NCBI GenBank assembly: GCA_019454045.1
Contig: SKCR01034781.1
Location: 124,001-188,000, forward strand
Length of the DNA stretch: 64,000 nt
Direction of reading: 5' to 3'
From: Zanthoxylum bungeanum
Taxonomy: Eukaryota; Streptophyta; Magnoliopsida; Sapindales; Rutaceae
Made by a program: the position numbers and the translations under genes. Numbering within the stretch: the first letter of the stretch is position 1; every line of letters begins with the position of its first letter. The notes under the pieces were generated by a model, which saw only the letters and a list, made by a program, of their open reading frames with translations, was not told the origin of the DNA and searched no databases. Of this stretch, positions 1 through 64,000 are shown in pieces.

Positions 1-500
1 ATTTACTTTATTTGATAAATTAAAATGGTAAATGCTTATTAATTTTTTGGAAAAATATATAAAGCATTTTTTGTAATTCATTTTACAAGTCAACCATTAC
101 ACAACACCACCAATTCTTCTCTATTTCTCACGCCCAAAAGGCTGTTTTCTCTTCTCCAACACAGCTCACTGCCGTGAGCTTTAAGGGGAGCAATGAGTGT
201 GTTTTTGTTGCAAAACACAAGTGCTAGCACACTTACGAGACTTGCGAAGGTGTTAGGGAGGTTCACCCATGAGGCGGGATCCGTTCGAAGAAGCTTGGAG
301 CTTGACGAAGGACCACTTTCACCGCCCAAAACAGTGAGTTAATACACTGCAGTTCACGCCCAATGTAAGGTTTTTCAAGTTTTTTTGCTTGCCGCGTCTC
401 TTAACCGATCGATGTGAGTATTCCCCGCTACCTCCGTTGATGTGTTCACACATGTATTTCATGTCTTGTTTGATCTTGGGACCTAGATATAAACCTAAAA
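1..500 (+). repeat. Cop-1 5' LTR, 3' part only
   Basis: Nearly identical to 7913-8409 at the end of the 3' LTR. The LTR should end in AACA, but the end here is mutated to AAAA, and the primer site follows directly. The window starts roughly three quarters of the way into the LTR. Confidence 0.85.
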
Positions 501-501
501 A

Positions 502-514
502 TGTCATCAAGAGC
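502..514 (+). other. Cop-1 primer-binding site (degenerate)
   Basis: Reads TGTCATCAAGAGC where Cop-3 and Cop-4 have TGGTATCAGAGC/T, the usual plant copia site complementary to the 3' end of initiator tRNA-Met. The substitution and extra base suggest it no longer primes. Confidence 0.6.
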
Positions 515-3300
515 TATAGGTTCAAGCATGAAAATGTAGGGCTTAAAATTGGGTTCTTTGTATTTGAGCATGATTTTATAAAATTGGATGTTTAAGCATG
601 CTTAATATATGTTATATTGAAGATTGATTTGATCAATTTCAACAAAATGTGATTGGATCAATTTTGCCCAATTTATTCCCCTTGGCCGAATGTAATGTGA
701 TTTTTGAAATCTTGGATTTTTTCATTTTATTTCATTGGATGAGTTATAATGATGTAGGATGATGTTGATTTGAGATTGAATTGGATTTAATTTTGAATTG
801 GATAAAAATCCCCAATACTTACCTTGGCCGAATTGATAATGCCCTTTAATGTCTTGGTAATTTTGATTTTGAACAATTGGATGTGTTGGAAATCATTCGG
901 GAAGTTAATTAGATGTCGATTGTGGAATTAATTGGATTAAATTCAAATCGGACAAAAATTACTCCCTTGGCCGAGACTTAGAAGCATGTAAAATGGGTTT
1001 GATTTTCATTAATGTGTTGGACATGTGATGATAATAATGAACATGATTAATTGGACTAATTTCATGTTTTGGAAATATTGATTTGGGTAATTAATCATGA
1101 AATGCACTTTAGGTAATTAAATTACGAATTGGATTTTGTGTATTTAATTAATGGGCCTAATTTTGGAAATGGACTTTAATGTTGTAATTGGGCTTATTGG
1201 GCTTGATTTTATCAAGATGAGTTTAGGCCAAATGGATTGGATCCAATTGGGCCCAAAACCACTACCATAAAGCCCAAATGTGACTTAATAAACCTTTAAA
1301 GTTTAATTGGGCCTAATGGGCCTAAATTGATTTCTGGGCTTATGGGGTTACTCCTTGATTGGGCTTTGGTTGCCGAAGCCCACGCCTTAAAGAAATTAAT
1401 TAAAGCCCATTGGACTTGAATTAAATTAACGTTGGACGTTAATCGGGCTTTGAGACCCGACACGATTAAATTTGGAATTTAAGTCGAAAAGGTTTATTAA
1501 ATAAAGTGTAATATTTAATTTGGAATTGAATAGTGAATTAGTATTAAATACATATTAAATTTGATTTAATGTTGTAGTTTAATTTAATTCATGAATTCGT
1601 ACTTTGAGTACTTATTCGCAAAAACGAGTTTGACTCGAGCAAAATCAAATCGTTGTTTGAACATTGGATGATCACATAATTATCAGATTAATTAATTTGA
1701 TTAGATTGATTGATAGCATGCTTATGTGTGAATACGTGGTTGTGATGAATGAATAATGTATATCGGATGGATATTAGTCGGGTGGGGCAATTTTGGAAAT
1801 TGTTGTAATAAATTCGATTTATTAAATTGGACCTGCGTGTCCAGCCTTATCACCTCTATTCTCTTTGTATTCTCTTCTCACCTATTCCCCTCAATGTAAA
1901 TGAGGTTTCTTTAGAAGTGTAGTGTAACGGGTAGAAGTAATACAAGTGCTAGCTTGAGTGAGAAAGGGAGAGATTTGATCTAGGATCAATATGTTAAGTA
2001 TCCATCCGCATATCATTATTATTTTATTTCATATGCGTTTTATTATGTATTTAGAATGCATGTTTAAGGGTGTATGATGATGAGACCTAAACAAAGATAA
2101 TTAAATTGGTAGCCAATTTGCACGCGAAAAGCCCTCGTCAAACATCATGCGTCTTTTCCTTCCATTGAGTGATTCTTACTCAAGATCCTAGATTGGCATG
2201 GGTTGTTGGCCAAAGTCAAGCCCTTGTCCGTCGAAGATGTGTTTGAATCACAAGGCTTTGTTCCATATTGGTGTCTTGTCCAAGTTGTGGTTTGTTGGCC
2301 AAAGTCAAGACCACTTCTTGTCCAACGACATTGATTACGAAGCTTCCATGGTCAATGGGTCCGCGCTTGACTGAGATCATTAGGTTTATTGTGCCAAAGC
2401 CAAGGCCTAGTTGATTCAGAGGAAATAGGTTAGGGTATATATTAGATATATAGGCATATATAAAATATATGTTTCGGACTTGGATGTCCACCTACTGGAT
2501 CTAGGAGTTGGATGAGATCCAATTGATCTTCGAGATCTACCTAGTTAATTATCATACAATTTGTTGGCCAAAGTCAAGATTGTGTGATATTTAACGGGAT
2601 CCTAGCCCACTAGGAAACACGGTTTCCCGAGTACTCGACAGAGGGTTAGAGGCTCGCTGAAAAATAGTGGGAGGCAAGAATTGAATTTGCAATATTCGTT
2701 CAATTACTCGCCATACACGCTCAAACAAATATCACTCGTCAAATATATTAAAAGTATTAGTTGGACTAATATTTATTGTTGTTTTAATAAACAGTTGGAC
2801 TGTATTATACTTGATTATATATAATTGGATTATATTAATCAATATATTTGAATTAATTAATTTCAGTTTACAGTTGATTTTATAATTGGATTATAGTAAT
2901 CAATGTAATTGAGGTTAATTAATTTAGATTATATTTGATTATATAGTTGGACTATTATAATCATTATAATATATAGTACCACTAATCGTTGATTAAATAG
3001 TTGGACTATTGAAATCAAGAAAGAATTGAAAAGTTGGATATTTAAAATATAATTTGGGATTAAATGTTTTAAATGATTTAATTTTCAAATTGGGAATAAA
3101 CAATAGGTTACTTTATTTGATAAAATAACTTATTATACCTTAAGCCCAAAATTAAGAAAAATAAGTAGAGCATAAAATCTTTGGAAGATTTATGTGATGA
3201 TGACTTTAGTGCTTAATTTAATATACTTGTCATAAATATAATTTTAGATTTAAGAAGTATTAAAATTGCAATTTATAATTCTTGGAGAATTAATTGACTA
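515..3300 (+). other. Cop-1 long 5' leader
   Basis: About 2.8 kb between the primer site and the first recognisable pol sequence, with no sense-strand reading frame. It holds repeated TTGGCCGA words (about 694, 823 and 965), a dense run of TGGGCY/RGCCCA words at 1145-1450, an 18-bp motif present three times at 2203-2578, and an AT-rich degenerate repeat (GTTGGACTATT-like, 2750-3020). The same order occurs in Cop-3 and Cop-4. No gag was recognised, so gag is either lost or decayed beyond recognition. Confidence 0.6.
2216..2491 (-). other. Antisense ORF in the copia leader (91 aa), unproven
   Basis: An open frame on the strand opposite to pol. Related frames occur at the same place in Cop-3 (29169-29429) and Cop-4 (48676-49023). 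The shared core contains the words FVIN, GQEVVLTLANKPQLG and DT-MEQS. I recognise no domain. It may be chance openness that persists because the copies are related; the overlapping sense strand carries the repeated 18-bp motif. Reported because it stays open in all three copies while pol is full of stops. Confidence 0.25.
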
Positions 3301-3519
3301 TTCTAGAGGAGATAAAGTCAAAGTTTGCAATTGGGCATGTAGCACGAGGTGCACATCGTTTCGATATTCTAAAAACCCAAGGCTTGGCCTAAGGTTCCTG
3401 AAATATTGAAAAGGATAATTGACATATCCCAAAGTGACTACCATTTGGATATGGCAGACACGAAGGAATTAAAGAAAGGGCAAGGCTCTTACTTTAAAAA
3501 TGATTGTCAAAGTTATGTT

Positions 3520-6325
3520 CACTACTAGTATTGAAATTAGATTTTAAATACTTAGTGTGATACATAAAATATATTATTGATGTTCAGAATCTGCTTTGAG
3601 CAGGATACTGACTTCAAGCTGAGATTGCTCTGCGAATCGGAAACGGGACGAAAGTCGCTGTTTCGACCATAGATACCTAAGTTTAGGAACTACCCTTCAT
3701 GTGTGTACTTAAATTAGGAACTGTTATAAGGTAACTAGTTTGACTAGAGACATTATCTTTATCAGTGTTTAATCCATTGTGGATAAACCTTTATATTTTA
3801 GAGCACTAAAGTGTTTCATTATATAAAGATGATATTAAGATAAACACATTAGATGTGAATAACAGAATTTATTTTGAATATAATTAAAATCTCAAACATA
3901 TAGAATGACAAATAAATAGCTCAAATTGATTTGATCAAGTAGAGACTTATATGTGGCATTGTAGTCTAGGACATAATTAAACAAGACTCGTATATCCGCA
4001 CTTTTGAAGAGTGGGTACTAGGACTGATTTGACTATTCAAATAAAGTCTACGAATCTAGTTTGTTAGGTAAAGTACCTAAAACACTGTTTACTTGGTAAT
4101 AGTGTAAGTGCCACCGATCTGTTAGCCCTATTCATGGTGAAGTTAGTGGGCCCATATCTAGCTAGGCTAGTTGTGAATATGAACATTTCGTGACCTTAAC
4201 GGATGTGGCATCACGTTATGGTTATGTGTTTCTTTTGAAGAACACAAATCGAAAACTATTAAAGTTTCGACACGAAGTAAATAAACAGATCGACTATAGT
4301 ATTATGCCGTCACGGTAAGACCGTAATGGAAAATACTTAAGCAGTAAGTTTCAAATATACATGAAAGAGTACAGTATTCTTTCAGATGAGGACTCCTCCC
4401 GAGACACGTCAGTTTGACGGTGTGTCCGAACTAAAAACTGAATTTTGTTGGACATGATAAGGTTTATCACGAGTCGCTCTGAGCTACTATTTCCTTCGAC
4501 GGATATGTATATACAATGCAAAACTTATTTAGAATAAGGTTCCATGAAAAACTGTTTGACAGATATCATATAGGATATGAAAAGGAAAGAAACATGGTTT
4601 CTCATTCCTAATAATTGGGTATGCCGGGCATAACGTTTGGATGATACCAAACTAAGGACCCAAATTGGATAAGTGCCATATATAGGTTATCCTAAGGGAA
4701 ACCATAAGTATAGTACTTATAAATCTCACATGAGAACAATTGATGTTGTTGCTCACCATGCGGTTTTCCTAAGAGGAACACTGATATGCAGTGGTCAGTG
4801 GGAGGATAGTGATACTCGATGAAAATCGGAGTAGTAATACTATTCAAGGCACGAAGTCAGTAATGGAACATAAATAGTTCATCAAGGATGAAATTAAACC
4901 ATTAATCTTCGAATACACAATAACCGCGTAGATCAGAGAGAATCAGAAAAAACCTGGGGTATGGGTTTCTGATGTAACCCCTTAAAGATGTCAATCTTAT
5001 AGAGGTGTACCATCCGACTATGTTTTGAGGAAGTGATACGAGGTATCGACTCCCTATTATGGCAAAGTGCCATGAGTCCGAAATGGATACCATGTATAAC
5101 AACTATGTTTGGATACTAGTCGTTGTACCGCAAGGCATTGTGCCTATTGGTACTGTAAATGTCTTCAAGGAAGACATACATGGATGGCAACATACTAACT
5201 TACAAAGCTAGGCTTTTGACGGAAAGGTATCGTTATCAACATTGTGTTAATAACGGTTCAACCTTTTAACTGTTGCCATGGTAAATCCATTTTGAAGATG
5301 CTTGTTGATACTGCATATTTCATTTATGAAATGCGTCAGTTAAAGATCAAAATCGCCTTCCTGAAAAGGAAACCTTTTGGAGGATGTTTTCAACACATCC
5401 TGACGATTTTGTATAACCGACAAACAAGGTTTGCGGGTTATTCGATCCATGTTTGGATTGGAGCAAGCATAAGGTTCTTGGAACTGTCGTTTTGAAATAA
5501 TCATAATGGTTTATGATTTGACTCAAAATGAAATGATTCTTGTGTATATAAGGAGGTTAGTGGGAGAGCACTGATAATGAAATTCCCATAAAGCAATTGG
5601 TGAAAGCTTGGCTTTCATAGAAATTCTCCGTAGAATTCTGGGGAGTAACAACCTTTATTCAAGGAATAAAGATCTACTGGGATAGATTTGGAGTTGTTAA
5701 CACTCTCTGAGAAATTGTACATTTAAAATGTACTTGATATGGTGTCTCATATGCTTTGAGCATAAGGAGTCACAATCAGGACAATCCAAGTGATAGTCAC
5801 TGGATTGAAGTTAAGGACATCTATTAGTATCTTAGAGAACTAAAGATGCTGTCTAAAGCTATGGAGAAGGAGAACTTGAAGTGACTGGGATCACTGCTGC
5901 AAGTTTCCAACCAGTTAAATACTGCGGTACTATAAAGTTTGAATAAAATGGAACAGTGAGCTAGAAATCTTCCGAGCAAGATTCTGTTACCAAATAAACA
6001 ACAAATACGGATTATTGCTGCAGCTGAGGCAGCAATAGAAGCCATTTGGGTCGAAAATAAATCTAATTAGATTAGATATAGTTCTATTAGCAGCTGAGCT
6101 AGGCGTCAGCACAGGCTAAGGAATTAAAGGTCTCATCGACGATCCATATATATATTTCTATATTCATCTGATTCGTTCGGATCATACATCGTGGCGATGT
6201 GGTGATCGTATAAATCGCGTCAGATGATAATCATGGAAATCCGCTGACGAAAAACCTTTTCTCAGCAATTTGAGCAAACCGTACATAGTTCGGGTGTACG
6301 ACACTTGAGTGACTGGCTATGTGCC
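3520..6325 (+). pseudogene. Cop-1 pol remnant (GAG-pre-integrase, integrase, RT, RNase H)
   Basis: A Ty1/copia polyprotein region decayed by many stops and small indels, recognisable only piecewise. In order: the GAG-pre-integrase segment (about 3590-3800, words like RIGNGTKVAV); the integrase core (about 4100-4300, translating to a SRYGYV-like stretch); the integrase C-terminal arm (about 4650-5000, ending in a PRRSER-type basic stretch); the RT palm (about 5150-5500, with a KRKPFGG-type word from the degenerate RT); and RNase H (about 5860-6300, with IAAAEAAIEA). The frame changes repeatedly and no piece exceeds about 85 codons. It cannot make a working product. Confidence 0.8.
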
Positions 6326-6336
6326 AAGTGGGAGAT
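6326..6336 (+). other. Cop-1 polypurine tract
   Basis: AAGTGGGAGAT lies directly before the TGTTGG start of the 3' LTR. The same tract precedes the 3' LTRs of Cop-2 and Cop-4, as expected for plus-strand priming in Ty1/copia elements. Confidence 0.8.
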
Positions 6337-8409
6337 TGTTGGATAATATGACCCATAGCGTCACTATTTGTACAGATCATAGTGTTGTTCTACAAATTAA
6401 CTATGTGACAAGGAAATTGCGCTCTCATCATTTGTGATTAGATCACCTTAGATGTATAAATGAAGAGAGGTCCATATGATTAGTTCCTGGATTGAGATGA
6501 TATGAGACAGTATCAGACCACGAAGGATTAATCATTAAATATCCCTAGTCGTAGTATTATCGAGACTGGACATCGATAATGCGAAATAGACTAGTATTGC
6601 ACTTGTGCGCGTTGTGAGGGCATAACAACATAGTTCTCATATATTTGGGTATGGATACTCATGCAAGTGCGATAGGAGGTTGTTTTTCACCGATGGTACG
6701 GGAAACAGGTTCGCTCTGGATAGACCCCTCAGAATCCCATTGGTAGTATGACTATGTGTCTATGGAGTCCGACATCAGGGTAGGTGTATTTGGTCTTAAC
6801 CTGAGACTTACACCGCTAATGCTTACGACAATCAATATGCTTTAGTTGAGGTCGTCCAGGGCTGTAACAGGTTCTGTGTACGCCAATGCTGGGTATATTG
6901 AGAATCGTAGAGTATTGGGTGTGATGTCAAGATGGAAGTATCACTCCAGTCATAGTGGAGATGATGTCACGCAGGATACGGTATTAGTGCTCTTAAGTGC
7001 TGGCTGACCATCGGGATATTATGACAAGGTCATGTATATCCGATTATAGAGACTAGTTACCAGACATCCGACATGTGCTTCGGACGGGGCAGACACTTAT
7101 CCAGCCCCAGCCCTAACACGTGACTATCCGATACTGGGCCGATATACATAATACTTGGTATACTACGCTTGATATAGATCTTAAATATTCTTAGATGAAT
7201 ATGACCGGAGAATTGGGTAGATTTCGTGCTTTGTTAGAAGTCGATCTTGTCTCGTAAATCGGTAGAACGTAGTACTTGGTACGTACGTGATTCGGATACT
7301 CCGACGACCGTATTTACTACCGACTTATCCGGGGATCTCATGGGTCGCTTCCCGATAATGCACCGATGACGCATAACTCGCACTCATTAATAATCTGGGA
7401 TTATATAGAAGAGAGAGAACATTAATCTAGGATTAATTACGGAAATATTTTATCTGGGATAAAATATCGTCTAAAGAGAGAGAATGATTAATTTATAATT
7501 AATCGGTAAATTAATATATTCGATATATTAAATGAAATTAGATTTCGACGCAGAATTGAAATTGGATTTTAATTCGGGCGAATGAATTAATTTAGAATTA
7601 ATTCGTTAGCGACGTGAATAGTGAATTCGCTAGGCGTAATCATTTAATTACGACGCGACGGAAAACTCGCTAATTAGGAATTAGCGAAACCGAGCCCGAG
7701 TGTGATTGTGAGCGCATTCGTATTTCGAATTCGAGTGCGGCAACGCAAGTCACATCAAGCGTCAAATCATTCGTCACATCAAGCGTCAAATCAAAAGTCA
7801 CTTTGAGTGATGTGATTGATTGATAGACACACATCAACTCACTTTGATAAAATGACATTGAATAGTGATGGGTGTTGTTGGAATAGTGTTGGTGGTTGAG
7901 AGAGCCATTACCATTTACTTTATTTGATAAATTAAAATGGTAAATGCTTATTAATTTTTTGGAAAAATATATAAATCATTTTTTGTAATTCATTTTACAA
8001 GTCAACCATTACACAACACCACCAATTCTTCTTTCTTTCATTTTACAGTGAGCTGTTTTCTCTTCTCCAACACAGCTCACTGCCGTGATCTTTAAGGGGA
8101 GCAATGAGTGTGTTTTGTTGCAAAACACAAGTGCTAGCACACTTACGAGACTTGCGAAGGTGTTAGGGAGGTTCACCCATGAGGCGGGATCCGTTCGACG
8201 AAGCGTGGAGCTTGACGAAAGACCACTTTCACGCCCAAAACAGTGAGTTAATACACTGCAGTTCACGCCCAATGCAGTAAGGTTTTCAAGTTTTGTTGCT
8301 TGCCGCGTCTCTCAACCGATCGATGTGAGTATTCCGCTACTTCCGTTGATGTGTTCACACATGTATTTAATGTCTTGTTTGATCTTGGGACTTAGATATA
8401 AACCTAACA
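6337..8409 (+). repeat. Cop-1 3' LTR
   Basis: 2,073 bp, begins TGTTGGA and ends AACCTAACA. A TATA-like word lies about 115 bp inside. It includes the family's AATCTGGGAT repeats near 7390-7470 and a short tandem pair around 7745-7800 (TCACATCAAGCGTCAAATCA). Antisense ORFs inside it are shadows of LTR sequence. Confidence 0.9.
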
Positions 8410-8419
8410 ATAAACATGT

Positions 8420-11180
8420 TCACTACTGGTTTTAAAATTAGATTTTTGATACTAGAAGTGGTACATGAATATATGTACTGATGTGCAGAATCTGCTGGTA
8501 AGCAGGAGACTGGCTTCATGAGAGATCGACCTACAAGTCAGAAAAATGACGAGAGTCGCTGTTTTGGCCGTAGAAACCTAAATTTTGGATCTGGCCTTTG
8601 GGCATGTACTTAAATTATGAGACTATTATAATGTATCTAGTTTGACTAGGAACATTATCTCTGTATCTAGTTTAACCCGTTGCGGGTATACCTTTATATT
8701 CTGAAACACCATGTGTTTTTGTTTATAAAGATGATGTTGAGATATACACATTAGATGTGAATAAGAGTATTTATATTTTGAAGATAAATGAATCTCAAAC
8801 ATATAATATGCAAATAAATAGCTCAAATTGAGTAAATCAAATGAGACTTATTTGTGGCATTGTCATTTAGGATGCATTAACAAGACTCGTATATCCACAC
8901 TTTCGAAGAGTGGATACTAGGACAGATTTTATTCTAATTCAAATGATGTCTACGAATCTAGTTCATTAGGCAAAGTCCCTAAAACACATTTTACTTGGTA
9001 AAAGTGTAAGTGCCACCGATCTGTTAGCCATCGTTTATAGTGACGTAAGTGGGCCCATGTTTAGCTAGGCTAGATGTGGATATGAATACTTCGTAACCTT
9101 TACGGATGTGGCATCGCGTTACAGTTATGTGTATCTTATGAAACACAAGTCACAAAACTTTTGAGTAATTCAAAGAGTTTTGACACGAAGTAAGAAAATA
9201 GACCGGTAAAAGTATTAGAACATTGCGGTCAGACCATGATGGATAATACTTAAACAGATGAGTCGCTCTGAGCTACCAATTTCCTTCACGAGATACACAT
9301 TAAACAGTGCAATACTTATTTTGAATAAGGTTCCATAAAAACTGTTAGACAGACTTCATATTAGATATGAACATGAAAGAAACCAGATTTCTCATTCTTG
9401 AAGATTTGGGAATGCTGGTCATATGTTTGGATAATACCAAACAAGAACCCAAATCGGATAAGTGCCTATTTGTAGGTTGTCATAGGAAAACTAAAGTATA
9501 GTACTTATACAACTCACAAGAGAACAATGTAATTGTTACTCTCCATGCGGGTTTCTTAAGAGGAATTCCTATATGCAGTGGTAAGTGAGAGGAAAGTAAA
9601 ACTCGATGAAAATCAGAGTAATACTGTTCCAGGCACCGACTCCTTTACGGAACATAAACAGTTCATCAGGGATGAAACTGTACCATAATCTTTGAATACA
9701 CAAGAACCGCGTAGGTCAGAGAGATTCGGAAAAGAACCTGGGAGGTATGGGTTTCTGATCTCACCTCATGAAGATGTTAATCTAATTGAGGATAATTAAC
9801 CGACTACATATGAGGAAGTGATACAAGGTATCGAGTCTTTTTATGGCAAAGTGCCATTAAGTCCGAAATGGATTCCATATATATCAACCAAGTTTGGATA
9901 CTGGTTGATATACCAGAAGGCATTGTGCATATTGGTACTATATGTGTCTTCAAGGAAGACATACATGGATGGCACCATAAAAATGTACACAGCTAGGCTT
10001 GTGTAGAAAGAGTATCGTCAAAGACATAGTGTCAACTACAACGAAACCTTTTCACATGTTGCCATGATTAAATCCATTCGGATAATGCTTGCTATAAATG
10101 TATATTTCATTTAGGAAATATGACAGTTGGACGCCAAAATCGTTTTCCTTAACAGAAATATTTTGGAGGATGTTTATAAACATCCTGACGGTTTTGTCGG
10201 GCCAAAACATGCAAACAAGGTTTGCAAGTTAAATCGATCCATTTATGGATTGAAGCAAGCATTGCGTTCTTGGAACTAGTGTTTTGATGTAATCATAATG
10301 GTATATGATTTAATCCAAAACGAAGATGATTCTTGTGTATATAAGAAGGTTAGTGGGAGCGCACTGACAATGAATGTCCTATAAGTTAATGATGTATTGC
10401 TTCTTAGCAATAACATTCCCATAATATAATTGTTGAAAGCTTGGCTTTCATTAAAATTCTCCATGGAATACCTGGGAGAAGCAGGCTTTATTCTAGGAAT
10501 AGAGATCTACTGGGATAGATCTAGAAAGCTACTGACACTCTCTCAGTGTTCGTACGTTTTGATACGTACATGACCTGATGTCTCATAAGCTTTGAGTATA
10601 TGTAGACACTATAAGGGCATTCCAGGTGATGGTCACTGGATTGATATAAAGAATATCCTTGAGTATCTTGGATGAACCAAGGATACTTTTTGAGTATATG
10701 GGGAAATGAGAACTTGAGGTGACTAGGTTCACCGTTGCAAGTTTCCAAACCGACAAAGACGACTTTAAGTCGTAATAAGGGTACGTATATAGTTTGAAAA
10801 ACGGAACAGTGAGTTGGAAATCTTCCAAGCAAGATACTGTTGTCGAATAAACAACAAGAGAGGAATATTGCTGCAGCTGAGGCAGCAATAGAAGCATTTT
10901 GGATCTAAATAATTCCTAATTAGATTAGGAGTAGTTCTATTAGCAGCTGCGCTAGGCTACAGTGCAGGCTAAAGAACCACGGTCTCATCAATGATCCAAG
11001 TATGTACTTCAACTAATTCATCTGATTCGTTTGATCATACATCGTGGTGATGTGATGATCGAATAAATCACATCAGATGATAACCTTGTAAATCCGCTGA
11101 CGAAAGCTGTTTCTCAGCAGAAGTTTAAGCGACCTGTGCATAGTCCAGGTGTTGGACACCTGAGTGATTGGCTATAGGCC
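8420..11180 (+). pseudogene. Cop-2 pol remnant (integrase, RT, RNase H)
   Basis: The best preserved copia pol in the window, although it is still a pseudogene. The integrase core (about 9050-9200) and its C-terminal arm (about 9440-9770, ending in a PRRSERFGKEP basic stretch) are readable. RT (about 9990-10430) shows ILEDVY, KVCKLNRSIYGLKQA and CVYKKVSGSA, which are diagnostic of Ty1/copia. The catalytic YVDD position reads VNDV. RNase H (about 10720-11180) shows VASFQTDKDD, IAAAEAAIEA and a C-terminal SDWL-like end just before the LTR. Stops occur throughout. Confidence 0.85.
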
Positions 11181-11191
11181 AAGTGGGAGAT
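11181..11191 (+). other. Cop-2 polypurine tract
   Basis: AAGTGGGAGAT immediately before the TGTTGG start of the LTR at 11192, identical to the tract in Cop-1 and Cop-4. Confidence 0.8.
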
Positions 11192-12235
11192 TGTTGGACA
11201 ATTATGACCCATAACATCACTATTTGTACAGAACATGGTGTTGTTGTACAAATTAACTATGTGACAAAGGAAATTACTCTTTTATCATTTGTAATTGGAT
11301 TACTCAGATATATAAATGATAAAAGTCCTTATGATTAGTTCCGGATTAATAAGATATGAGACAATATTAATCCACAAAGGTTTAATCATTAAATATCCCT
11401 AGTCGTAGTATTATTGAGACTGGACATCGATAATACGGAATAAACTAGTATTACACTTGTGTGTGTTATGGAAGAATAACATCATAGTTCTCATATATTT
11501 GGGTATTGGATACTCATGTAAGTGTAATAGGAGGTTTCGTTTACCGATGGTACGGAAACAGCTTCGCTCTGGATAGACCCCTCGGAATCCCATTGGTAGT
11601 ATGACTATGTGTCTATGGGAATCCGAATCAGGGTAGGTGTATTTGGTCTTAACCTGAGACTTGCATTGCTAATACTTGCGACAATCAGTATACTTTGGTT
11701 TTGGTCGTACGGGGCTTTAACAGGTTCTGTGTATGCCTCTTCTGGGTATATTGAGAATTGTAGTGTATTGGGTGTGATGTCAAGAAGGAAGTATCACTTC
11801 AGTCATATGGAGATGATGATCACGCATGGATACATAAATGGTACTCTAAGTGTTATAGCCATCGGGGAAGTATAACTAGGTCATGACTTTCTGATCATAA
11901 AGAGACTAGTTGTTAGTGATCCGATATATGCTTCGTACGAGGCATACACAACTCTAGCTCCAGGCCTTGCATGTGACATCTGATACTGGATCATAATACT
12001 CAATACTACGTATACTACGCCTGACAAAGATCATATATTCCGTAGAAGAATATTTATGGAGAATTGGGTAGTCACGGTGCTTTGCTAGAAGCCAACCATG
12101 TCTTGTAAATCGGTAAGTGCGTGGTACCGGGTACGCACGTGTTCGAATAGTCTGATGACCGAATTTACTGCCAACATATACAAGGATCTCTTGGGTCGCA
12201 TCCCAAAGATTCACCGACGATGTTTGACTCGAACA

Positions 12236-12425
12236 ATATTAATCTGGGATTAATTAAGAGAGAGAATATTAATCTGGGATTAATAAAGAGAGAAAATTAA
12301 TCTGGGATTAATAAAGAGAGAAAATTAATATGGGATTAATTATGGCAAGAATTAATCTGGGATTAATTATCAGAGAAGGAATTAATCTGAGATTAATTAC
12401 GTCGAGAATTTATCTGGGATTAAAT
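12236..12425 (+). repeat. Tandem AATTAATCTGGGATTAAT repeat in the Cop-2 LTR
   Basis: About seven copies of a 26-30 bp unit (AATCTGGGATTAAT plus AAGAGAGA-type spacer). The other Cop LTRs have only two or three such units at the matching place, so this copy has an expansion. Confidence 0.85.
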
Positions 12426-13125
12426 TCGTTTTAATAGTTAAATTAGATTTTTATATTTAATTTATTTAAATGGGCTAAATAATATATATTGTATATATTA
12501 ATTGAAATTGGATTTCAATGGGAAATTAAATTGGATTTTAATTTTAGCGAACGAATTAATTTGGAATTAATTCATGAGCAAATTTCGTAATAATTTTACT
12601 GGGTATTATTATTTAATTATATTGGATTTAATTATATCGCGACGAAAAAATCGTTTAATCGGATTTAACGAATCCGAGCCCGAAGTGTGGTGAGCAAGTC
12701 CACTCGAATTTTGAATTTAAAGTGAGACCCACTTCACTTACATCATTAGTCATTTTTGGTGATTGACATGAGTGATGGGTTTTGGTGGAAACTTGAAAAA
12801 CACTCAATACATTTAATTTTAGAAATTAATCTATCTCTCTACTTGGGCGATGGCCGAATTGGCCTTTATTTGATTTTGGCCGAATGGCCTTTAAAAGGTT
12901 GCTTGGCCGATTGTATAATAAATTGCCTCTGACATTTGCCTTTTTGTTTTTTCATTTTAATGCCATTAACTTCATTTTTTTTGGCATATATATATGAATG
13001 ATCAAAAGCAATCTCTCTCTCTGGTGGGCCACGATCTTCATTCTCTTTGTAGAAGGATGAATGAAAAAGTTGAAATGCCTCTGTAATTAAAAGAAGCCAT
13101 TTTTTTGACATTTCAAAAACATGGT

Positions 13126-13130
13126 ATCGG
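13126..13130. other. Ath-1 target site duplication, left copy (ATCGG)
   Basis: ATCGG immediately before the TGACCGG end of Ath-1; the same five bases follow the element at 23181-23185. Five-base duplications are usual for Ty3/gypsy integrases. Confidence 0.95.
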
Positions 13131-14477
13131 TGACCGGCGTAAACACACGCGTATAACACAAGTGCACGTATCGTTCAAGTAGTATAAAAAGTATCGATCC
13201 CACGAGTACTTAATACCTAAGCTATTAATTTTATGAGGTCAAATGATTACTAGTATCTAACAGGTTGTTTGATAGATTTGAAAAGGTGACGATTCTAAAT
13301 TTAAAAATAAGTAAATAAAATTGTTCGAAAGTAGGTTTAAGAAAGTTCACTATTAAAAACTATCTAGGGTTGTGATTTCTTCCAATATCATTTTAAAGAT
13401 GAAGTGGTTATCTTATAGTTGGATAAAATATTGATTTATTAACCTGGAACACTAAATTATGTAAAAGCCTCTTCCGATGGTCAACTACAAATATCCAGTA
13501 TAACCCAATTGAAACATATGTCTATGTCAACCAAATTACCTGGATTCATTAAGATTAAGTTCCAATTATGGCTACCCCCGCCCGACAGGTATATTCCTAT
13601 CCTGTAACGAAATCTATTAAAGGGTTATCTATCCTCAAGGAAGATCGTGGGCTATTGAGTCTAAGGCTGAAACCTAAAATCCCTATGTCTAGTTCATTTT
13701 AGATTTACCAGATCAATTTTATTAATGGCCAGTTAATGAAAAAACATTAAGTTTAAGACTCAATAAATATATCTTTATATTACCCAAGCTATAATCTAAC
13801 CCTTATAAAACGGTGATATTAACAGTCATCACAACCCCAAATAACTAATTTAGTTACAACACATAATTAGGGCTAGTAAAAACTTGAAAATAAAAGACAT
13901 AAAGTAAAAATGTGGAAAGTAATACTGAAAAGTAAATTAGAATAAAATAAAATGCTAAGGTAAAAGGAATTACTTTTACTACTACTAATTTAGATATCTC
14001 CCATAAAATAATATATAAACTTGTGATAATATTACCAACCGACCATATATGCGGTATCCTGATTAAGTCAAATTAAGTCCAACCAGCCATTAAGGCAGTA
14101 AAAAGATTTGTCCATGAACCTGCCATATAGGCGGTAAGAAAGTTTAATTACCAACCGACCAATCTGGCGGTATCCTTTATTAGTCAGGTTTAAATAGTGA
14201 ATATATTATTTTTAAGGGAGATTAATCTAAATAGTAACAGTAAAAGAATTACCTTTCACCCTAGCTGGGGAAGTTACCTCCTCATGGTAAATAGTAAAAA
14301 CTGTAAAAAGTAAAAAGTAAAAATTAAATTATTATTATTACAAAACATAATTAAAATTAATTACAAAACTAAAAAACTAAAAAAACTAAAAATTAAAAGA
14401 AAGTAGAGAGAGAAACTCTCTCTTTAGATAGAATATAAGAGAGAGAATGATGCACTGAATTCTGAAATCTCGAGCTC

Positions 14478-14485
14478 AATTTATA
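14478..14485 (-). promoter_or_regulatory. TATA box of the Ath-1 3' LTR
   Basis: On the minus strand CCTATAAATTGAGC, followed by a CT-rich transcribed region. The same site in the 5' LTR is 22357-22364, which would drive the element's own transcript. Confidence 0.65.
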
Positions 14486-14604
14486 GGCCTCGGTAGGTTT
14501 CCAGCGTCGTGACGCCAAGGCCTCTGGCGTTGCTACGCCAGCTTTTGTCGACGTGGCACGCTCTGGTTCGCCGGTTTGAAAATTCTGGATAAGCTGATAA
14601 GGTG

Positions 14605-14990
14605 ACACATGGCAGAGTGGTTGGGCTTCAATTATTGTGACACGTGGCGGCTTCTGATTGGTCGATGAGATTCTTATCCGCCACGTGTCAGATAAGGATT
14701 AGATACTCAATGATTAATGCTGACGTGGCGGTGACGTGGCGATGACGTGGTGACACGTGGGAAAGAGACTGTCGGCACCGTAGGATTGCGGGCACTTCCT
14801 GATTGGCTGATGATGATGTGGTACGACACGTGGCAATGTTGACTTGTTGACTTGCTGACGTGGCTGAAGATATGGAGACACGTAGGATGACACGTGGCAC
14901 ACATGGCGATTATGACTATCGACACCGTAGGATGCTGACACGTGGCACGGCGTATGTTAGCAGATCGGCTGTGATGGTAACACGTGGCAC
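14605..14990 (-). promoter_or_regulatory. G-box/ABRE array in the Ath-1 3' LTR
   Basis: Seven exact CACGTG cores (starting 14641, 14682, 14754, 14827, 14891, 14939 and 14981), most in the context ACACGTGGC. There are also several TGACGTGG words and ATTGG (inverted CCAAT) words. In the element's direction the cluster lies about 160-510 bp upstream of the TATA box. YACGTGGC is the consensus bound by ABF/AREB-type bZIP factors; that these sites are bound is inference. Confidence 0.65.
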
Positions 14991-15297
14991 GGCGTATTTT
15001 AGCAAAGTCAAACTTTTCTCAGATTCTAATTTGTGGACCCGGTGCACGTTAGCACTGTTCGGCGCATGTTAGGCGTCACGACGGTGAAGGTCTTGGCTTC
15101 GCGACGCGGACAATTTACTGAATTGCCATTTTCGTCTAATTTTCACTGTTTTGGCCCAAATCACCTCCAGAATGTCTTGAAACTTTATTTATCTACAAAA
15201 TAACACAAAATACATCAAAATATTCACAAAAGTCAAGAAACTATACAAAATATTAGGTTAAATGAGTGGGAAATAGTGATAGATTTACCACTCATCA

Positions 15298-16601
15298 CAC
15301 CCTCAAACCTAACATTTTGCTAGTCCTCGAGCAAAACAACAAAATAAAAATAAAATTAAACTAAGCCACTTTCGTAGGGATCACGGTTGCATTTAGCATA
15401 TGCAACAAGCCTTTAAACCCCTAGGTGTCCCTAGTGGACGAGTTATAGTCTCGTGAGGGCTTATAGCAACGATACCCACAAACTTTTTACAAAAGTAAAA
15501 AGATAATAAAACTAATGTACACAAAAGCAAAAAGACAAGAGAAAAGAGAATAAAGAAGTTAGTGACTAATCAGGTGAAACTTCTACTTCAAGTTACTAAT
15601 TGTTTTCTTTCCTTCTAAATTACCGAATAAGTAAATTCTCCGATTATTTTTACCATTCTTCATATACACATCCAATAAAATATTAAACAACTCATTTTTG
15701 CCCACAACAGTCATAAGTGCAGTTGATAAGAGAGTAATATTTTTGTCCTAAAGTCCTATCAGATTTCACACCTTTTTGTAGCAATGGAATAATTTTTCTC
15801 ATTTTTCTGAAATTTTTTTTTTTTATATTCTATTTTTATTTATTTATATACAATACCTTCCATCTATTTAGCGAGTGTTGGGTCGGTGACTCCCAAACCA
15901 GTTGGCTTTAGGGCACCAAGTGTTAAGACACCCCTACGGACTTAATTACTCAGACTTCAGATATATATATTTTTGCAGTATCTTCGATCCATGTAACGAG
16001 CTTTGGGCCAGTGACTCCCAAACCAGTTGGCTTTAGGGCACTAGGTGTTAAAAGACCCTTACAGACTTAATAACTCGGATCTCAGACGTTTTTTTTTTAC
16101 TCCATTTCTTTTTAGATGCTTCCTCCGATTAAACTAGAGCACTGAATATTACAAACTTTTCAATTTAGCTCATGTCCATATGTTACTATATATGTTGATA
16201 ATATCTGTCAACTGAGCATATGAAGATCCATTTTAGTCAATTTTATGGAGAATTCACAAATAAATAATTCAAAATGAAATAAACAAAAATTAACTTGTTT
16301 TTAAATAGGTTTGAGGTACGTCTCAGGAGTGGAAACTCCTTACTCAGCTATCTCTTACCAATTTCACCTTTTTAGTCAAATAAAAATGCAAATTATTTTT
16401 GTAATTTTTGAAAATTTTCCAATTTTTTTGTATTTTTCGAAAAATTTTGGACTAAAAATAAAAATAACACACAAACTAAAAATAAGGTACTGATCAACTA
16501 ATTCCCTCCCCCAAACCTAAATGAGACATTGTCCCCAATGTCTTAAACAGTAAAAGGAGAGTTAAGAAGGTCGTACCTGGTTAGCTGAAATCTACAGGAA
16601 A
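15298..16601 (-). other. Ath-1 3' non-coding region with polypurine tracts
   Basis: No credible gene. Next to the LTR (15298-15311) the minus strand reads AGGTTTGAGGGTG, the polypurine tract. A second similar tract, AGGTTTGGGGGAGGG, is at 16503-16517. It adjoins a hairpin GACATTG-GGGA-CAATGTC at 16525-16542. Two imperfect direct repeats of about 125 bp lie at 15858-15985 and 15986-16090. The same arrangement, in the opposite orientation, is found in Ath-2 at 43386-44626. Confidence 0.75.
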
Positions 16602-17255
16602 TTAAAGTTTAAGATCTAGATTAACACAACGCCTCTTACCACGATCGTCCTCGGACCAATTTATCTTTGAAAGGATGGGGTCAAATTGTGGTTCATAGGC
16701 TATGAGTTGGTCTATTAGATCCGGAGCAGTTCTGGCAGTAAAGAGGAGTTCTTTTAAAGGTTTTGACACGAACCCATTTCTCCGAGCATCATCAAGAAAC
16801 ACACAAAGAAAATCATAAAATCCATCAACGTTGAGCTGTCCAATTGGTTTCTGGTGTATGTTCAGGTTCGCCCAAGATAGTACTATAAAAATTTCCTCCA
16901 ATGTGCCCAAGCCACCTGGCAAAGCAATAAAAGCATCAGCACGGTTAATCATTTCTACCAGTCGTTCAGACATACCTGGCACGATCAGTTCCTCTCCGTT
17001 TGATGATCCAATAAGATTTGCCTCTGCCAAGGGTTTTGGGATGATTCCCAAAACGTGACTGCCTCCTTCCTGTACTGCCTTTGAAACGATCCCCATAAGT
17101 CCGAGATTGCCTCCGCCATATATTAAGTGCATATTCCTTGCAGCTAAGACTCGACCTAATTCTTGTGCTGCTTCTACGTATTGTGGTTTAGTTCCAACAC
17201 TACTACCGCAAAACACACAAATGTTTTCAACCCGTCTTCTTGAAGTGGCTTCCAT
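16602..17255 (-). CDS. LOG: LOG-type cytokinin riboside 5'-monophosphate phosphoribohydrolase, carried by Ath-1
   Basis: LOG enzymes release active cytokinin base and ribose 5-phosphate from cytokinin nucleotides, mainly in the cytosol and nucleus. This 217-aa ORF spans the whole family length with no intron, although plant LOG genes are normally multi-exon. Visible signatures: ICVFCGSSVG (residues 12-21), a GGGNLGLMG phosphate loop (47-55), ERLVEM (97-102) and the hallmark PGGLGTLEE (113-121). R98 and E121 sit at the usual catalytic positions; the lysine that normally follows the arginine is leucine here. It has the same sense as gag, downstream of ORF163, inside an intact LTR pair, and a TATA box lies about 60 bp before the ATG. 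The frame is free of stops while gag-protease is not. The identification as LOG is firm; activity and expression are unknown. Confidence 0.93.
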   Translation of the reverse strand: MEATSRRRVENICVFCGSSVGTKPQYVEAAQELGRVLAARNMHLIYGGGNLGLMGIVSKAVQEGGSHVLGIIPKPLAEANLIGSSNGEELIVPGMSERLVEMINRADAFIALPGGLGTLEEIFIVLSWANLNIHQKPIGQLNVDGFYDFLCVFLDDARRNGFVSKPLKELLFTARTAPDLIDQLIAYEPQFDPILSKINWSEDDRGKRRCVNLDLKL

Positions 17256-17310
17256 TTTTTATGTATTTCTTTCTCAACTCTGGATGCCTTCAAAAGTGCA
17301 ATGACGGGCT

Positions 17311-17320
17311 GAATTTATAG
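17311..17320 (-). promoter_or_regulatory. TATA box upstream of LOG
   Basis: CTATAAATTC on the minus strand, about 60 bp before the LOG ATG, leaving room for a leader of about 30 nt. Ath-2 has the same word at the same distance before its LOG remnant (43083-43092). This suggests the capture included, or evolved, a core promoter. Confidence 0.55.
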
Positions 17321-17513
17321 TACCTGAAAAGGGTGAGTAAAAATAGCACAAGTATCTTCCAGAGGACGATTAGTAGCGAAATAATATCGTGATATTCAAA
17401 AAGGTCTGGATCCTGTCTGAGAAAATAAAAGAAAACAACAAAACAAATCACAATTATTAAGAAAAGACAAAGAGATATAACATTTACAAGAAAAGTAACG
17501 GCTTGATTAACGT
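17321..17513 (-). other. ORF163-LOG spacer with a splice-acceptor-like site
   Basis: Minus-strand sequence is T-rich and ends in TTTTCTTTTATTTTCTCAG at about 17417. This is a good plant 3' splice-site shape (polypyrimidine tract plus CAG), upstream of LOG. In Ath-2 the matching place reads TTTTCGCTGAC and has lost the CAG. Use as a splice site is inference. Confidence 0.4.
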
Positions 17514-18005
17514 CTATGCGTCAGGGACAAGCTTCCCATCCAATTTTCTTATAAATTGGCAAACGGGGTCTTTTTGAGTCAGATTCCCGAGACTTAATTG
17601 TTGTCTTTCTTTTTGGAACTGTGTATGTAATTTGCGAATGGCTATGTGAACATATCCACTGGGATGCGTCTCAAGAGTTAAAGATATATCATCTAAATAC
17701 TCCTTACTCAAGCCATCCTTAATGAATTTAATTTTGTCTTCGCGATTATCAGACACCATTCCTAAAGAACGACAACGAGTATTGCAATTCCAGCGTGCAC
17801 ATTTGTAACAAACACCCATTTGTTTAGCGCTACGTTTCTTTGCATTTGGGCTTCTTCTAAAACCAGGCAGATGTGAAATAAAAGAGTCAGAAGACTCACC
17901 TGCCAATCGGACTCGTGCTTCAATTACCCAACGAATGTCATTAGGAATACCTTTGATCATCAGTAGTCTCATCCGTTCCAAGCGAGCTTTGTAGACTTTC
18001 ATCAT
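17514..18005 (-). CDS. ORF163, basic protein with a four-cysteine cluster, carried by Ath-1
   Basis: 163 aa, uninterrupted, same sense as gag, 258 bp upstream of LOG. The N-terminal 40 residues look helical and basic. A basic patch RRSPNAKKRSAK (50-61) is followed directly by C66-x2-C69-x4-C74-x3-C78, then NREDKIKFIKDGLS (87-100). A basic stretch leading straight into a Cys cluster resembles the small cysteine-rich nucleic-acid-binding proteins of betaflexivirid plant viruses. That is a shape-level resemblance only, not a database match. It could equally be a host-derived or Athila-specific protein. It takes the place where other Athila elements have an env-like ORF. Ath-2 keeps only fragments of it (around 42810-42890). 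Confidence 0.7.
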   Translation of the reverse strand: MMKVYKARLERMRLLMIKGIPNDIRWVIEARVRLAGESSDSFISHLPGFRRSPNAKKRSAKQMGVCYKCARWNCNTRCRSLGMVSDNREDKIKFIKDGLSKEYLDDISLTLETHPSGYVHIAIRKLHTQFQKERQQLSLGNLTQKDPVCQFIRKLDGKLVPDA

Positions 18006-18227
18006 AGATTTTTGAGGGAGAGAAGGAAATTGCTTGTGAAGATTTGCGAGAGCTTATTCCATCGTGAAATGACTAAACCTGCAAAAATTAAACACACAAA
18101 AATAAAACACACCAGATCACAATATATACAAAAATTGCATGGGTTGCCTCCCTGCGAGCGCTAAGTTTAAAGTCGTCAGCTAGACGTGACTTCTTGAACG
18201 TTAGGCTAGATCTGAAAGTGTGACACT
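18006..18227 (-). other. Ath-1 pol-ORF163 spacer with a splice-acceptor-like site
   Basis: After the polyprotein stop comes the word GGGAGGCAACCCATGCA (minus strand, around 18145), also present in Ath-2 (about 42679) as an AGAGAGGCAACCC variant. T-rich sequence then ends in TTTAATTTTTGCAG at about 18079, a plausible 3' splice site before ORF163. Ath-2 has TTTTTGTAG at about 42767. Confidence 0.45.
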
Positions 18228-18662
18228 TTATTTTTGTCGCTCAAATGATTCTCCCCAGTAGTGCTTAACACGCTTGTTTTTAACCTTGAAAGTTTTGTTG
18301 GAGTCAGGATTATGTATCTCAATGGCTCTGTCTGGTAAAACCTTGGTGATCACAAATGGACCTGACCACCGTGATTTTGGCTTCCATGGGAAGAATTTCC
18401 CCCTTGATTTGTTTAACAGTACCTTCTGCCATGGTTCCAGTTATATGCGCACTATCTTCTCATCATGTCTTTTCCTTGCCTTTTCCTTGTACAATTTGGC
18501 ATCCTCAAAAGGCTGTATGTGAAATTCCTCCAATTCGTTGAGCTGGTGGAACTTTTTCTCTTCTGTTGCTTGTAGTGCAAGAATAGGCTTCTTCAGTACG
18601 CAGTGCGCTTTATCTTCAGGCTCCAAAGGTAATTGACATGCTTTAAGTTTGTCAGTAGAACT
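18228..18662 (-). pseudogene. Ath-1 integrase C-terminal tail, fused after protease
   Basis: Continues in the same frame as gag-protease. From about 18626 it reads HQLNELEEF and AKLYKEKARKRHDEKIV, then SRWSGPF and KVKNKRVKHYWGE, the conserved end of Athila-type integrases. One internal stop (TAA, 18441-18443). There is no RT, RNase H, zinc-binding or DDE core sequence before it, so several kilobases of pol were lost while the frame was kept. Confidence 0.8.
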
Positions 18663-20870
18663 TTATCTTTCATCAGAGTTCTGAACGGTACTATGTATCA
18701 CATCAAGTATGAAACATTCCTCATTCTTTTCATCATATGGGAAATTCATGGCTTTGAAAACATTGAATGTTACTTCTTGGTCTTGTACCCTCATGGTTAG
18801 TTCTCTTTTTTGTACATCAATAATGGTTCGACCTGTAGCCAAGAATGGTCTCCCGAGGGTGATTGGCACGTCTGCGTCTTCTTCCATATCATGGACAATA
18901 AAATCTGCTCGGAAAATGAATTTGTCAACCTTGACCAGCACATCTTCAACTACACCGCTCGGAAATACGAGCGTTCTATCAGCAAGTTGTAGTGAGACTG
19001 AAGTTGGCATTGTTTCTCCAATCTGCAATTTCCTGAAAATAGAAAAAGGCATCAAGTTAACACTAGCACCTAAATCACACAAAGCCTTACCAAAGTTATG
19101 TTCTCCTATGACGCAAGGAACAGTGAAACTGCCAGGATCTTTCAATTTTGGGGGAAGTTTCCTCTGAATGATAGCGCTGCATTCTTCTGATAATGCTACT
19201 GTCTCGTAATCTCCCAATATCCATTTTCGTGAAAGAATATCTTTCATGAATTTGGCATAGGTGGGCATTTGTTCCAACGCTTCTGTAAATGGAATGTTGA
19301 TATGCAGCTTTTTGAAGATCTCCAGGAACCGAGAAAACTTCTTGTCCAATTTGTTCTTCTAAAGATGTTGAGGAAAAGGTGGAGGTGGAGTGATCTGTTC
19401 TTTTTCCTTTGCTTCTTTTTCCTCCATCTGTTACTTTGTTTCTTTTGGAACTTCCTCAGCAGTTGTTTTGGCTCCAACATCTTTGTTGATTTCAGTACCG
19501 CTTTTTAACATGATGGCATGACATTGCTCATTCCCCATGTTCCTTGGATTTGGCTCTGTGTTGCTAGGAAGGGTACCTGGCGGTCTGTAACTCTGAGCAT
19601 TTGCCAGTTGTCCCATTTGATTCTCCAGTGCTTTAATAGAAGCAGATTGACTTTGAATTAATGTTGCTTGGGATTGAAACATAGCATCATATCTTGCTGC
19701 TTGAGAGTCATGTTTTGCTTCTAACTTTTTCAAGTGGGTCAACACTTATGTTATTCCTGGTTCATTTGCTTGCTCCTGGCTTTTGTTATGTTGCTGGAAT
19801 TCAGGTGGTGGATAGTTCTGCTGTTGGCCTGAATTGTTGCTCTATGAAAAATTGGGATGATTCCTCCACCCTGGGTTGTAGGTGTTGGAATATGGATTGT
19901 TCCCCCGTCTGTTGAAATTGTTGACAAAATTCACCGTTTCTTCAAGTTGGTTTGACTCTGGTGTTCCTCCATATGGTGAACTTGTGGATCCAGTGGTAAG
20001 AGTCTCCATGAATTTGCATATCTGATCTAGCTTGGCGTTGACTGCTGTATTGGGTCCACTTTCATAAATTCCTGTAATTCTTTGGATCATGCTCCTTTCT
20101 GTTGGCCACAAGGAATTGTTGTTGGCCATTTCTTCGATTAGGTCCCAGGCTTGATCTTCTCCTTTTTCCATTAAAGCTCCTCCAGCAGCAGCATCGATTG
20201 TGGTTCTCATTATTCCAGAAAGTCCATTATAGAATGTTTGGACTTGAAGCCATTTTGGAATCTCATGGTGAGGACATTTCCGGAGTAAATCTTTGTACCT
20301 TTCCCAAGCTTCGCAGAGGGATTTTGAATCTTGTTGTACAAAGGATGTGATGTCATTCCTCAGTTTTCCGGTTCTGGCTGGTGGAAAGTATTTTGCAAGA
20401 AATTTGGTGGCTAAAGTGTTCCATGTTGTGATAGAACCTGCTGGTAGTGAATGTAGCCAAGCTTTAGCTTTATCCTTCAAGGAGTATGGAAAAACTCACA
20501 GTCTCATTGCTTCTTCTGATGCTCTTTTGTAGTTAAAAGTACCGCAAACTTCCAGGAAGTTACTGATGTGGGCATTAGGATCTTCAGTTGCATTCCCCCC
20601 TAACTGAACTGACTGCTGAATCATCTGAATGCATGTTTTGATGTCACACACATTTGCTGGTAAAAGAGGAAGTACAATACAGGAAATGAGTCTGTCAACC
20701 ACCGGAATGGTTCTGTCTCGAATGGGAATTGGTGGTGCAACATTCAATGGTTCAGGTTCCATGTTGACTAAAGCTTCTTGGCCTTCTCGTCTTTCCCTTC
20801 TCAACTGTCTGATGGTTCTTTCAATTTCCGGGTCAAGCGGTCAGAGTTCAAAGCTTCTAGTTCGTCTCAT
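18663..20870 (-). pseudogene. Ath-1 gag-protease polyprotein, interrupted by stops
   Basis: A single reading frame from the ATG at 20868-20870. Gag shows KAKAWLHSLPAGSI and LAKYFPP, then DLLRKCPHHEIPKW (about 20470-20270), and NQMGQLA (about 19620), typical of plant gypsy gag. Protease (about 19200-18800) shows the Athila-type active-site word CDLGASVNLMP and the late LGRPFLATG. Stop codons at 20841, 20496, 19842, 19746, 19431, 19359 and 18663 (low coordinates) interrupt it, but there is no frameshift over this span. Each stop could arise by one C-to-T or G-to-A change. It cannot be translated as one protein without readthrough. Confidence 0.88.
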
Positions 20871-20976
20871 GAATTTTCTGAGAACCTGAAACACAAGAAA
20901 ACAAAAACAACAAGTAAAAAGAAATTAGATACAAGTAACGTATCTAACCCCTAAACTAATAGAAAACGATAAATAA

Positions 20977-20996
20977 GTCACCGGCAACGGCGCCGA
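20977..20996 (-). other. Ath-1 primer-binding site, tRNA-Asp type
   Basis: The plus strand reads CACCGGCAACGGCGCCGAA, close to the 3' end of plant tRNA-Asp, as known for Athila elements. It lies a few bases inside the 5' LTR. Ath-2 has the matching TGGCGCCGTTGCCGGTGA at 41219. Confidence 0.75.
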
Positions 20997-21001
20997 AAAC
21001 T

Positions 21002-23180
21002 TGACCGGCGTAATCACACACGTATAACGCAAGCGCACGTATCGTTCAAGTAGTATAAAAATTATCGATCCCACGAGGACTTAATACCTAAGCTATTAAT
21101 TTTATGAGGTCAAATGATTACTAGTATCTAACAGGTTGTTTGATAGATTTGAAAAGGTGACGATTCTAAATTTTAAAATAAGTAAATAAAATTGTTCGAA
21201 AGTAGGTTTAAGAAAGTTCACTATTAAAAACTATCTAGGGTTGTGATTTCTTCCAATATCATTTTAAAGATGAAGTGGTTATCTTATAGTTGGATAAAAT
21301 ATTGATTTATTAACCTGGAACACTAAATTATGTAAAAGCCTCTTCCGATGGTCAACTACAAATATCCAGTATAACCCAATTGAACCATATGTCTATGTCA
21401 ACCAAATTACCTGGATTCATTAAGATTAAGTTCCAATTATGGCTCCCCCCGCCCGACAGGTATATTCCTATCCTGTAAGGAAATCTATTAAAGGGTTATC
21501 TATCCTCAAGAAAGATCGTGGGCTATTGAGTCTAAGGCTGAAACCTAAAATCCCTATGTCTAGTTCATTTTAGATTTACCAGATCAATTTTATTAATGGC
21601 CAGTTAATGAAAAAGCATTAAGTTTAAGACTCAATAAATAAATCTTTATATTACCCAAGCTATAATCTAACCCTTATAAAACGGTGATATTAAAAGTCAT
21701 CACAACCCCAAATAACTAATTTAGTTACAACACATAACTAGGGCTAGTAAAAACTTGAAAATAAAAGACATAAAGTAAAAATGCGGTAAGTAATACTGAA
21801 AAGTAAATTACAATAAAATAAAATGCTAAGGTAAAAGGAATTACTTTTACTACTACTAATTTAGATATCTCCCATAAAATAATATATAAACTTGTGATAA
21901 TATTACCAACCGACCATATATGCGGTATCCTGATTAAGTCAAATTAAGTCCAACCAGCCATTAAGGCGGTAAAAAATATTGTCCATGAACCTGCCATATA
22001 GGCGGTAAGAAAGTTTAATTACCAACCGACCAATCTGGCGGTATCCTTTATTAGTCAGGTTTAAATAGTGAATATATTATTTTTAAGGGAGATTAATCTA
22101 AATAGTAACAGTAAAAGAATTACCTTTCACCCTAGCTGGGGAAGTTATCTCCTCATGGTAAATTGTAAAAACTGTAAAAAGTAAAAAGTAAAAAGTAAAA
22201 ATTAAATTACTATTATTACAAAACGTAATTAAAATTAATTACAAAACTAAAAAACTAAAAAAACTAAAAATTAAAAGAAAGTAGAGAGAGAAACTCTCTC
22301 TTTAGATAGAATATAAGAGAGAGAATGGTGCACTGAATTCTGAAATCTCGAGCTCAATTTATAGGCCTCGGTAGGCTTCCAGCGTCGCGACGCCAAGGCC
22401 TCTGGCGTTGCTACGCCAGCTTTTGTCGACGTGGCACGCTCTGGCACGCTCTGGTTCGCCGGTTTGAAGATTCTGGATAAGCTGATAAGGTGACACGTAG
22501 CAGTGTGGTTGGGCTTCAATTATTGTGACACGTGGCAGCTTCTGATTGGTCGATGAGATTCTTATCCGCCACGTGTCAGATAAGGATTAGATACTCAATG
22601 ATTAATGCTGACATGGCGGTGACATGGTGACACGTGGGAAAGAGACTGTCGACACCGTAAGATTGCGACACGTGGCACTTCCTGATTGGCTGATGATGAT
22701 ATGGCACGAATCGTGGCAATGTTGACTTGTTGACTTGCTGACGTGGCTGATGACATGGAGACACGTAGGATGACACGTGGCACACGTGGCAATTATGACT
22801 GTCGGCACCGTAGGATGCTGACACGCGACACGACGCATGTTAGCAGATCGACTGTGATGGTGACACGTGGCACGGTGCATTTTAGCAAAGTCAAACTTTT
22901 CTCAGATTCTGATTTGTGGACCCGGCGCACGTTAGCACTGTTCGGCGTATGTTAGGCGTCGTAACGCTGAAGGTCTTGGCGTCGCGACGCGGACAATTTA
23001 CTGAATTTCCATTTTCGTCCAATTTTCACTGTTTTGGCCCAAATCACCTCCAGAATGTCCTGAAACTTTATATATCTACAAAATAACACAAAATACATCA
23101 AAATATTCACAAAACTCAAGAAACTATACAAAATATTAGGTTAAATGAGTGGGAAATAGTGATAGATTTACGACTCATCA
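21002..23180 (-). repeat. Ath-1 5' LTR
   Basis: 2,179 bp, ends TG...CA. It carries the TATA box at 22357-22364, a G-box array at about 22490-22885 upstream of it, and perfect GCGTCGCGACGC palindromes at 22382-22393 and 22979-22990 flanking the array. The target duplication ATCGG follows at 23181-23185. Confidence 0.95.
22357..22364 (-). promoter_or_regulatory. TATA box of the Ath-1 5' LTR
   Basis: CCTATAAATT on the minus strand, downstream of the G-box array and upstream of a CT-rich start region; the expected core promoter of the element's transcript. Confidence 0.65.
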
Positions 23181-23575
23181 ATCGGCCGATTGGATTGGCC
23201 AATTCTTGTCCTCTTTTTTTCACTTAGGCCGAATAGCCTTCGAAATCCATCTAGGCCGAATAGGCCACAGATTTTTTTTTCAGCTTGGCCGAAAGAATCA
23301 AGAGCAATTGGCTTCTCTGTCTTTTAAAGACTGCCAATTTCTTCTCTCTCAATAGGGCAAATTTGTTTCTCCTTGGGAGATCAAATTTGTTCCATTTGTT
23401 CTAGCTAACACTTATGGGAGTCAAATGAAGGTGATAAATTACCCATGAGCTTGGAAGCTTCAACATCCATGAAAAGTTTTGAACTCAACCGATCAATGTA
23501 AGTCCTCCGTAACTTATTTTTGATTATTATTCACACACGAATCACACTTAGAGATCCTATGGCATGTCTAGGACA
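23181..23575 (+). repeat. Cop-2 3' LTR, second part
   Basis: Continues the Cop-2 LTR after Ath-1. It has more GGCCGAAT words, then the family's end pattern: a GAAGGTGATA-like word, CTCAACCGATCAATGT, and an end in GGACA. The exact end is an estimate. Confidence 0.65.
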
Positions 23576-23944
23576 CTTACAGTCGGCAGCATGGGATGAT
23601 GGAACGTGTCCGGCATATGATAGCAAGATTTCTGTGATGTTGACATGTAGCTGACGCATTTTAGCAAGTGCGTATGATAGCGAATTTCTCTGATGTTGAC
23701 ACGTGTCCGACGCATTTTAGCGGTTGCGACGCATAAGTGTTTCGCATTGCGATGCAGAAATATCGATATAGGCCTTTTTTATTCGTTTTTCATTGTTTTG
23801 GCCCCGATTTGATTCCAATGAGTCCTGAAACCTTCATTATCTACAAAATACACAAAACACATCAAAATATTCACAAAACTCAAGAAACTATACAAAATAT
23901 TTAGTCAAAGGGACAGTAAATACTGATATATTTACCGCTTATCA
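23576..23944 (-). repeat. Ath-3, end of an older Athila-type LTR
   Basis: Resembles the Ath-1 LTR end at lower identity: repeated GACACGTGTCCGACGCATTTTAGC-like words, the stretch ACAAAATACACAAAACACATCAAA, and an end TTTACCGCTTATCA. The plus-strand right end is the LTR's TG start on the minus strand. No polypurine tract follows, so this is a 5' or solo LTR. Cop-2 is inserted into it. Confidence 0.7.
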
Positions 23945-24574
23945 ATCTCTCTTTTTTTCTCACCGCTCCGGCCGCCAAATGGGTAATCACCGGCCACCAT
24001 GTGGCTGGACTAGTCTGGATGAAGGCATCGGTGCTGGCACGCACCATCGGGGGTGGCTGGCCGGCCATGCACCGACAACCACTTATTCTCTCTTTTTTTT
24101 TTCTCTTTCATATTCTTTGTTTTCATTTCCGTTTTCATGAACAGTGAAATTTTTTTTACACATATATATGGCCATTCTCCATAAAATTATAAGATTTTCT
24201 CCACTTAGAAGGGTATTTCCGGATATCTTCTATTTTAAAGCCATTCTATTACGGATTTTGAAAAGCGTTCAACACGAAAGTTGTTCGTATCGGAAAAATG
24301 AGTCTGATGGTTCAAGAATCAGCTCAATTGGAGTTCGTTTGCTATTTTTATAGCGGAGATAAGAAACTTTTATACGTATAACGATAAAATCAGAAATCGC
24401 GTATCCGGTTCTCGAAACCACGCATTTTCCAACGTGACGAAACTCCAATTTAAAATATTCCAACCTATTTTCCAACACATAAAGTCCTGTTTTTGAATGT
24501 CATTTAGTTCCAAATTCTAAACTGCAATTCGAAAATCTTCCAGAATCATTCCAAAAAATATTCGGGATATTACA
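23945..24574 (-). repeat. Chr-1, probable chromovirus-type LTR fragment
   Basis: The right edge on the minus strand starts TGTAATATCCCGAATAT, a start typical of Tekay/Del-type chromovirus LTRs. Inside are CCGGCCACCATGTGG and GTTGTTCGTATCGG words. No coding sequence is seen. The family call rests on the LTR start and general texture only. Confidence 0.4.
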
Positions 24575-24631
24575 TTACTGCATGACTAATATCAGTTCTC
24601 ATATACAACTTTACATACATAATACTTCTGT

Positions 24632-25369
24632 TGTGATATTTGTTTATCGTACCGCAAGTGTACGGTGTCAAGTTTTAGTATAAATATGAGTGAAGAGTGT
24701 CCAACCCACAGGGATTGCGTTAACTCGCACTAAGTACTACAATTGATAATCCTAACTTTATTTAGAAAACAAATAATAAAGATTTTAATAAATAAATATA
24801 AAAATAATTATATAGGAGGGACTAATAAGATAGAGATTCTAGATCCTGATTTCACCTAGCTGTCGCCTATATATTTTTCATGCCAATTAATCATTGTTCA
24901 GTTATATTGTTTATAAGTCAAGATTCCGAAAATATCCACTCCCTCTCTCGAGCATCAGTGAAAATATCATCAACTATAGTCTTCGATATCTCTATAAAAA
25001 TCTAGTAGTTAACAACTCAATACGCTTTGTGATTCTATATTAACGACTTCAAAGGAACTACAGATTCTTTCGAACTCTATAAAATCCTAGGTCATATTCT
25101 CTATATCCATTCAAAATCTCCTCTCTCGAGTGATAGATTTCAAACATATATCATCATATTTTTGACCAACAAACACAAAGAATTAAACTTAAAAAAATAT
25201 AAATAAATCAATAAAACTTCACAACAAAATTACCAAACAATACAGGGTTCAAGCATCAGTTACATCATTATCTAGAATTAAGGAGTTTAATTCATGACAA
25301 AAGATAAAAACAATGATAAACAAGTCATGAATCTAATGGAAATCATTAAAGTTCTAAGAAAGAAATAAG
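24632..25369 (-). repeat. Ath-4, Athila-type LTR fragment interrupted by Cop-3
   Basis: Contains ACCGCAAGTGTACGGTGTCAA and GTGTCCAACCCACAGGGATTG, the pattern at the 3' ends of many Athila-type LTRs on the opposite strand (compare CGCAAGCGCACGTATCG in Ath-1). The rest is AT-rich with no ORF. Cop-3 begins at 25370, and the far side of Ath-4 is not in the window, apparently deleted. Confidence 0.6.
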
Positions 25370-27618
25370 TGTTGGAAAATTATTACCCATAGCGTCACTA
25401 TTTGTACAGATCATGGAGTTGTTGTACAAATTAACTATGTGACAAAGGAGATTGCTATCTTATCATTTTTGATTAGATCACCTAGATGTATAAATGATAG
25501 GAGGTCCCTATGATTTGTTCCTGGACTGAGAATGATATGAGACAGTATCAGTCCACGAAGGATAAATCATTAAATATCCCTAGTTAGAGTATTATCGAGA
25601 TTGGACATCGATAAATACATAAAATACTAGTATTACACGTGTGCGCGTTGTGAGGGCACAACGACATAGTTCTCATATATTTGGGTATAGGATACTCATG
25701 CAAGTGTAATAGGAGGTTGTGTTTTACCGATGGTACGGGAAACAGCTTTGCTCTGGATAGACCCTCTCGAAATTCCATTGGTAGTGTATGACTATGTGTC
25801 TATGGAAGTCCGAAATCAGGGTAGGTGTATTTGGTCTTAACCTGAGACTTGCACTGCTAATACTTGCGATAATCAATATACTTTGGTTGCGGTCGTTCAG
25901 GGCTTTAACAGGTTCTGTGTACGCCTATGCTGGGTATATTGAGAATCGTAGTGTGTTGGGTGTGATTTTTTTTTTTTTTTTTGAAATCGTTGGAAACCCC
26001 GCCACCAAACCACCCATTCTGGGCCGCGGCGCAGGTAAAACCCCCGGCTGCCCCAGGCTCTTACAAGAAGTTGCACCCCCTGGATTCGAACCCAGAACCT
26101 CAAGGTGAGATTCTGGACCCTTCACCACCAAGCCACACCCCTCGGGGGCATGTGTTGGGTGTGATGTCAAGACGGAAGTGTCACTCCAGTCATATTGAGA
26201 TGATCGTCGCATAGGATACGGTACTGGTTCTCTTAAGTACTGCAGTCATCGGGATAAAATGACAAGGTCAGGTTTATCTGATTATAGAGACTAGTTACCA
26301 GAAATCCGACATGTGCTTCGTACGGGGCAGACATAATTCCAGCCCCAGGCCTAACACATGATCATTCGATACTGGGTCGACATACATAATACTACGTATA
26401 CTACGCCTGATATAGATCATTTATTCCTGTAAGGATATTTCTGGAGAATTGGGTAGGCATGGCGCTTTGCTAGAGGCCAACCTTGTCTTGTAAATCGGTA
26501 AAACGTAGTACTAGGTACTTACGTGTTCGGATAGTCCGACGACCGAATTTACTGCCAACATATCCGGGGATCTCATGGGTCGCTTCCCAAAGATTCACCG
26601 ATGATGTATGACTCGCAGTCTAAATTAATCTGGGATTATTTAGAAGAGAGAGAAAATTAATCTAGGATTAATTACGGAGATATTTTATCTTTGATTAAAG
26701 AGAGATAACGATTAATTTGAAATTAATCGATAAACTAATATATTTGATATATTAAACGAAATTGGATTTCGACGCGGAATTGAAATTAGATTTTAATTCG
26801 GGCGAACGAATTAATTTAGAATTAATTCATTAGCGACTTGAATAGTGATTTTGCTAGGCATAATCATTTAATTACGACACAATGGAAAATTCATTAATTT
26901 GGAATTAGCGAACCCGAGCACGAGATTGTTTGCGAGCGTATTCGCATTTCGAATTCGAGTGCGGCACGTAAGTCAAATCAAGCGTCAAATCACTAGTCGC
27001 ATCTAGCGTCACATCATTCGTCAATCAAGTGATGGATATCTTTCACTTTGAGTGATTGACGCCAGTCACTATTCACTGAGTGATGGATTGATGAAGTGAT
27101 GTGTGTGGTTGGTGCCATTAAGGCGTGACTTTTTGAAAGCCAAATTTATGGTAAATGAATTTGAAATTCACATTTGGGTATTAGATACACAAATTTGAAG
27201 CCAACAACACACATAACTTTCTCTCCTCCTCTCTCCTCTCATTTTCACGCCCAAGGGGCTGAAAATTCTTCTGGTTTCTGTACAAAGCCGAGACAGTGAA
27301 GGGAAGCAAGGGTGCTTGATTTTTGTGGCAAAAATCAAGAGAGCTAGCACTCCGAGAGACATGCGAAGGTGATAGGGAAGTCCACCATGAGCCGGGAATC
27401 GTTTGACGAAGCTTGGAGCTTGGAAGATGACCTCCAAAAATCGAAAATGCAGTGGGCCATGACAGTGGACTGCCGAGCATGCAGTGAGCAGAAACTCAGT
27501 TTTTATTCATCAAAGCGTCGCTCAACCGATGGATGTGAGTATTTCGCAACTTCGTTGATTTGTATTCGCACTTATTTCATGCTTGTTTATGATCTTGGGA
27601 CCTTAGCAAACACCAACA
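25370..27618 (+). repeat. Cop-3 5' LTR (with SINE insertion)
   Basis: 2,249 bp, or about 2,050 bp without the SINE and one copy of its target duplication, matching the 2,053-bp 3' LTR of Cop-4. Ends CACCAACA just before the primer site. Confidence 0.9.
25967..26150 (-). mobile_element. tRNA-derived SINE inserted in the Cop-3 LTR
   Basis: A 184-bp insertion flanked by the 15-bp direct repeat TGTGTTGGGTGTGAT (25952-25966 and 26151-26165), absent from the other Cop LTRs. On the minus strand it has an A-box-like TGGCTTGGTGG, a perfect B box GGTTCGAATCC about 40 bp later, and a terminal A tract of 16. These are the parts of a pol III tRNA-related SINE. Overlapping ORFs here are not genes. I do not assign a named SINE family. 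Confidence 0.9.
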
Positions 27619-27619
27619 A

Positions 27620-27631
27620 TGGTATCAGAGC
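27620..27631 (+). other. Cop-3 primer-binding site (tRNA-iMet)
   Basis: TGGTATCAGAGC, the standard copia primer site, one base after the LTR end. Confidence 0.92.
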
Positions 27632-30560
27632 AAGGTTGAGCATGAAATTTGATTTAGGGCTTAAAATTGGGTAAATTGATTTTGAGCATGATTTGATTAA
27701 ATTGGATGTTTGAATATGCTTAAATCATGTTGAATTGAAGATTGATTGGAGCAATTTCAAGAAATTATGTTTGGAACATTTTTGCCCAAATTCTTTGGCT
27801 TGGCCGAATGGAAGACTTGCCCTAATGTCTTGGATTTTTGATTTTTTGATCATTGGATGTGTTGGAAATCATTTGGGGATATTGATTTAATGTCGAATTG
27901 GATTTAATTTGATTGAATTCGAATCGGACATAAAATGCCCTATATTGCCGAGACATGTAGCATGTGATAATGGGTTTGATTTTTGATGAAATATGTTGGA
28001 CATGTTTTGTTGTAATTAAGCATGATTGATTGTGTAAATTAATGTTTTAGAAATGTTAATTTGAGTGATTAATTATGTAATACACTTAATGTAAATAAAT
28101 TGGGAATTTGGAATTTGGTAATTTAATTATATTGGGCCTTAAATTGGATTTGGGCTTGTTGTGTTGTAATTGGGCTTATTGGGCTTGGTTGTACCAAGTT
28201 AGGTTTAGGCCAAATTAGTTGGATCCAATTGGGCCCAAAACCGCCTCCATAAAGCCCAAATGCGACTAATGAACCTTTAAAGTTTAGTTGGGCCTAATGG
28301 GCCGAAATTGATTTCTAGGCTTATGGGTTAATCCTGGATTGGACTTTGGTTATCGGTTTGACCCGAGTTGACCAAAAGTCCACGCCTTAAGAAATTAATT
28401 AAAAGCCTATTGGACTTTAATTGAATTGACGTTGGACATTAATCGGGCTTTGAGACCCGTAACGATTAAATTTGAATTTAAGTCATAAAAGGTTTATTAA
28501 TAAAGTGTAGTATTTAATTTGGAATTAAATAGCGAATTAGAATCGAATACATATTAAATTGGATTTAATGATGTAGTTTAATTTAATTCGAGAATTCGTA
28601 CTTTGAGTACTTATTCACAAAACGAGTTTGACTCGAGAAAAATCAAATCGTTGTTTGAACATTGGATGGTCATTAATTATCAGATTAATTAATTTGATTA
28701 GATTGATTGATAACATGCTTGTGTGAATACATGGTTGCGATGCATTAATAATGTATATCAGATGGATATTAGATGGGTGGGGCAATTTAAGAAATTGTTG
28801 TAATAAATTTGATTTATTAAATAGACCTGCGTGTCCAGCATTATACATCCATATTCTTTGTATTCTGTTCTCACCTATTCCCCTCAATGTATTTGAGGTT
28901 TCGTTAGAAGTGTAGTGTAACGGGTAGAAGTAATACTTGTGCTAGCGGGAGAGAGAAAGGGAGAGATTTGATCTAGGATCAATGTGTAAAATATCCATCC
29001 GTATATCATTATTATTTTATTATACACGCTTTATCATGTATTTAGAATGCATGTTTAAGGGTGTATGATGATGAGACCTTAACAAAGATAATAAATTGGT
29101 TGCCAATTTGCACTCGAAAAACCCTCACAAAATATTAAGCGTTTTTCCTTCCAATGAGTGATTCTCACTCAAGATCCGAGACTGGCATTGGCTTGTTGGC
29201 CAAAGTCAAGGCCTTTGTCCATCAAGGATGTGTTTGAATCATGAGAGCTTTGTTCCATATCAGTGTCTTGTCCAAGTTGTGGTTTGTTGGCCAAAGTCAA
29301 GACCACTTCTTGTCCATCGACATTGATTACGAAGCTTTCCATGGTCAATGGGTCGCGCTTAACTGGGATCACTAAGTTTGTTGTGCCAAAGCCAAGGCTT
29401 AGTTGATTCAGAGGAAAAAGGTTAGGCAATATATTGGATATATTGGCATATATAAGATATATGTTTTGGAATTAGATGTCCTCCTACTGGATCTAGGAAT
29501 TGGATCGGATCCAATTGATCTTAGAGATCTACCTAGTTAATTATCATACAATTTGTTGGCCAAAGTCAAGATTGTGTGATATTTAACGGGATCCTAGCCC
29601 GCTAGGAAACACTGTTTCCCGAGTACTCGACAGAGGGTTAGAGGCTCGTCGAAAAATAGTGGGAGGCAAGAATTGAATTTGCAACATTCGTTTAATTACT
29701 TTCCATACGCGCTCATTCAAATATCATTCGTCAGATAAATTAAATGTTAGCTGGACTAATATTTAAACGTTGTTTTAATTAACAGTTGGACTGTATTCAA
29801 ACAATTCATTTATAGTTGATTTTATAATTGGATTATAGTAATCAATATAATTGATTTTTATCCATTAAATTATAGTTGATTAAATAGTTGGACTATTGTA
29901 ATCATTATAATAAATAGTACCTAAATCGTTGATTAAATAGTTGGACTATTAGAATCAAGATATAATTGAAAGATTGACATTTAAAACATAATCCTGGGGA
30001 AAATGTATTTAAATGGTTTAATTTTCAAATTGGGAATAAGTTTCAGGATGGTCCTGGAAAATAATAAGTTACTTTATTTGATAAAATAACATATTAAGCC
30101 TAAAGCCCGGAGTTAAGCAAATAATAGAGCATAATCTTTGGAAGATTTATGTAATGATAACTTTAGTGCTTAATCCATTAAGCTTGTCGCAGTAGACTTC
30201 TTAATTTCTGAATCAGAACTAAGGATTAGATCCTTAAAGTATGATAATGAAATTGAAGGATCTTCAAAGAATCTATCCTTAGATTTTAGAAGTACTAAAT
30301 TGCAATAAATAACTCTTGGAGAGTTAATGACTATTCTCAAGGAGACAAAGTCAAACTTTGCAATAAGGCAAGTAGCGCAAGACGCACCTTACTTCGATAT
30401 TCTAGAAGGCCAAGGCTTGGCCAAAGGCTTCTGGAATATGAAAAGGGCAAAGGCAAAATCATTATAGTCTTCTGGGAAGATAAAAGACATATCCCAAAAT
30501 GTCTGCTTAATTGTGGCAAACGGGATCGCGGAAGCGTGACTGCCGTTTGGGCAAAACAGA
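27632..30560 (+). other. Cop-3 long 5' leader
   Basis: Same arrangement as in Cop-1: a TTGGCCGA word, a TGGGCY cluster (about 28130-28460), the 18-bp motif three times (29193, 29284, 29553), an AT-rich degenerate repeat (about 29740-29960) and a CCAAGGCTTGGCC-type stretch (30411). An antisense ORF of 86 aa lies at 29169-29429. No gag was recognised. Confidence 0.6.
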
Positions 30561-30609
30561 TATGAAGGAATTGAAGACGAGGAAGGCTCCGACTTTAAAT
30601 ATGTTTTTC

Positions 30610-32779
30610 AAGATTATGTTCACTACTAGTATTGAAATTGGATTTTAAATACTAAGTGTGATACATAAATACAAACTGATGTTCAGAATCTGCTATGAGC
30701 AGGATATTGACTTCAGTTGAGATTAATCTGCGAATTGGAAACAGGATGAAAATCATTGTTTTAACCGTAGATACCTAAATTTAGGAACTACCTTCAGGTG
30801 TGTATCTAAATTTGGAAACTGTTAAAATGTAACTAGTTTGACTAGAAACATTATCTCTATATATGTGTTTAACCCGCTGCGGGTGAACCTTTATATTCTA
30901 GAACACTAAAGTGTTTTATTATATAAAAATGATATTGAGATAAACACATTAGATGTGAATAACAGAATTTATATTTTAAATATAAATAAAATCTCAAACG
31001 TATTAAATGACAAACATATAGCTCAAACTGATTTGATCAGAAGAAACTTATTTGTGGTATTGTTGTCTGGGACACAATTAAACAAGAATCGTATATCCAC
31101 ACTTTCGAGGAGTGGGTACTCGGACTAATTTGATTCTTTTCAAATAAAGTCTATGAATCTAGTTTATTGGGCAATGTGCCTAAAACACATTTACTTGGTA
31201 AAAGTGTAAATGCCACCGATCTGTTAGCCCTAATTCATTGTGAAGCAAGTGGGCCCATATCTAGCTAGGCTAGAGTTGGACATGAATATTTCGTGACCTT
31301 TACGGATGTGGCATCGCGTTATGGTTATGTGTTTCTAACGAAATAGAAAAACAGATAGGCTATAGTATTATACCGTCACGGTAAGACCGTAATGGAAAAT
31401 ACTTAAGCAATAAGTTTCTAATATACTTGAAAGAGTATAGTATTCTTTCAAAAGAGGAATCCTCTCGGAACACGTCAGTTTGACGGTTTGTCTGAACAGA
31501 GTAACCGAATTTTGTTGGACATGATAAGGTTAATCATGAGTCGCTTTGAGCTACCATTTCCTTCAACGGATAAGCATTAACAGTGCAGAACTTATTGTGA
31601 ATAAGGTTCCATAAAAATTGTTTGACAGATTTCATATTAGATATGAACAGGAAAGAAACCAGGTTTCTCAATCCTGATTATTTGGGTATGCTGGGCTTAT
31701 GTTTCGATGATACGAAACTAAAACCCAAATTGGATAAGTGCCAATTATAGGTTATCCTAGGGATACCAAAGTATAGTGTTTATACATCTCACCAGAGAAC
31801 AATTAGATTGTTGCTCACCATGCGGTTTTCCTGAGAGGAATACCTATATGCAGTGGTAAGTGGGAGGATAGTAAAACTCGATGAAAATCAGAGTAATATG
31901 ATTCAAGGCACCGATTCCTAATGGAACACAAATAGTTCTTCAAGGATGAAACTATAACATTAATCTTTAAATACACAAGAACAACGTATATCGGAGAGAG
32001 TCAGAAAACAACCTGGGGTATGGGTTTCTGATCTCACCTCATAAAGATGTCTATCTTATTGAGGTATACCAACTCACTACGTATGAGGAAGTGATACAAG
32101 GTATCGACTCCCTAGTATGACAAAGTGTCATGAGTCTGAAATGGATTCCATGTATATCAATTATGTTTGGACACTAGTTGTTGTACTGCAAGGCATTGTG
32201 CCTATTGGTTCTGCATAAGTCTTCAAGGAAGACATACATAGAAGGCAACATACCAACGTATAAAGCTAGGCTTTTAGCGGAAAGGTATCGTTATCAACAT
32301 TGTGTTGATTACGATTCAACCTTTTACCTGTTGCCACGGTAAATCCATTTGGATAATGCTTGCTAATGCTGCATGTTTCATCTATGAAATATGTCAGCTT
32401 AACGGGAAAATCGCTTTCCTGAAAAGGAAACCTTTTGGAGGATGTTTACAATATCCTGACGGTTTTGTCGTACCAAAACTAGTAAACAAGATTTGCGGGT
32501 TATTCGATCCATGTTTGGATTGAAGCAAACATTAGGTTCTTGGAATTGTCGTTTTGATGTAATCATAATGGTCTATGATATTCAAAACGAAATGATTCTT
32601 GTGTATATAAGAGGGTTAGTGGGAGCGCACTGACAATCCTTGTCCTATAAATAATGATAATATGTCATTTATTGGAAATGATATTCCTATAATAATAATC
32701 GGTGAAAGCTTGGCTTTCGAGAAAACTCTCCGAGAACTAGTACATTGAAAAATGTACGCGACCTGGTGTCTCATACGCC
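30610..32779 (+). pseudogene. Cop-3 pol remnant, truncated
   Basis: Matches Cop-1 pol from the GAG-pre-integrase segment (about 30680) through integrase (about 31080-32010) into RT (about 32130-32640), then a small deletion. It is cut off at about 32779 before RNase H. Many stops and indels; the longest sense piece is 73 codons (32302-32523). Confidence 0.8.
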
Positions 32780-34977
32780 AAAAAAGAAATAATTCTCTCT
32801 TCTCCTCCTCTCATCACCGAAACCATAACCCCTAAACACCATCATCACCGAAACCCCCTCCAAAACAGAAAACATCATCACTAAAACAGTCACTTAATTC
32901 CTCACTGCCACAACCGAAATAAAATAGTCCTGAAACAGCCCTACATTCACCGAAAACACATGCCCAAACCATAGCTTAAACCGCCGAAAATCACAGCCCA
33001 AAACATTCCCTGGAGTGACCGCAAAACAGCAGCCCCAATACCCATTAAAGAACGCCAAAACAGTCCCTTAATACAGTGAAAAAAGTGACCAGAAAATACA
33101 GCAAAAAAACAACAGCAAAACAGAGGAAACGACAACTCAAAACAGTGAACTAGCGAACGAAAGCAGCGGACCAGTGAACCAGAGGAGTTGTGGAGCATAA
33201 ACCTTTCCGACGGCCGTGTGTAACGCCCTTTCGAGGGACGACCTAAGAGGTTAGACCTGAGGGCACCCTTCTTATTTATTCTCATCTTTTTTTTGTTGTT
33301 TATTAGAATTCCTTCGCATGAGAGTCATTTGTTGATAGATGTTGTGGTCCTTGAATGAATGGAATATGTGTTCTCTCTTGTGGTATATCAGATGGAAACC
33401 CGGATGTAAATTCCGTATCCGAATCCAAATGGACGGTATCGCGATTTGCACTCGGGATATAATGCCACGTACCACTTGAGAGATTCACACATTTCATTTC
33501 ATCCAACCTTGTATTCGAGCATGATTGGGTTGCTAGTATGTTATTTATTTTTTAAGAATGATTGGGTTGCTACTCGGGATACAATGCCACATACCAATTG
33601 CTTTATTTACGCATGCATTGCATTCTTGTGCGCATGGGCTAACTAGGGTGGATTAAAGGTCCTCTATTCGAGGGAAATGCCTGAAGACTACATTTTCCAC
33701 GATGTTTTGCCGTGCCGGACGAGGTGCACCCGATTGAATGTGAAATGTGTTCCATCGGGCACACGAGGTCCTACATTGTGTATTTGTTTATCCATGCATG
33801 TGTTTTTGTCATTTTAGATGCCATTCTGGCAATCTCGTTCGAACACATTTCCAAACGCTACACGAATGTATGCATTCTGCCTCATTCCATTCCAACACGT
33901 TTCCAAATGCTACACGAACATATGCATTCTACCTCATTCCGTTCGAACGTGTTTATGAACGCTACACGAACGTATGCATCCTGTCTCATTCCGTTCGAAC
34001 GTGTCTCAGAACGCTAAAGGAACGTATGTATTCTGCCTCATTCCGTTTGAATGCGTTTCCAAATGCTACACGAACATATGCATTCTGCCTCATTCCGTAC
34101 GAATGCATTTACGAACGCTATATGAACGTATGCATCCTGCCTCATTCCGTTTGAATGCGTCTCAGAACGCTACACGAATATATACATTCTGTCTCATTTC
34201 CATTCGAACGCGTCTTAGAACGCTACTCGAATGCACATGCATTATATTGTATCATGCATCAGGTCTTATCCCGTTCGAACGCGTTATCAAACGCTATACG
34301 AACGTGAAAATTATGTTTATCGTTCGAACGCGTTATCAAACACTACTCGAACGTTTGCATTCTGTTTACCTTTCGAACACGTTTATGAACGCTACATGAA
34401 CGCACGCATACTGGACAGATTCCTTCATCATGTTTCATGCATGTTTGTTCCCTTAGTCATTCCATTCCCCATCATATGCTAAGTTAGCTCTCTTCAATAT
34501 TTATGCCTTTACCGTTATTGTTTGTTTATATTTTCTGTATTTATTCGATATGCTCATCAAATTGTGTGCTCACTTTTATCATCAATGCCTTTATAGTTAT
34601 TATTAGTTACATTATTGCACTTTATTGCTTAATACGTTCATAAATTATGTATTTTGCCTTCATTTCTTTCATTTACGATTATGGGTGTGCAAACTTGCAT
34701 GTTGCTTAAATTATCTGGAAACATATGTTGCATGAGATTTGGTTGTACTATTGCATAAATCCTTTCACAACAAGTGGCATAAGTAAGGGACCATTCTGAA
34801 CCCAATGGTTTGAGGTATTCCCTTGTGAGGGGTGAGTGCGACCTTAAATCATTTTCCCGGTTCACATCAGGTGGCGACTCCATTTTTAGTTCTCCGATTT
34901 AAATCCTCTGTGGGCTATTCCGTACTCCCAATCGGGCCTCGAGCCCGGGACAGCGTCACTGATTTCTGTGTCCTACA
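32780..34977 (+). repeat. Tat-1 5' LTR, promoter end missing
   Basis: Aligns with the 3' LTR from about 60555 onward. The upstream part, which in the 3' LTR carries the TATA box, is absent, so this LTR should not start transcripts. Ends CCTACA. An antisense ORF (32947-33285) recurs in the other LTR only because the LTRs are copies. Confidence 0.85.
33825..34400 (+). repeat. Tandem TTCGAACG-rich repeat in the Tat-1 5' LTR
   Basis: About nine imperfect units of 55-65 bp. Each has CGTTCGAACG-type palindromes, AACGCTACACGAACGTATGC and CTGCCTCATTCC. The same array is at 61925-62285 in the 3' LTR. ORFs read through it because of its composition. Confidence 0.85.
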
Positions 34978-34980
34978 GTC

Positions 34981-34998
34981 TGGCGACTCCACTAGGGA
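34981..34998 (+). other. Tat-1 primer-binding site
   Basis: TGGCGACTCCACTAGGGA, three bases after the LTR end. The TGGCGACTC start is what I know from Tat/Ogre-type elements, for which a tRNA-Arg primer has been described; I could not check the tRNA match here. Confidence 0.6.
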
Positions 34999-36123
34999 TA
35001 GAAAATTGGTCGCGAAATAATGTCTTGTAGTGATTGTGATTTGTGCTTTAGTTAACTGTGTCTATCGTGGGTTGAAGGGGTTGAATCAAAGGCTTGAATG
35101 GATTTAATCAAAGGCATTATTAGAGCTAAGTAATGGTTTGGTGTCTTTCCTCATTCACTACCTTTGTATAAGGAAAAGCTGCAAAGGCACCTAGATAATC
35201 ATTACTCGAAGCTTACTGTGATGGTAAATTTGGAGGACTTGTTGTTTATTCCTATCACCAAGGCAATAAGAGCCTAAGAGGCTTGGGTATTTAAGAGAGT
35301 TTGCTCCACCCTCCCTCTGGGGAATCTTCAATAGGAAGTCCATTTGACAGTCAGTCACGTATCATAACTCGTTGGCACGTACCGTAAGGTATAAAAAGGG
35401 TGCGCTCACTTGGTCGCTTGAACCCTTGTGTGGGGAGACCTAGTTGTGGGCAATCTTTCGCCAATGGGAGCCTTTGTATACACTCATGTAAACCCACACG
35501 TAGACCATAATTGTATGACCAATAGAAACTATTTCCTTGTGCTTGTGTTTAGGGACCATCATCATTTGGATTCAGTTAGGCTTTTTGTCAGAAATGCGAA
35601 CTTGTTGGGCCATTTAAACTAGGATGAGTTCGTATCTTATGACAATTAGGCTAAAAGTTTCTAAAATGCCGATGGGCAACTCTGTAGAAATTGCTTCTTT
35701 ATGCTTATATTTAGGACTATCATCATTTGGATTCAGTTGGATTTCTTGCAAGAAATGCGAACTTGTTGGGCCATTTAAACTGGGATGAGTTCGTATCTTA
35801 TGACAATTGGGCTAAAAGTTTCTAAAATGCCGATGGGCCATCCTATGTTTGGGCCCCTTATCATTTGAAGTTGTTTAGCCATGTTATCGCAAAGTTGTAA
35901 ACCTGTTAGGCCTTTTCAACTGGGACAAGTTTGCACCTTGCAATAATATGATTGAAACTTTAAAATGACAAGAGGCCAACTTATATATTCCATGCATTGC
36001 ACGCATACATGCTGAATGAGAATTTTAAAAGACACCATAGATTCTCGTTGGGTTAGGAAAGAGGGAAGGCTTATCAAAAGGCCGATAGCAAACATGAGTG
36101 AATCATAGAACGAGGTATCCCGT
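34999..36123 (+). other. Tat-1 leader with three direct repeats
   Basis: Non-coding. A unit of about 140-160 bp occurs three times (starting about 35540, 35700 and 35850), each with ATCATTTGGATTCAG-like and GCGAACTTGTTGGGCCAT-like words. The first two copies are closest and the third is diverged. Confidence 0.7.
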
Positions 36124-37745
36124 ATGGATCAGTTAGAGATCAATCTCACCAAGGTTACTTAACAGTTGCAAGCCTTGACTACCGCTATGGCTAATATGGC
36201 TGTGCCTCGTGCTGGGGGGAACTCTGAGAATGAGGGGCGTGAAGACCCTCCGACTAGATTGAATGATGATATCCCGGGTTTTGATGATGATATGGCTGAA
36301 TATGCTGCGGGGAAAATGGCAGGGTCTCAAAATGAACTACAGAAACTCCGAGATCAGGTAGAGTCGGTTACCCGTAAGATGTGGGGCAAGCACGAAGACC
36401 TGTTGGATTATGAGGCAATGACGTTCGAGGAATAATTGACAGCTCAGTTTAAAATGCCGGATATAGCCAAGTTTAATGGGAACGGGGACCCAAGGGTCCA
36501 TCTCCGACAATATGTTTCAGTTATGAGTTCAGTGGGTCTATCCAAGCGGCATGTTCAGAAAATGTTTGGGATGTCACTCGAGGGGGCACCTGTGGTATGG
36601 TATCACAGCCTGGAGAGGAAGATCAAGGAGGATTGGAGGGAATTGGCGGAGGCCTTCTTGAAACAGTATGTTACAGATCTGGAGATCGACTTGTCACTCT
36701 GAGACTTAGAAAATACCAAGCAGAAGCCAGAAGAAAGCTTCAATGAATATGTGGATTGTTGGAGGAGCCAGCTTCTGAAAATACAGACACGACCGTCGGA
36801 GAAAGATCAGATTAAGATGATTATTAAAGGCACCAAGCCCTCCATTTATGGTAAGCTGAGGAGGATGACCTCCATGATTACTGATTTTCGACAGCTAAGG
36901 GAAACTGTCATGGATATTGAAGAAGAAAAAGAAGGGGAGAATAGAAAGTTTTATGGCATGAACATAAGGACTGTCGGAGGGCCATCAGGTGCCAAGCCTG
37001 TTTCCGCTGAGGTTGCTGCCATTAAGAACAGACGGTTTTCCAATCTGGGTAGACCCTTATCCAAAGTGCTTGAGAAGTTGACAAGGCAAAGACTCCTAAA
37101 ACCTTTGGAGCCTAAACCACTCCCAAATTCTCCCCCACCAAACCTCAACATGAACCGCTACTGTCACTTCCACCAACAGAATGGCCATGACACCGACAGT
37201 TGTGCCCGCGTCCGCCATGAAATCCAAGACCTAATTGACTCCCACAAAATTCCTGACCCCGAGAAAGAACATCCCAACACATACCGTAACCCATACCAAA
37301 TTATCACTCTGTCCCACCACCTACCTATATGATAAGCTCTGGCCTACCCGAAAGCATTGTCCTCAAGTCCTTTGACCACCAAGCTTTTTTCCTTGGGGAT
37401 TTGGGATAGCAAAAGTGAGGAAGAAACAGAGAAGGGAAAGAATTTCTGGGAGGACTTCTCCAGTAGTGATGAAGAAGAGGTGAGAGGAATGACATGCAGC
37501 AGGCATTTCTATAGTGATACGGCTGGGAAGGGTAAAGAAGTGTTGACAGAAGGGAGAGAAATGACGGAAAATATGGATAATACTGAAGGGGATACAGTGC
37601 TGCGCCAGCTAAAGAATACACGGGCACAAGTCAGCATCTGGGAATTATTGTGTTCGTCACAGGAGCACAGACGTGCTATGGTTGAAGCCTTGAGCAAAAT
37701 AATAATACCAGAGGATGCTAATCCTACAATGTTTGTGGGGTCAGT
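36124..37745 (+). pseudogene. Tat-1 gag, interrupted by stops
   Basis: Gag of a Ty3/gypsy element from the ATG at 36124. The central domain shows KFNGNGDPRVHLRQY and VWYHSLE, then FNEYVDCWR and MIIKGTKPSIYGKLRRM. A zinc-knuckle-like CHFHQQNGHDTDSC lies at about 37162-37203. Stops at 36160, 36433 and 36700 leave the frame unchanged. Between about 37285 and 37410 the coding frame shifts and shifts back; MISSGLPESIVLKSF is read only in the other frame. Each of the three point stops fits a C-to-T change in a Gln or Arg codon. Confidence 0.85.
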
Positions 37746-38600
37746 ATAGAAGGAGGCTTTGCAGGCAAAAACCTTTTCTAAGGAGGAACTCCCGGCAGAG
37801 GGAAGAAATCATAACAAGCCACTATTCATCAGAGCTGAAGTGAGAGGAAATAAGACATCATGTGTAATGGTGGATGATGGCTCATCCATCAATGTGTTCC
37901 CTTTGAAGATCCTATCGAGATTGGGAATGAAGGCGGTAGATCTGGATCCCTCCAATATGACTATCAAAGCTTATGATGATAGTAAGCGAGGAGTTGAGGG
38001 CACTTTCGCTGCAATAGTTAAGGTGGGACCGATTGAGGATGAGGTTGAGTTCACAGTGCTGGATATCCCGGCCACTTTTGCTTTGTTATTGGGAAGGCCG
38101 TGGTTCCACAAGCTTGGGGGCGTGCCCTCCACTCTGCATCAGGTTATTAAGTTTCCATACGAGAGAGAGATTGTCACCATCCGAGCTGAGGTGGACAATG
38201 CTGTGGCTGCTTTATAAATACAACCTTTCACAAGGTTCCAAGTGTCGGCAACATTTGAGGAGTGGGTGGATCCTAAGGTGGCTAGGATCATGGAAAAGAT
38301 GAAGTTCGAGCCGGGTAAAGGTTCGGCATTGCCAAACTTTAAAGGGCAGAACACTCGGAGAGGACTGGGGTACAAGTCTGATGAGGACAAGCTGAAGGCC
38401 AAGAAGAAAAGGTTGAAGCTAATTGAATGATTTGTGAAGGCAATGAGATATCATGGAGAACCTGAACCGGTAGAAGTAAATGGGATCGTGGTGCCCGGGT
38501 TTGAGATCTTTCAGGATGTGATGGGTGAGAAGTCACTGGCATTAGAAATTGCGAAGAAGGAAGAAGATAAATGGGAAGAAGAACTGATGAAGTTGGAGAG
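37746..38600 (+). pseudogene. Tat-1 aspartic protease region
   Basis: Same frame as gag. The protease active-site region reads MVDDGSSINVFP (about 37866), and later FALLLGRPW. Next comes EEWVDPK and a GLGYKSDED word (about 38363) that resembles a short G-patch, seen in several Tat-type elements. Stops at 37747, 38215 and 38428 are all explained by C-to-T in CAG, CAA and CGA codons. The normal DTG or DSG triad reads DDGSS here. Confidence 0.8.
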
Positions 38601-39249
38601 CCCGACCCTCGAGGAAAAAGAGGAAACCGAGGAAGACCCAGCTGTGGGAGATGAAGCATCTATGGAGGATGAAGATGTTTATCTCTCTGATTTATTTGAA
38701 TGTATTCCCGCATCTGCTAGCAATAAAGACAATCATTTCGCTTACTTGCATGAGTCTCTTCCTTTCAATTTGCACGACTTGAGTATATTTGATATCAACT
38801 CCACCAAAACAAATGCATTTAACCTTGGTACACCTGAGAGCCCCAAGGAAATTCTAATTGCAAGTGAGGTTACCTCTGAAGAACGGGAGAAATTAGAAGA
38901 AATATTAGCCAAATATGCCAAAGTATTTGCTTGGTCCTATGAGGACATGCCTGGAGTAGACAGAAGCATTGCCCAGCATACAATACTAACTTATCCAAAT
39001 ATGAAGCCAGTGAAATAGAAACTTCGACGGATGAGGCCTGAGTGGGCCGAGAAGGTCAGAGAAGAAGTCAAGAAACAGATAGATGTGGGATTCCTAGAAG
39101 TAGTGAAGTATCCTGAGTGGTTTGCAAATATTGTGTCGGTGCCGAAGAAAGAGGGGAAGGTCAGAATGTGTGTTGACTACAGAGATCTTAACAAGGCTTG
39201 CCCGAAAGATGATTTTCCTCTACCTCATATAGACATGCTAGTTGATAGT
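38601..39249 (+). pseudogene. Tat-1 reverse transcriptase, N-terminal part
   Basis: An acidic linker, then the RT start: FAWSYEDMPGVD (about 38927), RRMRPEWAEKVREEV (about 39026) and VDYRDLNKACPKDDFPLP (about 39173). One stop (TAG, 39016). The frame runs up to the insertion point of Ath-2 and resumes at 56845 with no base lost except the target duplication. Confidence 0.88.
39245..39249. other. Ath-2 target site duplication, left copy (ATAGT)
   Basis: ATAGT before the TGATGAG start of Ath-2; repeated at 56840-56844 after its end. Confidence 0.95.
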
Positions 39250-39504
39250 TGATGAGTGGTATTTATATCACTATTTCCCACTCATCTAACCTAATATTTT
39301 GTATAGTTTCTCGGGTTTTGTGAACGTTTTGATGTGTTTTATGTTATTTTGCAGATAAATAAAGTGGGAAAGCATTGGAAGCAATTTGAGGCCAAAATAG
39401 AAAAAAAATGACAAAAGGGCAATTCGGTAATTTTCCAGCATCGTGACGCCAAGACCTTCAGCGTCACGATGCCTAAAGTGCACTGGTCATACTAACGTAC
39501 GCCG

Positions 39505-39860
39505 AGGGACACGTGTCAGAATCTGAGAAATTGGACTTGCTAACGTGCGCCAGATCTTGCTAACGTGCGCCGGTTGCCACGTGTCATCATCACACAAGAT
39601 CTGCTAAAATACGCCGGCTGCCACGTGTCGAAATCTCATTAGACCAAAGCAAGCGCGTGCCACGTGTCAATCTCTCATTGGACCGAATTTTGGACAAATC
39701 ACATGTTGCCACGTGTCGACCTCTCATTTGACCGATCCTAAGCTCGTGCCACGTGTTAACTTTTCATTGGACCAAAAAGCCAGCCAATTACCATGCGCCG
39801 CGTGTCACCTTTTGATTATGCCGCTCTGTCGCGTGACATGTGTCACCTCTTGATTATGCC
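39505..39860 (+). promoter_or_regulatory. G-box/CCAAT module array in the Ath-2 5' LTR
   Basis: CACGTG cores start at 39510, 39578, 39622, 39661, 39710 and 39750. From 39620 on they form a tandem unit of about 40-47 bp: TGCCACGTGTC, then TCTCATTGGACC (inverted CCAAT). The cluster ends about 200 bp before the TATA box, the position of a proximal promoter. Confidence 0.65.
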
Positions 39861-39957
39861 GACATCATACGCGTGGTCAAACCGCGTGACTAGATACGCG
39901 TGTTGGCGCTGCGACGCCAGAAACTTCAGCGTCGCGACGCCAGAAGCCAATTTTGCC

Positions 39958-39965
39958 TATAAATT
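39958..39965 (+). promoter_or_regulatory. TATA box of the Ath-2 5' LTR
   Basis: CCTATAAATTCAGG just after a GCGTCGCGACGC palindrome (39929-39940) and downstream of the G-box array. Confidence 0.65.
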
Positions 39966-41218
39966 CAGGCTTTCTTAACTTAATTTGGTGTGCTTTCCTT
40001 GGGAGCTTTTCCCTGTTTTTAGAGGATTGCATCTAGTTTTTGTAAATATAAATAATATTTAATTTTTATATTTTATTTTTCAGTAATAATAATAGTTCCT
40101 TTTCTTCTTTTTTCTTTTATGTTTTCTGCTGGGGTAAAAGGTGAAATATTTAATATAATTATCTAGGTAAATCTCACTTAACTGTAATTTATAAATTATA
40201 ATTTAACCGGATTAATTAATGTCAGACTTTATTACCGCCTATATGGTCGGTCTAAATATAAATTACTTTACCGCCTATATGGCTGGTCTTTATATGACAG
40301 ATAATTACCACCTATATGGCTGGTGTAGTTAGACTAAATGGATTACAACCTATATGGCTGGTTTTAAATTTTTGAAATTATTAATTCCTGATAAAGCAGA
40401 ACATAAAATAATTTATATATTATAATAAGTGAGATTCCTAGATAAGAAATATTAAATGTGGATCCTCTAACCCCAACATTTTATTTTATTCTAGGGAAGT
40501 GATGAAACACAATATTCACACTTAATAATTGATTTTCTTTTTATTGGTAATTCTTTAGTTTGTTTATTGAGTCTTAAGCTTAATGCTTCTTGTTGTCTGA
40601 TCACCAATAAGATTGATGTGGTAAACTTAAAATGAATTACACATAGGGATTTTAGGTTTCAACCTTAGATTCAATAGCCCACGATCTTCCTTGAGAATAG
40701 ATAACCCTTTAATAGATTTCCTTACAGGATAAACATATACCTGTCGGGCAGGGGTAGCCATAATTGGAACTTAATCTTAATGAATCCAGGTAATTTGGTT
40801 GACATAGACATATGGTTCAATTGGGTTATACTGGGTATTTACATCTGACCATCGACAGAGGCTTTTACATATTTTCGTGTTCCAGGTTAGCAATCTAATT
40901 TATTACACATAGATAAGAGATTCAATTCATCTTTATAATATATTGTGTGGAGTCACGACCCTAGATCTTTGAGTCTTTTCTTTTATTTTCCTTAGTATTT
41001 TCTTTTGAGTCTGTTTTTATTTTTTATTAGAAAATCCACATTCAACCTACCAAAAGCAATCAATTCCCTTCTCTCTATAATTATATACCTGTAAATAAAT
41101 AGTATCAATAATTAATAACAACATTAGGAATTAAGTCCTCGTAGGATCGATATTTTTATACTACTTGAACGATACGTACGCTTGCGTTATACGTGTGTGT
41201 TTACGCCGGTCAAGTTTT

Positions 41219-41236
41219 TGGCGCCGTTGCCGGTGA
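41219..41236 (+). other. Ath-2 primer-binding site, tRNA-Asp type
   Basis: TGGCGCCGTTGCCGGTGA, close to the complement of the tRNA-Asp 3' end, six bases after the LTR. Confidence 0.8.
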
Positions 41237-41341
41237 CTTATTTTTCTTGAGTTATTAATTTTGAAGCTATCTAATTTACTTGTATCTAATTTTCTTTATT
41301 TTTATCTTTAATTTTTATTTCTTTCTTTTGTTTTCAGGTGA

Positions 41342-41682
41342 TTGAAAAATGGAACATTATTGGGAGATCGAGAAATCACGAGCTTTACAAGAAGATACAC
41401 CCCAAATCTGGGAGCAATAGTCCGGTTTTCTGAGGCTGTTGTCCAGCCTAACAACTATCACTGGATGTCAGGATCAAGCAATACTACATTTGCTCATCAG
41501 AATGAAATGGGGAGATGTGTAATTTGTTATGGTAACAACTCGAGCGATCAAGGCATATATACTTTTCAAAGTGGCAGAATTATCAGAATCATTCAAGGTA
41601 CGAAGAACCATCACATTTTCCATCTTATCCACCATCTACCTACGATCTTCATCAACAATCAGAACCATCAGAAGAAGATCAG
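41342..41682 (+). pseudogene. Ath-2 gag remnant
   Basis: A frame with QPNNYHWMSG and a cysteine-containing CVICYGNNSSDQ (about 41518-41553), like the C-terminal knuckle zone of Athila gag. It changes frame before 41683: a second frame reads EEPSHFPSYPPSTYD and runs into the acidic ORF. The central gag domain seen in Ath-1 is absent, so most of gag was deleted. Confidence 0.5.
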
Positions 41683-42408
41683 ATGATTGACATGCCCAAA
41701 GATTGGTTCAAGAAACGAGACGAAGAGTTGGATACGATGCTTGAAACATACCAGAATCAACTCGAAAGTATTCAGAGACAATCAGAATTCATTCAGAGAT
41801 TGACAGATCAGACGAGACAATTAACAGAAAACCAGAGCTACATACCTCATGGATTATTTTCAGATGACACTTATGAAGCCTTCGAGTACCAATCATTTCA
41901 CGATGACACTTTAACAGAGGATGAGGCTGAGCAGAATCAGGAATCTGAGGTATCAGTTCTGGAGCTTGAACCAACAAAATCTCGGTTTGATTTTTATTAT
42001 TCCGACTCTGACGAGGATGAAGAAGCTGAGCTATTTGTACCAACTGCACCAACAAAGGAGGATGAAACTTTTCAGCCTCAAAATGAAGATTTTGGAGAAT
42101 GCTTTGCACAAATGTTTGAAGAAGATCTATCTGAGCCAATCACATCAGCCTCAGAGGATGAAGACCTAATGTCAGACACATCTTTATATCTTCACGTTGA
42201 TACTTATGGAGCATGCATTTCATTGATGACAGATGAAGAACTGAACTCAGAAATCCTAAAATACATATGGGAAGAAAAAGGTGGAGCAAAACAGAGCAAA
42301 TGGAGGAGCAAATGTCTGAGCTTATTAAAGATCCAGAACATTAAGGAGAAACATCACTGTTTTGGGGAGTACAGATCAAAAACATCAACCAGAAGCTTGA
42401 CAGAATGA
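41683..42408 (+). CDS. Ath-2 acidic 241-aa ORF
   Basis: An uninterrupted frame. Residues 1-60 are a heptad-like, Gln-rich helical segment (LETYQNQLESIQRQ, LTDQTRQLTENQSY) that corresponds to the NQMGQLANAQSY part of Ath-1 gag. Residues 60-190 are strongly acidic, with a DSDEDEEAE run. The C-terminus is short and basic. No enzyme motif is seen. It is probably the C-terminal gag arm kept by this non-autonomous element; the reading frame continues upstream of the ATG I used, so the true start is uncertain. I cannot tell whether it is expressed. Confidence 0.5.
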   Translation: MIDMPKDWFKKRDEELDTMLETYQNQLESIQRQSEFIQRLTDQTRQLTENQSYIPHGLFSDDTYEAFEYQSFHDDTLTEDEAEQNQESEVSVLELEPTKSRFDFYYSDSDEDEEAELFVPTAPTKEDETFQPQNEDFGECFAQMFEEDLSEPITSASEDEDLMSDTSLYLHVDTYGACISLMTDEELNSEILKYIWEEKGGAKQSKWRSKCLSLLKIQNIKEKHHCFGEYRSKTSTRSLTE

Positions 42409-43150
42409 AACTTCCATTCCAAGTCAAGCACCATACGAGACCTCCTGCTTTTATTTCTTTCTTTTCAGGAACCACTGGAGCAATAAAATTTAAAAAGGTG
42501 GCACAAGCACGAAATATGATAAAATTCTTTTTGCCACTTTACTGTTGGAAGAGACCCTTCAAAAGCAACACTCATGGGATTATCTTTAATCGGACATCCA
42601 AAATGACACTGAAACCTCATTGATAGATGGATTTCAGTCACGTCTGGCTGAAGATGAAAAATTTAGCGCTAGCAGAGAGGCAACCCATGCACTTTGTTGT
42701 AATGTGTATTTTTATATTTTGTGTATACATGTTGTAGAGTTTTAAATTTTGTGTGTTATTTTTGTAGGGAAAAGCTCAACCAAAGCATAAGACAGAAGGA
42801 ATGGTGTTTGGCAAAGAAGAGAGCTAATTCATTTGTGATGGCTGAGTAAAGAATGAATTCTTGAGACGCATCCTAATGGATTTATTTACCAAACGAGTGG
42901 CGTATTGCGTACACAATTCCGTTGCCTTAATAATTGCTTTGATTTGCTTTTCTTTTGTTATTTTCTTTTATTTTCGCTGACAAGATCTATACTTTTTGAC
43001 TTTTCACGATTTATTTTAACGCTCATCTAATAATTGTCATTTGGCAGATACTAGTGCAATTATTACTCACCCATTTGCAGGCTCTATAAATTCAGCTCTA
43101 CATTTCTTTCTTCGACACATCCAGATATACATCCAAATAAGAGAAAGAAA
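42409..43150 (+). other. Ath-2 region with ORF163 remnants and splice-like sites
   Basis: Decayed sequence matching Ath-1 between pol and LOG: the AGAGAGGCAACCCATGCA word (42675), a TTTTTGTAG acceptor-like site (42767), a short piece matching the AKKR part of ORF163 (about 42813), and CTTGAGACGCATCC (about 42862), matching the LETHPSG part. Stops and a deletion remove the rest, including the cysteine cluster. The TATA box CTATAAATTC at 43083-43092 precedes the LOG remnant. Confidence 0.6.
43083..43092 (+). promoter_or_regulatory. TATA box upstream of the LOG remnant
   Basis: CTATAAATTC about 60 bp before the ATG at 43151, the same word and spacing as in Ath-1. Confidence 0.5.
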
Positions 43151-43309
43151 ATGGAAGCAACTTCACAGCAGCAAGTCAAGCGAATTTGTGTTTTCTATGG
43201 ATCCAATTCTGGTAATGAACCAGAATTCATTGAGGCTGCAAAGGAATTGAGGAGAGTCATAGCAGAACGAAATATGCACCTAGTATATGGCGGTGTAAAT
43301 TGGACATAG
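43151..43309 (+). pseudogene. LOG: LOG remnant of Ath-2 (52 codons)
   Basis: Starts MEATS as in Ath-1 and runs through the family's N-terminal strand (ICVFYGSNSG) to ERNMHLVYGG. It then ends at a TAG where the phosphate loop should continue. The sequence jumps to the bases that follow the LOG stop in Ath-1 (TTTCAGCTAACCA), so about 490 bp were deleted, including the PGGxGTxxE active site. Over the shared part the two proteins differ at roughly 40% of positions, so the copies separated long ago. Non-functional. Confidence 0.85.
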
Positions 43310-44626
43310 ATCTTAATCGGTATTTTTTTCTGTAAAATTTCAGCTAACCAAGTATTATCTTCTAAACTCTTCGTCTACTGTTTAAGACATTGGGGACAAT
43401 GTCTCATTTAGGTTTGGGGGAGAGAATTAGTTGACCAGTACTTTGTTTTTAGTTTGTGTGTTGTTTTTATTTTTACTCTAAAAGTTTTCGAAAAATACAA
43501 AAAAATTGAAAAATTTTCAAAAAATTACAAAAATATTTTGTGTTTTTGTGTTTTTATTTTGACTAAAAAGGTGAAATTGGTAAGAGATAGCTGAGTAAGG
43601 AGTTTTCACTCCTGAGACGTATCTTAAACCATTTTTGAAACAAGTTAATTTTTGTTTATTTCCTTTTGAATTATTTAATTTGTAAATTCTCCATAAAACT
43701 GACTAAAATGGATCTTCATATGCTCAGTTGGCAGGTATTATCAATATGCATAGTAACATACGGACATGAGCTGTAATTGAAAAGTTTGTAATATTTAGTG
43801 CTCTAATTTAATTGGAGGAAACATCTCAAAAAGTAATGGAGTAATAAAAAAAAACGTCTGGGATCCGAGTTATTAAGTCTGTAAGGGTTTTTAACACCTA
43901 GTGCCCTAAAGTCAACTGGTTTGGGAGTCACTGGCCCAAAGCTCGCTACATGGATCAAAGATGCTGCAAAAATATATATATCTGAAGTCTGAGTAATTAA
44001 GTCCGTAGGGGAGTTTTAACACCTGGTGCCCTAAAACCAACTGGTTTGGGAGCCACCGACCCAACACTCGCTACATAGATGGAAGGTATTGTATATAAAA
44101 AAAATCAAAAATCAAAAAAAAAATCAGAAAAAATCAGAAAAAATTATTCCATTGCTACAAAAGGTGTGAATTCTGATAAAACTTTAGGACAAAAAATATT
44201 ACTCTCATATCAACTGCACTTATGACCATTGTGGGAAAAAATGTGTTGTTTAATATTTTTTTGGCTGTGTATATGGAGAATGGTAATTATAATCGGAGAA
44301 ATTTATAATTACAAAACAACTAGTAACTTACAGTAGAAATTTCACCTGATTATTCATTAACTTTTTTTATTCTCTTTTCGCTTGTCTTTTTCTTTTGTAT
44401 GCATTAGTTCACTACCTTTTTACTTTTGTAAAATGTTTGTGGGTATCATTGCTGTAAACCCTCATGAGACTACAACTCGTCCACTATGGACACCTAGGGG
44501 TTTAAATGCTTGTTGCATAAGCTAAATGCAACCGTGATCCCTATGAAAGTGGCTTAGTTAATTTTATTTTTTTTATTTTATTTTATGTTTTGCTCGAGGG
44601 CTAGCAAAATGTTAGGTTTGGGGGTG
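43310..44626 (+). other. Ath-2 3' non-coding region
   Basis: The counterpart of 15298-16601 in Ath-1. Hairpin GACATTG-GGGA-CAATGTC at 43386-43403, a first polypurine tract AGGTTTGGGGGAGAG just after it, two direct repeats of about 120 bp (about 43858-43965 and 43966-44090, each with CCAACTGGTTTGGGAG-like words), and the LTR-adjacent tract AGGTTTGGGGGTG at 44614-44626. No gene seen. Confidence 0.8.
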
Positions 44627-45174
44627 TGATGAGTGATATTTATATCACTATTTCCCACTCATCTAACCTAATATTTTGTATAGTTTCTCGGATTTGTGAA
44701 CGTTTTGATGTGTTTTGTGTTATTTTGCAGATAAATAAAGTTGGGAAAGCATTGGAAGCAATTTGGGGCCAAAATAGAAAAAAATGACAAAAGGACAATT
44801 CAGTAATTTTCCAGTGTCGTGACGCCAAGACCTTCAGCGTCGCGACGCTTAAAGTGCACCGGTCATGCTAACATGCGCCAAGGGACACATGTCAGAATCT
44901 GAGAAATTGGACTTGCTAACGTGCGCCGGATCTTGCTAACCTGCACTGATCTTGCTAACGAGGGTCGGCTGCCACGTGTCCTCATCATAGAAGATCTGCT
45001 AACATGCGCCGGCTGCCACGTGTCGAAATCTCATTAGACCAAAGGAAGCGCGTGCCACGTGTCAATCTCTCATTGGACCTAATTTTGGACAAATCACATG
45101 TTGCCACGTGTCGACCTCTCATTTAACCGATCTTAAGCGCGTGCCACGTGTTAACTTTTCATTGGACCGAAAAG
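44627..45174 (+). repeat. Ath-2 3' LTR, first part
   Basis: Starts TGATGAGTGATATTTATATC and includes part of the G-box array (about 44885-45150). Interrupted by Cop-4; the last five bases AAAAG (45170-45174) are the duplicated target. Confidence 0.93.
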
Positions 45175-47123
45175 TGTTGGAAAATTATGACCCATAGCGT
45201 CACTATTTGTACAGATCACGGTGTTGTTGTACAAATTAACTATGTGACAAAGGAGATTGCACTCTTATCATTTGTGATTAGATCACCAAGATATATAAAT
45301 GATATGAGGTCCTTATGATTTGTTCCTGGATTGAGAATGATATGAGACAGTATCAGTCCACGAAGGATAATCATTAAATATCCCTATTCAGAGTATTATC
45401 GAGATTGGACATCGATAAATACGTAAAAGACTAGTATTAAACTTGTGCGCATTGTGAGGGCATAACGTCATATTTCTCATATATTTGGGTATAAGATACT
45501 CATGCAAGTGTAATAGGAGGTTGTGTTTTACCGATGGTACAGGAAACAACTTCGCTCTGGATAGACCCCCTCGGAATTCCATTGGTAGTATAACTATGTG
45601 TCTACGGAAGTCCGAAATCAGGGTAGGTGTATTTGGTCTTAACCTGAGACTTCCACCGCTAATACTTGCGACAATCAATATACTTTGGTTTTGGTCGTCT
45701 AGGGCTTTAACCGATTTCTGTGTACGCCGCTTCTGGGTATATCGAGAATCGTAGTGTGTTGGGTGTGATGTCAAGACGGAAATATCACTTCAGTCATATG
45801 GAGATGATGGTCACGTAGGATACGGTAGTAGTACTCTTAAGTACTGCAGTCATCGGGATAAAATGACAAGGTCATGTTTATCCGATTATAGAGACTAGTT
45901 ACCAGACATCCGACATGTGCTTCGTACGGGGAAGACACAATTCCAGCCCCAGGCCTAGCACATGATCATCCGATACTGGATCGACATACGCAATACTACG
46001 TATACTACGCCTGATATAGATCTTATATTCCTGTAAGGATATTTCTGGAGAATTGGGTAGGCATGGCGCTTTGCTAGAAGCCAACCTTGTCTTGTAAATC
46101 GGTATAAACGTAGTACTGTAAGGATAATCTGGGATTAATTAGAAGAGAGAGAAAATTAATCTGGGATTAATTGCAGAGATATTTTATCTGGGATAAAATA
46201 TCATTAAAGACAGAAAAACGATTAATTTGAAATTAATCAATTAATTAATATATTTGATATATTAAACGAAATTAGATTTCGACGCGGAATTAAAATTAGA
46301 TTTTAATTCATGCGAACGAATTAATTTAGAATTAATTCGTTAGCGACATGAATAATAATTATGGTTGGCATGATTATTTAATTGAATTAGATTTAATTAC
46401 GTCACAACGGATAATTCGTTAATTTGGAATTAACGAACCCGAGCCCGAGATTATTTACAAGCGCATTCGCATTTCGAATTCGAGTGCGGCACGTAAGTCA
46501 AATCAAGCGTCAAATCGCTAGTCGCATCTAGCGTCACATCATTCGTCAATCAAGTGATAGATGTCTTTCACTTTGAGTGATTGACGCCAGTCACTATTCA
46601 TTGATTGATGGATGGATGGAGTGATGTGTGTGGTTGGCAAGCATTTATGGCTTGATTTTTTGAAAAATCAAAAGTGGTATATGTTTATTGATTTTTGGAA
46701 ATCAATTAGACAACACACAACCAACTCTCTCCTCTCTTTCTTATTCCTCTCACACGCCCAAGGGGCTGAAAAACCTTCTGTTTTCTGTTGAAAACCCAGA
46801 GCCACAGGGAAGTTTAGAGTCGCGATTTTGTGGAAAAATCGGGAGTGCTAGCATACTACGAAGTCATGCGAAGGTGATAGGGAAGTCCACCCATGAGCTG
46901 GGAATCGTTTGACGAAGCTTGGAGCTTGACGAAGAACCTTCAATGGCCGAAAATGTTGGACTGCACACAGCCACTGCCGTGACATGCAGTGAGCAGAATT
47001 TCAAGTTTTGTTCGTTCCCGCGGCTCTCAACCGATCGATGTGAGTATTCCGCAACTCCCTCGTTGTATTCGCACTTATTTGATGCTTGTTTAATGATCAT
47101 GGGATGTTTAGAAAACTCTAACA
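45175..47123 (+). repeat. Cop-4 5' LTR
   Basis: 1,949 bp, about 100 bp shorter than the 3' LTR. A deletion at about 46117 removes the segment seen at about 54301-54412. TATA-like ATATATAAAT at 45291. Ends CTAACA. Confidence 0.92.
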
Positions 47124-47124
47124 A

Positions 47125-47136
47125 TGGTATCAGAGT
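47125..47136 (+). other. Cop-4 primer-binding site (tRNA-iMet)
   Basis: TGGTATCAGAGT, one mismatch to the standard site, one base after the LTR. Confidence 0.9.
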
Positions 47137-50100
47137 AAGGTTGAGCATAAAAATATTTTAGGGCTTAAAATTTGGGTAAAATATATTTGAGCATGATTTG
47201 AATAAATTGGATGTTTGAGTATGCTTAATACATGTTTAATTGAGGATTGATTAGATCAATTTTAAGAAATTGTGTTTGGAACAAATTTCCCCAATTTTCT
47301 TAGCTTGGCCGAGAATGGTGCCCTATTTTATTGTCTTGGAATTTAGATTTTTTGATCATTGGATGTGTTGGAAATCAAATGGGAATGATGATTTAATGTT
47401 AATTGGATTTTATTGGATTAAAACCAAATTGGACATAAAATCCTCCTAAAGCCGAGACATATAAAACATGGTTTGGGTTTGATTTTTTAATCAAAATGTG
47501 TTGGACATGTGATGATGATAATGAGCATGATTAGTTGTATAATTAATGTTTTGGAAATATTGATTGGGTAATTAATTGTGTAATACACTTTATGTAATTA
47601 AATTATGAAATTGGGTTTTTTGTGATTTAATTATGTTGGGCCTAATTTTGGAAATTGGCTTTTAAAGGCGTTATTGGGCTTATTAGGCTTGGTTGTACCA
47701 AGTTGGGTTTATGAAAATTTGATTGGATCCAATTGGGCCCAAAACCGCCTCCGTAAAGCCCAAATGCGACCAATGGACCTTAATTAGTTTAATTGGGCCT
47801 AATGGGCCTAAATTGATTTATGGGCTTATGGGGTAACTCCAGGATTGGACTTTGGTTATTGGGTTCGACCCGAGTTGACCAAAAGTCCACGCCTTAAGAA
47901 ATTAATTAAAAGCTCATTGGACTTTAATTAAATTGATGTTGGACGTTAATCGGGCTTTGAGACCCGTAACGATTAAATTTGGAATTTAAATCGTAAAGGT
48001 TTAATATAAAGTGTAATATTTAATTGGAATTAAATAGCGAATTAGTATTAAATACAAATTGAATTTGATTTATTTTGTAGTTTAATTTATTCGAGAATTC
48101 GTACTTTAAGTACTTATTCGCAAAACGAGTTTGACTCGAGCAAAATCAAATCGTTGTTTAAACATTGGATGGTCACTAATTATCAGATTAATTAATTTGA
48201 TTAGATTGATTGATAACATTCTTGTGTGAATACATGGTTGCGAGGCATGAATAATGTATTTCAGATGGATATTAGTTGGGTGGGGCAATTTTAGAAATTT
48301 TTGTAATAAATTTGGAATTTATCAATTGGACCTGCGTGTCCAGCCTTATTACCTCCTTATTCTTTGTATTCTCTTCTCACCTATTCCCATCAATGTAAAT
48401 GAGGTTTCTTTAGAAGTGTAGTGTAACGGGTATAAGTAAATACTTGTGCTAGCGGGAGAGAGAAAATGAGAGATTTGATATAGGATTAATGTGTAAAGTA
48501 TCCATCCGCATATCATTATTACTTTATTTATACGCGCTTTATTATGTGTTTAGAATGCATGTTTAAGGGTGTATGATGATGAGACCTTAAGAAAGATAAT
48601 AAATTGGTTGCCAATTTGCAATCGAAAAACCCTCGCAAAATTTAAACGTTTTTCCTTCCATTGAGTGATTCTCACTCAAGATCCGAGACTGGCATTGGCT
48701 TGTTGGCCAAAGTCAAGGCCTTTTTCCGTCGAGGATGTGTTTGAATCACGAGAGCTTTGTTCCATATCAGTGTCTTTTCCAAGTTGTGGTTTGTTGGCCA
48801 AAGTCAAGACCACTTCTTGTCCATCGACATTGATTACGAAGCTTTCCATGGTCAATGGGTTCCGCTTAACTGAGATCACTAAGTTTGTTGTGCCAAAGCC
48901 AAGGCTTAGTTGATTCAGAGGAAAAATGTTAGGCAATATATTGGATATATTGGCATATATATTGTATATATGTTTCGGACTTGGATGTCCCCCTACTGGA
49001 TCTAGGAATTGGATTAGATCCAATTGATCTTAGAGATCTACCTAGTTAATTATCATACAATTTGTTGGCCAAAGTCAAGATTGTGTGATATTTAACGGGA
49101 TCCTAGCCCGCTAGGAAACACGGTTTCCTGAGTACTCGAGAGAGGGTTAGAGGCTCGCCGAAAAATAGTGGAAGGCAAGAATTGAATTTGCAATATTCGT
49201 TTAATTACTTGCCATACGCGCTCAAACAAATATCATTCGTCAAATTATTAAATGTTAGTTAGACTAATATTTAAATTGTTGTTTTAATAAAAATAGTTGG
49301 ACTATATTCAAACTAATTCAATAAATAGTTGATTTTATAATTGGATTATAGTAATCAATATAATTAAATTAACAAATTAAATTATAGTTGATTAATATAT
49401 TTGGACTATAATTAATAGTACCTAAATCGTTGATTAAATAGTTGGATTATTAGAATCAAGAAATAATTGAAAGATTAACGTTTAATACATAATCCTGGGG
49501 AAAATGTATTTAAATGGCTTAATTTTCAAATTGGGAATAAAGTTTCAGGATGATCCTGGAAAATAATTAGTTACTTTATTTGATAAAATAACAAATTAAG
49601 CCTAAGCCCGGAGTTAAGCAAATAGTAGAGCATAATCTTTGGAAGATTTATGTTATGATAACTTTAGTGCTTAATCCATTAAGCTTGCCAAGTAGACAAC
49701 TTAATTTCTTAATCAGAACTAAGGATTAGATCCTTAAAGTATGATAATGAAATTGAAGGATCTTCAAAGATCTATCTTTAGATCTAAGAAATACTAAATT
49801 GCAATAAATAATTCTTGGAGAATTAATGACTATTCTCAAGGAGACAAAGTCAAATTTTGCAATAAGGCTTGTAGCGCAAGGCGCACCTTACTTCGATATT
49901 CTAGAAGGTCAAAGCTTGGCCGAAGGCTTCTGGAATGTGAAAAGGGCAAATGCAAAATCATTATAATCTTCTGGGAAGATAAATGACATATCCCAAAATG
50001 TCTGCCTAAATTGTGGCAAACGGGATCGCGGAAGCGTGACTGCCGTTTGGACAAGGCAGACATGAAGGAATTGAAGAATGGGCAAGGCTCTGACTTCAAA
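47137..50100 (+). other. Cop-4 long 5' leader
   Basis: As in Cop-1 and Cop-3: a TGGGCY cluster at about 47630-47960, the 18-bp motif three times starting at 48700, an AT-rich degenerate repeat (about 49250-49460), and an antisense ORF at 48676-49023 (115 aa, the longest of the three). No gag was recognised. Confidence 0.6.
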
Positions 50101-53100
50101 TATGTTTTTCATCATTATGTTCACTACTAGTATTAAAATTGGATTTTAAATACTTAGTGTGGTACATAAAACATATGTATTGATGTTCAGAATCTGTTAT
50201 GAACAGGATACTGACTTCAGTTGAGATAAATCTGCGAATTGGAAACGGGACGAAAGTCGCTGTTTTAACCATAGATACCTAAGTTTAGGAACTACCCTCG
50301 GGTGTGTACCTAAATTTGGAAACTGTTATAATGTAACTAGTTTGACTAGAAACATTATCTTTATATCAGTGTTTAATCCGTTGCGGATAAACCTTTATAT
50401 TCTAGAACACTAAAGTGCTTCATTATATAAAGATGATATTGAGATAAACACATTAGATGTGAATAACAGAATTTATATTTTGAATATAAATAAATCTCAA
50501 ACATATAACATGACAAACAAATAGCTCAAACTGATTTAATCAGTTGAGACTTAGAAGTGGCATTGTGCTAGTATTAAAATTGGATTTTAGATACTGGATG
50601 TCGTACATAAATATGTACTGATGTGTAGAATCTGCTGAGAGTAGGAGACTGACTTCAGATGAGATTTATCTGCGATTCAGAAACGGGACGAAAGTCGCTA
50701 TTTTAACCGTAGATACCTAAGTTTAGGAACTACCCTTTGGGTGTGTACTTAAATTGGGAAACTATTACGATGTAACTAGTTTGACTAGAAACATTATCTC
50801 TATATCAGGGTTTAATCCGTTGCGGATATACCTTTATATTCTAGAACACTAAAGTATTTTATTATATAAAGATGATATTGAGATAAACACATTAGATGTG
50901 AATAACATCATTTATATTTTGAATATAAATATATCTCATACACGAAACATGACAAACAAATAGCTCAAATTGATTCGATCAGAAGAAACTCAATTACGAC
51001 ATTGTTGTTTGGGACACAATCAAACAAGACTCGTATATCCGCACTTTTGAAGAGTGGGTACTAGGACTGATTTGATTCCATTCAAATAAAGTCTACAAAT
51101 CTAGTTTATTGGGCAAAGTGCCTAAAACACTATTTACTTGGTAAAAGTGTAAATGCCACTGATCTGTTAGCCCTAGTTCATAGTGAAGCAAGTGGGCCCA
51201 TGTCTAGCTAGGCTAGAGGTGGATATGAATATTTCGTGACCTTTACGGCTGTGGCATCGCGTTATGGTTATATGTTTCTTTTGAAGAACACAAATCGGAA
51301 ACTTTTAAAGTTTCGACACGAAGTAGACAAACAGATCGGCTAAAGTATTAAACCGTCACGGTAAGACCGTAATGGAAAATACTTAAACAATAAGTTTCTA
51401 ATATACTTGAAAGAGTATAGTATTCTTTCTATGAGGACTCCTCCCGGAACACATCAGTTTGACGGTGTGTCCGAACTGAGTAATCGAATTTTGTTGGACA
51501 TGATAAGGTTAATCATGAGTCGCTCTGAGCTACCATTTCCTTCAACGGATACACATAAACAGTGCATAACTTATTTTGAATAAGGTTCCATAATAATCTG
51601 TTTGATAGATTTCATATTAGATATGAACAGGAAAGAAACCGGGTTTCTCATTCCTAAAAATTTGGGAATGCTGGGCATATGTTTGGATGATACCAAACTA
51701 AAACCCAAATTGGATAAGTGCCAATTGTAGGTTATCCTAGGGATACCAAAGTATAGTACTTATACAACTCACTAGAGAATAATGTAATTGTTGCTCACCA
51801 TGCGGTTTTCCTAAGAGGAATACCGATATGCAGTGGTAAGTGGGCGGATAGTAAAACTCGATGAAAATTGAAGTGATACTATTCAAGGCACCCATTCCTT
51901 AATGGAACACAAATAGTTCATCAAGGATGAAACTATACCATAATCTTCGAATACACAAGAACCGCGTAAGTCGGAGAGAGTCAGAAAACAACATGGGGTA
52001 TGGGTTTCTGATCTCACCTAATAAAGACGTCTATCTTATTAAGGTATACCAACTGACTATGTATGAGGAAGTGATACAAGGTATCGACTCCCTATTATGG
52101 CAAAGTGCCATAATATCCGAATTGGATTCCATGTATATCAACAAGTTTGGATACTAGTTGATGTACCGCAAGGCATTGTGCCCATTGGTACTTATAAGTC
52201 TTCAAGGAAGACATACATGGATGGCAACATACCGACGTATAAAGCTAGGCTTTTAGCGGAAAACTATCGTTATCAACATTGTGTTGATTACAAAGAAACC
52301 TTTTACTTGTTGCCACGGTAAATCCATTTGGATAATGCTTGCTAATGCTGCATGTTTCATTTATGAAATATGACAGCTGAACGGGAAAATCGCTTTCTTT
52401 AAACAGAAACCTTTTGGAGGATGTTTGTAACATCCTGTCGATTTCGTCGTACCTAAACTAGCAAACAAGGTTTGCAGGTTATTCGATCCATGGTTGGATT
52501 GTAGCAAGCATAGGTTCTTGGAATTATCGTTTTGATGTAATCATAATGGTTTATGATTTAATTCAAAACGAAAATGATTCTTGTGTATATAAGAGGGTTA
52601 GTGGGAGCACACTGACAATAATGTCCTATAAATAATGATAATATGTCATTTCTTGGAAATGATATTCCCAAAATAAAGATCTTCTGGGAAAGATTTAAAG
52701 TTATTAATACTCTCCGAGAACTCGTACATTGAAAAATGTACGTAACCTGGTGTCTCATACGCTTTGAGCATATGAATTCACTAACAGGCCAATCCAAGTG
52801 ATAGTCACTGGATTGATGTTAAGAACATCTGTTAGTATCTTAGAGAACTAAGGATGTTGTCTTAATCTGTGGAGAAGGAAACTTGAAGTGACTGGGATCA
52901 CTACTGCAAGTTTCCTAAACCGATAAAACGACTGTAAGTCGCAAACGGTACTGCAAAGTTTGAATAACGGAACAGTGAGCTGGAAATCTTCCAAGCAAGA
53001 TACTGTTACCGTATAAACAACAAATGGGGGTTATTGCTGCAGCTGAGGCGGCAATAGAAGCCATTTGGGTCGATAACAAATCTAATTAGATTAGATATAA

Positions 53101-53345
53101 TTCTGTTAGCAGCTGAGCTAGGCGTCAGCACAGGCTAAAGAATTAATGGCCTCATCAACGATCCAGATAAATACTTTGACTATTCATCTGATTCGTTCGG
53201 ATCATACATCATGGCGATGTGATGATCGAATAAATCGCATCAGATGATAATCATACAACCCGCTGATGAAAGTATTTTCTCAGCAGTTTGAGCCAACCGT
53301 ACATAGTTCGGGTGTGTAAGACACTCGAGTGACTGGCTATAGGCC
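50101..53345 (+). pseudogene. Cop-4 pol remnant with an internal duplication
   Basis: GAG-pre-integrase segment at about 50125-50568, then a second diverged copy of it at about 50569-51015. Integrase follows (about 51180-51990, ending near a basic arm and MGYGFLISP), then RT (about 52060-52640) and RNase H (about 52860-53340, with AAAEAAIEA-like IAAAEAAIEAIW). Stops and frameshifts run throughout. Confidence 0.8.
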
Positions 53346-53356
53346 AAGTGGGAGAT
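53346..53356 (+). other. Cop-4 polypurine tract
   Basis: AAGTGGGAGAT before the TGTTGG start of the 3' LTR. Confidence 0.85.
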
Positions 53357-55409
53357 TGTTGGACAATTATGAACCATAGCATCACTATTTGTACAGATCA
53401 CGGTGTTGTTGTACAAATTAACTATGTGACAAAGGAGAATGCACTCTTATCATTTTTGATTAGATCACCAAGATATATAAATGATACGAGGTCCTTATGA
53501 TTTGTTCCTGGATTGAGAATGATATGAGACAATATCAGTCCACGAAGGATAAATCATTAAATATCCCTAGTCAGAGTATTATCGAGATTGGACATCGATA
53601 AATACGTAAAAGACTAGTGTTACACTTGTGCGCGTTGTGAGGGCATAACGACATAGTTCTCATATATTTGGGTATAGGATACTCATGCAAGTGTAATAGG
53701 AGGTTGTGTTTTACCGATGGTACGGGAAACAGCTTCGCTCTGGATAGACCCCTTCAGAATTCTATTGGTAGTATGACTATGTGTCCATGGAAGTTCGAAA
53801 TCAGGGTATGTGTATTTGCTCTTAACCTGAGACTTGCACCGCTAATAATTACGACAATCAATATACTTTGGTTTTTGTCGTCCAGGGCTTTAACCGGTTT
53901 CTGTGTACGCCTCTTCTGGGTATATCGAGAATCGTAGTGTGTTGGGTGTGATGTCAAGACGGAAGTATCACTTCAGTCATATGGAGATGATGGTCACGTA
54001 GGATACGGTAGTAGTACTCTTAAGTACTGCAGTCATCGGGATAAAATGACAAGGTCATGTTTATCCGATTATAGAGACTAGTTACCAGACATCTGACATG
54101 TGCTTCGTACGGGGCAGACACAATTCCAGCCCCAGGCCTAACACGTGATCATCTGATACTGGATCGACATACGCAATACTACGTATACTACACCTGATAT
54201 AGATCTTATATTCCTGTAAAGATATTTCTGGAGAATTGGGTAGGCATGGCGCTTTGCTAGAAGCCAACCTTGTCTTGTAAATCGGTATAAACGTAGTACT
54301 AGGTACTTACGTGTTCAGATAGTCCGACGACCGAATTTACTGCCAACATATTCGGGGATCTCATGGGTCACTTCCCAGAGATTCACCGATGACGTATGAC
54401 TCGCACTCTAAATTAATCTGGGATTAATTAGAAGAGAGAAAATTAATCTGGGATTATTTGCGGAGATATTTTATCTGGGATAAAATATCATAAAGAGAGA
54501 AAAATGATTAATTGGGAATTAATCGATTATTTAATATATTTGATATATTAAACGAAATTAAATTTCGACGCGGAATTAAAATTAGATTTTAATTCGGGAG
54601 AATGAATTAATTTAGAATTAATTCGTTAGCGACGTGAATAGTAATCATGCTAGGCATGATTATTTAATTAAATTAGATTAATTACGTCGCAACATATAAT
54701 TCGTTAATTTGGAATTAATGAACCCGAGCCCGAGATTATTTACGAGCGCATTCGCATTTCGAATTCGAGTGCGGTACGCAAGTCAAATCAAGCGTCAAAT
54801 CGCTAGTCGCATCTAACGTCACATCATTCGTCAATCAAGTGATAGATGTCTTTCACTTTGAGTGATTGACGCCAGTCACTATTCATTGATTGATGGATGG
54901 ATGGAGTGATGTGTGTGGTTGGCAAGCATTTATGGCTTGATTTTTTGAAAAATCAAAAGTGGTATATGTTAATTGATTTTTGGAAATCAATTAGACAACA
55001 CACAACCAACTCTCTCCTCTCTTTCTTCTTCCTCTCACGCGCCCAAGGGGCTGAAAAAGCTTCTGTTTTCTGTTGAAAACCGAGAGCCATAGGGAAGCAT
55101 AGAGTCGCGATTTTGTGGCAAAATCAGGAGTGCTAGCATACTACGAAGTCATGCGAAGGTGATCGGGAAGTCCACCCATGAGCTGGGAATCGTTTGACGA
55201 AGCTTGGAGCTTGACGAAGAAACCTTCAATGGCCGAAAATAGAGGACTACACACAGCCACTGCCGTGACATGCAGTGAACATAATTTCAAGTTTTGTTCG
55301 TTGCCGCGTCGCTCAACCGATCGATGTGAGTGTTCTGAAACTCCCTCATTGTATTCACACTTATTTCATTCTTGTTTAATGATCATGGGATGTTTAGAAA
55401 ACTCCAACA
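53357..55409 (+). repeat. Cop-4 3' LTR
   Basis: 2,053 bp, TGTTGGACAATT to ACTCCAACA. TATA-like word near 53473. Followed by AAAAG and the rest of the Ath-2 LTR. Confidence 0.95.
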
Positions 55410-55414
55410 AAAAG

Positions 55415-56839
55415 CCAGCCAATTACCGTGCACCGCGTGTCACCTTCTGGACTACGCGGTTTGACCACGTGTCACCTCTTGATTGTGCCTAAATCGTACG
55501 CGTGGTCAAACCGCGTAGACCAGATACGAGTGGTGGCGTCACGATGCCAGACACTTCAGCGTCGCGATGCCAGAAGCTGAGTTTGCCTATAAATTTAGGC
55601 CTTCTTCACTTCATTTGGTGTGCTTTCCTTCGGAGTTTTTCCTTGTTTTTAGAGGATTGCATCTAGTTTTTGTAAATATAAATAATATTTAATTTATGTA
55701 TTTTAATTTTCAGTAATAATATTAGTTCTTTTTCTTCTCTTTTCTTTTATGTTTTCTGCTGGGGTAAAAGGTGAAATATTTAAAATAATAATCTAGGTAA
55801 ATCTCACTTAACTATAATTTATAAATTATAATTTAATCGGATTAATTAATGTCAGACTTTATTACCGCCTATATGGTCGATCTAAAAATAAATTACTTTA
55901 CCGCCTATATGGCTGGTCTTTATGTGACAGATAATTACCGCATATATGGCTGGTGTAGTTGGACTAAATGGATTACCACCTATATGGCTGGTTTTAAATT
56001 TTTAACATTATTAATTCCTGAGAAATCAGAACATAAAATAATTTATATATTATAATAAGTGAGATTCCTAGATAAGAAATATTAAATGTGGATCCTCTAA
56101 CCCCAGTATTTTATTTTATTCTAGGGAAGTGATGAAACACAATATTCACACTTAATAATTGATTTTCTTTTTATGGGTAATTTTTTAGTTTGTTTATTGA
56201 GTCTTAAGCTTAATGCTTCTTGTTGTCTGATCACCAATAAGATTGATGTGGTAAACTTAAAATGAACTAGACAAAGGGATTTTAGGTTTCAGCCTTAGAT
56301 TCAATAGCCCACGATCTTCCTTGAGGATAGATAACCCTTTAATAGATTTCCTTACAGGATAGATAAATACCTGTCGGGCGGGGTAGCCATAATTGGAACT
56401 TAATCTTAATGAATCCAGATAATTTGGTTGACATAGACATATGGTTCAATTGAGTTATACTGGGTATTTGCATCTGACCATCGACAAAGGCTTTTGCATA
56501 TTTTCATGTTCCAGGTTAGCAATCTGATTTATTACACATAGATAAGAGATTCAATTCATCTTTATAATAATATGTGTGGAGTCACGACCCTAGATCTTTG
56601 AGTCTTTTCTTTTATTTCCTTAGTATTTTCTTTTGAGTCTGTTTTTATTTTTTATTTGCAAATCCACATTCAACCTACCAAAAGCAATCAATTCCCTTCT
56701 CCCTATAATTAGATACTTGTAAATAAATAGTATCAATAATTAATAACAACAGTAGGAATTAAGTTCTCGTGGGATCGATATTTTTATACTACTTGAACGA
56801 TACGTGCGCTTGCATTATACGTGTGTTTTACGCCGGTCA
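55415..56839 (+). repeat. Ath-2 3' LTR, second part
   Basis: Resumes at CCAGCCAATTACCGTGCACC, matching 39780 onward in the 5' LTR, and ends CGCCGGTCA. Followed by ATAGT (56840-56844), the right target duplication. Confidence 0.95.
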
Positions 56840-56844
56840 ATAGT

Positions 56845-57201
56845 GCGGCTTTATCTGCCATGTATTCATTTGCAGATGGGTTTTCAGGATACAATCAGGT
56901 TCTCATGGCTGAAGAAGACAAGCACAAGACGGCCTTTGTCACTGAGTGGGGCACTTATTGTTACAAGGTAATGCCGTTTGGGCTCAAGAATGCAGGAGCT
57001 ACTTATCAGCAGATGGCCACTACATTATTCCACGATTTGATGCACAAAGAGATTGAAGTATATGTGGATGACATGATGGTGAAATCAGAGACAAGAATCG
57101 GGCATATAGAAGCACTGGAGAAGTTCCTTCAGAGAGTTGACAAATACAACTTGCAGCTGATTCCCAAGAAATGTGTGTTTGGGGTAACAGTTCAAGTTTG
57201 A
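56845..57201 (+). pseudogene. Tat-1 reverse transcriptase, C-terminal part
   Basis: RT resumes exactly in frame after Ath-2. It shows FADGFSGYNQ, KTAFVTEWG, MPFGLKNAGATYQ and the catalytic YVDD (about 57060). After KKCVFGVT (about 57170) the sequence jumps to the linker before RNase H. RT thumb, connection and any first RNase H are missing, and the frame is lost at a TGA (57199). Confidence 0.9.
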
Positions 57202-57990
57202 ATTCCCAGATGAAGAGATCCAAGCAATAACAGTTCAAGGATGGAAGATGTATTTGGACGGCGCAGTGAATTGCAAAGGAGCCGGAATTGGGATCGTGAT
57301 AGTAACCCCCGAAGGAGAAACCTTGCCTATGGCCAAGATGTTAACGTTCAGAGTAACTAACAACATGGCCGAGTACAAAGCATGTGCTTTTGGATTAACT
57401 GCACTGATAGCCTTGAAGGCTGAGAACGTGGAGGTCTACAAAGATTCGATGTTGGTAGTCCGACGGATGCAGAGAGAATGTGAATTGAAGGAAGAATGGT
57501 TGAAACCTTACCTTTTTCACCTAAGAAAGTTGGCACAGGTTGTCCCCGATTGTAAGTTTCAGTACTTGCTGCGAGAAGAGAATCAGATGGCAGACGCATT
57601 AGCTACACTTGCAGCAACTTGGGAAAATCCAGAGAAGTTAGTAATGAGACCATTGGTACTGACAACAGCAAGCAGACCCGTTTATGAGATAGGAAGAGTT
57701 ATGGAAGTAGAGATCGACGACGGAAAACCTTGGTACCATGATATTCAGCGATACTTGGAACACGGAGAACTTCCAGAAGGAGAAAACAGAAAAGACAGAA
57801 TAGCCATTCAGAAGTTGGCTTCTCAGTATGTGATTTTGAAGAGAGAGCTCTACAAGAGGCAAGAAAATGGAATTCAGTTGAAGTGTTTAAGAAAAGAAGA
57901 AGCTCAGAAGGCAATGGAAGAAATACATGCCGGAGGTATGTTGACCGTACATGAATGGGTTGAATTTGTCTCGCAAGATTGTAAGACAAG
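57202..57990 (+). pseudogene. Tat-1 RNase H and linker
   Basis: Ribonuclease H of the plant Ty3 type: MYLDGAVNCKGAG (about 57248), NNMAEYKA, DSMLVVRR and NQMADALA give the D-E-D-D set. It stays open to about 57990 and runs into the integrase zinc-binding approach. Near 57993 one extra base shifts the frame. In Tat elements this is usually the second of two RNase H domains; the first is missing with the deletion. Confidence 0.85.
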
Positions 57991-58976
57991 GTTTCTACTG
58001 GTTGACCATGGAGACAGACTGTGCAAAGCTGGTAAAATATTGTCATGATTGTCAGGCACATGGTAACATGAACCATTTGCCTCACACAGAGTTACACGGG
58101 CTATCAAAGCCATGGCCCTTTTCAGCATGAGGAATTGACATGATCGGAGAGATTCGACCGAATGCATCGAATGGACATCATTTCATAGTAGTGGCAGTAG
58201 ACTACTTTTCGAAGTGGGTGGAAACCGAGTCATTTCGTAGCGTCACAGCAAAGCTGATGGCTAAGTTCATAGCCCAAAACATCATTTGTTGATATGGAAT
58301 GCCACATCATGTAGTGACAGATAACGTAGTTCAGTTTCAAGGGGAAATGAAGGCAATGCTATAAAAATATGGGATAGGACATCACAAGTCGTCACCTTAC
58401 AGACCACATGCAAATGGGGTAGTCGAGGTAGCCAATAAGACAGTAAAGAAGATATTAGCCAATATGACAGAAAACTGCAAAGATTGGGCCGATAAGTTGC
58501 CATACGCCCTGTGGGGGTACAAAACTTCTGTGAGAACAGCAACATGAGCCTTGCCTTACTCTTTGGTCTATGGAATGGAAACAGTACTACCCGTGGAAGT
58601 TAAAATACAGTCCATGAGGGTTTTAGCAGAAGTAGAGTTACCTGAACAGGAATGGGACTCACATAGATTTGACCAGTTAGCACTGCTGGATGAGAAGAGA
58701 ATGAAGTCTTTACATCGCATACAGATATATCAGAAGAGACTAGCCCGAGCATTCAACAAAAAGGTGCATCCTACTAAGATTAGAAATGGTGATTTGGCAC
58801 TTAAACAGTCAAGGTCGTCGACGACAGACCCAAGAGGAAAGTTCAGACCCAACTGGGAAAGACCCTACATAGTGCAGAAAGTAATGGGAAATGGGGCAGT
58901 GAGACTGTCAGACTTGGAAGGGAACGAGTTCACCGATCCGATCAATGTAGACAGATTGAAGCATTATTTTGCCTGA
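57991..58976 (+). pseudogene. Tat-1 integrase, interrupted by stops
   Basis: Read in one frame from about 57994. The zinc-binding C-x2-C (CHDCQAHG, about 58043) is followed by the core GIDMIGEI (first Asp), VVTDN (second Asp; the usual Gly after TDN is Val) and NGVVEVANKTVK (Glu). The C-terminal end shows PYSLVYGMETVLPVE and NWERPYIVQKV. Stops at 58128, 58290, 58362 and 58545. The last 141 codons (58551-58976) are open. Confidence 0.88.
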
Positions 58977-60052
58977 GGAATAGTAAACCAAGCAGCCACT
59001 AGGGGAATCGACGGAAGACCTAACCCAACGAGATAGAAAACTCATTCATGCATGCATACATGCACGTAACGTAGTTTGCATTCCTTTTTTGTGTTTGTTT
59101 TGTATTCACAGGTTTCAAAGAAGGAAAAACAGTAAAATACAAGCAAGCTGAAAGCAACAAAGTAGTATCAACAGTGTTCAGAAATGGATCTCTAAGGTTG
59201 AGGCCCAAATCAACAACAGTATCTGTTTTGGGGACGAGTCCCAGGGTTGAGACCCACGTCATCAGTATCAGTATTGCCGGGTATGGCACTCTAGGGGCGA
59301 GGCCCACATTAACATCAGTATCAGTTTTGCCAGGTACGGCACTCCGGTTATGGAGACACTATTGTGATACTCTAGGTATGGAGACGCAACCGCGACACCT
59401 CGAGTATTGGGTTTAGCATGCCAGGTACGACACTCTTGGTATGGAGATGCAACCGCCACACCTCGGGTATATGGTTTAACATGCTAGGTACGACACTTTG
59501 GGTATGGAGACACTATTGCGACACTCTGGGTATGAAGACACAACCGCGACACCTCGGGTATGGGGTTTAGCATGCCAGGTATGGCACTCCGGGTATGGAG
59601 ACACTATTACGACACTCTGGAGACGCAACCGCGACACCTCAGGTATGGGGTTTAGCATTCCAGGTATGGCACTCTGGGTGTGGAGATTTTACAGCGATGC
59701 CTCAAGTATGGGGTTTAGCATGCCAGGTACGGCACTCCGGGTATGGAGATATTACAGCGATGCCTCGGGTATGGGGTTTAGCATGCCAGGTACGAAATTC
59801 CGGGTATGGAGATATTACAGCGACACCTCGGTTATGGGGTTTAGTTTGCCATGTATGGCACTCCGGGTATGGAGATATTACATCGACACCTCGGGTATGG
59901 GGTTTAGCATGCCAGATACGGAACTCCGGGTATGGAGATATTACAGCGACACCTCGGGTATGGGGTTTACCATGCCAGGTACGGCACTACGGGTATGGAG
60001 ACACTATTGCGACACTCTGGGTATGGAGACGCAACCGTGACACCTCATATAT
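58977..60052 (+). repeat. Tat-1 3' region with a 63-bp minisatellite
   Basis: After integrase, an imperfect repeat with CGAGGCCCACATTAACATC-type words (about 59190-59340). It is followed by about ten or more units of a 63-bp repeat (TATGGAGATATTACAGCGAC, CTCGGGTATGGGGTTTAGC, ATGCCAGGTACGG) and longer variants, to about 60045. As 63 is a multiple of three, two overlapping frames stay open (59498-60040 and 59595-60254) and encode 21-residue repeats; I treat these as a by-product. Tandem repeats just upstream of the 3' LTR are a known habit of Tat/Ogre elements. Confidence 0.85.
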
Positions 60053-62319
60053 TCACTGCTTTCGCGTTCGTGCTGCATTCATGAGCACGTTCGAACGTCA
60101 AGCAGATTGCGGGCGTTTGTGTAGCGTTCGAATAGGCATTCGAACGGTGTCGGTACTTCTGGTTTTGCTGCTAGCCTCACGCCCAAGCCCAATCAGCCCA
60201 CCAAAACCTATCCAAACAGTAATTAAAATATTTAAAATACATGTCACAAATTAAATTAAATTAAATAAATCAAATCAAATCCCTTCCTAATCTAATTGAG
60301 TCCCAGCCTAATCTAATCAAATCCCTTCCCTAATCAAACACCAATAAGATATTAACTCCCTAAATTAAACACATCTTTTCCTTTCATAAACCAATAAAAA
60401 AGCTTCCCTTTTTTTGAGGATTCCCTTCCTTACCTAGAAACCATAGAAACCATTATAAAAAGAAGCCTAAACCAACCTTAGAACCCCTAGCTCATTCTCA
60501 CAGAAACAAAAAAAGAAATAAACTTAACACTCACGCCCAAGGCAAAGCAAGAAGCAAAGAAATAATTCTCTCTTCTCCTCCTCTCATCAACGAAACCATA
60601 ACCCCTAAACACCATCATCACCGAAACCCCCTCCAAAATAGAAAACATCATCACTGAAACAGTCACTTAATTCCTCACTACCACAACCAAAAGAAAAAAT
60701 AGTCATTGAAGCAGCCCTCCATTCACCGAAAACACACGCCCAAACCATAGCTTAAACCACTGAAAATCACAGCCCAAAATAGTCCATGCAGTGACCGCAA
60801 AACAGCAACCCCAATACCCCTTAAAGAATGCCAAAACAGTCCCTTAACACAGTGAAAACAGCGACCAGAAAATACACCAAAAAAACAGTAGTAAAATAGA
60901 GGAAACGACAACTCAAAATAGCGAAGCAGTGAACGAAAGCAGCGGACCAGGGAACCAGATGAGTTACGGAGCATCAACCCTTCCGACGGCCGTGTAACGC
61001 CCTTTCGAGAGACGACCTAAGATGTTAGACCTGAGGGCACCCTTCTTATTTATTCTCATCTTTTTTTTGTTGTTTATTAGAATTCCTTCGCATGAGAGTC
61101 GTTTGCTGATACATGTTGTGGTCCTTGAATGAATGGAATATGTATTTTCTCTTGTGGTATATCGGATTGAAACCCGGACGTAAATTCCGTAGCCGAATCC
61201 AAATGGACGGTATTGCGGTTTGAACTCGGGATACAATGCCACGTACCACTTGAGAGATTCGCACATTTCATTCATCCAACCTTGTATTCGAGCATGATTG
61301 AGTTACTAGTATGTTATTTATTTTTTAAGCATGATTTATTCGTTAGTATGTTATTACTTTCTGCATGTTACTTATTTATGCATGATGATATAGTGCACAT
61401 GGGAAAATCAAGTTGGATTAAAGGTCATTCATTTTGAGGGATAAAAGCCTAAGGGCTACCTTTGCACGATGTTTTGCCGCGCCGGACGAAGTATGTTTGA
61501 TTGAATGTGAGATATGTTTATTTGGGCATACGAGGTCCTATATTATTTTTGTCTTTATTTTATATGCATTGTAATATAATGCGCATGGGCTAACTAGGGT
61601 GGATTAAAGGTCATCTATTCGAGGGAAATGCCTGAAGGCTACCTTTACCACGATATTTTGCCGCGCCTTTTATTACGTCATTTACCCTTTGCATATCATT
61701 GCTTTATTTACGCATGCATTGCATTCTTGTGCGCATGGGCTAACTAGGGTGGATTAAAGGTCCTATATTCCAGGGAAATGCCTGAAGGCTACCTTTTCCA
61801 CGATGTTTTACCACGCCGGATGAGGTCCACCCGATTGAATGTGAAATGTGTTCCATCGGGCACACGAGGTCCTACATTGTGTATTTAATTATACATGCAT
61901 GTGTTTATGTCATTTTAGATGCCATTTTGGCAATCTCGTTCGAACGTGTTTCCAAACGCTACACGAACGTATGCATTCTGCCTCATTCCGTTTGAACGCA
62001 TTTCCAAATGCTACACGAACATATGCATTCTACCTCATTCCATTCGAACGTGTTTACGAATGCTACATGAACATATGCATCCTACCTCATTCCATTCGAA
62101 CGCATCTCAGAATGCTACACGAACGTATGCATTCTGCCTCATTCCGTTCGAACGCATTTACGAACGTTACACGAACGTATGCATCCTGCCTCTTTCCGTT
62201 CGAACGCGTCTCAGAACGCTACACGAATGTAAGTATTCTGTCTCATTTCCGTTCGAACGCGTCTCAGAACGCTACTCGAACGTGCATGCATTCTATTGTA
62301 TCATGCATTAGGTCTTATT
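60053..62319 (+). repeat. Tat-1 3' LTR (start uncertain), broken by Cop-5
   Basis: The exact start is not resolved; TTCGAACG words appear from 60088. A TATA box ATTATAAAAAG is near 60453. From about 60555 it aligns with the 5' LTR. A block CATGGGCTAACTAGGGTGGA with following sequence occurs up to three times (about 61395, 61585, 61735) but only once in the 5' LTR. The TTCGAACG array is at 61925-62285. It stops at GGTCTTAT, where Cop-5 starts. Confidence 0.8.
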
Positions 62320-64000
62320 TGTTGGTTTATTCTAAGGTCCCAAGATCAAATCAAGACATGAAATAATGCGTGAATACATCAACGGAGGTAGCGGAATACT
62401 CACATTGATCGGTTATGTCGATTTGAAGACGAATCAAGGCCAAAAACGTACTGCCCTGCTCACGCCACTGCAACCAGTCCATGCTCACTGTCTTGGCAGT
62501 TTCGGGTCTCAAACGAAGCTCCAAACTCCGTCGGATGAGTCCCGCCTCATGGTCGAACCTCCCTACCACCTTCGCAAGACTTGTAAGTGTGCTAGCACTT
62601 GATTTCTCACCATGAGAAACCACTCTTGCTTCCCTTATTCACGCCCAAACTGGTTCAAAACCAGTGAGCAAAACCTTCTGTTATGCGTGAGAGAAGAGAG
62701 CATTTTGAGAGAGATAAAATTGTGTTAAGTTAAAATGATTTACCAAAAATCAATTTATATTTATGCCATAATATTTATTAAATAAATAATAAATTTATGA
62801 CACAAAACATGCAATGGCTTAGAGTGTCAAACACTCAATTTCCATGCAATAACATTGAGTGCATTGTACACTATCAACATGCAATGCATTAGAATAAAAT
62901 AATGCATAAAATGACATGTGTCATGTGGGCCCCACACGTTTCCAAATGAAAGTGGGCCCACGTGCACTCACGCGTTCGGGTTCGATATTTCGAAATACCG
63001 AGCTTACGTCGCGACGTTAATTCAATCGAATTTAAATAAATAATTACGCCTGGCGAAATTATTATTTACGTCGCTAACGAATTAATTCTAAATTAACTCG
63101 TTTGCCCGAATTAAAATCTAATTTTAATTCCGCGTCGAAATCTAATTTCATTAATATATCGAATATATTAATTCATCGATAATCAATTCCAAATAATCGT
63201 TCTCTCTCTTTAGACGACATTTTATCCCGGATAAAATATCTCCGTTATTAATCCTAGATTAATTTTTCTCTCTCTCTTCTATATAATCCCAGATTATTCA
63301 AGAGTGCAAGTTGTGCGTCATCGGTGGATTATCGGGAAGCGACCCATGAGATCCCCGGATAATCTGGCAGTAAATACGGTCGTCGGAGTATCCGAATCAC
63401 GTACGTACCAAGTACTACGTTCTACCGATTTACGAGACAAGGTCGACTCCTAGCAAAGCACCAAGTCTACCTAATTCTCCGGACATATCCATTAAAGAAT
63501 ATTAAGATCTGTATCAAGCGTAGTATACTAATGTATTGTGCATATCGGCCCAGTATCGGATAATCACGTGCTAGGGCTGGGGCTGGATAAGTGTCTGCCC
63601 CGTCCGAAACACATATCGGATGTCTGGTAACTAGTCTATAATCGGATATTCATGACCTGGTCATAATATCACGATTGGATGCGCATCACTTGAAGAGCAC
63701 TAATACCGTATCCTGCGTGACATCATCTCCATTATGACTGGAGTGACACTTCCGTCTTGACATCACATCCAATACACTACGATTCCTGATAAACCCAGAA
63801 GAGGTGAACACAGAACCAGTTAAGATCCCCCACCACCAAAACCAAAGTTTACCGATTGTCGTAAGTATTAGCGATGTAAGTCTCAGGTTAAGACTATACA
63901 CACCTACCTTGATTTCGGCCTCCCATAGACACCTAGTCATAATACCAATGGGATTCCGAAGGGTCTATCCAGAGCGAAGCTGTTTCCCGTACCATCGGTG
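62320..64000 (-). repeat. Cop-5 LTR, minus strand, running off the window
   Basis: The plus strand begins TGTTGGTTTATTCTAAGG, the reverse complement of a Cop LTR end. It follows the LTR backwards past the AATTAATTC-rich part to the stretch matching Cop-1 6700-6730 at the window edge. About 1.7 of about 2.1 kb is present. It is either the 3' LTR of a minus-strand element or a solo LTR. Short ORFs in it are not genes. Confidence 0.88.

Follow-up and report, generated by a model that had tools for sequence, protein, structure and literature searches.

A LOG-fold gene with an EAR-like tail and a carlavirus-like neighbour in an Athila-like LTR element of Zanthoxylum bungeanum

What use could a plant LTR element have for a LOG gene? 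The question is raised by an open reading frame of this family inside an LTR element of Zanthoxylum bungeanum, within a 64,000-nucleotide stretch of DNA that we analysed as a whole (hereafter the window). The original prediction described the ORF as a captured, intron-free cDNA carried by a mobile element and proposed that its product activates cytokinin.

The LOG gene and the elements that carry it

The ORF (16602-17255, minus strand) encodes 217 amino acids, opens with ATG, contains zero internal stops and lies on the same strand as the gag ORF. It matches the Pfam Lysine_decarbox profile (1.5e-34) and TIGR00730 (4.8e-49) and has the LOG-family fold with the PGGxGTxxE motif, so that the ORF is indeed full-length and intact as first described. 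Its alignment with Arabidopsis At2g37210 (PDB 2a33) is gapless over residues 4-203 (E 4.6e-61); the ORF is therefore free of introns over these residues, and the predicted absence of introns holds to that extent. An AlphaFold model has a mean pLDDT of 86.8 with a confident LOG domain, and the closest solved structure found by Foldseek is again 2a33 (Arabidopsis LOG3, E 1.7e-23).

The ORF sits within an LTR element of 10,050 bp on the minus strand (element 1, 13131-23180). The 5' LTR (21002-23180, minus strand) and, in element sense, the 3' LTR (13131-15297, minus strand) were found by self-BLAST and their ends checked. Read as 23180-21002 and 15297-13131 they are 95.25% identical over 2190 columns with 70 mismatches, and both have the termini TGATGAG..CCGGTCA. 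A 5-bp target-site duplication, ATCGG, flanks the element at 13126-13130 and 23181-23185, confirming that LOG lies in gag sense within an LTR element bounded by such a duplication. The primer-binding site (20978-20995, minus strand) matches the complement of the tRNA-Asp 3' end at 16 of 18 bases. Together with a gag ORF fragment (19842-20480, minus strand; Retrotrans_gag 7.7e-22), the paired TG..CA LTRs, the duplication and the primer-binding site identify element 1 as an LTR retrotransposon. Further along its minus strand are an aspartic-protease-like ORF (18663-19349), recognised by eye from DLGAS and without a Pfam match at 0.001, and a C-terminal remnant of integrase (18339-18644; tblastn with residues 10-111 of the Rhamnella protein P0225, 39%, E 3e-15). 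The order in element sense is thus LTR, gag, protease, integrase remnant, zinc-finger gene, LOG, LTR.

Reverse transcriptase, RNase H and the integrase core are absent from element 1 and its pol is incomplete: the protease-like ORF ends at 18663 and the integrase remnant begins at 18644, which leaves no space for them. This copy is incapable of moving on its own, which corrects the description of the host element as mobile. The label Athila-like, for an element from which reverse transcriptase is absent, comes from primer-binding sites of the tRNA-Asp type (16 and 17 of 18 bases) and from published elements of this kind. The two LTRs differ by about 3%, so the intactness of LOG in element 1 is little evidence by itself.

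A second element of a related family lies on the opposite strand (element 2, 39250-56839, plus strand), with the target duplication ATAGT at 39245-39249 and 56840-56844. Sequence comparison places its 5' LTR at 39250-41212 and its 3' LTR within 44627-56839, split into 44627-45174 and 55408-56839; a nested insertion of about 10 kb (45175-55407, plus strand) interrupts the latter. Element 2 appears to be without gag and pol. An acidic ORF of 241 amino acids (41683-42408, plus strand), with no Pfam match at 0.001, follows the primer site of element 2 and precedes the post-pol region. Searching the window with LOG by tblastn revealed a LOG relic in element 2 (43151-43320, plus strand) composed of codons 1-48 (43151-43294), a deletion, and a tail relic in another frame, KLDIDLNR (43297-43320). 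The sequence after LOG is 86% alike between the two elements over 1661 columns. LOG thus occupies an equivalent position in members of two distinct families that lie within the same 64 kb.

The two elements also share a leader, CAGGtaCTATAAATTCAGC, predicted to contain a TATA box and/or a 3' splice site. It lies at 17308-17326 (minus strand), 52 nt before the LOG ATG of element 1, and at 43078-43096 (plus strand), 54 nt before that of element 2. The pattern CAGGnnCTATAAATTCAGC has exactly two matches in the window, even when two mismatches are allowed, and two matches arose in 0 of 100 shuffles; because the elements are related, shared descent contributes to this likeness. The leader could function as a TATA box, as a 3' splice site, or in both ways. 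The homologs P0009 and P0011 have the N-terminal extension HFQVYKFSS, whose back-translation is consistent with the same leader.

A LOG-family ORF in an Athila-like element is of a kind already in print: LOG extra ORFs are described in plant Ty3/gypsy elements of Citrus sinensis, C. clementina and P. trichocarpa in the accessible text of PMC9289625. The likeness extends to the LOG-domain ORF itself and to the Populus proteins that fall in the clade of the window LOG. That text, as far as it is accessible, mentions no repressor tail, changed pocket, shared leader or carlavirus-like neighbour, and to this extent a repressor-like tail, a single pocket change, the shared leader and a carlavirus-like partner go beyond it. 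The words 'lonely guy' and 'cytokinin' are absent from the accessible portions of PMC13317346 and PMC7264820. In the literature search, which left most subscription papers out of reach, neither a repressor tail nor a carlavirus-like ORF was reported for such elements, and a changed adenine/prenyl pocket in element LOGs was likewise not found. Steinbauerova et al. (2011), cited in PMC9289625, reportedly described additional LOG (YgdH) ORFs in Athila-like, Ty3-gypsy elements earlier.

One LOG clade with a changed pocket and a leucine tail

The search for LOG homologs scored 7998 candidates, of which 7818 passed an E-value of 0.001; family counts were taken from the best 120. Named hosts among these are Populus, Xanthoceras, Reevesia, Diplodiscus and Paulownia, and some clusters represent 28 to 39 sequences (P0066, P0091, P0096). 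A length filter dropped 23 of the 120, and the remaining 97 were thinned to 54. For comparison, a set of cellular LOGs was seeded with AtLOG3 and AtLOG8 only; 18 of the 120 matches listed were dropped by length, leaving 102, which were thinned to 49, or to 28 for a second tree.

The resulting tree places the window LOG and the 54 homologs on one side and the 49 cellular LOGs on the other, with a branch support of 100/100, although unsampled cellular groups could be nearer, because the seeds were AtLOG3 and AtLOG8 only and four angiosperm LOG groups are named in the accessible text of PMC11593424. The split is unchanged without the tail and pocket columns (54 homologs, 28 cellular rows), and the window LOG nests with P0001, P0002, P0003 and P0005. 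Identity within the clade falls to about 50-55% and the length of 217 residues is mostly held. We infer from the clade and its multi-copy clusters that the other members, known from proteins alone, also reside in elements. The original prediction had held that an ORF confined to this one copy would be a chance insertion; the equivalently placed LOG relic of element 2 and the 54 homologs in a single clade lead us to reject a chance insertion. The proposed captured cDNA fares differently in its two parts: an origin from a spliced copy fits the gapless alignment, whereas a recent single capture gives way to a family with a long divergence. We also rejected a viral origin. A single-sequence search of viral contigs with the window LOG found no relative, and the 25 loci detected by a scan of the same contigs with the LOG alignment reach 25-50% identity in their best segments and are taken, from this low identity, to be distant LOG relatives; no close viral relative was found in these contigs.

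The substrate site of LOG enzymes offers a direct view of function. For CgLOG, five residues are proposed to form the prenyl site (Met96, His97, Lys100, Glu125 and Trp129), and differences in the MmLOG pocket have been linked to a different product range (PMC4979012, accessible text). The window LOG retains the catalytic residues Arg98 and Glu121 (Arg99 and Glu122 in CgLOG) as well as the Met and Trp of the prenyl site. Conversely, its His, Lys and Glu are replaced by Ser96, Leu99 and Ile124, and the cytokinin-specific set of residues is thus incomplete. Across the 97 homologs, Glu122 is kept in 95, Arg99 in 87, the phosphate-loop residue Gly118 in all 97, Thr119 in 95 and Trp129 in 96; His97 is kept in 31, Lys100 in 10 and Glu125 in 10. 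All 102 cellular LOGs retain these three and the other scored site residues. On the tree built without pocket columns, one change suffices to explain the pocket state, and the whole canonical pocket is retained in the early-branching rows P0031, P0040, P0059, P0091 and P0102. With the adenine/prenyl pocket changed once and the catalytic residues mostly kept, canonical cytokinin activation is doubtful. The description of the gene as cytokinin-activating is accordingly in doubt for the lineage of the window, and the same three residues are changed in most of the family.

Arg99 is substituted in 10 of the 97 homologs (8 Gln, 1 Cys, 1 His), which suggests that catalysis is not kept in every lineage. 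P0009, P0011, P0013, P0017, P0018 and P0025 read EQ at this site, and Gln is also found in P0028 and P0108. The P0009 lineage, with six of the ten losses, still has an open frame.

The second distinctive feature is the C-terminus, KRRCVNLDLKL (16605-16637, minus strand), a basic stretch followed by LDLKL, which conforms at the sequence level to LxLxL, one of the two consensus forms of the EAR motif. Extended LxLxLxL copies of that motif are mostly C-terminal (PMC9956375, accessible text). Among the 120 matches listed for each set, LxLxL occurs within the last 15 residues in 84 homologs versus 0 cellular LOGs (it lies elsewhere in the protein in 6 of the 120 cellular LOGs). Of these 84, 81 also have a basic triple there, and such triples are found in 104 of the 120 homologs versus 1 of the 120 cellular LOGs. 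Of the 97 homologs that passed the length filter, 92 carry a basic triple within their final 15 residues. The basic stretch of the window copy, KRRC, is weaker than the KKRK of the family. Residues 203-217 have pLDDT values under 50 in the AlphaFold model; the tail is thus predicted to be disordered, as expected of a short linear motif.

A relaxed form of the terminal pattern fits 47 of 55 non-redundant rows (the window and the 54 homologs). In these 47 rows the three final leucines vary little (entropies 0.49, 0.40 and 0.42 bits) and the residues between them vary more (2.58 and 1.98 bits), a contrast that is partly built in because the rows were picked by that pattern. The variation between the leucines led us to reject a simple DNA repeat as their source. 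The eight rows that do not fit either have altered or truncated ends (P0017, P0028, P0044, P0069) or branch early (P0031, P0059, P0091, P0102). The strict LxLxL is missing from the last 15 residues in 36 of the 120 homologs listed, some of them truncated, and the strict pattern changes state 8 times on the tree. An early lineage formed by the Xanthoceras rows and P0031 ends in KKRRLA or KRRRLD and retains the canonical pocket; LDIDLNR, matched by the tail relic of element 2, is the terminus of the P0009 lineage. P0040 combines the canonical pocket with the leucine tail, so the tail may predate the pocket change.

Taken side by side with AtLOG3 and AtLOG8, the element LOG shares the fold, PGGxGTxxE, the catalytic Arg and Glu and the phosphate loop; it differs at three of five prenyl-site residues, is without introns, and has the KRRCVNLDLKL tail in place of the cellular C-terminus.

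Several measures bear on selection. The original prediction took an inactive protein together with a dN/dS near 1 between copies as a sign that function is not retained; the comparison could be run on LOG codons 1-48 only, where elements 1 and 2 give pN 0.21, pS 0.78 and a saturated dS, a bootstrap upper bound for dN/dS of 0.27, and 16, 11 and 22 changes at codon positions 1, 2 and 3. Entropy per site in the element LOGs is correlated with that in cellular LOGs (rho 0.51). In three small close clades, variable sites avoid the columns conserved in cellular LOGs (one-sided Fisher p 0.034, 0.020 and 0.051), a pattern by which recent constraint on LOG is weakly shown.

A carlavirus-like zinc-finger gene upstream of LOG

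Directly preceding LOG in the order of element 1 is a gene of 182 codons (17514-18062, minus strand) resembling the nucleic-acid-binding proteins (NABPs) of carlaviruses. Neither this ORF nor the leucine tail figured in the original prediction. The window copy has a stop at codon 3, and an ORF of 163 amino acids remains from 18005. Its cysteine cluster reads Cys66-x2-Cys-x4-Cys-x3-Cys78. The ORF (17514-18005) has 263 homologs at E 0.001, and the 120 of these listed include the named hosts Xanthoceras, Populus, Acer, Orobanche and Rhamnella. At E 0.01, 34 of 35 aligned members match Carla_C4 (PF01623) and 33 of 35 match Viral_NABP (PF05515); the window ORF alone scores 22.8 bits with PF05515, just below the 23-bit cut-off. 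Several UniProt records name the carlavirus and betaflexivirus proteins of these two families RNA silencing suppressors. The two groups are alike in these profile matches and in a basic stretch followed by a four-Cys cluster; they differ in that the element gene, of about 180 aa, sits 3' of integrase in an LTR element, and the structural support for the likeness is weak. The structure model has a low-confidence pLDDT of 59.6, and with it 0 of 49 Foldseek hits reach E 0.001; ranks 1-8 are all betaflexivirus proteins (E 0.07-0.46), six of them carrying the name RNA silencing suppressor. Structural kinship to betaflexivirus proteins is at most suggested by this low-confidence model.

Searching genome contigs with the zinc-finger alignment identified one locus, L001 (3330 bp), filed under a Nomurabacteria MAG. 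It encodes a plant-type Gypsy integrase (PF00665) with the NABP-like gene directly behind and is likely plant carry-over in a bacterial bin. P0225 from Rhamnella likewise joins an integrase-like stretch and an NABP-like part in one protein. Between the window and L001 the NABP-like gene has a dN of 0.19, a dS of 0.92 and a dN/dS of 0.21 (bootstrap 0.13-0.31), with 36, 23 and 62 changes at the three codon positions. The 983 bases of L001 downstream of this gene contain no LOG match, which shows that LOG is not a constant neighbour of the NABP-like gene. In element 2 a weak NABP remnant (LETHPNGF; 42860-42919, plus strand) is matched by 6 of 7 queries in a 1.9-kb tblastn search (6.5e-4). No relative of the zinc-finger family was found in the viral contigs.

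Possible roles of the LOG-fold protein

Our main reading, to which we give a probability of roughly 0.45, is that Athila-like elements carry LOG as an accessory gene for a nuclear LOG-fold protein, with an EAR-like tail that would engage TOPLESS. A plant LOG transcript, already spliced, was likely captured once by an Athila-like LTR lineage, where the ORF would act as an accessory gene for a protein predicted to be nuclear. The C-terminal LxLxL tail is predicted to recruit or occupy the host co-repressor TOPLESS; since LxLxL is a short motif, it limits the weight of this predicted binding. A separate 3' transcript could start from the TATA-like box or result from splicing at the conserved CAG|G. 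Once in the nucleus with TOPLESS bound, the LOG protein might alter host transcription or the silencing of the element while the element is expressed. Because the tail is predicted both to target the nucleus and to bind a gene-repressing complex, the element likely uses LOG to steer the host cell. The LOG domain itself probably binds a nucleotide, judging from its retained residues, and may hydrolyse it, the target not necessarily being a cytokinin precursor. The neighbouring protein, from the family of the carlavirus silencing suppressor, may serve the same end, and the two genes would then form a 3' accessory cassette of a kind kept by viruses. A fuller version, in which a carlavirus-type silencing suppressor and a TOPLESS-hijacking nuclear LOG-fold protein with a new nucleotide target in place of cytokinin activation make up a two-gene counter-defence cassette behind pol, is unlikely.

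The pocket and tail data bear equally on the readings that compete with this one. A working cytokinin-activating enzyme would raise active cytokinin, favour dividing cells and so bring new copies to the germ line; the close fold of Arabidopsis LOG3, the retention of Glu122, Arg99 and Gly118 in most homologs and the canonical pocket of the five early-branching rows all agree with it. We nevertheless consider such an enzyme unlikely: the window's lineage has Ser, Leu and Ile in place of three residues invariant in cellular LOGs, Arg99 is gone in a tenth of the homologs, including the P0009 lineage with its open frame, and the window ORF scores 116 bits against the NCBIfam equivalog model CtkRMPhLog, far below the cut-off of 300. 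A pocket changed once around kept catalytic and phosphate residues would equally suit a LOG-fold nucleotidase with a changed target (AMP or N6-modified AMP, for example) that affects a pool of nucleotides or a signal and uses its tail for nuclear location only, and the MmLOG pocket is a precedent for a shifted product range (PMC4979012, accessible text). This view has to accommodate the loss of the catalytic Arg in the P0009 lineage, its substrate is putative, and the conserved tail calls for a separate reason; we regard it as quite unlikely.

Tolerance of that Arg loss and the basic triple near the end of 92 of 97 homologs could also mean that LOG serves the element's own cycle as a scaffold, its basic and leucine tail acting in nuclear import or packaging and not in host repression. 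Alternating leucines with free spacer residues are more in keeping with a repression motif than with an import signal, we know of no element-cycle scaffold role for LOG proteins, and the idea seems to us very improbable. Still harder to credit is that LOG is a passenger of no use to the element, a decaying host cDNA left from one chance acquisition. The loss of reverse transcriptase and most of integrase from element 1, the stop at codon 3 of the zinc-finger gene and the internal deletion of LOG in element 2 look like decay; against it stand a single clade that has diverged to about 50-55% identity with its length mostly held, site-wise constraint resembling that of cellular LOGs, and the matching position of LOG in element 2.

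The preferred reading of a TOPLESS-directed accessory protein has counterparts among pathogen effectors. HaRxL21 (PMC7446885) and Jsi1 (PMC8126959) are described in the accessible texts as tested TOPLESS-binding effectors with EAR motifs, and the likeness proposed here is that a protein foreign to the plant cell bears a short LxLxL. Those proteins come from pathogens and have been tested, whereas here the carrier would be a resident retroelement and the TOPLESS binding is predicted from sequence. Another parallel is the AlkB/2-ODD ORF of Phalaenopsis Gypsy elements, an m6A demethylase with activity demonstrated in vitro (PMC9289625, accessible text): a host-derived enzyme domain is likewise fixed in a plant Gypsy lineage, and the enzyme differs.

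Plant LTR elements are usually viewed as passive targets of silencing. A lineage that keeps a host enzyme fold, a repression motif and a relative of a viral suppressor would make retrotransposon counter-defence testable with two small proteins, and if the cassette proposal were true, transposable elements would contend with silencing and transcription in the host in the same way as viruses and the effectors of pathogens.

Three Populus members of the clade (P0043, P0052 and P0086) are annotated as the cytokinin enzyme LOGL10. They may belong to retroelements and yet be counted as LOG genes of the host, a warning for annotation. Elsewhere in the window, two overlapping ORFs of repeated units lie at 59498-60254 (plus strand), the longer one without a Pfam match; a tandem array with a 52-bp period occupies 33784-34199; and an RNase H-like ORF (57248-58048, plus strand; RVT_3 1e-18) evidently comes from another retroelement.
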